This document shows positions 1-64,000 of a stretch of 64,000 nt of DNA, piece by piece. Made by a program: the position numbers and the translations under genes. This stretch comes from Branchiostoma floridae (Eukaryota > Chordata > Leptocardii > Amphioxiformes > Branchiostomatidae). The notes beneath the pieces are model-generated. The model saw only the letters and a program-made list of their open reading frames with translations, did no database searches and was not told the DNA's origin. The stretch is from assembly GCF_000003815.2 (NCBI RefSeq), contig NC_049994.1:2393449-2457448 (forward strand). Direction: 5' to 3'. The first letter of the stretch is position 1. Every line of letters starts with the position of its first letter.

Positions 1-1051
1 TTAGGGGTAAATACACCTTTTTTACCGGATATCGAATTACTGCATACTGTTCTGTACAAGTTGATAAATTGATTCCAGAGAGGCATCAAATTTTATTCAT
101 TGTGTCAATGTGATATAATATGCTCTATATTTCATTCATCGGGAGCTATGCAAGACTTATTCACGCTGCCTGAGATAGTTCTGTTGGTACAAATCATTGA
201 CCGCGGCAGTCCCGTTTGTGACCAGAATACAAAGACAAGAATGTTGACAACATTCGAAAACGATACTTGATACTCATAGCGTTTTGATAGCATGAGACCT
301 TGCCATACCGTAAGATTTCACGGCAAATATTCCAACTTGGCCGAGTGATGTCAGTGAGGAAAGTCTTTGTTGACGATTCGGTTTCCTAGAACATATAAAG
401 GATCAAAATAGTTTGTCTCAGTTTGGGTCAGTACGCTAGGATTTGGGTAGGGGAGGTGATTTGAAGCCTCACTGCTTTCCAAAAGAAGTGCGTGAGAAGA
501 TGGGGAGGGGGGCCTTTTAAAGAAATTACACACGTTATACCTCGGTGATTACTGTGAAACAGATTCATAAATTATTTCAAGGTCTTTAACGTTACATGTT
601 GCAACGAGTTCTCAACTGACATTTTCAAACATCAAGGCCTTCTAAAGAGCCCCTGGACACTTTTTGAGAACAACTGTATGATTATTCCGAGGTTCTCAGT
701 CATTATTCCGAGGTAACAGGTCAATGACCGTGAAACCTGAGAGTGGTGCAACCAGTACATATGACCTTTGGCACCTGTGTCAATCAAGCGGTAAATTCAC
801 AACGACAAACAAGCAAGGATCTCTCAGACCCAGTCAAGCGGCTGGACATTTCTTCAAGATTCCTCAGTTTCAGGTACATTTTTCAGAGCTACATATTCTG
901 TAATAGCAAGGTAAAATAGATTTCTATGTCCCGAGAGCTTTCGGTGAATGTTCATTACCCCAGGTGAAAAATAGCAATATGAACCCCCCTCCCACTTGTT
1001 TCGAACACAGGACAATGTTTCTGCCTTGTTGTCCGAAGTCTCCATCCAGAT
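1..1051. other. No gene recognised; left flank
   Basis: I see no exon with splice signals and a recognisable domain here. The stretch at about 180-310 resembles about 6930-7060 (shared blocks around the tGATACTCAT and CCAGAATGTT-type words), so the two are probably copies of one dispersed or locally duplicated sequence. The missing 5' exons of the P450 gene could lie in this stretch, in the gap that follows, or outside the window, but none was identified. Confidence 0.5.
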
Positions 1052-1396
1052 NNNNNNNNNNNNNNNNNNNNNNNNNNNNNNNNNNNNNNNNNNNNNNNNN
1101 NNNNNNNNNNNNNNNNNNNNNNNNNNNNNNNNNNNNNNNNNNNNNNNNNNNNNNNNNNNNNNNNNNNNNNNNNNNNNNNNNNNNNNNNNNNNNNNNNNNN
1201 NNNNNNNNNNNNNNNNNNNNNNNNNNNNNNNNNNNNNNNNNNNNNNNNNNNNNNNNNNNNNNNNNNNNNNNNNNNNNNNNNNNNNNNNNNNNNNNNNNNN
1301 NNNNNNNNNNNNNNNNNNNNNNNNNNNNNNNNNNNNNNNNNNNNNNNNNNNNNNNNNNNNNNNNNNNNNNNNNNNNNNNNNNNNNNNNNNNNNNNN
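1052..1396. other. Assembly gap (run of N)
   Basis: 345 undetermined bases. Open frames that cross it are artefacts. It may hide a 5' exon of the P450 gene. Confidence 0.99.
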
Positions 1397-1589
1397 GAGA
1401 GCGTCAGAGAACGGAGACGCAGGCAGCTGATGCGGCTATGGACACCAAAAGATTCGTTGTCGTCATATCACTATCATACCATAGCTTGTTGTGCAACTAT
1501 GTACACTTTTTTTTAACTGATGATATCCTGTAAGTAATGAAGTTTGGTACTAGCTCGTATCTAGAGAAGTGTTTGCACAACCCATGATA

Positions 1590-1836
1590 AATGCAAGAGT
1601 TCGGAGACCTCATACCTTCATGAAGTATTCTAATTATGCAAATTACTTTCATATCTGCATAATTTATGCTAGGTTATGCACACCTTTACCTAACATACAC
1701 AGGTAACAATGTTGGCAATCCAATCATTTACTACGTGTACCTAGAAGAATTAGGACACTTTCAAATTAATTATGCAAGTTAGAGACGTATTTGCATAATT
1801 AGTATCTGCTGATCTTCTACCTGTCATAAACCCGGC
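1590..1836 (+). repeat. Dispersed AT-rich repeat (GCATAATT family)
   Basis: This block begins near AGAGTTCGGAGACCTCATAC and is rich in GCATAATT words. Clearly related blocks occur at about 24980-25230 and 47895-48130 in the same orientation, and a short piece at about 25530-25650. It abuts a TTAA MITE here, and another MITE copy lies near the 25-kb copy, so the two families often sit together. No coding potential was seen. Confidence 0.7.
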
Positions 1837-2793
1837 TTAACCCTATTCAGACGGGGGGGGGGTGGCTTTTGAGGCCCGCGCCAACTTCGATGTCTTATAA
1901 CGCCAGAACGGCTTACGCTAGAGCCACCAAATTTAGAGAGTTTTCCTAAAATATTGTTGGCAACAATTTTCCGAAGTTTGACAAACTTTCCATTTTTTCG
2001 TGTTGCCATGGCAACCGTTTTTTGACAGGATGTTTTGCCCCAAATCACTATTTTTGGTTCTAACAATGTATTTTTCACATTTATTTGCTATATTACTGCT
2101 ATTTTGTTACATAAATAAAATCTTATATTATTTAGCATATCTTTCATAATGATATATGCATAAATTATGCTAATTTGATGGCGTCATCAGCCCAAAATCC
2201 AAGATGGCGGACCGTATAGCCAGATCAAGAATAACAAGCTAATTATCCCTTAAAATTTGTAACTACCAAGTATTTTTTTCATCAAAAACCATCTAAATGA
2301 ATGAATTTAGTCTTTTTCCATTTGTGATTATTTGTTGCAAAAAAGGATTGTTAAAAATTCAAGGTGGTGGATTTAATATGGCGGAGCCCAACTCGCATCT
2401 TAGATGTGCATGACGTCATTTTTTACGTCATTGTGACGTCAATGATGTTGCTATTGGCAACACAAGTCGTAATAAACATTATTATTCTGTTATCTGCACT
2501 TGCTGTTACATTTTCGTATCATAACTTGAAGTTTTCTGAGAATACCCTTTTTTTCATGGGTCCGGCCAATATAATCAAATTGATGACGTCATAATTACGT
2601 CATCTTACGTCAACGTAACGTCAAACGTCAAATAATTGTCAGATATTATCTCGAAATCATGTCCTAAAAATTTGGTGGCCCTACGGTACGTCATATAAGA
2701 GTTATAGGACTTAGAAGTGGAGGGCCTCCAAAGCCCCCCCCACCCCCCCACGGTCCAGGGATGACCAAAAAAGCCCGGTCTGAATAGGGTTAA
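1837..2793. mobile_element. TTAA-flanked MITE, family A (complete)
   Basis: Both ends carry TTAA followed by an inverted repeat: the left reads TTAACCCTATTCAGACGGG and the right ends in CCCGGTCTGAATAGGGTTAA. TTAA target duplication plus a CCC start is the signature of piggyBac-type non-autonomous elements. The interior carries a perfect GTTGCCATGGCAAC palindrome at 2002-2015 and several TGACGTCA words. No transposase is present. Related copies: about 7640-8216, 25669-26040, 45579-46153, 48951-53320 (split), 55655-56576 and 60298-60975. Confidence 0.88.
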
Positions 2794-2900
2794 CAAGCAT
2801 TAGCCAGTTTATTTTTTATCAACACCTGGTCACCAACTTTCAAAATCACCTTATGTTTTCAGTCTTTCAATCCATGACATACCACATATTTATCTCACAG

Positions 2901-5667
2901 ACATCGCCTTCACAAAATTCAACCCAGCCTACTTGGAAAAACGTAGGTTTGCCGTCAGTGCGCTGAAAAATCTTGGAATGAAAATGGGACCAGGCAGCGT
3001 AGAAGAACACATCAGAGAAGAGGCTCGTCAGCTCTGTCTGAAGGTATTCTGTGCATATTCTCACCTTAAGCATTTTAAACATACATTAGTCTTGGATTAC
3101 GTTGCAATATGGCACAAATGACGACAATCTTGATAATTGTTTGAGTCAGTGAGTAAATAAATCTTTCTCATTTTCAAATATAGCACAAACCACCGAGTCA
3201 GATTCCAACCCTCTTGTTATTTGAGGGAAGGTTGTCAGCCAATCACGTTGCCTCTTGACTGTAGGCTGCGACGTGATTGGTTGATGTCTGCGAAGCGATA
3301 GCAAGTGATAGGTAGTGCAGGGTCTTGGTTTGACAAAAATACAAGCATGGTATGAGAGGATGCACAATCTGACCCATGTAGTGTGCATTTTCAAGCTGTC
3401 CGAACAAGGGGACGCACATCCACGTGACATCGCCGACAGCCTGACTGTGTCAGTCTCCAACATCGTCTGTTCCATGGTGTTCGGAAAACGTTACGACCAC
3501 GATGATGAAAAGTTCGTCGAACTGATGAAGATTGTACACAAGGTACTCTCCCAACTTGAACATGGATCCAGTCAGCTGATGATGGTGTTTCCCTTTCTCC
3601 GATTCATACCAGGAGGTAGGATCTGAAATGTATACCTGGACTTTTGTTTAAAAACTTGATTTTTGGCTAGTATGTATGGCTGATGTTCACCCTCATACTT
3701 CTTTTCGTTGAGCTGTAGACGGTTTACTTTAAGTGTTCATCGGACAATAATTTCATGTCCAAAACACCTGGGCGCCAACATGGCCGTGGGCGTACACAGC
3801 AATGATGTTGATTACATAAACAGTTGTTTTCTACACGATTTCATATTGAATTTTGTTTTTATCACAGTAAACTCAACAAACAGGATTCTTGTTGAGTGCA
3901 TTAACAAAGTCCACGAATTTCTTCGACAAGAAATTACGAAGCATCGCGAGATCCTGGATAGCGAGAATCCACGAGACTTCATCGACCTTATCCTCACCGA
4001 ACTACAGACCAAGGAGAAAACCGACTGTTTTACAGAGGAGAACATTGTGTGGATAATTCAAAATATGTTTTTTGCTGGAACGGAGACCACAGCCAACACC
4101 TTGCGATGGGGCATTCTCTACATGGTTCTGTGTCCAGAAGAACAGCAGAAGGTACCATATGTTACGTAATGCATTGTGGTCTAGGTCAAAATTCAAGATT
4201 TCTCTGCAAGTGAAAAAATTGTCTAGATGTGCAAAGGTCTGCTATCTTGTACAGGGTTGAATTTTACGTATGCCTTTGAAGTACAACCCACAATTTCTGC
4301 GCATGCGTACTCGAGATTCTCAAGTTCTAAAGTTTTATTTTTATTTTTTATTTTTTCAATTATTTATATATTTGGATTCTCCACTCTGACAATGGAGGGT
4401 ATGGCGGAACAGGTGTCAAGGGACACCTTTTCGAAGCCGCCATCCCTACAACATAACAATGATACATCAAATCATAATACACATAAATACAAGAGCAAAT
4501 ATCATAATCAATGTAAAGTTCAAATCAGGATAAATCAACTTTACAGCACACATACATTATTGAGTCCAAATATATGAAATAGATATACATGTAGTCATCT
4601 GTTAAAACACAATTCACAGCTCAAATGTGCTCACTTCAGATGCATTATTTAAAGATAAAAATAAAACCCTGTTACACTTACACTGCTATAGCTGTAGTAA
4701 GCTTTGTTGATTCATGTGAGAATGATCTGTAACAGGTCCAATCTGAGCTGGACAGTGTCCTGGGAACAGACCATGACGTGCCCACCCTGGCCCACAGGTC
4801 CCAGCTGCCGTATACCGAGGCTACTATCATGGAGACCCAGCGAATCCGACTTGTGGCTCCCCTTAATGCTCCTCATGCTCCTAACGAGGACACGACCTTC
4901 CGAGGCTATGATATCCCAGCGGGAACGCAGGTGAGTAACTTATAAGTACTCTAGATCTTTACGTTTCGTTATTGTTATCGTTGCATTTCTTTACTAGAAC
5001 CTCCCATGGTTCACTGAGTCGACGTCACTGGAAAGTGAGGTTTGTAGAAGAATATAATTCTTGGTATTTTCACGTTGATATTTTTTTAGTATGAATAATG
5101 GTGATATTTGTCGTGTTATGGCTCATGATGTATATAGAGAGCCTCGAAAATCATTTATTCGCTACATAGGTCCTTACCAACCTGTGGTCAGCTCATATGG
5201 ACCCAGAATACTGGGCGAACCCAGAGAAGTTTGACCCCCGTAGGTTTCTGGACACCGAAGGCAAGGTGGTCAGTAGGCCGGACTCATACCTACCCTTTTC
5301 TGCTGGTAAGTTATTAAACTCAAATTCAGCCGAAAAATCCTTAGAATTATTTTTCCTCGATTTGAAGCTACTGTCCCAGTTCCGAAGAAAATTTTACCTT
5401 CTAACGCTCCATTATCAGTTATAACCCAACAGTTGGTGTTGTTGAACTTTTTTTACTTTTGTTTCTTACATTTTCGCATCATCCCATTTTACAGGCCGCC
5501 GTGTCTGCCTCGGTGAGCAGCTGGCTAAGATGGAGCTCTTTCTGCTATTTTCTTCCCTCCTGAAACACTTCACCTTCAAGTTGCCAGAGGGCGCCGCTGC
5601 ACCTTCGGCCGATGACTGCATGAGAGTGACCCCGCCAAGAGTGAATATGTGCATCACTCGGCGCTAG
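2901..5667 (+). CDS. Cytochrome P450, CYP2-clan (3' six exons; N-terminus missing)
   Basis: Heme-thiolate monooxygenase, presumably bound to the ER membrane. Exons: 2901-3043, 3396-3615, 3868-4151, 4736-4930, 5170-5305, 5495-5667; total 1151 bp, phases 1/0/1/0/0/1 in succession, all with AG...GT borders. The C helix region reads EKRRFAVSALKNLG, typical of the CYP2 group. Exon 2 has VSNIVCSMVFGKRY. Exon 3 holds the I-helix oxygen-binding motif FFAGTETTANTLRW. Exon 4 has the K-helix ExxR as ETQR. Exon 5 has the PERF-like FDPRRF. Exons 5-6 join to form the heme loop FSAGRRVCLG with the cysteine ligand. The stop is TAG at 5665. About 383 of the usual ~490-500 residues are present; the membrane anchor and first ~115 residues (normally one or two exons) are not seen upstream. 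All catalytic motifs are intact, so the missing part is more likely in the gap or outside than truly lost. Subfamily cannot be assigned by eye. Confidence 0.95.
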
Positions 5668-6089
5668 GGTGCTCAATTCAAAACAAATTGTGAAGATTAT
5701 TGCCAATACACAAGTTAACATGTATAAAACGGTGTAAAATGATTCTATTGTATAACTGTTGACGCTTTGATATATAAATTATGCACATTGTAAAACGGAA
5801 TCAGAAAATATCTTCTGTTTGATCATACCGCGCCTTGTTACTGCAGATATACCTTTTTAGACCGGCTAAACGTTTTCCATTTATGATGGTCTTCTACATC
5901 ATACATACATACAAGCGCTACCAAAAATATAACCCTGGCGATTGTATTGAACACTTTAAGAATTATTGCATCATCATCATCATCGGTCGACGTGATCAAA
6001 TGTAAACATGTTCGCACATGTTTACACAAGACGGGGTTATACTGCCCCTTACGGGGTGACATACCCTTTCGTATGGCTAATTACAAGAC

Positions 6090-6471
6090 GGGGATGCGCC
6101 AGGTCTACCGCCCGGGTGAATGATGTAATTCACCATGTGGCTGATACGAGACAGAGGTTCGCCAGGTCTCCATCCGGGTGATTTGAAGTGAATCACCAAC
6201 TCCCGACAGTAGGATTTGGACCAACACACACCGCACCATCGCACGTGTGGGGGTTCTTTAACGTGCATAGGGTATGGATCTCCCCACACACGGGACCTAC
6301 ATTTAACGTCCTATCCGAGGGACGACTAATTTTTCACTTGAGTAAATTGAGGAAAGTCGTGTAAAGTGCATTTCCCAAGGGCACAAGACCGGCAACACGG
6401 CAGGCGGATTCGAACCGGCGACCTCTCGGTCACGGGCCGAATACACTACCACTGTGCTACGCGGCCGGCCC
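6090..6471 (-). mobile_element. tRNA-derived SINE (family 1)
   Basis: Read on the minus strand, the element starts with a tRNA-like head containing an A-box-like TAGCACAGTGGTAGTG and a B box GGTTCGAATCC, followed by a long unique body with CCCTTGGGAAA and GAGATCCATACCC. Related copies lie at about 19185-19490 and 34985-35246, with a partial piece at 34620-34750, all in the same orientation. It is a SINE, not a tRNA gene, because the head does not fold into a complete cloverleaf and the body is shared between copies. Confidence 0.82.
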
Positions 6472-7639
6472 CATTATTGCATACCATGTATCATTCTATT
6501 GTTTTGCACATGAAAATAGAATAATTCCACGGCATGACATTTTTTTGTAAAATGTCAATGTGATATCATTCAATCTTTAGAAATCGTTTGCAATAATTAT
6601 ACACATAAGTAAAGATTTGGATTCTCCTGTCAATTCAACAGATGAACTGGCAGACAGGCATTTGCCGGTGGGTTCGGCAACCTGTTTGCCTGACCTGCAC
6701 ATGACTTTTGATGGTGAAGCCAAGGAGGGGAGTGCAATTCCTTCTCCACCCTCTCGTCTGCTGGATAACATAGTCCCACCGCGACAGAACTGTATGCCAC
6801 GCGTGAAACGGCTCCAGAAGATGCAGCTTTAGGCTTAGATAGCTGAATTTGAATATTGCATTTTATACCCACCAAACCCCAACCCCACCCCGGGCCCGCG
6901 AACAACGCATCATACCAGTTAAAGCAATCCTCCAGAACAATGAACGCGGCAGTGCCCTCGTAGTGTGTTTTCTTTGACAATGTGCCTGACCAAAATACAA
7001 ACGCCAGAATGTTTATATAACAGTTCAGAAGATACCTGATACTCATGGCGCTCTGGTTCTTTATCGTTGGCTGAAAAAACAAATATTTGTATGAAATCCG
7101 CAATTCAGCCAAAAGGCTGCGAGAGATTTTTTTACCCTAATAACCATTCATCATCATCATCATCATGACCGTCATCATATAAACAAGACTTTCCCTCAAA
7201 CTCTGTTTTTATACTGATTTATGCTTATTTCAGTTACGATTTTTTTTCAAATCTGAGAACCAAGTTACTTATTGAATGTGGTATGAGTTAAAATCTTAAG
7301 ATACAATTCATTTCACTCCACCATACCCTAGGTATGATATAATGAAGTGCCTTGATATACCCCTAGGTATGGTATCGAGTGAAATGTTATATTAATATCA
7401 TGTTTCTTCTTCTTCTTCTTGTCCTTTTGCAATCTTCAAGGGGACTCATGTCGAGTTTAGCACTGGCTTTATTTTGTCCAAGAACAGATCATTCATGAGG
7501 CCTACACGGGCAACCATCTAACAGCCCAATTTCCCTTCCTCAAACGTTATGCATAAAGCCACGTGGGGGGAATTCCCATAATACCTAAATATGTTATTCT
7601 TAAAGTTACAAATAAAGGTTTCTTACTAATATTTAGGTG
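6472..7639. other. Intergenic, no gene recognised
   Basis: Contains a minus-strand open frame of 160 codons (6630-7112) with no recognisable domain; part of it resembles about 180-310. A short imperfect palindrome lies at 7311-7386 (arms TTTCACTCCACCATACC and GGTATGGTATCGAGTGAAA). Nothing else is supportable. Confidence 0.5.
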
Positions 7640-8216
7640 TTATAAGACTTCTGTTGTCAAAACCGACGCAACGACGTCAAAATGATGTCATAGAATGACG
7701 TCATCTGTAGTTTAGCTATCCGCCACCTTGGATTATCAACCTTAAATTTTTCAAGATACATTTTTTCAACATATAACACTAAAAACCCCTGAAAATGGAT
7801 TAAAAACGTTCACATGAATGTTTTCTGTAAGAAAATACCAAGTAGTGATGAAATTTGAGTGAAAATAAGCATGTTATACTTTTCATCATGATATTGTCGG
7901 CCATCTTGGATTTTGACCAATTACGTCATCTCATTAGCATAATTTATGAATATTTGATTATAAATGTTCTACTTAGATGTGTTAGATATTAAAGATATAT
8001 GAAAAGATGTTTAGTTTAGCAAAAAAATCTTAGAATCCCATTGTTTAAACCAAAATTAGTGATTTTTGTAAAATTTGCCTTTCAGAAACCCGTTACCATG
8101 GCAACACGAAAAATCATAAATTTACTCATTTTTTTTTTCAATTGTTGCCAACAATATTCTAGGAAAACTCACCAAGTTTGGTTGTTCTAGCACAAGCCGT
8201 TTTATTTTAGGGTTAA
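7640..8216. mobile_element. TTAA MITE family A, 5'-degraded copy
   Basis: Interior words of family A are present (GTTACCATGGCAAC near 8092, CATCTTGGAT, GACGTCA), and the right end reaches TTAGGGTTAA at 8207-8216. The left inverted repeat is not recognisable, so the left limit is approximate. Confidence 0.6.
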
Positions 8217-9045
8217 ATTTGACATATCGCTCAACAAATGTATAGAACAGAATTGAATTTTTTTACACTTTGTGTTTTGTTGTCTTTTCAGTCACACTTT
8301 TACGTATTTGTATGATATACCCTGTGTGAAAATGAAGGTTACACATATCCTATTTAGGTCGCAGTAAAAATAATTTCCATTGAATCCGATATGTCAAACT
8401 TGAGGCCGCAGAGAGAACGCGGCGAGAGCGCCTTCCTAGTTGACAGGGGGTATAAACAGTGATTCACAATGCTGATGAAACTATTTCCTATAAAGTTTGT
8501 ATTCTCAGACAGTAAATGTCATAAACTCCTTTATAAAACGGTTTTTGCTTTGTGCCATTCAGCAGGCAGGGAAGAAATGTTAATGCTCTTCTTTATAAGA
8601 CGGTAACAACATTCACTACGGTCGGTATGCAATGGGCTCTTTGATCGCACTTACTCCTGTTAAGGAGGTTCTCTTTTCAACCTCCTTGGTCCTGACGAAT
8701 GAAGAAAGTTCTGACTTCTCTGTGATTCGATGTGTAGGCAAGGGGTGTACTATAATGAAATAGTATTTAGTATTCAAACCCTTCTACGATCACGAAAGAA
8801 AAGAGCTCCTAAAGAGGCCACTAAATTCCACCCTGATTTTTAACATCACAAAAAACATTACAGAAAAGGTGGGATCCTTCGTCTTCCACTGTCTCAAAAA
8901 AGAAGTCGAACCCAATACGTCAGTGTTTAGAGTCGTTGTAGACTACACACGTATGATATTGTTCTACACTATTTTCCCGCTGCAAATAGCCCTCGGGCAG
9001 AGATTTGCAATTAACTTATTATTGTGTGTAAGACCATTGTAAATT
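8217..9045 (+). repeat. ~830-bp dispersed repeat, copy 1
   Basis: This segment, starting at GACATATCGCTCAACAAATG, matches about 58085-58965 in inverted orientation over nearly its whole length. It carries one arm (about 8400-8452) of the inverted repeat that bounds a small MITE in the other copy. It runs directly into Penelope-like sequence at about 9060. Open frames inside it are broken, and no protein family was recognised. Confidence 0.75.
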
Positions 9046-9059
9046 TACGTCGATGTAGG

Positions 9060-9830
9060 TTAGACATACATGTAATAAGATACGCCCAAAAGTAGTTACT
9101 CACGCAACTGGATATCGTTTTGAAACGGTCAGACGTAACGAATACAATCCACTATCCTTCGTCAGTGTCACCGAAGTGATCTTGAAGAAACATGTCTTTT
9201 ATACTGTAAGTATAAATGAAGACAATTTCAGATGTCCAATAGGAACCGTTGTAAGACAATTCAGACTGAAGACAATTTGGATTTCAAAGAAAACAAGCGT
9301 AAGGCAAACTCAAGCTAAAGACAATTTTGCACTAAAGGCAAGATACCAAGAACATTGCAAACCCAATGCCAACGGCGACTCTTCTGCTAATTTCAACCAC
9401 CTAGAACATAACCCAGGACACTCCTTCAACCTCCAATCTACCGACATCCTAGACCGTGAAGCCCGCTGGTTTGAATGGGGAGTGAGAGAGGCCATATATG
9501 AGAGGATATACAATCCCACCCTCAACAGAAAAAGGGGGGGGGGGGCTACGCATGGAGCTTTCCGGCACTTGGGACATAGCACCCCCCCCCCCAACAAAAC
9601 TTTTAGCTCCTGCAACTAAAACACCATGAGCTAATTGACTCATTTGCATTAACTGTGTCTTATCTTTGCTATACTTTGAAATCCAAGTTGTCTTAAGCTT
9701 GAGTTTGCCTTACCCTTGTTTTCTTTGAAATTCAAATTGTCTTCAGTCTGAATTGTCTTACAACGATTCCTATTGGACATCTGAAATTGTCCTCATTTAT
9801 AGTTAGAGTATAAAAGACCTGCCCAAGCAT
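9060..9830 (+). mobile_element. Penelope-like element fragment with GIY-YIG end
   Basis: The open frame at about 9176-9600 ends in GHSFNLQSTDILDREARW...REAIYERIYNPTLNRKRG. This is the C-terminal part of the GIY-YIG endonuclease domain of Penelope-like retroelements (conserved kEA.yI....pslNr.G). The fragment is flanked by an inverted repeat: about 9190-9325 and 9660-9815 are reverse complements. The upstream part near 9090-9150 (GTTACTCACGCAACTGGATA) recurs at 28244-28320 and weakly at 34480-34530. The reverse transcriptase domain is missing, so the element is dead. Confidence 0.75.
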
Positions 9831-10532
9831 ATTGGGATTCTTTTTATAAATAAGTTTTAATAAGGCTCTCTTCTGTGTTACTGAAAGGCGTTTATTTTCT
9901 ATCCCTTCTTTCAAGGATTCGAAGACCATGTCTCCTATTTCTTTCCAGAATTTCAGGTAGATTTCGGCTGGTAAGCCGTCAGTTCCGGGAGCTTTATTTT
10001 GCTTCATGTATTTCAAAGCTGAAAAACATTCGTTTTTTTGTTACAGGATCATCAAGCAGAAGTCTGTCCTCATCCGAAAGAGAGGGTACATCAACCGACT
10101 CAAGAAATGTGTCGATTTGTTCGTCAGTAGCAGGATTATCACAACAATAAAGATTTTCATAGAAAGCTGCCTCCAAATCTAAAATTTTAAACGGATTTGT
10201 TTCCTCTCTGTTCTCATGCTTTAATCTAGTAATGGTGTTTTGTTTTGAACGAGAGCTCTCTCTTTTTCGATCCATTGTTCTCTAGATCTTACTTGTGCCC
10301 ATTTCGCTTTATATTCTTATATAGTTTCTACTTTTGACTTAACCTGTGCATATACACCAAGAGCATCTTTATCTAACGTCTCATCTATTTTCTTATCAAG
10401 TTCTGTTAACTGAGTTTCCAAGCGCACAAGGTAGTTATTCAGTTGGAATGCTTTTTGTCTAGAGAACTTATCCGTAAAGTCCTTAATCCACACGGTATTA
10501 AGGGATATCAAGTCGACAGACGTTGGTTTCAA
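9732..10532 (-). pseudogene. L1/Tx1-type LINE ORF2 fragment
   Basis: Three overlapping minus-strand open frames (10317-10532, 9994-10275, 9732-10016) read like one broken ORF2: a coiled region, the linker with FEIHEAK, then the start of a reverse transcriptase with KAPGTDGLPAEIYLKFWKEI and QKRALLKLIYKK, hallmark RT block 0/1 words of L1-like elements. Frame changes between the pieces and loss of both ends show it is decayed. The 3' side runs into the inverted Penelope-flanking repeat at about 9815. Confidence 0.75.
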
Positions 10533-10572
10533 GTAGTTTGAAACTATCGTCCGTCGACTTGATATCCCTAAA
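10499..10572. repeat. Perfect-arm inverted repeat (hairpin)
   Basis: The arm TTAGGGATATCAAGTCGAC is followed, after about 36 bases, by its complement GTCGACTTGATATCCCTAA. It lies at the 5' edge of the LINE fragment and looks like an inversion or fold-back junction, since the same LINE sequence turns back on itself here. Confidence 0.7.
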
Positions 10573-11612
10573 TACCCGTCTTTCTAATGCAACGTATATA
10601 TGTTACCCTGCGTATAAAGGTGAACAAGCGTTACCCAGTGCATGGTGCGGCTGTCAGGAGCCAGTCCATCATGTTTATTGGATACAAATTAAACAGTTAG
10701 ATAAACTACCGGTCGTCTACAATTACACTTTGTTGCTGCACTGGTACTGCCCGCTAGGCGGTGTTGTGAGGCTGTAAAACAGTCAATTTGCACAAAATGT
10801 AGACCGCGTATAATCATACTTTTCAAAAGTTGCTGATTTTTTGTTTGAACGATTTAGTTCCGAGGTTTTATTGATGAATCTCTTACATTTCTTACTCAAT
10901 TACATCTTATACAATTCAGTGTAACTTTCGTGATTCTTCATGCTGGTTTGATGTCGCCATTGGCCAAAATCTAAGATGTTATTTTGAGAAGTCACCGATA
11001 AATTCACATAAATGGTCATTATGCCCACCCATCCCCTTCGCAGAATGACAAAAAAGCTGACTAGGGTTAAAGTCGCATGCCTTTCCTACTTATATGAATG
11101 GATGAATAAATGAATCAATAAATAAGGTACTTAATGTAGAATTGTTGTCGCAACACCAAAATCCGGACAACAGCATTTTACTGTTGTTGACGTAGAGATG
11201 CAAATTTATAACACATTATTTTATATGTATGACATTTACAAATACCGCAAAAACAATCCACACCGTGGTTAGTACGATAGGGTAGATACAACATACCATG
11301 CAAAGAAATTATCATAAAATGAACTTCAAGCATTTTCCTTATCTTACATTGAATACAACATCTTGTCTGTATAAAATTCTCTACAAGCTTAGCAGACATT
11401 ACATTATTGCTCCACTTAGAGACTTTTTATTTAAAAAGGGAAATATATTTTATTTTACCTTCAAAATATCTGATTGACGGACTAACCCGTTGTAACAATT
11501 GGGCAGCTCTAGCTGTATATATAGATCATTCAAAGCTGAAGTAAATAAGTAACAGTTATGCTGTGATTGTGCTCGGGCGTATTCACGGAGCCCCTGGGTC
11601 TGAACACTATCT
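10573..11612. other. Intergenic; MITE remnant and 3' flank of the channel gene
   Basis: A piece of MITE family A ends at TTAA 11067-11070 (from about 10935). The rest downstream of the channel stop codon is AT-rich and probably includes its 3' UTR. No gene was recognised. Confidence 0.5.
11426..11454 (-). promoter_or_regulatory. Candidate poly(A) signals of the channel gene
   Basis: Two AATAAA hexamers on the minus strand (complement at 11426-11431 and 11449-11454), 160-190 bases downstream of the stop codon of the Cys-loop channel gene. Position and orientation fit; no transcript evidence is available. Confidence 0.4.
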
Positions 11613-12249
11613 TTACTTGCCCAGATACATGGAAATGGGCACGGCCACAGCAACGCTGATGACGTACAGGACAAGGCACAGCCTGTCCAGTACCTTGGTC
11701 AGCAGGGTGTAATCGGACACTTCCTGATCGCCCTTCACCGCCTTGGCCAGCTCCTCCAGGCTGTGGATCACCTCCTCCGCCTTCTGCTCGGACTTCACCG
11801 CCTGCTCCTGAACGATGCTAATCAGGTCACGCAGGCAAGAGGTCTGCTCTTCCACGGCGGCCTCCAGGCGGGTGGGCGGGCTGGACGGCTGGCGGGGTGT
11901 CCCGGAGACAGCGGCGGGGGTCTCTACGTCGGTCTCCGCCACGGCTTCGGCAGGGATGTCGCCTGTTGTACCGGAGACATCAGCTGGGGTCTCTCTGTCG
12001 ACCTTCACTACGTCATCGGAGATTTGAGCTTGGCTCTCGACCTCAACCTTTATCATACCATCGAAGACATCGGTCGGGTTCTTTCCGTCGGTCTCCGCCA
12101 ATTCTTCGTAGACATTGTCTGTGGTCTCCTCTCCGTCGACCTTGGCCGCGTCATCGGCAGGGACCATGCGATTGGCCCGCTCAGGCCAGGCCAGCTTCTT
12201 GCCGGTCGGGCCAGCCTCCTTCTCTGTGAGGTCTCCGAGCAACAGTAAC
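11613..12249 (-). CDS. Channel gene exon 19: cytoplasmic loop and TM4
   Basis: Terminal exon, 212 codons including TAA at 11613. The loop is acidic and carries degenerate VDxETxADV-type repeats, then a predicted amphipathic region (EEVIHSLEELAKAVKGDQEV) of the kind that precedes TM4. TM4 opens VLDRLCLVLYVI, the classic Cys-loop receptor signature, and the protein ends MYLGK. The acceptor giving phase 2 (ATAAG|G) is the only one here that matches exon 18. Confidence 0.92.
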
Positions 12250-15200
12250 CTTATCAAACATCAGCAAGAAGGTAAGATGATGATGTGTAATATTCTAACC
12301 AATGTTTATATCAATTTCTATGATCTAACGTTCAGATCATTACAAAATGTGACCACTGTTATTCAACAAAACTCTCTCAAAATCCACTATGAAATCTTCC
12401 TCCCACGGAAATCCACTTAGGTGCTGGTTTGGGCTGCTTCAACCTGCTACATTAAACTAAAGTGACATATTTTAAATGTTTTCGAGGATAAGAGATTTGC
12501 AATTTTTCTGATGATACATTTTTATAGAAACAGGAATGCCTGAATGTACCCAATTCGCATTATTTCATTTGGTCTTTGCAGTCTAAAACCTTTGTGTTGT
12601 AACGAGTAGAACATACTTTGCCATGTAGTGGAGAAAGAAAGTCTTGGCCATTGGTGACAGACTCCCCTCCTTGTCGTGGAGGCTGATGATGTACATGGTG
12701 AAGAACAGGAAAAGTCCCATCAGCCCCATGCAGACGACGATAAGCGTGGCTGTAATATGAATCATGGCATTTGTTTTGTTTCAGTACATAACCGGTAAAA
12801 CATCTTACGTCGTTGCCAGGTTTGCACTGAAGAGCATAAGCTACAAGTCCACTCACACCGGAAAGGACTCCTACTCTTTTCAATTAACAGATACCCGAAT
12901 GTTCTCTGAATGGCTTTATCTGATTGGTCCTTGAAAAATAACTTAAAGGTTCTTGAATTTAAAAAAAAGTTATTACGTTAATTACATTCCCCACCTTCCC
13001 GAAGTCCATTCAGGTAACTAAGGAGCTAAAGAAAATCAGTCTATGTATCTATTTGTTTATTCTATCTTAAGACGTGTGGGTGACCCCTTCGTCGTGTATA
13101 TATGAGCAAAAATAAGAATATGACAATTTTCTGTCCTCACCGAAAAACGGCAGCGCCCCTTTAACAGGAAGTACCTCCGTGACAAACACGAGAGACACGA
13201 CCATGGAGAGCAGGATGGTCACTCCGAAGGAGATCCGGTCTCCCCTGTCTATGGGCATGATAAAGGTGATGGTCATCAGCACCACCAGGATGACGCAGGG
13301 CCCAACGGTCGTGGCGATGTGGAACAGCGGGATCCTCTCCAGATGAACCGCGAAGCACGCCTTCTTGTTGCCTTCTGCGAAGATCTTGTCCTTCCGATTC
13401 CATTCGCCCTCCTGTTGTGGGGGAGACCAGACGTCACAGGTACTGCCCCCTCCGCATTCTGTGTTTCACAAATCATTACAAAAAATGATTGTCAATGAGA
13501 GATATTTCCTGGCATGATTAGTTTTCTTTGTCTCGGATATTCTTATCTTTGGCCGCATTAAGCAAATTGCATCATTAACATCCTCTGCAAAATAATGAGT
13601 TAGGTCGAAAAAATTGGAATAAATGACGTTTTTATTCCAGTGTTCAAGAAGTGAACTAGTGTAGTAAAATTGGCACTAGTGCGGTAGACTATCACGTGCA
13701 AAGTTGTCAACTACCTTCATGGCTTCCATATTGGTGCCACTTTTACAACTATCAAACTAGTTTCACTTCCAAAACTACAGATATGGTTCCTCCCTAGTGT
13801 CATTTCTACAAGTACAATCTTTAGGATACAACAATACATATTTCTGGAAGCGGCCTAACCTGAAATAAGGTAATGGAAATCTTTATTCCACTCAAATAAA
13901 CACAAATGAAATAAAATCAATTCGTGGCATATTCACAGCACCTTACCTATGGTTTGTTCAATTGCAGAGGACACAGAGAAACAGATGTGGCATTCCATGG
14001 TGTCAGCAGGGAAGAAGAACGGCTTTGCATCGCAGATGGTGCTTGTCAGAGTCTCCACCCTCCATGTTACAGTACCATCGGGTCTGATCAGGATCGGTAC
14101 GCCCTTTTGCAAGCCTTGGTACTTACCATCGGCACTGTGGGGTAACAAACAAAACATCATACTATTTCTAATAACATGGCTGATTTCGTTCTGGAAGAAG
14201 GTCAACAGATTTCTCAACACACGCATGTACACAGACACATAAACACAATCAAACGCACACATACCATTTATCATATTAATAACATATTTAACATGATGTG
14301 ATGTTGATGATATGATGATAGTTTACTAAGAGACCATCACATACTTCCTCTTCAGAGTAAATGTAGGTGTCCAGATGCTGCTGTCCCGCACAATGAGGGT
14401 CTGGATGTTCCCGTAGTACTCTGGCCACCACGTCAGCCGGCTGTCCTGCCAGGTCTGGCAAACAATTTAATTTTCTGAATATTATTCCACTTCGTGGAAA
14501 AGTCGCGAAATGCAAAACGACAAAATGGAATATTTTTTCAAAGAGCCTGAATGTGCTATAACTGCGTCTACTTACGAATTCGATGACTAAAGTGGCTACA
14601 AGAAGCTCCTTCTTTTCGTCCTGAAAAATAAGAGTTACAACATCAATTACTTAAATTCTGTTATCTCTTTGTACTGTCTATAAATAGATCTAGAAGAATC
14701 TCACATATATAAGAGATACTAAAGCTTACCAGGTCGGTGATCTGTTCCACAGTGCCACTGAAGGTGATTGCTGTGTCAGCATCAGGCGCCTGGTTGGGAC
14801 TGTACCCGTAGAGCAGGTCATCTTGCAGCGTACCTTTGATGTCCACTAAGGAGGGGGATGGTGCATACACATGGTTATACCCCTGTCACATTTGGCGAAA
14901 ATCGACCGGACGACGATTCTGCGGCAATCGCTCGGGCCTCGCCTATAATAATAACTTCTTGCACAACAATTGTACAAGGTACAAAGTATGGCTTATATGT
15001 GACATTGACGGTTTTCAGGTGAAGAATACGCGCAAACCTCTGTCGATCTAAATATGGCCGATCTTCCATCGATACGCCCAAAGATCGTGGATAATGTGAC
15101 AGGGGTATTATTAAGACGCATCAAATAAAGATCGAATTTAGTGCCAAGATGTTTGGAATACTAGATGAGGTAAGTCACAGCACAAAACAGTGATGTAGGC

Positions 15201-18200
15201 AAAGTTGTCGAAATACTTCTACATTTGTAAAACAAGAAGAGACATCTAAGCAGATTTTATAATTTAGCAAACTAAGGTAGCTGAAAGGCATATCTGACCT
15301 TTGGGCACACGTAAATATAATGTAAAATAAAAGTATTTTATGCGTAATATGATTTAGAGGTATTTAAATGTGTTGTACATGCAGACAGAACTGATTAGTT
15401 ATTATGTCCAGAAAGAAACAGAAAATGTTTCTGTTTAATAACTGTGGCAAACGTTTCTTTTATAGCTGACAAATAGAGATTCCTCTTCATATAATAATGA
15501 TATCGTATTTTTGCTCTCATCTCGGCTCGGACAAATACATTGATCATGTAGAAAGTGATACAACTGCTTTGAAGAAAACATACCAAATGTTCATGCGACA
15601 CGTTCAAACTTCCTCTAAGCGCTAACTTTACTGTGCACATCTTTGTAGAACATGCAGAATTGTTCAGACCGACAAATCTCTCACAATCACCTGAACAGCT
15701 GGGCTTGTCATATTGCCAGATGCCCCCTTGGAGGCACCTGACTCTGCTGGTATGTCTGGAGTCCAGAGTGTACCCTTCGTCGCAGGTGTACGTGACCTTT
15801 TCTCCCACGCGGTAGAACCTCTTGACAGGGCTTCTACTACCGAATGTTGGAAGACCCATGTCCAAGCAAACGCCTTCTAAATGAAATAGGAATCATCATG
15901 CTTTATTTTCAGCATAGATCAGAGGCGATGAGCAGAAGTTGGGTGTGACGGGTTGTTCAGTGTAATACGACCAGCTGCTGCCGCGCCGCGTGCCTGCGAA
16001 GCTGGTGTGTTACATCGAATGTTGGTTATACCGGCTACATAGATACAGATTCAGAAGCTGGTGTGTTACGCCGAAGGGCGGTTATACCGGCTATATAGAT
16101 ACAGATACAGAAGCTGGTGTGTTACGCTCAAGGGCGGTTACACTGGCTATATAGATAAAGATACAGACCAAGACTCTTGACAAGTTTTCATACATACATG
16201 TCCGAAAACCTGGAAATGCGTTCAAGTGACCTTGGGTATATGGTCCGAAGGACCTTGGGAATATGGTCCGAATGACCTTGGGAATATGGTCCGTGTGACC
16301 TCGGCGATACGGTCCTAGTGACCTTGGGAATATGGTCCGAGTGACCTTGGGAATATGGTTCGAATGACCTTGGGAATATGGTCCTAGTGACCTTGGGAAT
16401 ATGGTCCGAGTGACCTTGGGAATATGGTCCGAGTGAATTTGGGAATATGGTCCAAGTGACCTTGGGAATATAGTCCGGGTGACCTTAGGAATATGGTCCG
16501 AGTGACCTTGGGTATATGGTCGGAGTGACCTTGGGAATATAGTCCGAGTGACATGGGAATATGGTCCGAGTAACCTTGGGAATATGGTTCGAGTGACATG
16601 GGAATATGGTCCAGGAAAGTTATTCCATCTTGGAAATACAACTTACTGCAAGGCATGATGTCATCACATGGCGCCGTGTAATACTCTCCGTATCCGTCTC
16701 CGCCATCCACCATACAAAATGGCTGCTCGACCCCATAAGGGTTCCGGCAGTAGTTGCTGTCCAGATTAGCCCAGGGGTACGCGTTCACTAACATAACAAA
16801 CAGGACTACCTGCACCCTTGACCACTCCACACAATCTGCCCTGGAAGCTGTACCGCGGTAATTTATGCCACTGCCATGGTAGCAAACTGGGAAAGAGAAA
16901 TGGCCAAACACTAGTAATGTATCGTATAAATGTACTAACTGATGCATGGCGAATCTGTGCGACGAAAGTTACATCAGAACTATGACATTTATTGTAACCG
17001 GTAGTGAGTTTCATATGTATATATATATATATGACTCATCTTAAAGTAAAATTGTTTAAAATTTGTAGAAAGACACTTCCATGATTGAAATTTGAAATGA
17101 GAAGTTGATCTTAAAGATGCCTGAGGAGATTTGATGTATTTGTCAGTTGCGAGATCATGATGTCATAGAAAGGATTTGACTAAAATCATAGGTCTATTAT
17201 CTCTGTGTTAAAGTGGTAAGCGTAAGCAATGTATTAAACTCGTCCTGCAGTCTGTTGTGTAATTTTTGGGAATATACTTGTAGTCGCGTCTATTGTCTTT
17301 TTAAGTGGGGAAATGAGGCTGTACATGTACAGCGACCAGACCATTGAACTGTACGTTTGCTTCTTACAAGGGTAAGTGACTAAATCCTCTTCTATACTAA
17401 ATTCATATATTCAGAAACAGTCTAGAAAAAGGTATCAATCATTTTGTAGGTGTTAATACCAGTCGAAAGTGACAAGTCTAGTCTTCCTCCTTACCTTCGT
17501 TGTGGTTCGTCTCTGGTTCAGGGTTCCAACAGGGGTGAGGTGGTGACGGAAACAGGTCACAGGTAGGGAACCGGTTCTTCGTCCGGTCATCAGCCATGCG
17601 GAGGACTTCCTCACACCACGAGCGGCACGGCAGCAACTGTGTGCCCCTACAATGTACAATAAAAGGCAGGTTAGACTTGCCGTTCTCTTCTCCTGTCTAT
17701 ACACAATCTGGATAGAAACGGGTAGGATAGACGTGCACATGTGAGGTTTGTTATGCTCTACCGACCTCCAAAGTAAAATCAAAATTAAGAAATTTTAAGC
17801 GCGAACATCTTTTTGTAATAGTGAGTATGAACATGTCTGATATTAAGTTGAATGTATGTTCATTCCCGAATAATTGCCATAATAATCAATCCGATGTGAC
17901 CTTTACTCATAAGAACGAGGCCGTGTTGTCTCCATGTGGAGACGAATTCTAGGAATGGCTGTTCTCTTCGGAGACAAGACATTCAGTTTCAGTTTATTTA
18001 TTTATCCAGGAAAATACATCGCCTACTGGCGTTTTTCAATACCTCCTGGGGGACTGGGAGACCGGGAGACATCGCGGGAAGATGACCGTAGATGCAAATT
18101 CCCGGAACTCAGGATGACGGTTCTCTGCGTTGCTGTTAGAACTGTCGAGCAGGTCCACGACAGGGGAATTACGTATCTCCTCAAACGTCGTCTGGCCCAG

Positions 18201-21200
18201 CTGATTCGGCAGCATCGTAAGTCTGTCGCCGAGCTTCAGATCCACAGGAGTCGGCAGGCACACTGACAGTTATAACAATGTTATTTCATTTATTTTTACG
18301 AGAATACAAATACAGAAACTAAAGCTGAAATAGTTTTAAAAAAACTCCGTACGGGAGAAAAAAAAGCCTAGTTTGCTTATATACAAACCCTACTCATTTA
18401 ACAACAAATACTAATCACAATTCTACTGCAATAATTGAATAAAGACTTGAGCTATCTCTGAGTACTCATTATCGGGTATTTATTTTTTCAATATGAAATT
18501 TGACATACATGACATATTAGAGAAATTAAAACTCGGTATGTTCTACATCAGTTTTTTTTCAAATTTAATTTCCTCAAAGAGACGGGAGTCGCCTGGAGTG
18601 CGTGCAGATGACATTTCCCGCGTCTTTTGTTATCAGCGGAAAGAACATAATTTATAACATTAACTTTTATCAATCAATCCTGTTTCCGAGAGAAAGCAGG
18701 AACGGATCCGTGATAACTTTATTTACTTATCTAGATTTAACACGGTTGTGGAAGGATTGACGTAACATGTGACTATCACTATTTGATCATCGTTGAAGAG
18801 GTTCATCAGTCACGTATGAATACAGTTAATTCCAATTTTTTTCAATCAATGACTGTTTTGTAAGGTAAGGTACATACCTCCCAAATTTTCGATGTCTAAC
18901 AGCACATCGTCGTCATGGGGAATGATCTAGTCTCAATTATCGCGAGAGAACACGAGAAAATTTGGGAGGTATGTACCGTTACCTTACAAAAACAGTCATT
19001 GATTGAAGAAAATTGGAATTAACTGTATTCGTAAGTGACTGATGAACCTCTTCAACGATGATCAAAAGGTGATAGTCACCCGTTATGTCAATCCTTCCAC
19101 AACCGTGGTAAATCTAGATAAATAAATAAAAAAAATTGGAATTAACCGCCTTTGGAGCTCTTTCAATATGTCAACCAAGAGACCAGCCTGTAAGGTTTGA
19201 TCCACACACACCGGGAAAGTCCCCTACTCTTTGCGACAAGTGTGGCGGGTCCTTTAACGTGCGTGAGGTGTGGCTCTCCCCAAACACAGGGTCTCCATTT
19301 AATGTTTTATTCGATCCGAAGCTAGGTACTCATTTTCACCAGAGTAAAGTCGTTTAAAGTGCCTTTCCCAAGGGCACAATATCGGTGGCACGGCAGAGTT
19401 CGAACTCGAGACCTCTCGGTCCCGAGCCAAACACGCCACCGCTGCGCCACCGTTGCGCCACTGCTGCGCCACCACTGCGCTATGCGATCTCACTGCTTAG
19501 GCTTAGGTCACATTTTCAAACCGGGGCCCGGCAGGGCAGTTTACGGGAATAGTATGACATGCATCAAAATACACAAAATGTCAAAATAAGACTCATGGGC
19601 ATGATTTGTGTATATTTCTAGGTATACGGTGTATTTTTTTTTGTTTATTACAACTGCCCGGACGGGAAATGTGACCTAAGCCTTACCGCAACCTTCCTCG
19701 TCACTCCCGTCCGAACAGTCCATCCAACCGTTACACCGCTGCAACGCCAGGATGCAGGAACCTTCGCATGGCAGTTTCCCGGGGGAGCAGCTGACATCTG
19801 CGTAGGCAGCATGAAACGGCCTGTTAACTCTGCTAACTCACTAAGTAATGCTGTGATCATGACATGTTTAAATTCATGTCTATTAATTCCCCAGTAAGAG
19901 AAAAAAATGCGATAGCACCCCTCTATCAAATTACTTCACTAGTATATAACGTTAGACAGTTATTGAAATGACCGTTTGAAAACAACTGACCTGGCCTCCC
20001 CAGTGCCACGTTGACACCCTCCACAGGGACTGAAGGGACGTGATATTGGCGGTTAGCAGTCATAGATAACAGATTCGCTTGTACATAACTGTTATAAGCG
20101 AATAATCTATTTATTTTTAATCTATTTATGCAAGTAGGCTAATTGAAAGGGTACAGACAGTAAAAAAGTGTCTATTCTATGTCTATTATTCAGCTATATC
20201 ATGATTCTACATAACTCACACGTTTTCAATGATTAGTGAGTTCTGTGATTTTAACAGGAATGTAGTTTTTTGGAGGTCTACTAGCTGGTCATAAGAATAA
20301 AGTCAGCATTCATTTGTATAGTTGTATAAGCCAGGACTCGGTATATGTGAATTTTTTGTAGTGCAGACTTACCTGACAATATCCGGACTTCGCACAGGGT
20401 CAGTATTCTTGATGGTCCAGGCAGACGGACGGCTACATAGCGCCCCCGCATCCCCGGACAGGAGACGGAAATGGACGGCTGGGTCACGTTGATGTGATGG
20501 TCACCTCCACACTGGGGGTTGGTGCTGACCTGGTCGGAGTCCCCGATGTGGATGTTGAAGGGGTTAAGCCGATCACGACAGCAATCCTGGCGGTTGACTA
20601 TGACCACTCTGTAGATATTTTAGACAATGTGTTAGAGTTTTTTTTTTACACAACCCATTCTTTCTTCACCTGCTGACGCACCTATAACTCCAGTTAGAAG
20701 CTCTGAGGAAGATGTCTGACAGATATCGAAACGTCAGCAGGTGAGACAAACTGGTTGTGTAAAAAATCTTGTATGTCATATGATCTACCAACCTGATGGC
20801 ATTATTTTCGGAAGAGCTGGTATGTCATATGATCTACCAACCTGATGGCATTATTTTCGGAAGAGCACATAGGTTTTATACAAATATTCGGATGAACGTT
20901 CCTATAAAAAGTATAAACATCACATAATGTTTATACACTTATATAACACTCGAATCATCGTAGAAATCAGGAGAACAAAATATAGTTATATGTCCTAAAT
21001 GCTTAATGCTGATAATCGTACGTACACAAACGCAAAGACAGTGATATTTAGTTCAACCTGTCTATAGCGAACACTCAAGGGAATTTAAGAAAAAAAAAAC
21101 GTGTTAGCTGCTATAGACAGAATTGTTGATGCTTGGATCAAATAGGAAAAATCTGAGGACCATTGAAAAGAGGCCAGAATGACCAGGAGGTCCGTATGCA

Positions 21201-24200
21201 GAGGTAGCACAGGTTTTTCTGCGTTTGTTTTTCGCGGGTCTGCACTTTTGTGTGACTTAATTAGTTTTGCATCTTTACTCTAATGACCGACAGATGAACA
21301 TAAATGTATAAATCCCTACCTATCAACCGCATACGCTTGTCCGAGATCCACCCACCAGGTGGCATTGTCCTCCCCGTCATGTGCAGTGTTTGTGCAGGAG
21401 GCAGAGTCCCAGTCGGTAGCGGTGTTCCCGTCTACGGCCCGGCTGGCGATCCCACCCCAACCGGTGCTGGTTTGGAACGCCGGCTTCCCCAGGGCGACAT
21501 TGACAGCTACCAAATAAACAGACTCTTTTTACACAACCAATGCTTTATTCTCACCGATGTTTCGTCTGTCGCCTTCTTCAGGGCAATTCTGACTGGTTCA
21601 CACGAATTGATCTTCTGTCACAATCTTGCCATACCACGGTATCGTTAACTAGTCATCAAATGTTCTTGATCGATTGATGTGTAGGAAAGCATTTGAATGT
21701 TGAGGAGCCAATGTAGTTAAAGGGGCATTCCACTCCAGAAGGGGGTGGTGTTTTCCGATAGATAATGTGTCAATGAATACATAATCAGCCGAGTTTTGTT
21801 GAGTTCATGATCACCTTGGGATAAATTACGCAATGTGTGTTTTGTAAAACAATATGACACTCACTAAACCCATGCAGATCCTACCAATGCATTCCCTATA
21901 CGTGTAGACACTTCCTTTATCGTGAATAATTTCGGCATAAATGAGGGGCGCTAAGTACATCAAGAAGTTCAATTGTTCACAAGATATCAAAGAACACATA
22001 ACAAGACGTATCTTTCTTAGCGCTCCTGAGATTAGCTTTGTAACCTTACCGAAAAAATTGGTATTGTATTGTATTCAACCATAGGATTAATTCAATTAGC
22101 GGGTACTTGGGGAGTTTAGTAGAAGACTGAATGCTTTTGAGGCACGTGGAGTAACTGGATACTTTATCGTATGATGTGAAGTAGTATGTTTTTATTATTT
22201 CCTAAAATTAATATCTATCGAAAAATAACACTCCCGTGTGGAGTGGAATGCCCCTTTAATACAGATGGAAGAAGATCATAACACAGAATTAACCCTTAAA
22301 CTGCCAGATTTTCGGTGCCAGGGTTGGCTGCTGACCTCCAAAAAGAAACCCCCGAACAAGTCCCTAACTTTCGGGGTTCGTGCGCTAACTTTCGGGGTTC
22401 GTGCGCTACACGCACGAAAAGCTGCTACTTTGGGGGAATACGCTATCACGGATATATCCGGGCGCGACACAAAGGGCATGTAAAGTGGACAACTTAGTGA
22501 TCACTGAGCGACAGTTGTGTGACCACTGAGCGCCGACTGCAAAAGCGCTGAGTGACAGGCAAACGTGAAGATCATTTTGAAAGGGTGTGGCTACGGCTGC
22601 ACGACCTACTTAACGATCGCACTACTTATTAAATTCAAATCAATGTTACCCTTTAGTAAGCATTTACTTTGAAACTTCCTTGTATCCATGTTTCTATAGC
22701 TTATAAAACAATACGATTTTTCCTTTACCTCCGTAGAAGTCCAGCTCTGTGAGCCATGGCTGCCAGCCCGAGTGGGTCTCGGTAATTAGGAACCTCCAAT
22801 ACTGAGCTGTTCCCTGGAACCCACCGAACTCCTGCCGCTCGTCCGTCCCTCCCTGCACGGTAGTAACGGTCACGACGTCCTCCCAGTTGTACGGACTCCC
22901 AACCTGCGACTTTTGCAGCGTAAAGGCTGCAGTGTCATGGGTGGTGTCTCCGTAGTTGTTTACAGCGACGCGGGTGATAGTATGGGGCACTGTGAGGTTC
23001 AGTACAATGTACCAGTTGTTGTAGTTCTGACCCGTACCCCTAGGGTTCCAGTAGGTACCAGTGTCTCCATCCAAGGCTTTTGTGGCATCATACGTCACTC
23101 CGTTGTGTACCTTCGGTGTGCCGGCGGAGTCCACAACCCATGACGGATCCCTTACCAGCCACACACCTGGAGAAGTATGACACATGGCATCATTTCTCTG
23201 TCAATATTTCGTATAAAAAAAGGTACCTTAACTAAACGTAAATGTGTCTTATATTAAATATGGAGCGATCGATATGACACACATTACTCACCACCACAAC
23301 GGCACACGTACACTTGTAGTATATACAGTATATGGCAATATATCTGTTTCAAAAATACAGGAGCTATATACGTGACGTTTGACCTATATTTACGTCACAT
23401 GGGACGTAAAATACGTCACGTCCGACCTATTACGAACACGTCACATGAAAGCGAAGCATACGTGACTTAATTGTATCGATTAACTTAGTTAACTATCAAT
23501 AACTAGAAATTGAGCGGGACCTTATTTGTCCACGTTACAGGCGACGCGTGTGCCCCGTAACGCGATAGCGAGTAAGGACACCGTACATACGCAGCGCATA
23601 TAAGCAGGGCCTGCATATACGGTAACCTGGCAATCACACAGAAATCGCATGTTCAACTCACTTACCACTTGCGCAACGAACGATACACACAACCGGCTCA
23701 CGACCAGGCGTGGCGTGCAGACCACATACTTACACCTTACGCAGCCGTGCAAGTGACGCGCGTTGAGACGTACTCCCTCCCTTCTCTTACTATTCCTTCC
23801 CCACTTTTTCAGAAAAACATGACTCCCCAAAAACGTACGGACCAAAAGCACGTACGGTGGGTTGTGCCCTTAGCTTAAGACGTAATTTAAATATCGTCAT
23901 CAGGTATATGATATCGCAATTCAGGCGATACTGTATCGTTCTGTTTTGTACATTGTATATCGGAATATCGTATCACAAAACGTGCGTTAAAGTGCGTAAT
24001 GATTATGGCCATAGATTACAATTATGTTGATCACTGTTCATTGTCACATGCATGTTCCCCATGTTTCTACCATGTATTTGCAATTAGCCTTCGGGCATGA
24101 TCTTGCAAATAAACTTTCTATTATAAAGATTCTTCAATTGACGCAGTTCATATTTCCGTCTGGATGTTGTTTTGATCGGACAATTCTTTCATACAATATA

Positions 24201-26482
24201 TCTTTTTTTAGAGTAATTCTGCCAAAGGTGATCGAAAAGAGAAGTTGAATATGTCTTACCATCCTGTATCTCGCAGACGTAGCGGAATTGGTCGAGGCAG
24301 TTTGCGTCTGCCCACTTGTCTTGTCGTTCGCCCACTTTGTCCCCGAAGACGATGTGCGCACAGTTCACTCCGCTGTCTGGCTCCCCGGATGCCCAACTGG
24401 TATAACTGCCCAGTGCGGTGCCCCTGTCGTCTTTCCAGACACCCGCTGTCTTCCTTATACCAAGCCAAAACTGAGCGTCCCTATGTTGTTGAATGTAAAA
24501 GTGCATGGCATGAGTTTGCTACTGCCTCTCTTATTGCTAGTTTTGCAGACAACAATATCCATTCAACGTCTTTCGGACGCAGCAACATCTTGTGCTGTAG
24601 TGCTATGTCAACCAGCCAGAATTGCCATGATGGAAGTGACAGACGGTCACCAAAAAGTCGTTATGAATAAAACAATTTTTGTGTTAAATGAGTTTCTTTA
24701 TTAAGTGAAGTACCGACCTGATGAAACTGTTCACGAATTTCCATTCAACTAGCAGTGAGGCCAAAGCCCATACATTTGTCACCTTACCTGCTGACGCAGT
24801 TCTTTAGGAACGCCAGGTTCTGTTGTTCCTCTTCGTCCCTTGGAATCGCAACGATGCCGCCTTGTTGTCTGCATTCTTCCTGTGCACCCCCATACGTTGA
24901 GCTGCCTTCAGGGACGGTGTACGTCTTACCACTGGGTAGTACGATTCGGTTGTCTTGCGGACAGGGTGCTTCAAAGACAAGAGTTCGTAGAACTAATACC
25001 TCCATGAAATATTCTGATGATGCAGATGACTTTCACATCTGCATAATTTATGCTTGATTATGAACATCTTTAACTAACAAAGGTTACAATACTGACAATC
25101 CAATCATTTACTATATGTACTGAGATTAATTAGGGCACTTTGACGTTCATCGTATGCAATATTATGCAATTTAGGGACTTATTTGCATGATTGATATCCG
25201 CTAATCTTCTACCTACCACAAGCTATGTAATTTATGTTACAGGTATTTGAGTCCTAAAAGGGAAACACTATAAATAAAAATAAAAATAAAATTTAGGCCG
25301 GACGAGATGGCAGACATCTGCCCGCTAGGCCAACAATGTTCTTCTTACGTTGAGATACATACAAACTACGTTGGAAATTGGACGGTATTCCAGACCTAGT
25401 TTGCACGGGCGTTCAACCAATCAGATATTGATTATACTAGTAACGCGTACATAGGAAACTTGACACATCTCTTCCTGTCGTAGATTCCAGCTCTGTTGAA
25501 AAGCTGCACATTTCTTTGGGCAGTACAATTAGTTTTTGCAATATTATGCAAATTATGGAAGTGTTGCAAAATTGATATCTGCTAATCTTCCTACCTACCT
25601 ACCACAAGTTATATGTTACAGGAATTTGAGTCCTATAATGGAAAACACTATAAATATAGATTTTCTTATTAACCCTATGCAGACCGGGCTTTTTTGGTCT
25701 TCCATGGACGGGGGGGATGGTCTTTTGAGGCCCGCCCCTTCTGACACCTGTAATTCTAAAACGAATTATCGTATGGCCACCAAATTTTCAGAGCATGATA
25801 TAGACATAATATCTGACGTTTATGTACGTTTGACGCAACGGTGACGTAATATGACGTAATTATGACGTCATCAATTCGACTTGATTGGCTGGAACCGTGA
25901 AATGGGGGTATTCCCAGAAAACCTCAATGTATGCTACAAAAATGTAACAATAAGTGCAGATAACAGAACGATAATGTTTATTACGACTTATGTTGCCAAT
26001 AACAACATCGATGACTTGTCATAATGACGTTTTGACATCTGTAAAAGACGTCACGTAAATTATGTCACACAGTAAGGAGCATGTGACGTGTTTTAGTATG
26101 TCGGCAGTGTGACGTGTGACATTTGTAAAAGACGTCACGTACCTTATGTCACACGTTAAGGAGCATGTGACGTGTTTTTGAAAAATCTATAAATCTTGAC
26201 TGTCTGAAACGTCATTTCCTGCATTTGAAGGGCGCATTTTGCTTGTATTTACTAAGGCCCCTAAAGACACTCTTATTTCGATGACCCTCCCCCCAGGCCA
26301 AAATGAATTCGATGACCCTCCCCCCAGGCCAAAAAAATCATGGCCCTCCCCCCAGTGCACATCACCCCACCCCACACCCCTCGGTAAATATCGTGAAGTC
26401 CCTTACCTTGTTGGGCACTGGTCAAGCAGGCGAAGAATACCACAAGGATGAACACCTTAAACCAGCCATGTAAACCAGCCAT
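11613..26482 (-). CDS. Chimeric multi-lectin Cys-loop ligand-gated ion channel subunit (19 exons)
   Basis: Predicted plasma-membrane channel subunit with a giant extracellular head. Exons in transcript order: 26407-26482, 24788-24968, 24260-24480, 22729-23166, 21320-21506, 20373-20608, 19991-20029, 19687-19797, 18043-18262, 17495-17646, 16647-16886, 15691-15876, 14730-14845, 14576-14620, 14345-14454, 13947-14134, 13141-13458, 12617-12749, 11613-12249. They total 3834 bp and every junction keeps phase: 1277 aa plus TAA. Order: signal peptide 1-25, C-type lectin 26-159, F5/8C 160-305, F-type lectin 306-446, linker 447-459, LDLa 460-496, Frizzled CRD 497-620, kringle 621-700, sushi 701-762, Cys-loop ligand-binding domain 763-~960, TM1-TM3 ~965-1055, cytoplasmic loop, TM4 near the C-terminus. 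Ordinary nicotinic subunits are ~450-600 aa and have no such ectodomain. The fusion rests on splice phase and signals, not on a transcript; two genes transcribed through would be the alternative, but no stop or new start separates sushi and channel. Confidence 0.88.
12617..13458 (-). CDS. Channel gene exons 17-18: end of LBD, TM1, TM2 (pore) and TM3
   Basis: Exons 13141-13458 and 12617-12749. Exon 17 contains HLERIPLFHIATTVGPC leading into TM1, the FIMPIDRGD TM1-TM2 turn and the pore helix. By alignment the pore has -1' Asp, 0' Arg, 2' Ser, 6' Thr, 9' Leu, 13' Val and 20' Glu, as expected for a cation-selective channel; the 9' gate leucine is kept. Exon 18 starts exactly where TM3 aligns without a gap and ends with MAK before the cytoplasmic loop. 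Loop C lacks vicinal cysteines. Confidence 0.92.
13947..14845 (-). CDS. Channel gene exons 13-16: Cys-loop receptor ligand-binding domain
   Basis: Exons 14730-14845, 14576-14620 (45 bp), 14345-14454 (110 bp) and 13947-14134. Typical words: LQDDLLYGYSP (first helix), DEKKELLVATLVIEFTWQDS, RLTWWPEYYG, IWTPTFTL, NADGKYQG and the Cys-loop CDAKPFFFPADTMEC with exactly 13 residues between cysteines. The 45-bp and 110-bp exons equal exons 3 and 4 of vertebrate nicotinic subunit genes. Hand alignment suggests that aromatic residues of the acetylcholine site (loops A, B and D) are replaced. Confidence 0.93.
14877..15108. mobile_element. Small MITE with ATACCCCTGTCACATT ends
   Basis: The left end ATACCCCTGTCACATT and right end AATGTGACAGGGGTAT are perfect inverted repeats, 232 bp overall. 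It sits in the intron between the sushi exon and the first ligand-binding-domain exon, only about 30 bp upstream of that exon's acceptor. Confidence 0.82.
15691..15876 (-). CDS. Channel gene exon 12: sushi (CCP) domain
   Basis: One exon, phase 1-1, with four cysteines and the closing Trp in the correct order (VCLDMGLP, VTYTCDEGYTL, RVRCLQGGIW, KPSC). It joins the channel ligand-binding domain directly as PSCS-VDIKG. Confidence 0.93.
15935..16175 (+). repeat. Short tandem repeat, ~57-bp unit (GAAGCTGGTGTGTTACGC)
   Basis: About three units around GAAGCTGGTGTGTTACGC...GGTTATACCGGCTA. The same sequence with its leader (GCTGCCGCGCCGCGTGCCTG) recurs at about 30185-30350, so this is a dispersed element with internal tandem units. 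It lies in the intron after the kringle exon. Confidence 0.75.
16205..16622 (+). repeat. Minisatellite, ~23-bp unit (GACCTTGGGAATATGGTCCG)
   Basis: About 18 imperfect copies of a 23-bp unit. The array ends some 20 bp from the kringle exon's donor, so on the transcript it begins almost immediately after the 5' splice site. Confidence 0.92.
16647..16886 (-). CDS. Channel gene exon 11: kringle domain
   Basis: One 240-bp exon, phase 1-1, with six cysteines. It opens VCYHGSGINYRGTASRADC and contains the kringle hallmark LDSNYCRNPYG and PFCMVD. The segment between CVEW and AYPW has the usual length but is unusually hydrophobic (VVLFVML) where kringles carry a polar PHxH-type stretch. Confidence 0.9.
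17495..18262 (-). CDS. Channel gene exons 9-10: Frizzled-type cysteine-rich domain
   Basis: Exons 18043-18262 and 17495-17646. Recognisable words are LTMLPNQLGQTTFEE, STVIFPRCLP and LLPCRSWCEEV followed by FPTC and PHPC. Only six of the usual ten cysteines are present. By position these are C1, C5, C6, C7, C9 and C10, which would keep three complete disulfides and drop two complete ones. Fz followed by kringle is also the arrangement in ROR receptor kinases. Confidence 0.85.
18722..19128. repeat. Large imperfect palindrome (fold-back element)
   Basis: Arms of about 170 bp (18722-18889 and 18955-19128) are inverted copies around a ~65-bp centre; for example TTTGGGAGGTATGTACC pairs with GGTACATACCTCCCAAA. 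The ends read ATCTAGATTTAACACGG and CCGTGGTAAATCTAGAT. It lies in the intron between the LDLa and Frizzled exons. Probably a fold-back MITE. Confidence 0.9.
19185..19490 (-). mobile_element. tRNA-derived SINE (family 1) with multiplied A box
   Basis: Same body as the 6.1-6.5 kb and 35.0-35.2 kb copies. On the minus strand the head shows GAGTTCGAAC as B box, but the A-box region is expanded to about four near-identical 12-14 bp units (GCGCAGTGGTGGC) at about 19430-19486. Confidence 0.8.
19687..19797 (-). CDS. Channel gene exon 8: LDL-receptor class A repeat
   Basis: One 111-bp exon, phase 1-1, encoding a complete six-cysteine LDLa module. It ends in the calcium-binding DCSDGSDEEGC. Confidence 0.93.
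19991..20029 (-). CDS. Channel gene exon 7: 39-bp linker, relic of a second F-type lectin
   Basis: The exon encodes PVEGVNVALGRP, the typical opening strand of an F-type lectin, yet the next exon is LDLa. It has a good AG acceptor and GTCAGT donor and phase 1-1, so it can be included without breaking the frame. Whether it is spliced in is unproven; skipping it also keeps the frame. Confidence 0.6.
20373..21506 (-). CDS. Channel gene exons 5-6: F-type (fucose-binding) lectin domain
   Basis: Exons 21320-21506 and 20373-20608. The domain starts VNVALGKPAFQTS, has AVDGNTATDW and WWVDLGQAYAVD, and then the fucolectin core NRQDCCRDRL with the adjacent cysteine pair. The fucose-contacting set (His in TAHDGED, then Arg-x-Asp-Cys-Cys-x-x-Arg) is complete, so fucose recognition is plausible. 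The intron inside the domain is phase 2; both ends are phase 1. Confidence 0.92.
20680..20870. repeat. Intronic repeats: GAAACGTCAGC fragment and a 50-bp tandem duplication
   Basis: About 20690-20760 carries GAAGATGTCTGACAGATATC and CGAAACGTCAGCAGGTG, a dispersed retroelement 3'-end type word; a related fragment lies at about 21515-21600 on the other strand. About 20768-20868 is a direct duplication of roughly 50 bp beginning TATGTCATATGATC. Both are in the intron of the F-type lectin. Confidence 0.6.
21717..22259. mobile_element. TTAA-flanked MITE, family C
   Basis: The left end TTAAAGGGGCATTCCACTCC and right end GGAGTGGAATGCCCCTTTAA are perfect inverted repeats, 543 bp overall, with TTAA at each edge. 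It is in the intron between the F5/8C and F-type lectin exons. No transposase. Confidence 0.9.
22729..23166 (-). CDS. Channel gene exon 4: F5/8 type C (discoidin-like) domain
   Basis: A single 438-bp exon, phase 1-1. It shows ALDGDTGTYWNP, WYIVLNL and [20 protein letters not shown], the order expected for a galactose-binding-like F5/8C fold. The exon is strikingly similar to 48354-48794 in the second modular gene, and so is the start of the following intron, so the two share a recent common ancestor. Confidence 0.9.
24260..24968 (-). CDS. Channel gene exons 2-3: C-type lectin domain
   Basis: Exons 24788-24968 and 24260-24480. The domain has six cysteines, the WLGI signature as FWLGIRK, a long-loop EPD where sugar-binding lectins have EPN or QPD, and KWADANC where the WND motif is expected, then YVCE at the end. 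Calcium-site 2 is therefore only partly conserved: the EPD proline motif is kept, the WND asparagine is Ala, and the usual intervening acid is His. Sugar binding is possible but not assured. The module is flanked by phase-1 introns. Confidence 0.9.
24980..25668. repeat. Dispersed AT-rich repeat copies upstream of the lectin exon
   Basis: About 24980-25230 is a copy of the 1590-1836 repeat, and a partial second copy follows at about 25530-25660 with the shared word TTTGAGTCCTA. Both lie in the intron between the signal-peptide and C-type lectin exons. No exon was seen here. Confidence 0.65.
25669..26040. mobile_element. TTAA MITE family A, left half
   Basis: Begins TTAACCCTATGCAGACCGGG and carries the family interior (TGACGTAATTATGACGTCA-type words). 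The right inverted repeat is missing. It is followed by two copies of a ~100-bp GACGTCACGTA repeat to about 26185. It lies in the first intron of the channel gene. Confidence 0.7.
26407..26482 (-). CDS. Channel gene exon 1: start codon and signal peptide
   Basis: The chosen ATG (26480-26482) begins MAGLHGWFKVFILVVFFACL, a short n-region and a strong hydrophobic core, followed by TSAQQ, a good cleavage context. The exon ends in phase 1 at a GTAAGG donor and joins the C-type lectin exon as ...SAQQ-A-PCPQ. An in-frame upstream ATG would add 27 residues before the hydrophobic core, which makes it less likely as the start. Confidence 0.85.
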
Positions 26483-27517
26483 GTTATTCCAGCCTGTTTT
26501 CCAGCAGAAGAACTCCGGTACAGAAATGTTGAATAGCGGCACTCCTGCCGTACACACTTCCACTGGTACCGTGTAGCATTTAACGATACTCCACTTCCTG
26601 ATTTTCCTACCACTTATAGTTTTAGCCGCCCGGTATTTCTCATTAATGAAAACAAAAGTGTACTTAACAAAATTAAAACAGCTTTTTTGAGAAAGTTTCC
26701 GTCCAGACGAAAGAGCCAGACAAATTTTCCACAGCTGACTTGTTCACTATGCCTTAGACGGTCCAAAAATGCAACGTTTTGATTAAAGAAAAGTGGTGTC
26801 CACCACACTACGGACTGTATCAATTGAAGACAGAAAAATGAAAAATGAAATATTTGACAAGGAAAGATAGGGTGAAACCATTGCAGCGACGGGTGGTGAA
26901 CAAATCCAAAGTAAGCAAGCAGAAACCGACAGAGAAAACTTCATCATCATCAATGCTTCAGCAAGACACGTGATCTGTTCGTAAATTCTAAATATTGCTT
27001 CAAAATTACGTAACTAACAATACTAACTCTAACAATATGAAATCATTTGTCTTCAACACCCCTCAACAGAAATATCGACGAATTCAACCATTTTTTTTTA
27101 CATTAGTCTCAGGTAAACATGATTAAGTTTGAAATATTAATGACAGCTTATACAAGGACAGTGCTGACGTAATACGTGGCTCGGCAAGGCTATCTGTTGC
27201 TTCTCGGATTTCTTTTTTCCCAAAAAAGTCCCAGAGAAAAAATGATTTTGCTATCAAAAACCTGTAAATATTACCATTCAGAGGCACATACATATAATTT
27301 CAGTCTTAAAACAATGCCTTTTATTTAGAAGAATAGTAGGAAATAAAAAAAGGGATTCAGTGTATAAAAGTGCCATTAAACTCCTTAAGCTGTTTTTTTT
27401 TGGTGTTATTTAAGTCGTATGTCTTCACCCCAAGCCCTTTGAAAAAAAATATATTTTTATTATTTTTTTGGACCTGTCGGGCCATTTTTTAAAAGTTAAC
27501 TGTCTATGTATGTGACC
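26483..27517. other. Upstream flank of the channel gene, no gene seen
   Basis: The promoter and 5' UTR of the channel gene should lie here, but no TATA box or initiator could be singled out. Part (about 27060-27480) is duplicated at about 30545-30970. Confidence 0.4.
27060..27480 (+). repeat. Duplicated ~420-bp segment (second copy 30545-30970)
   Basis: Both copies share CAGAAATATCGACGAATTCA-like starts, ATGATTAA(G/A)TTTGAAATAT, GGACAGTGCTGACGTAATAC and AAAACCTGTAAATATTACCA in the same order and orientation, about 3.5 kb apart. No protein coding was recognised. Confidence 0.8.
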
Positions 27518-28772
27518 CGATGTGACAGCGATCTCGCCCCATCACCCGTAGTCTCCCCCCCCCCCCCCCGAGGGGTGAGATCACTAGTGTTTTCGCCCCC
27601 CTTTAGCGTTTTCGCCCCCCCCCCACACACCTTCCAGTGTTTTCGTCACCCTTAGGGACATTGCTTCTCGGAGGGTTCTCAGAGCAACTACATATTAGGC
27701 TCGCTACCTGGTACTATGCTGCACCTGGGGAGTAACGTGTATGGTGTGTTACCTGGCACCTATATGGCACCTCTTTACCTGAAGATGTTATACCTCGAAA
27801 GTCGATACTATATGGATCGATGCAAACAAGCCGTTGAAATGAAAAAGACACTTTTTTGAGGAAAAAGAGCTATCGCGAACGTATAAATCAACACCATCTA
27901 CGGTACGGAATAAGTCACCTACATGTTTTTAATTTGTCACAGTATTTTCTATTTGTGCAGGAAACATTTCCGAAGCACTAACAAAAACACAAGTGAATGA
28001 TAGTTTCTTATTATAAACGCTAACTACACGCAAGTTCATATACCTGTTGCGAAATGCTACAAAAACACTGGTAAAGTACCAGTCTTAAGAAACACGGGTA
28101 AAACACCTGATGGAGTTTCTAAATAATAGAAAAACAGTCATATTGGACGTGAAGATACCCATAGGCTAGGTGCATATACCAAAATGTGCGATATTCTAAT
28201 GAATACCTTATCTACATAACTGATAAATACGTTTCATACTTACGCCAAAAATAGTTACTCAAGCAACTGGATATGGTTTTGAAACTTCCAGTTGCTTGAG
28301 TAACTATTTTTGGCGTATCTTATTACCTGGATGTCTAACCTACATCGACGTACGTTTCATACTTTTTTCAGGTCATTTCATGGTAGAGGCTTCGTATTGG
28401 AGATTTGTACATGTAGGTTGCTTGAGGACAGGTGAATACAATGAAATAAATCTTATGTCGAGACTCAAGTATAGGCAATAATGGGAATGCAAGGACCCAA
28501 CCCTCCTTGTCCGAAACAACTTCAACTGTCTTATCATCATGTAATTACGTTAATATTTATACTATGGATGGAGTTATGTATCAGACTCGTGTACTTATAT
28601 CATTCTGAAAATGCATTTTGTGATTTATAGCAATCAACTTCTAAAATGTTATGTAAACCCGTTTTTTTGGTGGGGGGCGAAATCGCTAAAGGGGGGCGAG
28701 ATAAGGGGGCAATATCACTAGCCGGGGAGGGCGAGATCACGGGGGGGGGGGGCGAGATCGTTGTCACACCGG
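27518..28772. mobile_element. Element with GTGTGACA...ATCTCGCCCC inverted ends
   Basis: The left end is GATGTGACAGCGATCTCGCC and the right end GGCGAGATCGTTGTCACACC. The sub-terminal parts repeat GCGATTTCGCCCCC-type words in both orientations. About 1.25 kb with no transposase, and a Penelope-like hairpin inside. A non-autonomous DNA transposon is the best guess. Confidence 0.65.
28244..28320. repeat. Hairpin, Penelope-related
   Basis: ACGCCAAAAATAGTTACTCA is followed within about 35 bp by its complement TGAGTAACTATTTTTGGCGT. The arm plus AGCAACTGGATATGGTTTTG matches the sequence at 9090-9150 next to the GIY-YIG fragment. Confidence 0.85.
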
Positions 28773-29037
28773 TAAAATAATGTTAGTTGACGTTATATCC
28801 ACCCGTCCTCTCAAAGACCTTACATTTTTTATATATTCACTGTTGACGTGCGTAGATTGAAACATGTGCCGCTAGATATTTTCCCCTACCATACCAAGTT
28901 TTAGTGGTATTTTCTGTTGTTCGTACAAGTCATCAAGATCAATCAATTAGCTGAAGGGAGGCATTTTATGATGGCTCCGCCATTGTTGTATGTCCAGTCT
29001 TTGCATGATGTACAAAATGACCAATAAACTGGTGGAC

Positions 29038-29986
29038 TTAACCCTCATCCGACCGTTACATTTTTACGACGAATCTGACCGTATGGGGTCATTTTTGACC
29101 CCATTTTGTTTTGCTCATAGACATATTTCTGCTGGCTTATTTTGTCATTTCTATGTATTTACTGTTTCACTAACCTATGAAAAATATTTTGACAAGTTTT
29201 GGTGTCAGTAGTTATTACTCATTATCATAATTTATGCAGAAAATGAGGAAAACCCACATTTGCTATGAAAATATACCATACTAAACTTACTTAAACTATG
29301 TTTTGTTTTATCAATTTCTAAACAATATTTGTGGTGATGCAATAAAGCTGATAGCATAATAATGTTATTTAACAAGAAAAAATACAATATTTGTGAAAAG
29401 TAACGAATTTATTACTTAATTATGCACCATATTCCGCCATCTAAACACATACATACAATAACTCTCGTCTATTTTCCCGCAAAGATCTTTCTTGTAGGTT
29501 CCTTCTGCACATTCTGTCCATATATTGTTTTTTAATTAATTAGAAACATTTTCACTTTCATTAGCATAGGTAATTAGTGCGTATTATCATAATTTATGCA
29601 GAATGTTGAAAAACTGTGTTTTACACTAAAATACTAAATTTCTTTCAAAATATTCGGTGTTTACTCATCTAAGCAACTATAACCTGTTGCTGCAATAGCA
29701 ATAATGAGGAATGCCTTTTAATTTATTGAAATATCTTGATATTTATGTAATTAATGATTCATAATTGGCTGGGGTCATTTTTGACCCCACCGAACAAGAC
29801 ACAAACTTTCAAGTATAGCTTATACAATAATGGGCAAAACTCGGCGAAAAATTGGTAGATGTTGTAAGACATGTATACAAACAAATTCATGGAAGGAATT
29901 TTTTCTCTGATGAAAAATGTTGCTGTGGCAGATTAAAATATACGCCTGGGGTCAAAAATGACCCCATACGGTCGGATGAGGGTTAA
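29038..29986. mobile_element. TTAA-flanked MITE, family B
   Basis: The left end TTAACCCTCATCCGACCG and right end CGGTCGGATGAGGGTTAA are perfect inverted repeats, 949 bp overall. Immediately inside both ends, and once internally at about 29770, the word GGGGTCATTTTTGACCCC occurs, itself a palindrome. The interior is AT-rich. No transposase. Confidence 0.9.
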
Positions 29987-30179
29987 CGAATGATAAGCAT
30001 CTAATACCAGCTGAAAAAAGAACAAGAAACAGCCATGACTTCAAGTACCAGAGCTACCGAGATTGATGTGTTCAAAAATTGGTATTATCCCTATCGTAGA
30101 GTGGAATTTGTTATCACCAAGAACAGTAGGGGCATCTTCTCTGGGTAGTTTTTAAGAATGCATGCAGATAGATGTTTAG

Positions 30180-30545
30180 AAGTTAGGTGTGACGAGTCGT
30201 TTGGTGTAATATAATCAGCTGCTGCCGCGCCGCGTGCCTGCGAAGCTCGTGTGTTACGCCGAAAGGTCATTATACCGGCTGTATAGATACAGATACAGAA
30301 GCTGGTGTGTTTCACCGAAGGGTGATTATACCTGCTAAATAGATACAGACCCATCGAAGTCCCTGCACACAGAGGTGTCACCATGATCAAATTACTACTC
30401 CCTTTCAAGGCCGTTCTCATTAAAAAAAAAAAAATGCACATAGTTATTCCCTACTCAAATCGATGCGGCTTATATTAGCGATGCCACTGGACAGAAGTAA
30501 TTACAACATGTTGAATAAAACTTGGAATGTAATCAACTGGTCTTA
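30180..30545. repeat. Second copy of the 16-kb dispersed repeat
   Basis: About 30185-30350 repeats GCTGCCGCGCCGCGTGCCTG and GTGTGTTACGCCGAAAGG as at 15960-16100. It is followed by the GTTGAATAAAACTTGGAATG block that also occurs in the 31-34 kb duplication. Confidence 0.7.
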
Positions 30546-31721
30546 CTCAACAGAAATATCAACGAATTCAACCATTTTTTTACATTAGTCTCAGGTAAAC
30601 ATGATTAAATTTGAAATATTAATGACAGCTGATACAAGGACAGTGCTGACGTAATACTTGGCACGGCAGGGCTATCTGTTGTTCCTCTGATTTGCCTGTA
30701 CATTTTTTTTCATTTTCAAAAAAGGTACCGAGAAAAAATGATAAAGATTTTGCTATCAAAAAACCTGTAAATATTACCATTCAGAGGCACATACACATAA
30801 TTTCAGTCCAAAAACAATGCCTTTTATTTAGAACAATAGTAGCAAATAAAAAAAGGGATTCATTGTATAAAAGTTCCATTAAACTCCTCAGGCTGTTTTT
30901 TTTTTCTTTATTTAAGCCGTTTATCTCCACCCCAGACCTTTTGAAAAAAAGTTATTTATCTGTCGGGCCAATTCTTTTCTGAAAAAAATCCGGGAAAGGA
31001 CAAATAATTTTGGTGTGGCCTTAAGTCTGTACTGTCTACAGATAAATGTACAGGAGTGCATTGTATTGTATTTGGGATCTCTTTAGTCGCATTTTGTCAG
31101 TGTGAACATGTATGAAATTATTTTAGTAGACGTTATATCTAACCGTCCTTTCAAAGACCTTAAACATTTTATATATTCATTGTTGTCGTGTGTAGATTCC
31201 TTGTGCCGCTATGTAGCCATGGCACGTTTCAGCGGTAGTCTCTGTTGTTCGTACACGTCATCACGATCAATGCAATCAGCAGTTGGATGCTATTGTTGGA
31301 TGGACCCACCGAAGTGCCTGCACACAGAGGTGTCCCCATGATCAATTTGATATTCCCTTTCAAGGCCGTGCTCGTTCAGGAAAAAATGCGCATAGTTATT
31401 CCTTAATCAAAAACCATGCTGCTTATATCATCGGCACCACTGGGCAGAAGTAATTACAACATGTTGAATAAAACTTGGAATGTAATCAACAGGTCTGGCT
31501 GTTTGTCTCTCTGGCGTCACAGTACATGCTTAGTGCTGCTTTATGTAACTTTGTTATGTTGTTAAGTATCAACAGGCGTACCCTTTCGTGCTAACGGCAC
31601 AGATGTGTTTTAGTCCTCGGTGAAAAGTTGGCTAATTGATGTTAGTCAATCCTAGTTAAGTAAGATGGACAAGGTAGACAAGGTAGTTTTGTAAATCTTC
31701 AAAATAGCGCAAGGAAAACGC

Positions 31722-31862
31722 ACACACACACACACGCACGCGCGCACACAAACACAAATTACACACGCACACACACCCAGAAACACACACATACATTACA
31801 CACGCACATACACACACACACATACACAACCAAACATACACACTTACAAACACACACACACG
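31722..31862 (+). repeat. CA/CACACG microsatellite
   Basis: Interrupted (CA)n with ACGCAC and ACATAC variants in unit 1 of the tandem duplication. The antisense Cys/Val-rich open frame is an artefact of this repeat. Confidence 0.95.
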
Positions 31863-33102
31863 TTAAAACCATTTTTCAGCTTCCCATTGATGAGTCTGAT
31901 ATGGTAACACTTTGATGACGTATGCGTAAAATGCTTCATGAAAAATTTATACCTTGATTCTATCCCTGCCATTTTCTGTATTGGTCTTAATTTCCGGAAT
32001 GTTGATTCCTTATATCTTGAAATAACGGCGCCCGTTATATGAGCAGCTGATGCAAATAGCTGAAGGGGGGCATTTTATGATGGCTCCGCTTCCAAAGAGT
32101 TTATTTTTGTACATTCCATTGTTAGATGGACCCACCGAAGCCTGTCACAGAGGTGTCACCATGATCAAATCATCCGGCCTTGCCGAAGTTTATTCAGAAA
32201 CAAATATCATCAGGATATATCCAAGGCTTCTCGAGTTATGCTTTTGACAGGCAGACAGACACACAGACAGACAGACAGAGGCACACGCCCGAAACATAAT
32301 CTTAGCCATTCTGGCGAAGGTAAAAATGCACATAACTTTTGCTTGCTCAAAGCAATTAGTGTCGCCACTGGGCAGAAGCGATTACAACATGTTGAATAAA
32401 ACTGGTACAGAAATGTACAGGAGTGCATTGTATAGTATTGGGTATCTCTTTAGTCACATTTTGTTAGTAGGAAAATGTATGAAATTATGTTAGTAGACGT
32501 TATATCCACCCGTCGTCCCAAAGACCTTAAAGATTTTATATATTCATTGTTGACGTGTGTAGATTCCTTGTGCCGCTATGTAGCCATGGCGAGTTTGAGT
32601 GGTAGTCTCTGTTGTTCGTACAGGTCATCACGATTAATGCAATCAGCAGTAGCGACACATGTTAGGATGGCTCCGCCATTGTTGGATGGACCCACTGAAG
32701 TCCTGTACACAGATGTGTCACCATGATCAATTTGATTCTCCCTTTCAAGGCCGTGCTCGTTCAGGAAAAAATGCACATAGTTATTCCTTAATCAAAGACC
32801 ATGCGGCTTATATCATCGGCACCACTAGGCAGAAGCAATTACAACATGTTGAATAAAACTTGGAATGTAATCAACAGGTCTGGCTGTTTGTCTCTCTGGC
32901 GTCACATTACATGCTAAGTGATGCTTTATGTAACTCTGTTATGTTGTTAAGTATCAACAGGCGTACCCTTTCGTGCTAACGGCACAGATGTGTTTTAGTC
33001 CTCGGTGAAAAGTTTGCTAATTGATGTTAGTCAATCCTAGTTAAGTAAGATGGACAATGGAGACAAGGTAGTTTTGTAAATCTTCAAAATTGCGCAAGGT
33101 AA

Positions 33103-33256
33103 ACGCACACACAAACACACGCACGCGCACACACACAAACAAATTAACACACGCACACACACCCAGAAACACACACATACATTACACACGCACACATACA
33201 CACACACACAAGCAAACATACACACTCACAAACACACAAACACAGACACACAAGTT
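33103..33256 (+). repeat. CA/CACACG microsatellite, second copy
   Basis: The counterpart of 31722-31862 in unit 2, with different interruptions, which shows divergence since duplication. Confidence 0.95.
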
Positions 33257-33870
33257 AAAACTATTTTTCATCTTCCCATTGAGGAGTCTGGTTTAGACTA
33301 CCATGTTGCTATGTTAACACTTTTGTGACTTACGCCTAAAATGCCTCATGAAAATTTTAAACCTTGATTCTATCCCTGCCATCTTCTGTATTGGTCTTAA
33401 CTCCCGGATTGCTGATTCCTTATATCTTGAAATAACGGCGCCCATTAAATGAGCAGCTGATGTAATTAGCTAAAGGGAGGCATTTTATGATGACTCTGCT
33501 TCCAAAGAGTTTATTTTTGGACATTCCATTGTTAGATGGACCCATCGAAGCCTGTCACAGAGGTGTCACCATGATCAAATCATCCGGCCTTGCCGACTCC
33601 CTTGCAAGGCCGTGCTGTGACCTGCACGGTAGCATGGGGCTTACTCGGATTCAAGTTTATTCAGAAACAAATATCATCAGGATATATCCAAGGCTTCTCG
33701 AGTTATGCTGTTGACAGACACACAGAAACACAGACAGACAGAGGCACACGCCCGAAACATAATCTTAGCCATTCTGGCGAAGGTAAAAATGCACATAACT
33801 TTCGCTTGCTCAAAGCAATTAGTGTCGCCACTGGGCAGAAGTATTACAACATGTTGAATACAACTTGGAA

Positions 33871-34619
33871 TGTAATCAACAGGTCTGGCTTTCCGTGTAT
33901 CGGGCGTCACAATAAATGCTTAGTTACGAAAGCCCATAGCGATACGTGTATCTGAAGTGTGGATACAGTACTTTCAGGCATAATGCACAAGCTTTCATCT
34001 CAAATCCCTTTGATATCATGTGGGGGCGATGAAAGAGGATTTATCATCCACCTAAACACGCGCTTTTCACACCCAATCATTTTTTTTTTGGCACGGACAC
34101 TTTGGGAGTATACACTCGGAGTGACATAGAAATGAGATTAATCTACACCGGCCTACACTTTTTTGCTATACTGCTAGCGCCCGCTTGGTGACGTTGTGAG
34201 GCTGTCAAACAGTCAAACCATTTCTCTCACGCCTTCATAACGTTGCCGTGCTTTCAACACCCATAAGAGGACGCTTCTTTAACCCACATTACCGTTACTG
34301 TACTAGAAAGGGTTTGTTCGTGTGAGTAGTAGCTGTAGACTGGCAGCCCCTCCACCATGACCGGTGGTCCAATCAGTCTCTGACAGCGAGAGATTGCATG
34401 ACAGATTATTCGCTGTCACTTTACTAAAAAGATATATACTGAAAGATAGTGGATATTGGATACCATCTGAAATGTCTAACCGTTTCCAAAATCATAACCA
34501 GTTATTTGAGTAGCTGCTTTTTTAAGCATTGACGAAGAAACGGTTTGATTTTGTATGTCTGTGCCTCACAACACACCCAATTTGTATAGTTAGTACACTT
34601 TAAGCGCGTAAGACAAAAC
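33871..34619. other. Intergenic, no gene seen
   Basis: Contains weak Penelope-like remnants: GTGAGGCTGTCAAACAGTCA near 34195 (compare about 10765) and ATCATAACCAGTTATTTGAG near 34490. Nothing else is supportable. Confidence 0.45.
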
Positions 34620-35246
34620 TGTAAGGTTTGATCCACTCCAGGGGGGGGGGGGGGGCATCTACCCTTATTGATAAGCGTGATGGGTTATTTAACATGCACG
34701 AGGTGTGGCTCTCCTCAAACACGGGAGCTCTGGCAGTTTAACGTCCCCGTAAAAGGACTGCAGCCATGTCTGCCTTTGTATTCAATTTATGACTTAAAGA
34801 AGAAAAAAAATCAGGTTCGTAGGGCCTGGTTTTACCATCATGAAGAGGAAGAGCTGCCCAAAGCGACAACTGTAGCAGCATCTCTTCTCCCTAAGTCAGA
34901 AACATCAAGCTTAGGCAAGCTTGACTTCATGACTCAATAGGTGAAGCAGGGGTTACGAGGCTGCTCGGGAAATTCCCTACCCCATTTGGCCGGAATGGTT
35001 TGATCCGCTCACATCGCACCATCGCACATGTGGCAGGTTCCTTTACGTGCCCGGGGTATGGATCTCATTAGACACGGGACCCCCATTTTACGTCCTATCC
35101 TCATTTTCACCTGAGTAAAGCGAGGAAAGTCGTGCAAAGTGCCTTTACCATCCAAGGGCACAAGATCGGCAACACAGCAGCCGGATTTGAACCCCCGACC
35201 TTTCGGTCTCGAGGCAAACACGTGCGCTACGCTACGCGGTCCCATA
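34620..35246 (-). mobile_element. tRNA-derived SINE family 1, one partial and one fuller copy
   Basis: 34620-34750 matches the body only. 34985-35246 (minus strand) has the body and a tRNA-like head with the B-box-like GGTTCAAATCC. The sequence between them is unassigned. Confidence 0.72.
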
Positions 35247-36090
35247 ATTTCGATTCTTAACAGCTTATCTATTTATTGGTTTGGCTTGGACATGACAATT
35301 TCTTCACACCTATTTTACGCGGTGTCGGCTGTGGTCGGACCCATTGTTGTACTATGAATTACTCAAGTTTGAGTGTAAAAATAATTGTCTGTATGTAGTT
35401 ATTTGTTGTCAAGCCTTGTATTAAAATAAGGGCGAAATTCCAGTGCACTTGTATTGTCTGTGAGAGTTGTTATGTAGTTATCTGTTGCCAAGCCTTCTAT
35501 TAGAATGAGTACGCAATTCGGGTGCACTTTAGTCTCCAAGCAGATCTTGCGGTGCCAGAAGATAGTATTAAAGCTGGCCAAGGAGTATAGCCGGCCAAAG
35601 GGAGTTAAACGGACTCGGGGTAGCGCAACACTCCTAGAAAAACATTGGACTATGAGCACAGCCGGACACACAACAGGGACTGTGTCCGATATGTTACATT
35701 ACCAGCTATATCTAAACAATATGCAGATTATTCATATCATTCTTCTTAAAATTCCTCTTGCTTTCTTCCCAGGCTATTATACTTTAAACTTTTCAAGACA
35801 ATCTGCCTTCAGATTATGAACCAAGCATACAAGTAGCTTCAGCGACGTATTGTGTCGTGATCTTGAAATAAATAAAATGTAAATCACCTTTAATTTTAAC
35901 TTAGACATGACAAATAATGTACAGATGAAAACCTCCATCTGCAGAAAAGCCGATATTTCAATTCACAGTACATACTGCATAAGCACACACCAACGTAAAC
36001 ATCATCGCTTAGCCTGATGTTTGACATAAATAAATGCATAAACTTAACCCTGTGGATGGACATAGCAACTGCTGCTTCATCAAATCATCA
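35247..36090. other. Intergenic, no gene seen
   Basis: A ~95-bp imperfect direct duplication around TAGTTATTTGTTGTCAAGCC and TAGTTATCTGTTGCCAAGCC lies at about 35395-35530. No gene. Confidence 0.45.
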
Positions 36091-36094
36091 CCTC

Positions 36095-36570
36095 CAAATT
36101 GATATATAGTCAAACCTCTACAAGAGACCCTCCGTACTACATGACCATCATGCTATTGATATACAGTCATACCATATACAAGAGAGCACCTCTACATAGG
36201 GAATACCATGCTAGTACAAATAAAGTTAACCCTAGTAGTACATGTACCGGGCAATTGATATTCAGTCAAATTTGTTCAAGTAACCGCCTTCATTTATGGA
36301 CTACCTGGCTATTGATATAAAGTGACCACCTCTACAAAAAGACATGGCCAATGATATAAGCCATGCCTGTAAAGAGACAACCTCTACATAAGGACCATCT
36401 GGCCATTGATATACAGTCAAACCTAAACAATTGATCACCTCTGTATGAGGACCACCTGGCCATTGTTGCACAGATAAACGTAAATAACGGACCACTTCGC
36501 CATTGACATAAGGCAAACTCCTATTAGTGACCTCCTCTACATTATGAAAAACCTGGACATATAATATGTA
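36095..36570 (+). repeat. Degenerate tandem repeat, ~60-bp unit
   Basis: About eight diverged units around TTGATATACAGTCAAACCTC and GACCACCTGGCCATTGATAT. It lies about 0.5 kb downstream of the NHL gene's stop codon. Confidence 0.8.
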
Positions 36571-37100
36571 CAAATGAATAAACAATAGCTCTATTGTAAG
36601 AAACCCTTACAGCTGCATAACAGATGTCTATATGCTAAGCACTTCTGACTTCTGATATTAGGTTGATATTCTCTACGGTCTTAGAATTTTACCTTAATCT
36701 CCTTATTGAAATGATGTCTATTATCAATCGGTTGGTTGGTTGATTGATTGATTCATGGACTGATCACTATTGTTATGGGTGATGTGTCAGCCAATACATC
36801 AACACTTCGCAAAGAAATACGTTGATCGAGTTTCGACATCAAGGTTGAATAATGTGAAATACACAAAATGAATTAGTCAAATGGATAAGTTTCTCAACAA
36901 AGTCAGATGCTTTAGATGGCAATTATCAGTGGCAAAGAGAAAAGAGTGAATTGTCGATAAGTCTGAACAAAGACCAAACAACGTCTCTCATGTAAAACTA
37001 GTATGTAAATGTGTCATGTAGCAAAAAGGCGTGTCAGGAGCTACTATTGTCTCTGAAGGTGGCAGAGCGGTGTTTTGCATACTGAAGAGCTTTAAGCCAT

Positions 37101-40100
37101 TTAACCTGAAAAGGTGGTTACGGTTGAGTCTAATATGTTAGTCATCACCAACTGCCCATCCGGTCCCACAGCGATACCCCATGGCTCTGTAATGTTCGCT
37201 ACAGTACAGACAAACTCCCCACGGCTTGTGAACTTGTCTACCCTGTTGCTTTCACGGTTTGCCACGATAATGTGACCCGAGGGGCCAATAAGAATATTTC
37301 TTGGGGATCTTAATTGACCCTGGCCGTGTCCAAAGTTTCCAAATTCAAATATCTTCTTTCCCAATTGACTGTAGAACTTAACACTTTGGTGGCCTGTCAG
37401 CAGGATATTTCCTTCGTTGTCCGATATGACCCCATTGATTCGCACGTTTCGTTTCTTAAAACTCGCTTTAAAACTCCGAACGAGAGGGCCATTTGGCTGG
37501 AACATCATTACTGTATCTCCCTCCCCCACAATAACTTTGTTGTTGCGCACGTCTATCGCAATGACGGGATGGTGATAACTACTATTGACTGGTACATCGA
37601 ACTTCTCCATAGGCAGGCCGTACCTTCGGTACTGTACAACACATGCACTTAATAAAACCCTATTCCCCACTACCCACAGGTAGCCGGGTTTCACATCAAC
37701 AGCAACACTGATAGGATACATTCTTCCATTTTCACCCGGCAGTACCGTTTGGAAGAGGCGCAGATATGTCCCATTTATGCTGAAGACTTGGACCCGCTTG
37801 TTGATGTCATCAGTCACAAATATCTCATTATCAGCTGACACAGCCACTCCGTAGTTACCTCTGAATTTTTCAGGTTGTGCTCCTTTCCCACCAAAGGTGA
37901 TCTTTTGCATCTTTCTGTGATGGTTTTCTGAAGAAGAAAAAAGTAAAAAAGAATTTTGTGTTTAATACATTGACGTGTACGTGCAAAAGTTTGAGTTTGA
38001 TGTCGGTAGTGAGTACATGCCACGATCACTGCTTAGAGAAGGTTGAAGGGATATGTGTATTAAGCTTGCTCAACTTCTCCGTTCATATATATATAGAGAG
38101 AGCTTCCGTAATTGTCTCTAAAGAAATTCTTCCCTGAGCAACGATATGTGAAGTTTCGTGCAAGGCTCACCTCGCTGTGACCTGCTAGAGACTGCCGGTG
38201 GTATGGGCTAGCTACATAGACCTGTAAACTCCAGGGGAACGGGTGGCATACAAAGTCGCTGCCGTTTTCTATTTAATTATTTGCAAAACAAATTGCTGCC
38301 TGTCTCACCTTCAGGTTCAAGTTTCACCCAAGGCTCACCTTCAGGTTGTGTGCTATTGGAGACTGCCATTGTTGTGGGGCTATATGTACTACCCATTGTA
38401 GCTGCCGGTTGCAGATAGCTTTCTGCAATAAATAATAAAATCATATCCAGAATATTCAAGACAATAATCTTGTTTAGTGTCAAATATCTTGATGCATAGT
38501 GAAACAAACTCTCTCAAACTTAAACTCTTCAAGTGTACAGACTTATATAAACTTTAATGTTAGTCTTACCTCCATGCTGTGGACTGTTGGATACTGCAGG
38601 CGGCGTGGGATCACCAGTGGGACCAGAGGTCAAGGTAGTATCCAAAGTCGCTGCCGGCTGTAGGTAGAGGGTTACCTTGTCATTACTTCATCCAGCAACA
38701 AAGCGTCTTACCAAAGCAATGGCGAATTTTGACAGATGTGAGCCACTGTCAACAGTTGCGCGATCAAGCATAATTGTCCTTGTTTCATCCTAATAACGTC
38801 CAAGCCAAGGCCAAAATTGAGTCAAACATATCTCAACAACTTGCTAACAAAGCAGCTAAAGCTGAAGGACGAAATCTTACCGCTGGTGTGCTGGTATCAA
38901 AGAAGAACCAGAGAAAGACCCCGCCGGCGATGAACAGAGCAATGACTGTAACCGCTTTTACAACTGAGCACACCTGCTGACGTGTATATTCTAAAAAATG
39001 CAAAATATATATCGGAACATTCCATGTTCAATTAATTTTTGACTAAGTTTTAAGGCCGCTGTATGAAAATGCATTCTTATAAACAATCAACAAATTCGAA
39101 AGTATTATGATAAAAAATTTCTCCACAAGGGTTGGACATTTAAGCTCAGTATAGATTCACAAACAGAACGCTCTTTGTAAAAGATCACTCGATGTCATAT
39201 TTTATCACGTAACTGTAAGTCAGGCTCCACCTTGCATGCAAAATCAAGAGATTAACCGATCGCGAATGGCTTTAAATATCATCATCGTCATCATATAGAC
39301 GCATCTTACCGCAAGCTGCAGGATGCTGAACGTTTGGCACGTACATCGGATTTTGATGAAGTACATTCGGTACATGTTGCCTTTCATCACTAACAAGATC
39401 AGGAGGATTTCCGTCATCGCTCGATGGGTTTGTCAAGACACCAGTGTTGATGCTACATGAGGCCGCTGGCACACAGTCGAATGCCTCAATAGGAGTTTCG
39501 TCGTCATTCTTGTATCTAACAGAATATGGTTGGATTTGGGTGTCTCTATCATTGTTAGCTGACTCGACAATTTCTTCTTGATATTTAACAGCATAGGGCT
39601 GGGCGACATCACAGCTGTATGACTCGACGGCAGGTTTTCTGAAAGGTTTAAGACACCTAACAGCACATGGCTGGAGGCAGCGATTGTTGCCATTGTTTAC
39701 TCCCTCAACACTTTCCTTATCATCGTCTTTCTGTCGTGTAACAGCACACGGTTGTAGGCAGGGGTTGCCATCGCTGTTATCAGACTTGAAGGTGGGTCCA
39801 GGGCTGACAATTAGCTCTTTGGAGCTTTGTAGGTACATCGGATTAGGGTTACCATCGTTTGGAGGAGTGTCCACAGTGCTTTTTGTGTACGTCAGGTTCG
39901 GATTAACGTCCGTTGTGCATTGTGTGTACATCGGGTTAGGGTTAACTTCGTTTGGAGGATGGTTCACGGTGGTTTGTGTGTACATCGGGTTACGAGTAAC
40001 GTCGTTTGGAGGACGGTCCATGGTGGTTTGTGTGTACATCGGGTTACGAGTAACGTCGTTTGGAGGACGGTCCACGGTGGTTTGTGCGTACATCGGGTTC

Positions 40101-40501
40101 GGATTCCTCGTTTCTGTGTGCGCGTGACTATCGTTTCTAATAAAATCTGAAGTATTAGAGTCATTCTCGGATGTACCACACCTTGCCATGTTTATTTTGG
40201 CATTGTGGCTACTGTTGGACGCTACTATAATGGCTTCTGTTTTCGTCTGTTCAGAAGATTTCTTCACGTAAGTACTATCATTCTTGTATATATATGCAAT
40301 GTCGTACGTGTCAAAATCATCAGGGCTGATATCGATGACTTGTCTGTTCTTAGCTGCAGCATCGCTCTTGGTAGACAGTTGTTCATCAGGGATGTGGAGA
40401 TCGATATCTTCGTCGGGTTGCCTGGTGAGACGTTCCACTGCTTCTGTGCCTAGTTTTGTTGTACTGTCGCATACGAAGTCTTTTCTGACCATATTTGACA
40501 T
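37101..40501 (-). CDS. Type II membrane protein with NPxY repeats and NHL propeller (5 exons)
   Basis: Exons 39310-40501, 38881-38990, 38570-38657, 38339-38422, 37101-37927; total 2301 bp, 766 aa plus TAA, with all phases matching. No signal peptide. Residues 1-~400 are polar, presumed cytoplasmic, and contain six NPMY motifs (several in an ~18-residue repeat ending RPPNDVTR) and four QPCAV/QPYAV-type repeats. Residues ~404-430 form the single membrane helix (core ALFIAGGVFLWFFF). Residues ~434-491 are a Ser/Thr/Pro stalk. Residues ~492-766 hold NHL-type blades, for example FRGNYGVAVSADNEIFVTDD, RSPRNILIGPSGHIIVANRE and EPWGIAVGPDGQLVMTN. NPxY is a known binding motif for PTB domains and endocytic adaptors. 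An adhesion or uptake receptor is an inference; no enzyme motif is seen. The first exon ends at a GTAAGATG donor; without splicing it would run on to a stop at 39272 with an Asp-rich tail. Confidence 0.88.
38309..38344 (-). promoter_or_regulatory. Tandem alternative 5' splice sites in exon 4 of the NHL gene
   Basis: CCTGAAGGTGAG occurs twice, 30 bp apart, so donors at 38339 and 38309 both follow Glu-G in phase 1. Use of the distal donor would add ten residues (GEPWVKLEPE) to the extracellular stalk without a frame change. It looks like a short local duplication that copied the splice site. Confidence 0.6.
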
Positions 40502-41291
40502 TTTGTCGGAATTGCAGTCTTCGTTTATGGCTCAGATAGTTGACGATACTTACACATATTAAGTATCTTCCTGTAAATCAGAAAACCCCAGTCTTGTGGT
40601 CTCTTTGCAAACTTACTTAACGCCTCTTACTTTCACTTCATTGACTATCACGAGCGCCGTACACTTGAATCCCACAAGGCTACGTGCACTGTACAGTATG
40701 AGTTTCATCGCCCACTGAAAACAAAGCCCTATGTCGTCAACAGGTAGACAAAAAACAATTCATCATGTAGATGAAGCAGCCCACGAGTCATCTGATGCTA
40801 CCAGACAAGTCATATCGGTGCTAAGATCTGAAGTACGTGTTGTCTCGGCTGTCCCGGTGTAGCTGACATGTTGCTCTTACAGTCTTACTTATAGTTCTTT
40901 TAACGATTCATGATCTACTGATATGCTACAAATTCTTGAGCTTGTGTAGTCATTAGATTCTTTTTTTTTTTTTTTTTGCGTGGAAGCACATGTTAGCGAG
41001 AACATTTAGTTAATGGAACATCGGCTGTCTGGATGCGATCTTGATGACATTCTTGATAGGAACAACGATATATGGGTTTGGAAATTTATTTATGGTCCTA
41101 CAGAAGATCAGATACCTCTACTTAATGTGAACAAGTTGCACCACCGTCATCAATTCGTTCATGAAGGGAAAAACAATATGTGAATGCGAACTTGTTTTTT
41201 CTACTATGGATAAGAATAAATATTCTATGAATATTCATCCTTTAAATTGGCATGAGACTCCCAAATTTGTTTTAACGTGACAGAATGTACA
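40502..41291. other. 5' flank of the NHL gene
   Basis: No domain or exon recognised. A poly-T run lies at about 40961-40977. The promoter of the NHL gene should be here but is not defined. Confidence 0.45.
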
Positions 41292-44200
41292 CACTACCAA
41301 AAATGCCTTTTCTTTCTTTCTTGTTTTTTCTTGTACCGAGACATTTTTGTCTTCATATAAGATTTTTTTCCTGACTATAAGAAAACAGATTTGTCCACGA
41401 ATTAAGCAATTTTTTACTTACTGAATTTTCTTGAAGCAAGACTATATTTCTTACAGGTATCTCATAAAGTTTAACTAGATTGTTAGTCTTACAGTAAGAT
41501 TTTTTTTATAAATGTTCTTGTGCCTATATTCTTTTACTAATAATATTAGTAATATATTGTCATTTGAAGCCTTGTGTTCAACAATCCTTTTCTCACATGA
41601 AGATCAGAAAATCTTTTTGCCTAGAAAGATTTTCTTTTTTGAAGATCGGTGCTCTTACAGCAAGACTGTCTTTCTTACTTCAAGAGCACAGTTCTTGATG
41701 CCTAGAATTATTTTGAAATTCTTACTTTCAAGATTGGTGTTCTCGCACCAAGAATTGAAATTCTTACTTTGAAAATTGGTGTTCTTACACCAAGAATACA
41801 TTTCTTACCTCAAGAGCGCACTTCTTATTGCCTAGAAATATTTTCTTACTTCCAAGATTGATTTTCTCACACAAAAGATTAAATTTCTCATATCAAGAGT
41901 AAAATTCTTTATTGCCTAGATACATTTCTTATTTCCAAGACTGCTATTCTTACAACAAGAATACCTTTCTTACTACAAGTGCACAATTCTAATTGCCTAG
42001 AAATATTTTCTCATTTTCAAGATTGGCATTCTTAAAACCAAAATTAAATTTCTTATAACAAGAATAACTTTCTTACATCAAGACAACAATTCTTATTCCC
42101 TAGAAATTTTGTCTTACTTTCAAGATTTGTGTTCTTATGGCAAGATTAAATTTCTTATAACAAGAATAACTTTCTTACATCAAGACAACAATTCTTATTC
42201 CCTAGAAATATTTTCTTACTTTCAAGATTTGTGTTCTTATACCAAGATTAAATTTCTTATAACAAGAATAACTTTCTTACATCAAGACAACAATTCTCAT
42301 TCCCTAGAAATATATTCTTACTTTCAAGATTGGTGTTCTTATACCAAGACTAAATTTCTTACAGCAAGAGCACAATTCTTATTCCCAGAAATATTTTCTT
42401 ACTTTCAAGATTGGTGTTCTTATACCAAGATTAAATTTCTTATGTCAAGAATAGCTTTCTTACATCAAGAGCACACTTCTTATTGCTAGAAATATTTTCT
42501 TAATTGTTCTTACAACAAGAGTAACTTTCTTAAATCAAAAGCACACTTCTCATTGCCTAAAGATATTCTCTTACATCTGAGATTAATATACTCTTACACC
42601 AAGACCAAGTTTCGTACACCTAGTGACCTAGGGTACTACTTTGCTGTGCTAATATTGAAGTTTTTGTATTAGCAACATCTTGTTATCTTTAAGTTCAAGA
42701 CTGAATTTCTTACACCTACAAACAGATTTAGATTATATATGATGCTTGCTTATAAAACTCCATTTTCCTGATACTGAGCATACTAATAACTTAATTATTG
42801 TCCTTCTAAAACAGCACCATTACTGCTGTAATGTTGTTGGTGATGGTATCATAATCATAATACATGTCACTAATTGAAAGCTTTTCCAAAGTTGAGATGG
42901 GGGCATCCTCTTTGGTCCAACTGGTTTCCAGGCCTAGAACAACACAGACAGTTTATGAACAAACAATTCCCTGATGAATCCCCCCTCCCCCATAAGGATT
43001 TTGGACATCAACATCTCTATGCTTTTCCTTCCTTAAAAATATCATACTTACGTCTTAGTGTTTTGGAGGAATTCATGCAAGTGTTCACTTCTACATTCTG
43101 CAATTACTGGTCGCCTTATCATGCATATGAAACCAAAGAAATGTTAAATTAAAATACTTTGAAAACCAAGATGGCTGACGTACCTGAATAGATAATGTTC
43201 CAAGCTTGACTTTGGCTTTGGTTGCACTTTGGAGCTTAGAAATGCAAGGCCACATTGTAAACAGGGTCCCAGGTGATACAGGAAAGTGTCCTACAGAAAT
43301 CTACCATATCTGTGCCCTGTATTTGTAAGATCTAGTGCACATCAGACAAACAAACCAGGAGAGGCAGTATGCATGCAAGCTGCAACTGTCTAGAATTTGA
43401 AATTTGCAGCAAAGGATGATGGGAGTAATTTCCCATGATCCTTAGCAAAATTGTTGTCTTATTACCAGAAAAATATAGAATTAATTTCTTAAACTCTGAT
43501 CTGATATTGAGAAAATAGACAAAAATTATGCTGGTTCCAACTAATTGTTCTTTACATCTTGATAGACACATGGATTATGATAAACAGTGTCTGCTAATAA
43601 GGTTAATGGAAAAGTTTCTTTATGTGCTAGTTTTTATTAGATATTTTGAATAAAAACAACAATCACGAGTCTTATGCTAGTCAAAGCTTGTTCTGTAATT
43701 TCCTGTTTTGTTATTAGTATTCAGCCAAGTAAATCAAGGACCATACTCTTGTACCCAAGTTCTTAATTACCTAGAATTAGGATAGATTATGCAAATCCTC
43801 CAGATTTCTAGAACACTCGTGAACGCTAACATGGCTAATGTTATATGAGCAATACTTTCTTCACTTACGAAAAAAATGCGTTTATCAAAGCTTCTGGATA
43901 CAAAAGACAAGAACATTCAAGATTATTATTCCAGTAATTCCTTACACTTTTTCTTGTGCTTAAATTATCTTGAATGTTCTTGTTTTTCTGAGCAGTATAC
44001 CTGAGGAAATGTAAGAACGAAATTCTTGTTTTTTCTTGAACATTCCCCAAAAAGCAAGAATAGAGTTTCTCGATGTTTCTTGATATGTGAAACAAGAACA
44101 TTCAAGACTTTTGTTCCAGTAACTACTTGTTTTTATATCTTGATGTTCTTGTTTTTTTCTTACTATAAGAAAATCAAGAGGGGATAGAGAAAAATTCTTG

Positions 44201-44504
44201 TATGTTCTTAAATATGGCAAGAATTTCAGTCTTCATACAAGAATACCAAGAATATTTGACTCACATTTCTTGAAAATTCTAAGGGGAAAAAGTCTTTTTG
44301 AGAAATTATTTCTTAGCTTAAGAAAAGTAAGGACATTTCTCTTGTTATAAGAATTTACAAGAAAATGGTCTTCGAATGATCACTTTCTTTTTTTCTTATT
44401 CATTCTTATTTCTTCTTGAAATTTCTTCAAGCAAGCACATGTGTCCACGAATTAAGTAAAATGTTACTAACCAAGACAAAACAAGACAAATATTTTTCGT
44501 AGTG
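41292..44504. mobile_element. 3.2-kb element with CACTA-like ends and dense TTCTTA/CAAGA repeats
   Basis: The left end CACTACCAAAAATG and right end ATATTTTTCGTAGTG are inverted repeats beginning with CACTA. Most of the interior (about 41480-42600 and 43900-44440) is built from TTCTTAC, TTCTTAT and CAAGA words in both orientations, with a diverged ~70-120 bp higher-order unit (CCTAGAAATATTTTCTTAC, CAAGATTGGTGTTCTTA). Sub-terminal repeats in both orientations are typical of CACTA/EnSpm elements. No transposase frame, and no convincing 3-bp target duplication (ACA against CAT), so the class is tentative. Confidence 0.6.
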
Positions 44505-45578
44505 CATCCGTTAAGATAAACAGAACAGACATTTCGTACTTACAGTAAAGCTTCTGAAATCAAGAGTACAGCCTGAACTGATCATGAGACTCACTCACGG
44601 CCGAGACATGATATGTGTAGGTGTCCAAAAATATTGAATAAACAAATTGGGAATTGAGCATTGTGCTCTCAAAAGAGGGTGCATAATAATGGTCAAAATA
44701 TTTCAGGATAGCTTTTAGATATTAGTTAGATAACGAACTTAGAAAGGCGGTTTCGTGTAGACAAATACGAAATATGTCTCTATCAATTGAGATGTCTCAT
44801 GGCATTTAGTCTCCCTCCCCTGGAAATGACTGAAGTAGACCAGCCGAAATTCTTCGTCTGTAGACGTAAGCTGAGGTTTGGGAGCTAGTTGGTAGAATGT
44901 ACATATTCATGTATTGTTCAACTTAATGTATACACCCACGTACTTTCAACGACTACATGATGTTGAACAAAATCGCGTGGCGAGCATGTTTCTACGATTA
45001 GGGGATCAAGTTTTCTCACAGTTTTAGTAGTAGCAAGATTCTAATGGTATACTGGAAGAAGTCACAAGTTTAAGAGTCTCACGATAATTGCTAATAAGAC
45101 CCCGGGCGCATATTAATATGTGCCATTATCGCATTTCTGGTCGAAAACAAATTTCCTCCCATGAGTTTGTTTGAGTATATGTCTTATAACTTCTAATACA
45201 TTTTACTGAGATTGGCTTATTGTTGATTAAGTTATCATAGAAAGTCTATGCATAGTCCTGTAAGGTCAAAACTGACCCCAGCATTGATTTAAACAAACTT
45301 TTGAGACCCACACGTAAACTACTTATCGTAAGATCATGAATTTTGTAGGGAATGGTGTTCGTGTGAAACCACATTATGTTAACAACTTTAGTGCCATGAT
45401 CATGTTATGACTCATGACGTCATCTAGCTAATGTCAGCCGCCATCTTACATTTTGTCTGATAAAGTCGTCAAATTAGCTTAAATTATGAATATTAAATCA
45501 TAAATTTACGTTGAATTTGATAAGATGTCATAAACAAGTGTGGTTAGCCAAGATACCCATAACATAATACGTGAATGT
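44505..45578. other. Intergenic, no gene seen
   Basis: AT-rich. It includes CGCCATCTTACATTTTG and CAAATTAGCTTAAATTATGA words at about 45440-45490 that resemble the MITE A interior, so it may be a decayed copy. No gene. Confidence 0.45.
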
Positions 45579-46153
45579 TTAACCCTATTCAGACCGGGCT
45601 TTTTTGGTCATCCCTGGACGGGGGGGGGGGGGCTTTTGAGGCCCTCTACTTCTAAGTCCTATAACTCTAACACGACGTGCCGTAGGGCTAATTTTTTAGG
45701 ACATTATGTCGACATAATATCTGACAAGTATTAGGGATAAGGGATAATTAGGTTGTTACTATTGATCTGGCATTCGGTCCGCCATCTTGGATTTTTTGCT
45801 GATGACGTCATCAAATTAGCATAATTTATGCATATACAATTATGGAAGATATGCTAAATAATATAATATTTTATTTATGTAACAAAATAGCAGTGATATA
45901 GCAAATAAATGCGACAAATATATTGTTAGAACCAAAAATAGTGATTTTTGGCAAAACTGCCTGTCAACAAACGGTTCCCATGGCAACACGAAAAAATGGA
46001 AAATTTGTCGAAAAAATGGAAAATATGTCAAACTTCGTGAAATTGTTGCCAACGATATTTTAGGAAAACTCATCAAATTTGGTGGCTCTAGCGTGAGCCG
46101 TTCTGGTGTTATAGGACACCAAAGTTAGCGCCCCCCGGTCTGAATAGGGTTAA
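45579..46153. mobile_element. TTAA MITE family A (complete, internally shortened)
   Basis: TTAA plus CCCTATTCAGACCGGGC at the left, CGGTCTGAATAGGGTTAA at the right, 575 bp. The interior has CGCCATCTTGGAT and CCCATGGCAAC. A further partial copy with GTTGCCATGGCAAC follows at about 46154-46370, ending near CCCGGTCTGAA. Confidence 0.88.
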
Positions 46154-46429
46154 GCCACAATTAGAAAATTTCGTAATAAATATTCCTGTCAGAATTCTGT
46201 TGCCATGGCAACAGGACAAATGATGAACTTACTTTGTCAATTGAAATATGTATTATCAACAATTTTTCTGAAAAGATACCAAGTTTAGTGGCCCTAACAA
46301 AAGCCGTTAAGGGGCTATGCGACATTGAAGTTGGTGAAGGCATATGAAAAACCTACCCGGTCTGAAAAGCAGTAGTGCATATGTGGTCTTCATGATCTTT
46401 TGCATAAATTATGACAATGAGCTTGAATT

Positions 46430-47040
46430 ATCATCACCTAATCATATACCCAAACAGCACCGTAGAGCCAGCTGAACGCACTTTAAATGAATACAATAGG
46501 TTCACACCACCACAGGAAAAATCTTTAATTGTCGGCTATGGAGCCGCAACCGGTGCAATGGCCGAGTGGGTAGAGTTTTCGCCTTGCATTCAGTAGGTCG
46601 TGAGTTCAATCCCCGGCCGACTCATACTAAATACTCTAAACATGGTACATGATGCTTTCCCTGCTTAGTACTCAGCACTAATGAGGAAGAGTATGGGAGT
46701 TAAACACACATCACTACCAGTGGACCAGCCCTCTGTTGTAGTGACTTGCAGAAATTTGTGACCCAAGGGCTTCAAAGTGACTTGCAGAAATTTGTGACCC
46801 AAGGGCTTCGAAGTGGAGATGGTCGCCATCCTGCGCATCTGTAGATGCATGGGCAAACTTTAACTTTTATGGAGCCGCCCTGGTTAACCCAAACATGCTT
46901 CGTAGATCCAGCTCCACGCACTTTTAATGTATACAATTGGTTCAAGTCACAATCAGGAAAAATCTTAGTCGGCTATGGAGCCGTCCTAGTTAACCCAAAC
47001 ACCTCGGGGCGGGTTATTAACCCTTATTTATTTGCATAAG
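46430..47040 (+). mobile_element. tRNA-derived SINE (family 2) and flanking repeats
   Basis: 46552-46627 reads like a tRNA head: A-box-like ATGGCCGAGTGGGTAGAG and B box GAGTTCAATCCCCGGC. Around it are imperfect direct repeats: TCGGCTATGGAGCCG occurs at about 46530 and 46970, and a ~38-bp duplication TGACTTGCAGAAATTTGTGA lies at about 46740-46810. Not a functional tRNA gene, since no full acceptor-stem pairing is evident. Confidence 0.65.
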
Positions 47041-47772
47041 GTAATATTCAGGGCATGTGCTTGTTTTGAAAACATCAGAAAGCAGTGAGCTCGTTACACA
47101 AGTAAGAAGTACTGAAACAGTATCTGATATGTGACGTTGTACTTTTTCTCTGCTTTGTTTCTAGCGAAGCCAAAGAGACTGTACCCTCATACATAAGGGT
47201 GATATCCACCCTATCATATCTAGCAGGGAAAGCAAACGTTCCTTTGGACATAATTACTTAGAACAAAGGATCACAAATATCAGTTGAAGCAAAATTTATA
47301 TATGGGGAAGAAGTGCAAAAACATGTGCAAAACATATATTGTGATAAGTGAAATTTATGAAAACCAACAAACCATCACGTAAACTTGTTTGCTATCTTAA
47401 CTTTGAATCCAAAAACAAGGTATCAAAGAAACGCCGGGGAACATAAAGTTCTTGTCAAAACATGACACACACACATTCACACCAATGGATGAGTTTCTCC
47501 ATTGAGTGTTGAAGACTCCGTCCGCCTACCACTGATTTAAATTTACGCTGTGGACAGTGGCTGCAGTCCTCCATCTGACTACCCTGAGCAAGGAGTAAAG
47601 ATTGAATCATTATTTACGCTAATTAAGAACATGAAGTAAAGACTGAATCATTATCTACGCTAATTAAAATCATGAAGAACATGCTGCAGGTCACTTAAAG
47701 CCAGGGCAACCGTCTTGTAGGATTTCAGGTGCGATATGTACCAGGACCGAATGCACTGGAAAGGTTATCTCC
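47041..47772. other. Unassigned DNA upstream of a long hairpin
   Basis: No exon with a recognisable domain. This stretch and 40502-48353 in general were checked for a continuation of the second modular gene, and none was found. Confidence 0.45.
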
Positions 47773-47900
47773 AAACAGATTTTGCTTTGGCAAATGGGAA
47801 GGAGTTTATCCAGCAGAGGAGTGTTATTGGCCAATAACACTCCTCTACCAGCTAAATTCCTTCCCATTTGCCAAAACAAGATCTGCTTGGAGATTACAGT
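47773..47900. repeat. Long hairpin (~55-bp arms)
   Basis: ATCTCCAAACAGATTTTGC...GAGGAGTGTTATTGG is followed immediately by its imperfect complement CCAATAACACTCCTC...GCAAATGGGAAGG-type sequence and AGATCTGCTTGGAGAT. The loop is almost absent. It looks like a small fold-back MITE; an RNA hairpin precursor is possible but unsupported. Confidence 0.85.
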
Positions 47901-48353
47901 TCGGCGACCTCATACCTCCCTGAAATATTTAAAGTTTTGTAAATTTGATGTGAATGACTTAGTATACACATTGACATGATTTATGCATGGTGATGTTCAA
48001 CATTGACTAACATACACACGTCAAAAGTAAAAAAATTCCATCAATAAGTGGTTTTACAATTATTGAACATATTATGCAAGTAAGTTCCTCATTTGCATAT
48101 TTGGTATCAGTATATGTTCCACCTATCGTAATTTACATGTTTTACATTTATTGAAGTCCAGTTATTGAAAACAATGGAATTATACAATTTTCGTATTGAT
48201 GATGCAAATAAAGCCACCATTTGCATAACAGGTATATCATTATGAACATCTTTGCCTAAGCTACATGTTACCCTTTAGCTACTATCTACTTTGAACTTTC
48301 CTTGTATCGATATTTCTATAGGTTATAAAACAGAATTATTTTTTTTACTTTAC

Positions 48354-48794
48354 CTGGTAATAGTCCGTAGAGGTCTAGCTCTTTGAGCCATGGCTGCCAG
48401 CCCGAGTGGGTCTCAGTAACTAGGAACCTCCAATACCGAGCTGTTCCCTGGAACCCGCCGAACTCCTGCCGCTGGCTCGTCCCTCCCTGCACGGTAGTAA
48501 CAGTCACGACGTCCTCCCAGTTGTACGGACTCTCAACCTGTGAATTTTGCATCGTAAAGTCTGCGATGTCATGGATTGTGTCGCCGTAGTTGTTTACAGC
48601 GACACGAGTAATAGTATGTGACGCTGTGAGGTCCAGCACTATATACCAGTTGGCCCAGACACCTTGGGGGTTCCAGAAGGTCTCAGTGTCCCCATCCAAT
48701 GCCTTTGCGGCATCATACGTCACTCCGTTGCCTGGGGCCCACGGTGTGCCGGTGGAGTCCACAACCCATGACGGATCCCTTACCATCCACACAC
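48354..48794 (-). CDS. Second modular gene exon 6: F5/8C domain
   Basis: A 441-bp exon, phase 1-1, clearly homologous to 22729-23166 (shared [52 protein letters not shown]). The similarity continues about 60 bp into the following intron and past the upstream acceptor. Confidence 0.88.
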
Positions 48795-48880
48795 CTGGAG
48801 ACGTATAACGTATGTCATCATTTCTCCGTCAATATTTCGTATACAAATTAAAAAGATACCTTAACTAAACGTTAATATGT

Positions 48881-48953
<73 letters not shown>

Positions 48954-51900
48954 ACCCTATTCAGACCGGGGGGGGGGCTTTTGAGGCTCGTCCCAACTTT
49001 GATGTCTCATAACGCCAGAACGGCTTATGCTAGAGCCACCAAATTTAGTGAGTTTTCCTAAAATATTGTTGGCAACAATTTCCAATTTTCTTGTTGCCAT
49101 GGCAACCATTTGTTGACAGGCAGTTTTGCCAAAAATCGCCAATTTAACAATGTATTTTTCACGTTTATTTGCTATATTACTGCTATTTTCTTACATATAT
49201 TAGAATATGTTTCATAATTAGTTATGCATAAATTTTGCTAATTTGATGACGTCATCAGGTCAATCCAAGATGGCAGACCGTATGGCCAGATCAAGAAAAA
49301 CTAGCTTATTATCCCTTTAAATTTGTAACCGACTGGTATTTTTTCATCAAAAACTATCTAAATGAATGTATTTGCTATATTTCCATTGCCCAACTGGTAT
49401 CTTAGATGCACATGACGTCATTTTATGACGTCATTTTGACGTCATTGATGTTGCTATTGGCAACACAAGTCGTAACAAACATTATCATTCTGTCATCTGC
49501 CCTTGCTGTTACATTTTTGGAGCAAAACGTGAGGTTTTCTGAGAATACCCTATTTTCATGTGTCCGGCCAGTTTAATCAAATTTATGACGTCATAATTAC
49601 GTCAACGTAACGTAACGTCAAACGTCTAATACTTGTCAGATATTATGTCTTTATCCTCTACAAAAAACATGTTTCGTTACATTCTCAACCATCTTGGGCA
49701 GCATTCTACTAACAGCCCACTGCTTAGTGTTAATTGTAAACTCTCACCATGATCCCTCTCCCTTCACTCCCAGGCATGAAGGCATACCACACATCCTTAA
49801 ACCATCCTTTAACAGTCCATTCCCGTTAACTCCCCTGCTGGACAACACATGTGCCAATCACCCCCTGAAGTTAACATTAGTCTCTATCCTCATTAACTCT
49901 AATGGTAAACTAGCACCCCACTGCAGACCTAAATTCACTCTGTTCAGCCTCACCCTGATAATCCTTCTGGCTGGAGATGTGGAGTTAAATCCGGGACCTA
50001 GGGCACCGAAGTACCCCTGCGGCGTATGCCATCGAGCCGTCAGGTGGGAAAAGGTGGACGGCCGGCATGCCATCTGTTGCGACTCATGTGATGTCTGGTA
50101 CCATACTGACTGCATGGGGATGTCAACACCGGTCTATAATACCATCAACAACCCTAACGTGTCCTGGATTTGCTGCTCCTGCGGCCTACCTAACTTCAGC
50201 TCCAGCCTCTTCAACACTACAGTATTCGAAACTTCTAATTGTTTCTCTTCCTTTAACACCAGCACCTGTTCTAGTCCAGCAAGATCTATCGGCTCGCCTA
50301 TCGCTACGTCTTCGCCTATCGGATATGGTATTACTCCACCGCCTCGCGACCGCACACATACCAAACCAGTCAGGACCTGTGTGATCAACTTTCAATCTAT
50401 CCGCAATAAGGTACCTGAACTGCATGCATTTTGCGAAGCTGTGCAACCAGACATTGTTGTTGGCACTGAGACGTGGCTGGACTCGTCAGTGGGCAGCAGC
50501 GAAATCTTTCCGGACACGTACAATGTGTTCAGGAGAGACAGAGCTGGCCGGGGAGGGGGTGTGCTTGTTGCTGTAAAGAACAACATCATAGCAACCCACC
50601 ACCCAGACCCGGACTGTCCCTGCGAGTTGACCTGGGTCCGGGTCCATCTGGCTAACAGTAAGTCCATCTACATAGGGGCCTACTATCGCCCCCCCTCAGC
50701 TGGTCATGATGATTTTGTAGCACTAGAAAGATCAGTGCTGCAAAAGCGGGCTAATAACAACAATGCCCACATCTGGCTAGCAGGCGACTTCAACCTGCCT
50801 GATGCGACCTGGAACCCTGAAGCTAATACCACCGCTTCCAATCCATCCACTCTCACTAGCAATTACATCAGCCTTGCCAATGACTGTGGTCTGGAACAAA
50901 TGGTCTGTGAACCAACTCGTACTGTGGGGCAAACTTCGAACACCCTGGATCGGTTTCTCACCACAAATTCCACCTTAGTGGAGAGAGTCAAAATCTTACC
51001 AGGTCTCAGCGATCATGACATCCCGCTGATTGATGTTCAAGTAAAGCCCCAAACATCAAACCCAAAAGATCGGCTCATATACCTGTGGAGGAAAGCTAAC
51101 ATCGATGCACTCCAGCAGGATATGGCAACATACAGTCGAGAGTTTGCAGACCAGGCTCAGCACAACACTGCCTCAGAAAACTGGGAGCTGTTTAAGGCAG
51201 CCGTTAGTGGTGCTGCCAATAAGCATGTCCCCAGGAAAAAAGTGAGGCCACAATCCAACAAACCTTGGATAACTCCCCAGATTCGCAAAGCTATGCGTAA
51301 GCGGTCTGAACTTTTTTCCAAGGCTAGGAGATCCAACTCCAATGAAGCCTGGGCAAAATTCAAGAGGTGTAGGAAGGGCGTTAAGCAGAGAGTTAGGAAG
51401 GCCCATAGGGATTATGTCTCCAATTACCTGGAGTCTAACATCGAGGATAACCCCAAGGCCTTTTGGAGCTATGTCAAATCCATCAGACAAGACTCTACTG
51501 GTGCGTCCGCCCTAAGACATCAGGGGGTGCTAACATCTGACCCCAAAGAAAAGGCTGATGCGCTGGGGGCCCAGTTTGAGTCAGTGTTTACCAGGGAGGA
51601 TAAGACCACCGTTCCTACCCTTGGCGAACCCAAAGCTCCAACTATCCCCTCCCTTAACATCACAGTGGAGGGGGTAGCCAAACAGCTCTCCTGTCTTAAC
51701 CCCAGCAAGGCCACAGGACCAGACGGATTACCACCTCGCCTCCTGAAGACCGTAGCCGAACAAATTGCGCCAATATTACAGGTCATATTCTCCCAGTCAA
51801 TATCCACGGGAGATGTTCCTGAAGATTGGAGAACAGCTAACATCGCTCCAATCTTCAAAAAGGGGGACAGAACCTTGCCATCAAACTATAGGCCGGTGTC

Positions 51901-54900
51901 TCTGACATCGGTCTGTGACATCGTGCACAGCCACATGATGAAACATCTAGACGCTCATGGCATTCTGTCCCCTGCGCAACACGGCTTCAGGAAGGGTCTG
52001 TCCTGCGAGAGCCAGCTGGTGCTTACCCTCCAAGACCTGGCCAAGAACATGGACCAGAACAAACAGGTCGATGCCGCGGTGCTTGACTTTAGCAAAGCAT
52101 TCGATACTGTGCCACACGAACGTCTGCTGAGCAAACTCGAGCACTATGGTATTTCTGGCCTCCTTCAGTCTTGGCTTAGGGCCTTCCTTACGGAGAGAAC
52201 CCAGAGGGTTGTCTTTGACGGTGGAACATCTAAAGCTGTCAAGGTCACCTCTGGAGTTCCGCAGGGTACTGTGTTAGGCCCTCTGCTATTCCTGCTCTAC
52301 ATTAATGACCTACCCGATTCCGTAGACTCACAATGTTCGACTGTTTGCTGACGATTGCTTGATTTATCGAACTATCAGCAAGCCTTCTGACGCACAAGGG
52401 CTGCAGTCTGACCTCGATGCGCTAACAGAATGGCAAAATCGTTGGCTCATGTCGTTCAACCCCTCTAAATGTCACATCCTCCATATCACCCGTAAAAAGC
52501 ACCCCATCATAACTCAGTACTCCCTCTGTGGAGAAGCCCTTACCGGTGTTAAGTCCCACCCCTATCTTGGAGTACAACTGTCCGACGATTTGCGGTGGGA
52601 CACCCATATCAACCACGCCACTAGTAAAGCTGGTAAGGTCCTAGGAGTCATTCGGCGCAACTTGACCCATTGTCCATCTAGGGTCAAGGCCACTTGTTAC
52701 AAAGCGCTGGTACGGCCTCACTTGGAATATAGTGCCATCGTCTGGGACCCGTACACCAACAAAGGGATACAGGCGGTGGAGGCCGTCCAGCGCAGGGCAG
52801 CCCGAGTGACCCTAAATGACTACCGGCAGACTAGCAGCGTGACACAAATGCTTTCAGACCTGCAGTGGCGCCCTCTCTCCGAAAGGAGGAGGAACGCCCG
52901 CCTCACCTTTTTCTATAAAGTAGTCAACAATAATATTAACATAGACGCCAGCAATATTCTGAAGCCTGCCCAAGGGCGTACCCGGGGTAGTCACGGCTTC
53001 AAATATCAACACATATTTGCACGCACCGATATCTACAAACATTCTTTTTTCCCACGCACAATTCCCGAGTGGAATGCCCTGCCTGGCACGGTTGTAAGCG
53101 CTCCCAACGTTGAGCACTTCCGTGCCAGGCAGGCGGCCTGCCCGCCCTAACCCGGGAGCCTCAGCTCCCCCCCCCCCTACTTTTGCCCCTCGCGGGGTCA
53201 TTTGGGGGTATCCTATGCAGATGCAGATGCAGAAAAATGGTGGCCATACGACACGTCGTTTAGGAGTTATAAGACGTAGAAGTGGAGGGCCTCAAAAAAG
53301 CCCGGTCTGAATAGAGTTAAATATGGAGCGATTGTTGACACATTACACACCACCACAACGGCACATATACACTTGTAGTATGTAAAGTATATCTGGTAAC
53401 ATTCACATGACCACCCCCTCAAGACACTTGTGTTGTATTCTCTATGTACCCACCTGTGATACAGCGATATGACGCCTCAAAACACTTGTGTTGTATTCTC
53501 TATGTACCCACCTGTGATACAGCGGTATGACGCCTCAAGACACTTGTGTTGTATTCTCTATGTACCCACCTGTGATACAGCGGTATGACGCCTCAAGACA
53601 CTTGTGTTGTATTCTCTATATACCCACCTGTGATACAGCGGTATGACGCCTCAAGACACTTGTGTTGTATTCTCTATGTACCCACCTGTGATACAGCGGT
53701 ATGACGCCTCAAGACACTTGTGTTGTATTCTCTATGTACCCACCTGTGATACAGCGGTATGACGTATCCAGGTACTTCTGCACACCCGAGCAGGGGTCTC
53801 CGCCGAAAGCGAAGTAATCGGCCCGCACGGCGCACTGCTGTTGGCCCTGGCAGGCTCCCCTCACCACTGACAGGCTGCTGGCTGCCCGGCAGTCGGTGGT
53901 ACAGACGGAACATCCACAGGCGGGGTACCGATCGGGCGACGCCCGGCCGAAGGTGGCGTCCATGATCAGGAGCGTCTTACCCTCCGCGCACGACAGATGC
54001 AAGGTGCCCCACTCACAGGTGTAGGCTGTTTGTATATCGCTTGAGCTCGTTGTTGTCAGCAACTGACCAGGGACTGTCGGAAACACCGATTCTACCGGAA
54101 AAGAATAGGATTGGTTAATATTTGAACAGAGACACCCAATTTCTGACACTAGTGTGTTTTTACTTATGTTGCAATTTTAAACTCCATATCCGGCCGGCCT
54201 TAGTTGGCTTCCAAGATCAGGAGCGTCTTTTCCTCCTCGCATGTCAGCTCACCACAGGCATAGGATGGTTCTGTATCTATGTTTGACATGTTTAAGAATC
54301 AATTTTATCAACAACTCAACAAATAGTCTGTAAACGCTTGATACCAACATGATGGACTTCACTCGATAAGCACTTGACAACACTCTGTTCTTATTAAACG
54401 ATCTGCATTGTAGTATGAATATGTCATAGCGTTCACATGTAGTAAATCCTTAAAGAAAGATTCACAGATGGCCCTATCGCTACCAATAAATATTCTTTTT
54501 ACTGAACGATCTGCATTCAATTTATCATTCAATTTATCATAGTCTTCACTAGTAATCACTCTACAGCCATAATTTACAGTCTTCACTTAAGTAATCACTC
54601 TACAGCCATGATTGATAGTCTTCAATAGTAATTACTCTACAGCCATAATTTGTAGTCTTCATTAGTAATCGCTCTACAGCCATATATTACATTAGTCATT
54701 AGTAATCATTCTACAGCCATAATTGATAGTCTTTACTAGTAATCACTCTACAGTCATAATTTATAGATTTCACTAGTAATCACTCTGTAGCCATAATTAA
54801 TAGATTTCAGTCGTAATCACTCTACAGCCATAATTTATAGTCTTCACTTGTAATCACTCTACAGTCATAATTTATAGTCTTCACTAGTTATCACTCTACA

Positions 54901-57900
54901 GCCATAATTTATAGTCTTCACTAGTAATCACTCTACAGCCATGATTGATAGTCTTCAGTAGTAATTACTCTACAGCCATAATTTATAGTCTTCACTAGTA
55001 ATCACTCTACAGCTATAATTTATAGTCTTCAATAGTAATTACTCTACAGCCATAATTTATAGTCTTTACTAGGAATCACGCTACAGCCATAATGTATAGT
55101 CTTCACTAGTAATCACTCAACAGCTATAATTGATAGTCTTCACTAGTAATCACTATACAGCCATGAGTGATAATCTTCACTAGTAATCACTCTACAGCCA
55201 TAATTGATAGTCTTCACTAGTGATCACTTTACAGCCATAATTTATAGCCAAGAAGCTGACCTCACCTTTACAAGCATCGCGCGCTGCGACAATCTGTTCT
55301 TGAGTCATGGCGTAGTTGTACAGTTGCAGGCAGGCGATACGCCCCGCGAAGTACCGAGGATCATCTTCGTCCTGGGCCCTCACCGCCACCCGGACAGGAT
55401 GCTGACTTGCAACTTCGGTAACCCCGATGTATTGTTCACGTGCCAGTTCCCCGTTGCTCCAGAGGGAGGCCACTCCTGTTGTGCTGTCGTAGGTTCCACC
55501 AACGTAGTTCCAGGCGTCCAGTTGCAGCACTCTTGCAACTACATCAGATGAAAAATGTCCATCTCTGCCTATCGGCCTACAACATACAAGGATAATTCTA
55601 TTCAATTCAACCAGGAGAACAATAAATTGATCTGGCTTTTAAAAAAATTAAAAATTAACCCTATCCAGATCGGGCTTTTTTGGGATACCTGTGACGGGGG
55701 GGGGGGGCTCTTTTGACCCCCCCTTCGTATTTTCAAAACGGCTTAAGTTACGATCACCAAATTTGGAGGGGATGATGTACTAGTTAAGTTTTATATATTC
55801 TGAAAGTTTAGTATCGCTATGACGTAATATGACGTAATTATGACGTCATAATGTCATATTTTAGGCTAAAATCGTCTACATATGAAATTTCCGCTATACT
55901 TAAAGGTATTTAAGAAAACGATGACTATAAAGGTTATCGTATTGGTGTCTAAGTCTGCCAAAACTTTTGTTGCCAATGACGACGACACTGACGCCAATAT
56001 GATGTCAGAAAATGACGTCATTTGTCCGCCATCTTGGATCGACAAGCTTGAATTTTTTAAAATACGATTTTTCCACATATAACCCCAAAACACAATGGAA
56101 GTGGACTAAAAAGGTTCAAATGATTGTGTTTTGTAAGAAAATAAAAGATTTTGACGGAATTTGAGTAAAAATAGCATGCATTTATCGTTAAAATTGGCAT
56201 TGTCCGCCATCTTGGATTTTGATCCACGACGTCATCAAATTAGCATAAATTATCAATAATTAATTAGAATGTAACTTTAAATTACACAGGATCTTAATGA
56301 TATAGATAAACAAGTTTGGTTCAGCAATAAAACTATGAAATCCCATAATTCAAACTGAAATTAGTAAATTTGGTAAAATATGCCTGTCAGAAACCCGTTG
56401 CCATGGCAATACAAAAAATCACAAACTAAAACTTTTTTCGCAGAATTGTTGCTAACAATATTCTAGGAAAAGTCACCAAGTTTCGTAGTCCTAGCACACG
56501 TCGTTCGGCAGTTATCTGACGTCAAAGTTGGCGCGGGCACTTTTAGCCCCCCCCCCCCCGGTCTGGATAGGGTTAAAAAACAACGTTACGTATGAAACAA
56601 CAAGGGAGTAGAAACAGAAAGAAACAACATGCCTCCAACCGGGATCGGACCCGGGCCGGCAGATCACAAATCGAAAGTGCAAACCGTTCGGCCAAAAGGC
56701 TTACTAATAGGCTGTTAGGCTTCTTCGGTTTAGCAATCCTTGAACACCACTGTTACACGTATCTTTACACTAGACAAGCAATTCAACGGGGCCGGCCAAC
56801 TCCTGTAATAGCAAAACTCCCCTGGCAAATTATTCTCCCTATACTGGCCAGTGTATTTAGTCTGGTAGAGACTAAAACGTACCGCAGCTGAAGGTCATGT
56901 GGTTGCAACTGCCAAAAGTGCAATGCCCAATGCCAGATATTGGGGTTGGTCCCGACGTAGTCGAAGATCGGTCCATCCTCTCCTGTAGGATAGACGTGTG
57001 CCAGTATGGTGAAGGAGTAGCGCACGTCCAATTTGCCGTTGTTGGGAATGTCGATGTAGGAATTTGCAGTTCCAGAAAACAGGAAAGCTCCGTCGGCTTC
57101 GCCATACGGACCTGCGGCTAACTGGGTCCCCGTTGATGTCCCGTCGTTTCCGTTACCGGTGATGTCTGATGCTCCAAACCGTGCGTTCAAGGGCCACAAA
57201 CCTACCGCATCAGTCGTAGCTGCAGGGACGGCTGTAGTAGCTGAAACTGAGATTTGTTTATATATTTGCGCAAGGAGAAAGCACATAATAAATGATACAA
57301 TAAACAATAGATACGGGTCCAGGAGAGAAAAATATCAACAGAAAGTGTAATTAAACACCACAGAGTGCCTGCTACTTTACCAGTAACCAATATGACAGCC
57401 TTGTGGACCAGGTTATTGACCTTATTCGTATGGGCAAGAAGAGCAGGAAACGGGGCAAAAAAATCAATGCAAACACGAAATGTAACAGGGCACAGACTTC
57501 CAATGCAGTCCTGCATTTGAATACTTAGAGGACATGTAAGAAAAGAGCTGTGAAAAGTCACCTACGTGAGGTTTAATGGCTTGTAAAGTCTGACTTCTAC
57601 ATTGTATCTGCAGAAACTTTCGGCCAGTTTGATACGGTACAAAGGTCAACACTACAGCAGAACGAGCTCTTGCTGTCCCCCTTGACTAGTAGATCAAAGG
57701 TCACCAAACGTATATATCAGACTGCCTAGGACACTCCAAACACTCTAACTGAGCTAAAAGCCTACTTAAAAGTAAAAAGAAAATGAAATAGCTAAAACAA
57801 ATACCTGTTATTTTCAGCTTAAAAATGCCAACATTTCCCAAGGAAAAGGCTGCTTTTAACAAACAAAATTTGCATCAAATTTGACCTAATACGCCTGCGT

Positions 57901-59320
57901 ATTAATGGTGACCTGTCACCTGCTAAAATGTCACTGAAGAATCCATCATACCATGCGACTGTGTGAAGGCCGGAAGTCTCTGTGACAAGGTATGTTCCCG
58001 GATGTGCGCAACTCGCAATGTCAGCCTGTCGATCTTAGCCTGCACTTCTGAGATCCGTCCTAGTAAATGTAGCAAAGAGTAATTTTAAAATGGTCTAACA
58101 CACAATAATAACTTAATTGCAAATCTCTGCCCGAGGGCTATTTGCAGCGGGAAAATAGTGTAGAACAATATTATACGTGTGTAGTCTAAACGACTCTAAA
58201 CACTGACGTATTTGGTTTGACTTCTTTTTTGAGACAGTTAAGACGAAGGATCCCACCTTTTCTGTAATGCTTTTTGTGATGTTGACAATCAGGGTGGAAT
58301 TTATTGGCCTCTTTAGGAGATCTTTTCTTTCGTGATCGTTGAAGGGTTTGAATACTAGATACTATTATTATTATCAATTTTTCGCATACATTTACCTTAT
58401 AAATTAGCTATTAAAATATTTCATTACAGTACACCCCTTGCCTACACATCGAATCACAGAAAAGTCAGAACCTTCTTCATTCGTCAGGACCAAGGAGGTT
58501 GAAAAGAGAACCTCCTTAACAGGAGGAAGTGCGATCAAAGAGCCCATTGACCGTAGTGAATGTTGTTACCGTCTTATAAAGAAGGGCATTAACATTTCTT
58601 CCCTGCCTACTGAATGGCACAAAGCAAGAACCGTTTTATAAAGGAGTTTATGACATTTACTGTCTGAGAAATCAAACTTTCTAGGAAATAGTTTCATCAG
58701 CATTGTGAATCACTGTTTATACCCCCTGTCCACTAGGACGGCGCTCTCACCGCGTTCTCTCTGTGGCTTCAAGTTTGACTTATAGCTTAACGGATTTTAT
58801 GGAAATTATTTTTACTGCGACCTAGATTGGATATGTGTAACCTTCACTTTCACACTGGGTATATCATACAAATACGTAAAAGTGTGACTGAGAAGACAGC
58901 AAAACACAGTGTAAAAATGTAAAATTTTGTTCGATACATTTGTTGAGCGATATGTCAAATTTTAGGTCGCAGAGAGAGCGCGGCGAGAGCGCCGTCCTAG
59001 TGGAAAGGGGGTATAAGTACGTACGTCACAAAATCAGACCAATATTGGTGGGAACAGACAGTAGCCGGAACGAAGGCTAGGTATAAACTCATTGTGTTGA
59101 GAGAAATTTGATAAACGCTAAGGTGGGCCTACTGACAAGAACTCGGTTAACAACAGAAAGAAATAATTATGTTACCAAGTGCCAAAGAACCGTAAGGGTA
59201 GACCTACTGACTTTTCAATCGGGCCGCGTCCTGCTGAGTTATTCCGTACACATTCTGGTTTGGCCACATCACCGCAAAGTACAGGAGAACGAAGGCCTTG
59301 CTGTAGGTCCAGTTTACCAT
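48354..59320 (-). CDS. Second modular ectodomain gene: coil, LamG, SUEL lectin, F5/8C (3' end not found)
   Basis: Exons in transcript order: 59212-59320, 57952-58059, 56883-57240, 55266-55564, 53744-54091, 48354-48794; phases match throughout (1663 bp, 554 codons plus one base). Residues 1-~27 are a signal peptide ([19 protein letters not shown]), ~30-65 a coiled coil ([20 protein letters not shown]), 73-291 a LamG/concanavalin-like domain, 292-407 a SUEL/galactose-binding lectin and 408-554 an F5/8C domain. The last exon ends in phase 1 at GTAAAG, and no following exon was recognised before the NHL gene. Either more exons are unrecognisable, the gene is truncated, or the read-through ([16 protein letters not shown], stop) is used. 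A splice to the phase-compatible lectin exon at 24968 across the NHL gene is formally possible but unlikely. Secreted or membrane-anchored lectin; role unknown. Confidence 0.78.
48882..48952. repeat. TA dinucleotide microsatellite
   Basis: About 35 uninterrupted TA units immediately left of a MITE family A end. The length in the assembly may not be exact. Confidence 0.97.
49656..53230 (+). mobile_element. CR1-like non-LTR retrotransposon, near full length
   Basis: It has a 5' leader, a long coding region and a 3' end with short ATGCAG repeats (about 53212-53233), as expected for CR1-type elements. It is inserted in a MITE, on the opposite strand to the modular gene, in the intron between that gene's SUEL and F5/8C exons. 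Both ends of the coding region are present, which suggests a fairly recent insertion. Confidence 0.85.
49694..53150 (+). pseudogene. CR1-like polyprotein with 2A motif, PHD, endonuclease and RT (one frameshift)
   Basis: The first frame is 49694-52351 (885 codons), the second 52359-53150. Residues ~90-102 read [12 protein letters not shown], a 2A-type ribosome-skipping motif. Residues ~109-164 form a PHD-type zinc finger ([27 protein letters not shown]). Residues ~229-455 are an AP-like endonuclease ([34 protein letters not shown]). RT blocks start at about residue 665 ([56 protein letters not shown]). The catalytic FADD falls just after the frame break near 52335-52345, at the start of the second frame, so the polymerase cannot be made as one chain. 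The C-terminal part ([23 protein letters not shown]) is intact. Confidence 0.92.
53400..53760 (+). repeat. 58-bp minisatellite that repeats the exon-5 splice donor
   Basis: Six copies with period exactly 58 (anchor ACAGCG at 53461, 53519, 53577, 53635, 53693, 53751). Each unit contains, on the minus strand, about 23 bases of the SUEL exon end and its GTGGGT donor (CGCTGTATCACAGGTGGGTA). The rightmost copy is the real exon end. Confidence 0.95.
53744..54091 (-). CDS. Second modular gene exon 5: SUEL-type galactose/rhamnose-binding lectin
   Basis: A 348-bp exon, phase 1-1. It has [47 protein letters not shown] and [19 protein letters not shown], an almost textbook Gal_Lectin (SUEL) domain with all cysteines. 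Its donor is embedded in a 58-bp tandem repeat. Confidence 0.92.
54540..55256 (+). repeat. Minisatellite, ~38-bp unit (CACTCTACAGCCATAATTTA)
   Basis: About 19 imperfect copies of AGTCTTCACTAGTAATCACT plus CTACAGCCATAATTTAT. The array begins about 10 bp downstream (transcript sense) of the donor of LamG exon 4. Confidence 0.95.
55266..57240 (-). CDS. Second modular gene exons 3-4: LamG domain
   Basis: Exons 56883-57240 and 55266-55564. Starts [20 protein letters not shown], has [20 protein letters not shown] and FTILAHVYP, then in exon 4 [20 protein letters not shown] and [15 protein letters not shown], the usual closing of a pentraxin/LamG-like fold. The internal junction is phase 2, joined through the GTACGT donor and a GGCAG acceptor. 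Confidence 0.85.
55655..56576. mobile_element. TTAA MITE family A (complete)
   Basis: The left end is TTAACCCTATCCAGATCGGG, the right end CCCGGTCTGGATAGGGTTAA. The interior has ATTGTCCGCCATCTTGGAT twice in variants, TGACGTCA and CGTTGCCATGGCAA. 922 bp, in the intron within the LamG domain. Confidence 0.9.
56637..56705 (-). mobile_element. tRNA-like SINE head
   Basis: On the minus strand TGGCCGAACGGTTTGCACT resembles an A box and GGTCCGATCCCGGTTGG a B box. It lies right next to a MITE end. A tRNA-derived SINE remnant is more likely than a tRNA gene. Confidence 0.5.
57952..58059 (-). CDS. Second modular gene exon 2: coiled-coil segment
   Basis: A 108-bp exon, phase 1-1, encoding a heptad-like helix with I/L/V at a/d positions, then [19 protein letters not shown] diverged copy with the same phases lies on the opposite strand at 61341-61445. 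Confidence 0.72.
58085..58965 (-). repeat. ~830-bp dispersed repeat, copy 2 (inverted to 8217-9045)
   Basis: Matches 8217-9045 on the other strand. It lies in intron 1 of the second modular gene, between the signal-peptide exon and the coil exon. Confidence 0.75.
58721..59015. mobile_element. Small MITE with ATACCCCCTGTCCACTAGGA ends
   Basis: The left end ATACCCCCTGTCCACTAGGA followed by CGGCGCTCTC is the inverted repeat of the right end GAGAGCGCCGTCCTAGTGG...GGGGGTAT. About 295 bp. It overlaps the 3' part of the dispersed repeat, and only one of its ends is present in copy 1 at 8.4 kb. Confidence 0.78.
59212..59320 (-). CDS. Second modular gene exon 1: signal peptide
   Basis: The ATG at 59318-59320 opens a hydrophobic leader followed by [14 protein letters not shown]. 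The donor giving phase 1 is A|GTCAGT. A donor three bases downstream would give a phase that does not fit the next exon. Confidence 0.7.
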
Positions 59321-60297
59321 GGTGATCCTTCTTGGGCTAAGAATAAGAAATACAACAGTTAAAAGTGGATTTTTTAATGATAACTTGCCAAAGGTGTAGT
59401 AAGTTTACATACTTACTACCAAGTTTACATAAAGTAAAGCATAGGTTCCATTTCGAACATACCTGGCAGGGCGTTACATCTGTAGGAAAGGAACGCAACG
59501 TTCTTCAATCTGCCCAAGTATAAAATGTGTACATGACTTCTGTTGGGGAATTTAAATGTGGTAGAAAGAGAGGGATGTACTTATGACACTATGGTTCACT
59601 GCCGTTATGACCTCGAAATGCTCTTTGGACCTTTTGCGCTGACTTTATTGATAATGAGACAAGTCATTACAAGGGTCTGCCTAGGCAGCTTTGGACTGGT
59701 AGCGGCAGAACCTAAAAAAATACGGACGAACATTCAAAGAATTCATTACAAGAAACGTTATAATACATTTGACCTATCCAATTAATGATGACTTATTAAA
59801 GTTTAGGGACCTACCTTGTCTACGATGACTTCACGTACCCCTGTATGACCAACGGAATGTCTGTTCTTAGTGCAACACATAAAACGTTTGAAGTCTTTAT
59901 AAAGTCTACAGTAACATTACTAATCTGTTGTAACTGCATTACGTCAACACAAGAGCTTTTAGCGCAAGGTTGACAGAGAAAAGAAAAGAATGGTATCTGG
60001 TGTCTCCGTAAGTGGCACCAATTTCCCCACTCTCAATAAACAGTCCTTCTGAATTTGTAAAGGTGGATATCGTCAACAACTGCAGTATAATGTCAGTCCT
60101 TGAACCCAGGTCGATTTAATTATAGGCTTAAAAACCCTTCCATTATATAACACGTCCCCGCAAATTGAATTTAGGGTGTGTTTGGGTTGCTTTAACAAAT
60201 TGTTGCTTAAGATTGAACCTAATTAACAGAAATAAGTGCCTCTCCTTACAGACAACTAATTTCTATTGAATCGACTTCTTAAGAATACATTATTGCT
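59321..60297. other. Upstream flank of the second modular gene
   Basis: No exon recognised. The promoter of the modular gene should lie just right of 59320, but no core element could be singled out. Confidence 0.4.
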
Positions 60298-60975
60298 TTA
60301 ACCCTATTCAGGCCGGGCTTGTTTTTGGTATGGCCATCCCTGGACGGGGGTGGGGGTGGGGTGTGCTTTTGAGGCCCGGCCCATCTGACATCTAAAATTC
60401 TAAAACGAAAAATGGTCTGGCTACCAACCTTTTAGAGAATAATGTAGACCAAATATTTGACGATTAGATGACGTTAGGCGCAACGGTGACGTAATATGAC
60501 GTAATTATGACGTCCTCAGTTTGACTTGATTGGCTGGAACCGTGGAACGGGTGTATTCCCAGAAAACTTCAAGGTACTAGTATGCTACAAAAATGTAACA
60601 GCAACTGCAGATAACAGAACAATAATGTTTATTACGACTTATGTTGCCAATAACAACATCGATGACGTCAAAATGACGTCAAAACGACGTTATACATATA
60701 TAAGGTAACAGTTGGGCTCCGCCATCTTATATCCACCTCCTTAAATCTTGAAAAATACATATTTTGGCTATAATCGCAAAGGACAACGGGAATTGACTGG
60801 AGACAAAAAATATGCCTGTCATAATTCCGTTGCCATGGCAACCCCAAAAAATGATAAACTTACTTTATTGACAATTAATTTTTGCTAACAATATTTTGTG
60901 ATATATCACCAAGTTTTGTAGCTTTAGCTCTAGCCGTTCATGAGTTATATGCCATAAAGTTGCTGAGGACAACAT
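60298..60975. mobile_element. TTAA MITE family A, right end missing
   Basis: Starts TTAACCCTATTCAGGCCGGG. The interior includes TGACGTCAAAATGACGTC and CGTTGCCATGGCAACC. The right inverted repeat is not recognisable, so the right limit is approximate. Confidence 0.7.
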
Positions 60976-61340
60976 CTCGAAATATTCCTCTTACATTGAC
61001 GAAGCATTGTATGTACAATGATCACCGATAGGAATTGGAATTAAGATTTTATGAACAAATCTCTTTGAGGTCTGTTTGGACCCCACTCAGTCATTTTGTT
61101 TAACAGGTCGGGTGCTTGAGGGTTAAGGGCCGTAGGGTCCGTATGTTGCCATCCACTGTGTCTAGAGCACTGTATTGCAAAGCGGAGTCGAACCGCTTTT
61201 CTCGGTGCTATCCCAGCCGACGTCATGTACTCTTTTTGTATATTTCCTACAAAAATAACTTGAACCATGAACTTAAACTTCGCTTAAATGATCTTATTTA
61301 TAAGAAAATAATAACCTAATTTTTTTACGACATTCACTAG

Positions 61341-61604
61341 GTCTAATGTTAGAGGTGAATGCTAAGATCGACGGGGCGATGGAGCAGGTGGCCCACATCC
61401 GGGAACATTCCTTGTCACAGAGATTCGTCTTCATCCCGCAGCATAGTAAGATCCCAGAGTGTCATGTCCCTTTTTCGTTATGTTTACCTGTATGCTCCAT
61501 TTCCTCTCTAAGCAAATAAGGTCAATGGCCTTGACCAGATGGCTGTCACCATGGTTACTGGTAATGAAGCTTGCACCCTGTGGTGTATAATTACGTTATG
61601 TGGT
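61341..61604 (+). pseudogene. Inverted partial copy of the second modular gene (coil exon and downstream block)
   Basis: 61341-61445 encodes EVNAKIDGAMEQVAHIREHS and LSQR, parallel to the coil exon at 57952-58059, with AG acceptor, GTAAGA donor and phases 1-1. 61513-61604 matches the minus strand of about 57342-57431 (AATAAGGTCAAT, TGGTTACTGGTAA, CTGTGGTGT). No LamG exon follows on this strand, so the copy is partial. It could also be an alternative exon of an unseen plus-strand paralogue. Confidence 0.65.
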
Positions 61605-62038
61605 AAGTTTATTAGGACAGAACAAGAGGAGCTGGCCATCTTATACATGCATATGAATATGTTTAAGTATAGTCTAGCAAAAATAAACAGGCTACAGTTA
61701 GACCATGTAAAGGAAAACATTACTTATTTTCTAGTTTAACGACATTTTTGTCGATTTATTGAAGGTCTGCATTTTAACCTCCGTGCTGAAGACGAGCATT
61801 CTTCCTGAAGCGTCTGCATGCAGGTGACAGCAAACACAAATTCACTAAAAAAACAGCTGTCCATGGATGTAACACACTAGTTTCAGGAATGGGGATGTTG
61901 GCGACTCTCTGTCGGCAAATATATTAAAATCTCTACCGATTCGCAGAACCGGCGAGTCAACCGCGGATTACAATCTCTACCCTGACATATTCATGACATC
62001 GCATAACGGTTTCTGTTGAGTTAGGGTGTGGTCACATA

Positions 62039-62862
62039 GGTCGTGCGATCGTCGTACGGTGGCTAACTTCGGGCATCTTTTGCAGATCAAAAATGCACGT
62101 CTCCTGCAAAGGTCAACTGTCTTGGCACACAAAATGCTGTCTCGGATCCATGTCGGTGGTTTGATTCTGTTACGGCTTGCTTGAAAATCCTATGGCATCA
62201 ACCTTCTTTTCAATAACCAAAATCCACAGTCATAACACCAGACAAGCACAACGCCTACATAAACATAGTAACTACACTTCAAGAGCAGGTCAAAGGACAT
62301 TTGCATACAGAGCAGCTGAAATATATAATACACTTAAACCTGAGACAAAACAAGCAACTACCCTTAAAGCCTTCAAACAGTCTCTGATATCATAACACTG
62401 ACATCTGATCCTAATGACTGTTCAATTACCTTATGATTTTTGTGATCTTGAGTTGTTTATTGTGTATGAGTTGTTATTAGTAAGTTGCGTATATGATTTA
62501 CTGATCCGAGTTGGATTATTCTTTCTTATGTTCAGTCCGATTGATCAGGACAAATGGCTCTGACCTCTGACCGCATTGACCGCCCAATGACCTTATGAGT
62601 TTGTGATCTTGAGTTGTTTTTGCTATCAAGTATGAGTTGTTATTCTTTTGAGTTTTCCTAAGTTGCTTGTATGATTTACAAATCCGAATTGGATTATTGC
62701 TTTGTTATGTTCAATCCTATGTTAGTAATTATTTTTGTACTTTGAGTTATTATTATTGTTATAGGGCTCCCTTGGAAATCAGTTACTACGTTGAATGAAG
62801 GGACTACCCTAAAGATCAATAAATAAATAAATAAATAAAAAACGTACGACGATCACGCGACC
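62039..62862. mobile_element. MITE with nested non-LTR 3' end
   Basis: The inverted ends GTCGTGCGATCGTCGTACG and CGTACGACGATCACGCGAC bound the segment. Between about 62105 and 62841 sits the 3' end of a non-LTR element: the open frame 62177-62395 has the RT C-terminal pattern (HNTRQAQRLHKHS, RTFAYRAAEIYNTLKPETKQ, LKAFKQSL), then a 3' tail of AAAT repeats. The 5'-truncated LINE appears to have inserted into the MITE. Confidence 0.75.
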
Positions 62863-63366
62863 ATTTTTTTACATTTCAGTGAGAACAAGTGAAATACGCA
62901 TTTGTCTTGATAACTATGAAACTATGGTGGACACGTTTATACCACAGTGAAGTGTAGTAAGCATTGGTTTAACAATTTTGAGAGTCAAGATATTGCAAAA
63001 CCAATGTAGGTTTAACCGATTTAGCTTTGTTGTGTGTTGGTTTGAAAAGTCATTTTATAGAAATCATGCTTGTCACATTCTGATATTAAGGATGAAAAAA
63101 TACTTAAATGTAATCCAGTTTGGTTTATGTCATATTCTTTTTGTGTATCTGTATTTTCCGTCCATTGTATTGCCATCTGGATGACAAATCATCTGAACCA
63201 GGTTTGTTTCTTGAAAAAAGTTTTTATCTTAATACGTTTAGCTGATAATGATCTCATTAGTCTACAGAATAAACAACCAAGTTAATCCATGTTGACTGTA
63301 TATCTAAGTACTACTTAAAGTATACCATGTATAAATCGTGTATCTAAGTCAATATTTGCTACCCAC

Positions 63367-63465
63367 CAGATGTACGCCCTTGTCGGTCATGATGTAATCA
63401 AAATCTTGAGCCAACAGGGAAAGCAACGAACCACAGTATTCATCCGCAATCCGGTGTCTTTGACG
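63367..63465 (-). CDS. Candidate internal exon, unrecognised
   Basis: 99 bp between TTTTTCTACATCAG and GTGGGTAGC in one frame: RQRHRIADEYCG...LLAQDFDYIMTDKGVHL. The composition looks protein-like and both splice sites are good, but I recognise no family and cannot join it to a neighbour. It lies about 320 bp downstream of the ABCC stop codon, so it does not belong to that gene. Confidence 0.35.
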
Positions 63466-63784
63466 CTGATGTAGAAAAATAGTGCGATCGAACTCTTTAA
63501 CTGTCTGTAAACTCTTTAAGTTATAAAAAAAAATAAACAACTTAATCTAATACCTTGTTTCTTAGCTTCAATTAGTTTAAATTAGCTTTCGATTTTTTGA
63601 CCCTGAGCACTATTATTTGATGCTTACAGACATCTGTTCTTAAATCAAATACCTTAATTAGATACATTGTTTCCGATATATTCATTGTAAACAATAATAG
63701 AATCGGGATTAAGAACGGCACTCCTAATCCAAAATCCTAACTCTGCATATATGCAGTATTGCAAGTATCTACTATGTGATGTCT

Positions 63785-63967
63785 TCATAGCTTGGTACAC
63801 TCCACATCTGTCTCAGACACGTGCAGACTGTTCTCTTCAGCCTGAGGTACGTCATCCGTTTCCATGGTGATATATCTAGTGACGTCAATGCCTGCAGCCT
63901 TCACCATGGCGGCAAACCGTGAGCTCTTATTGGCCAAAAGAGCACGAGGGGTGTCGAATTCTGATAA
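63785..63967 (-). CDS. ABC transporter, ABCC/MRP type: last exon
   Basis: After a TGTTTCCTCCAG acceptor the exon encodes 60 residues and TGA. It starts LSEFDTPRALLANKSSRFAA and then MVKAAG, the segment that follows the H-loop in the second nucleotide-binding domain of ABCC proteins (usual form: G-x-v-x-E-f-D-t-P-x-x-L-L-x-n-x-x-S-x-F-x-x-M). The tail continues DVTRYITMETDDVPQAEENS. The catalytic motifs lie outside the window to the right. Subfamily member not assignable. Confidence 0.85.
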   Translation of the reverse strand, partial: LSEFDTPRALLANKSSRFAAMVKAAGIDVTRYITMETDDVPQAEENSLHVSETDVECTKL

Positions 63968-64000
63968 CTGGAGGAAACATTAGATTTATTTAAAAGCATT

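Follow-up and report, generated by a model that had tools for sequence, protein, structure and literature searches.

A gene in a 64,000-nucleotide stretch of the Branchiostoma floridae genome (hereafter the window) is predicted to place lectin, discoidin and other ectodomain modules on one polypeptide with a complete nicotinic-type Cys-loop channel, and it belongs to a large lancelet family in which the same stalk of modules precedes the same kind of pore. On the genomic evidence we regard this architecture, and the family as described here, as almost certain.

Rebuilt from the raw sequence, the gene lies on the minus strand (26482..11613), where 19 exons give 1277 codons and a stop; all introns are GT-AG and the exon phases are continuous, so the exon coordinates and single frame proposed by an earlier sequence-only reading of the window hold as given. 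The encoded order is signal peptide, C-type lectin domain (CTLD), F5/8C, F-type lectin, LDLa, a degenerate Frizzled (Fz) CRD, kringle, sushi, a nicotinic-type ligand-binding domain (LBD) and four transmembrane segments (TMs), and the hydropathy profile of the 1277-residue protein has a hydrophobic leader followed by four other membrane segments. The earlier reading had counted eight ectodomain modules and up to forty per pentamer; we count seven besides the LBD, so a homopentamer would carry 35. All seven domain types that it listed, and the channel, were recovered, with the Frizzled CRD degenerate and below the Pfam cut-off in the window gene. The neighbours within the window include a cytochrome P450 exon (3684-4169, plus strand) and an NHL-repeat protein (37101-37961, minus strand), both ordinary. 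Exons of one or more lectin-type genes also lie on the minus strand at 48316-55638 (F5/8C at 48316-48828, SUEL lectin at 53709-54176, laminin-G/pentraxin-like at 55192-55638), and inside this SUEL and F5/8C lectin region long plus-strand open reading frames (49616-53150) resemble, by eye, a non-LTR retroelement with endonuclease and reverse transcriptase.

The distal part of the protein is encoded by exons 1 to 7, which, like all exons of the gene, are read from the minus strand. Exon 1 (26407..26482) supplies the ATG and signal peptide MAGLHGWFKVFILVVFFACLTSA, conserved at 98.9% in the near-copy L074. Exons 2 (24788..24968) and 3 (24260..24480) each encode half of the CTLD (Lectin_C 49-156, 55.1 bits). 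The carbohydrate-binding C-type lectin signature is EPN or QPD plus WND; the window CTLD has EPD, in exon 3, and WADA instead, and sugar binding by this domain is therefore doubtful. The F5/8 type C (discoidin) domain is contained in exon 4 (22729..23166), which by itself scores 43.0 bits with F5_F8_type_C_2 and 40.5 bits with F5_F8_type_C; in the whole protein, F5_F8_type_C_2 reaches 100.3 bits over two stretches. The F-type lectin, divided between exons 5 (21320..21506, with matches to FBP32 and 1k12) and 6 (20373..20608), was assigned to residues 306-446 by PDB match (FBP32, 3.7e-48; lectin chain 1k12, 1.4e-16). Its fucose motif H..RxDx4R is present, as H-X25-RQDCCRDR completed across the exon junction, and the H-X25-R spacing lies within the canonical H-to-R range of about 24-26. 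Exon 7 (19991..20029), of 39 nt and phase-neutral, resembles the opening residues of another F-lectin-type repeat; it may be optional, and it is retained in L074 (96% over 52 bases).

The remaining extracellular modules form what we call the stalk. Exon 8 (19687..19797) encodes an LDLa module with 6 Cys (Ldl_recept_a, 29.0 bits), and exons 9 (18043..18262) and 10 (17495..17646) encode the two parts of the Frizzled CRD. The window Fz scores 19.5 bits against a Pfam cut-off of 32.1, and the corresponding region of the paralog L065 gave no Pfam Fz match at E values up to 0.1; we accept the assignment because the corresponding exons of the divergent paralog L066 score 58.9 bits, above the cut-off. 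Such degeneracy suggests that Wnt binding is not the job of this domain. Exon 9 is 220 nt long in the window and 262 nt in the paralogs L063-L065 with the donors chosen for them, leaving the window exon 42 nt shorter and with two Cys fewer. By eye, a homologous end can be seen on the minus strand from 18043 to about 17985, after an inserted stretch; exon 9 of L066 likewise stops soon past the same Cys. Exon 11 (16647..16886) encodes a complete kringle with 6 Cys (42.7 bits). A truncated kringle beginning at 16787 was considered and rejected, since the acceptor at 16886 gives the full six-cysteine module in the same phase. Exon 12 (15691..15876) encodes the sushi/CCP module (33.8 bits), and the intron that separates it from the kringle holds two tandem arrays (16225-16612, a 23-base unit repeated 17 times; 15998-16167, a 56-base unit repeated 3 times). 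The Lectin_C, F5_F8_type_C_2, LDLa, kringle and sushi scores all exceed the curated Pfam cut-offs, and the number of Cys is even in the CTLD (6), F-lectin (6), LDLa (6), Fz (6), kringle (6) and sushi (4) modules.

The channel part begins in exon 13 (14730..14845; Neur_chan_LBD 768-908) and has the features of a nicotinic-type subunit. The LBD continues through exons 14 (14576..14620), 15 (14345..14454) and 16 (13947..14134), the last of which carries the Cys-loop CDAKPFFFPADTMEC with 13 residues between its two Cys. Exon 17 (13141..13458) encodes the end of the LBD, TM1 and the TM2 pore helix, exon 18 (12617..12749) TM3, and exon 19 (11613..12249) the cytoplasmic loop, TM4 and the stop. Both Neur_chan_LBD (95.9 bits) and Neur_chan_memb (62.9 bits) lie above the Pfam cut-off, the four TM hydropathy peaks start at 967, 991, 1020 and 1256, and the best PDB matches are nicotinic acetylcholine receptor (nAChR) chains, namely alpha-4, Torpedo beta and alpha-7. 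The window TM2, GDRISFGVTILLSMVVSLVFVTEV, has acidic residues at -1' and 20' and Leu at 9', and across the family -1' is Asp in 36/36 rows and 9' is Leu in 36/36, with Glu (18), Asp (15) or Gly (3) at 20', a count that includes 4 repeats of one locus. Assuming the position numbering and the meaning for cation selectivity that we take these residues to have, the pore is predicted to be cation-type. Aligned with alpha-4, the aromatic box that binds acetylcholine is replaced in the window subunit (Tyr to Lys in loop A, Trp to Ser in loop B, Trp to Val in loop D), as are the Tyr-Cys-Cys-Tyr residues of loop C, which align with Asp, Ile, Phe and Asn in the least certain part of the alignment and put Ile-Phe in place of the vicinal Cys of the nAChR alpha subunit. 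Classical acetylcholine gating at this subunit's own site is therefore unlikely.

To place the gene in its genome, we searched the assembly from which the window comes (513 Mb, 431 contigs). The channel half retrieved 138 rows, which were reduced to 64 channel places, one per locus, leaving out three of the six rows below 35% identity and C11:56705 (a TM3 exon alone). With the LDLa-Fz-kringle-sushi part of the window gene as query, 131 rows were found, and all 131 lie on the same strand as a channel place and no more than 40 kb upstream of it. A second stalk query, from the divergent L066, added 77 of its 146 rows, picked near channels plus ten others and therefore a biased count; kringles without a channel occur among its weaker rows. 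Sixty of the 64 channel places have at least one Fz, kringle or sushi module upstream on the same strand within 32 kb, with the only stalk module 23-29 kb away at two of them (C11:103880 and C3:9265565). Two or more stalk modules are present at 55 of the 64 places, and the order is Fz, kringle, sushi, channel in 55/55. No channel place (0/64) has a stalk module downstream on the same strand within 10 kb, and at 4 of 64 a module lies on the opposite strand no more than 32 kb away. No upstream stalk module was found at the remaining four places, C4:18898458 (51% identity) and three rows whose identity is 25-33%. A further complete Fz-kringle-sushi set (C8:9517017-9519578) lies about 7 kb upstream of another without a channel match of its own listed, and is either a poreless stalk or an overlooked copy.

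These results indicate that the fusion of channel and stalk is not a local accident. The fusion first read as a lone chimera appears to be real and, rather than single, to be one of about 60 loci, a figure that may exceed the number of working genes because those on the small contigs C221, C230 and C256 may be alternative haplotypes and an open frame was checked for part of the loci. A tree of the TM1-TM2 exon (40 rows after removal of four repeats, midpoint root) separates eight ordinary receptor rows from 32 family rows by a fully supported branch, which fits a single fusion and does not prove it.

The anatomy of the paralogs agrees with that of the window gene. In L063-L065, splice sites lie within 3 nt of the place projected from the window gene for 34/35 acceptors and 28/33 donors, and in the divergent L066 for 6/9 acceptors and 7/9 donors; the scan sought sites in the phase of the window gene, which in part guarantees that phases agree but not that places do. 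The misses are mainly the donor of Fz exon 9, for which a site further on was chosen in L063-L065; the others are a GC donor at L064 exon 13 and exons 13 and 14 of L066, which were not found. By eye, L064 exon 13 ends near 5890 at an apparent GC-AG intron (TTG/GCAAGT, the slash marking the junction). On another contig, L073 has matches to CUB, LDLa, Fz, kringle, sushi, LBD and TM in that order. The near-copy L074, at C16:2.04 Mb, matches the window gene at 94% over about 7 kb; in exons 1-8 of this copy the splice sites are preserved and the frame stays open for 496 residues, with no stop and 20 differences. Several paralogs have additional stretches of their own: the LBD exon 13 of L065 (5463-5764) is 186 nt longer than in the window, with a Thr/Glu-rich repeat inside the LBD; putatively coding mucin-type Ser/Thr/Pro repeats lie near the heads of L063 (1232-2113, reverse strand) and L065 (1123-1719); and open stretches without a Pfam match lie upstream of the sushi and CTLD head of L064 (13-820).

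Whereas stalk and pore are constant, the distal head varies, as shown by the differing kinds of head match that lie upstream of channels. These counts score position upstream of a channel; splicing of head to stalk was followed in the window gene and its near-copy. The window's F5/8C exon has many close relatives in non-channel places. Of its 131 rows, 21 were used, chosen for their nearness to channels together with some others; ten channel places, counting that of the window, have an F5/8C exon of this kind in the 24 kb upstream, and at two of the ten the distance exceeds 20 kb and the link is doubtful. With the L064 CTLD as query, 15 of the best 24 of 150 rows, including the first 13, are found at 15 different channel places, no more than 25 kb upstream of the channel, and with a CUB query 20 of the best 24 of 150 rows, including the first 18, lie upstream of 13 channel places. 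The heads thus appear to be exchangeable among C-type lectin, F5/8C and CUB. The CTLDs of L064 and L065 contain both EPN and WND, which we take to signal sugar binding, and among the matches of the L064 CTLD are C-type lectin receptors such as mannose receptors and DC-SIGN.

Selection differs in clarity between these parts. We calculated dN/dS for pieces of seven paralogs with a Nei-Gojobori script. For the stalk (exons 8-12) it is 0.23-0.54 in 6/7 comparisons, the seventh having zero nonsynonymous change over 61 codons, and for channel exons 13-18 it is 0.04-0.42 in 7/7, with 0.04-0.15 against the three nearest copies; by this measure purifying selection acts on both stalk and channel. For the distal head the picture is less clear. 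Exon 4 (F5/8C) gives 0.23, 0.32 and 0.45 in three comparisons, and exon 5 gives 0.65 against one copy; against the nearest copy the CTLD exon gives 1.34 and exon 5 1.25, both on a dS of about 0.02 and very few changes. The head values would fit relaxed or diversifying selection, which are indistinguishable here.

To our knowledge, animal Cys-loop channels have only the LBD outside the membrane. The window protein shares with nAChR subunits the LBD, the 13-residue Cys-loop, four TMs and a cation-type TM2; it differs in its seven extra ectodomain modules and in the replaced aromatic-box residues and vicinal Cys. A Fz domain followed directly by a kringle is found in the ROR/MuSK receptor kinases, and the L065 kringle matches ROR2 among others; however, that kringle matches plasminogen and HGF better, and the window protein gave no Pfam match to a tyrosine kinase domain. 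In the polycystin-1 family, too, a large lectin-bearing ectodomain is tied to a cation channel, polycystin-1 pairing with a TRP channel, but the membrane part is unrelated. FBP32 and the eel-type F-type lectins, which share the domain match and the DCC/RDR core, are soluble agglutinins. Among pentameric ligand-gated channels (pLGICs), DeCLIC and other prokaryotic members also have extra N-terminal domains, which in DeCLIC influence gating kinetics (PMC9897478, in excerpt); DeCLIC is bacterial, and its two beta-rich lobes are not described in that excerpt as lectin, Fz, kringle or sushi. The same excerpt of this 2022 paper treats such N-terminal domains as prokaryotic and not observed in eukaryotic homologs, in agreement with the earlier statement that no family with such an ectodomain is known to have been described; we likewise found no description of a channel-lectin family in the open-licence literature on amphioxus Cys-loop or nicotinic channels and on domain fusions. 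The portion consulted of PMC6354393, which treats amphioxus nAChR genes, mentions no extra domains, and that of PMC4795631 has terminal parts discarded and points to domain architectures as a subject of study. Public archives may well contain predicted proteins of this architecture. A functional parallel is LEV-9/LEV-10 and Hig, proteins with sushi, CUB and LDLa modules that act on acetylcholine receptors (in worms, sushi in LEV-9 and CUB/LDLa in LEV-10; PMC9083331, in excerpt); those are separate proteins, whereas the lancelet family has a single polypeptide.

The likely function of the protein would be that of a surface-contact-gated or surface-anchored cation channel. The N terminus of the LBD faces away from the membrane throughout the pLGIC family, so stalk and heads are expected on the outer side of the pore; five subunits would form a cation channel with the heads ringing the pore above the LBD. 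The heads would bind multivalent surface ligands, such as glycans or matrix on a neighbouring cell, extracellular matrix or a microbe, a step favoured by the EPN/WND CTLDs of L064 and L065, the lectin-receptor matches of L064 and the F-lectin motif of the window gene. Bound heads might then pull on the stalk or change its orientation, thereby gating the pore, or might keep the channel at the sites that need it, for local cation entry. We infer the coupling of head to gate; clustering fits the same anatomy. Sensing of glycans, microbes or matrix, proposed in the sequence-only reading, may be the role, and is helped by the exchangeable heads, the intact F-lectin core and the EPN/WND CTLDs in two paralogs. 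As a whole, a lectin-headed, stalked nicotinic-type subunit acting as a contact-gated or anchored cation channel is the best explanation, and we give it close to an even chance; that contact through the heads gates or primes the channel is, taken by itself, a proposal we hold somewhat below even.

Two other readings question the gene itself. Two adjacent genes, one for a secreted lectin-type protein and one for a channel, might have been joined wrongly, since the gene model comes from genomic sequence. The junction lies at intron 12 (14846..15690, minus strand; phase 1 on both sides), and the sequence-only reading had held that a separate start before 14845 would indicate two genes. We looked for one in four genes: the open frame entering the LBD exon contains no Met in any of them (window, L063, L064, L065). 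The sushi-LBD intron measures 845 bp in the window, 223 in L063, 98 in L064 and 298 in L065; it holds one weak leader-exon candidate in the window and, in L065, a single ATG for which three ends are possible. There is no hydrophobic leader-exon candidate in L063 or L064, and the 98 bp of L064 are too short for a second gene start or a leader exon. No paralog with sushi and LBD in a single exon was noticed among the matches, in which the shortest sushi-to-TM distance is 1516 bp. With the identical module order at 55/55 places and phases that match across the junction, we reject the two-gene reading as extremely improbable on synteny, phase and the 98-bp intron, and the one-gene claim stands. 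The window copy could instead be a decaying duplicate without function, as its shortened exon 9, lacking two Cys of L063-L065, and the head dN/dS values that exceed 1 in the comparison with one near copy might suggest. This is very unlikely: 19/19 exons are open with intact splice sites, channel dN/dS stays at 0.04-0.15 against the three nearest copies, every Cys-bearing module has an even number of Cys, and exons 1-8 of the near-copy are open as well.

Other alternatives accept the gene and assign its ectodomain a different role. If the ectodomain were cleaved after synthesis, a soluble lectin and a short channel would act separately. The long Ser/Thr stretches near the heads of L063 and L065 are of the kind where shedding occurs, and give no direct support; LEV-9 and Hig are processed, according to the excerpt of PMC9083331. 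In the window protein, however, the sushi module meets the LBD with almost no linker (SCS-VDIKG), and the stalk order is kept at all 55 places with two or more modules, which makes cleavage improbable. The main rival is that head and stalk cluster or localise the receptor in cis without gating it, with a small ligand at a non-classical site, or partner subunits, opening the pore. ROR-type Fz-kringle proteins act in placing acetylcholine receptors in worms, the same module types are fused here (sushi and LDLa, with CUB in L066 and L073), and the constancy of stalk and pore beneath variable heads fits as well. CCP and CUB proteins cluster acetylcholine receptors in C. elegans and Drosophila (PMC9083331, in excerpt), yet the same excerpt has the LDLa of LEV-10 dispensable for clustering. 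Moreover, a fixed synaptic scaffold needs neither lectin heads nor head turnover, and the replaced aromatic box leaves a transmitter role not evident. We consider a clustering device a serious possibility, short of probable.

We tentatively propose, as possible and well short of probable, that lancelets have about 60 ionotropic recognition receptors, each with a constant LDLa-Fz-kringle-sushi stalk and nicotinic-type pore and a swappable lectin, discoidin or CUB head, in which contact with glycans, matrix or microbes would be converted directly into ion flow. A large chordate family that breaks the LBD-only rule would offer a natural experiment on the coupling of large added domains to a pentameric gate, and its members would unite in one chain the receptor and scaffold that in worms and flies are complexes of several proteins. 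For the lancelet, the family would link innate-type recognition modules to fast electrical signalling, and such a channel might let cells open or anchor it by touching sugars, matrix or microbes.
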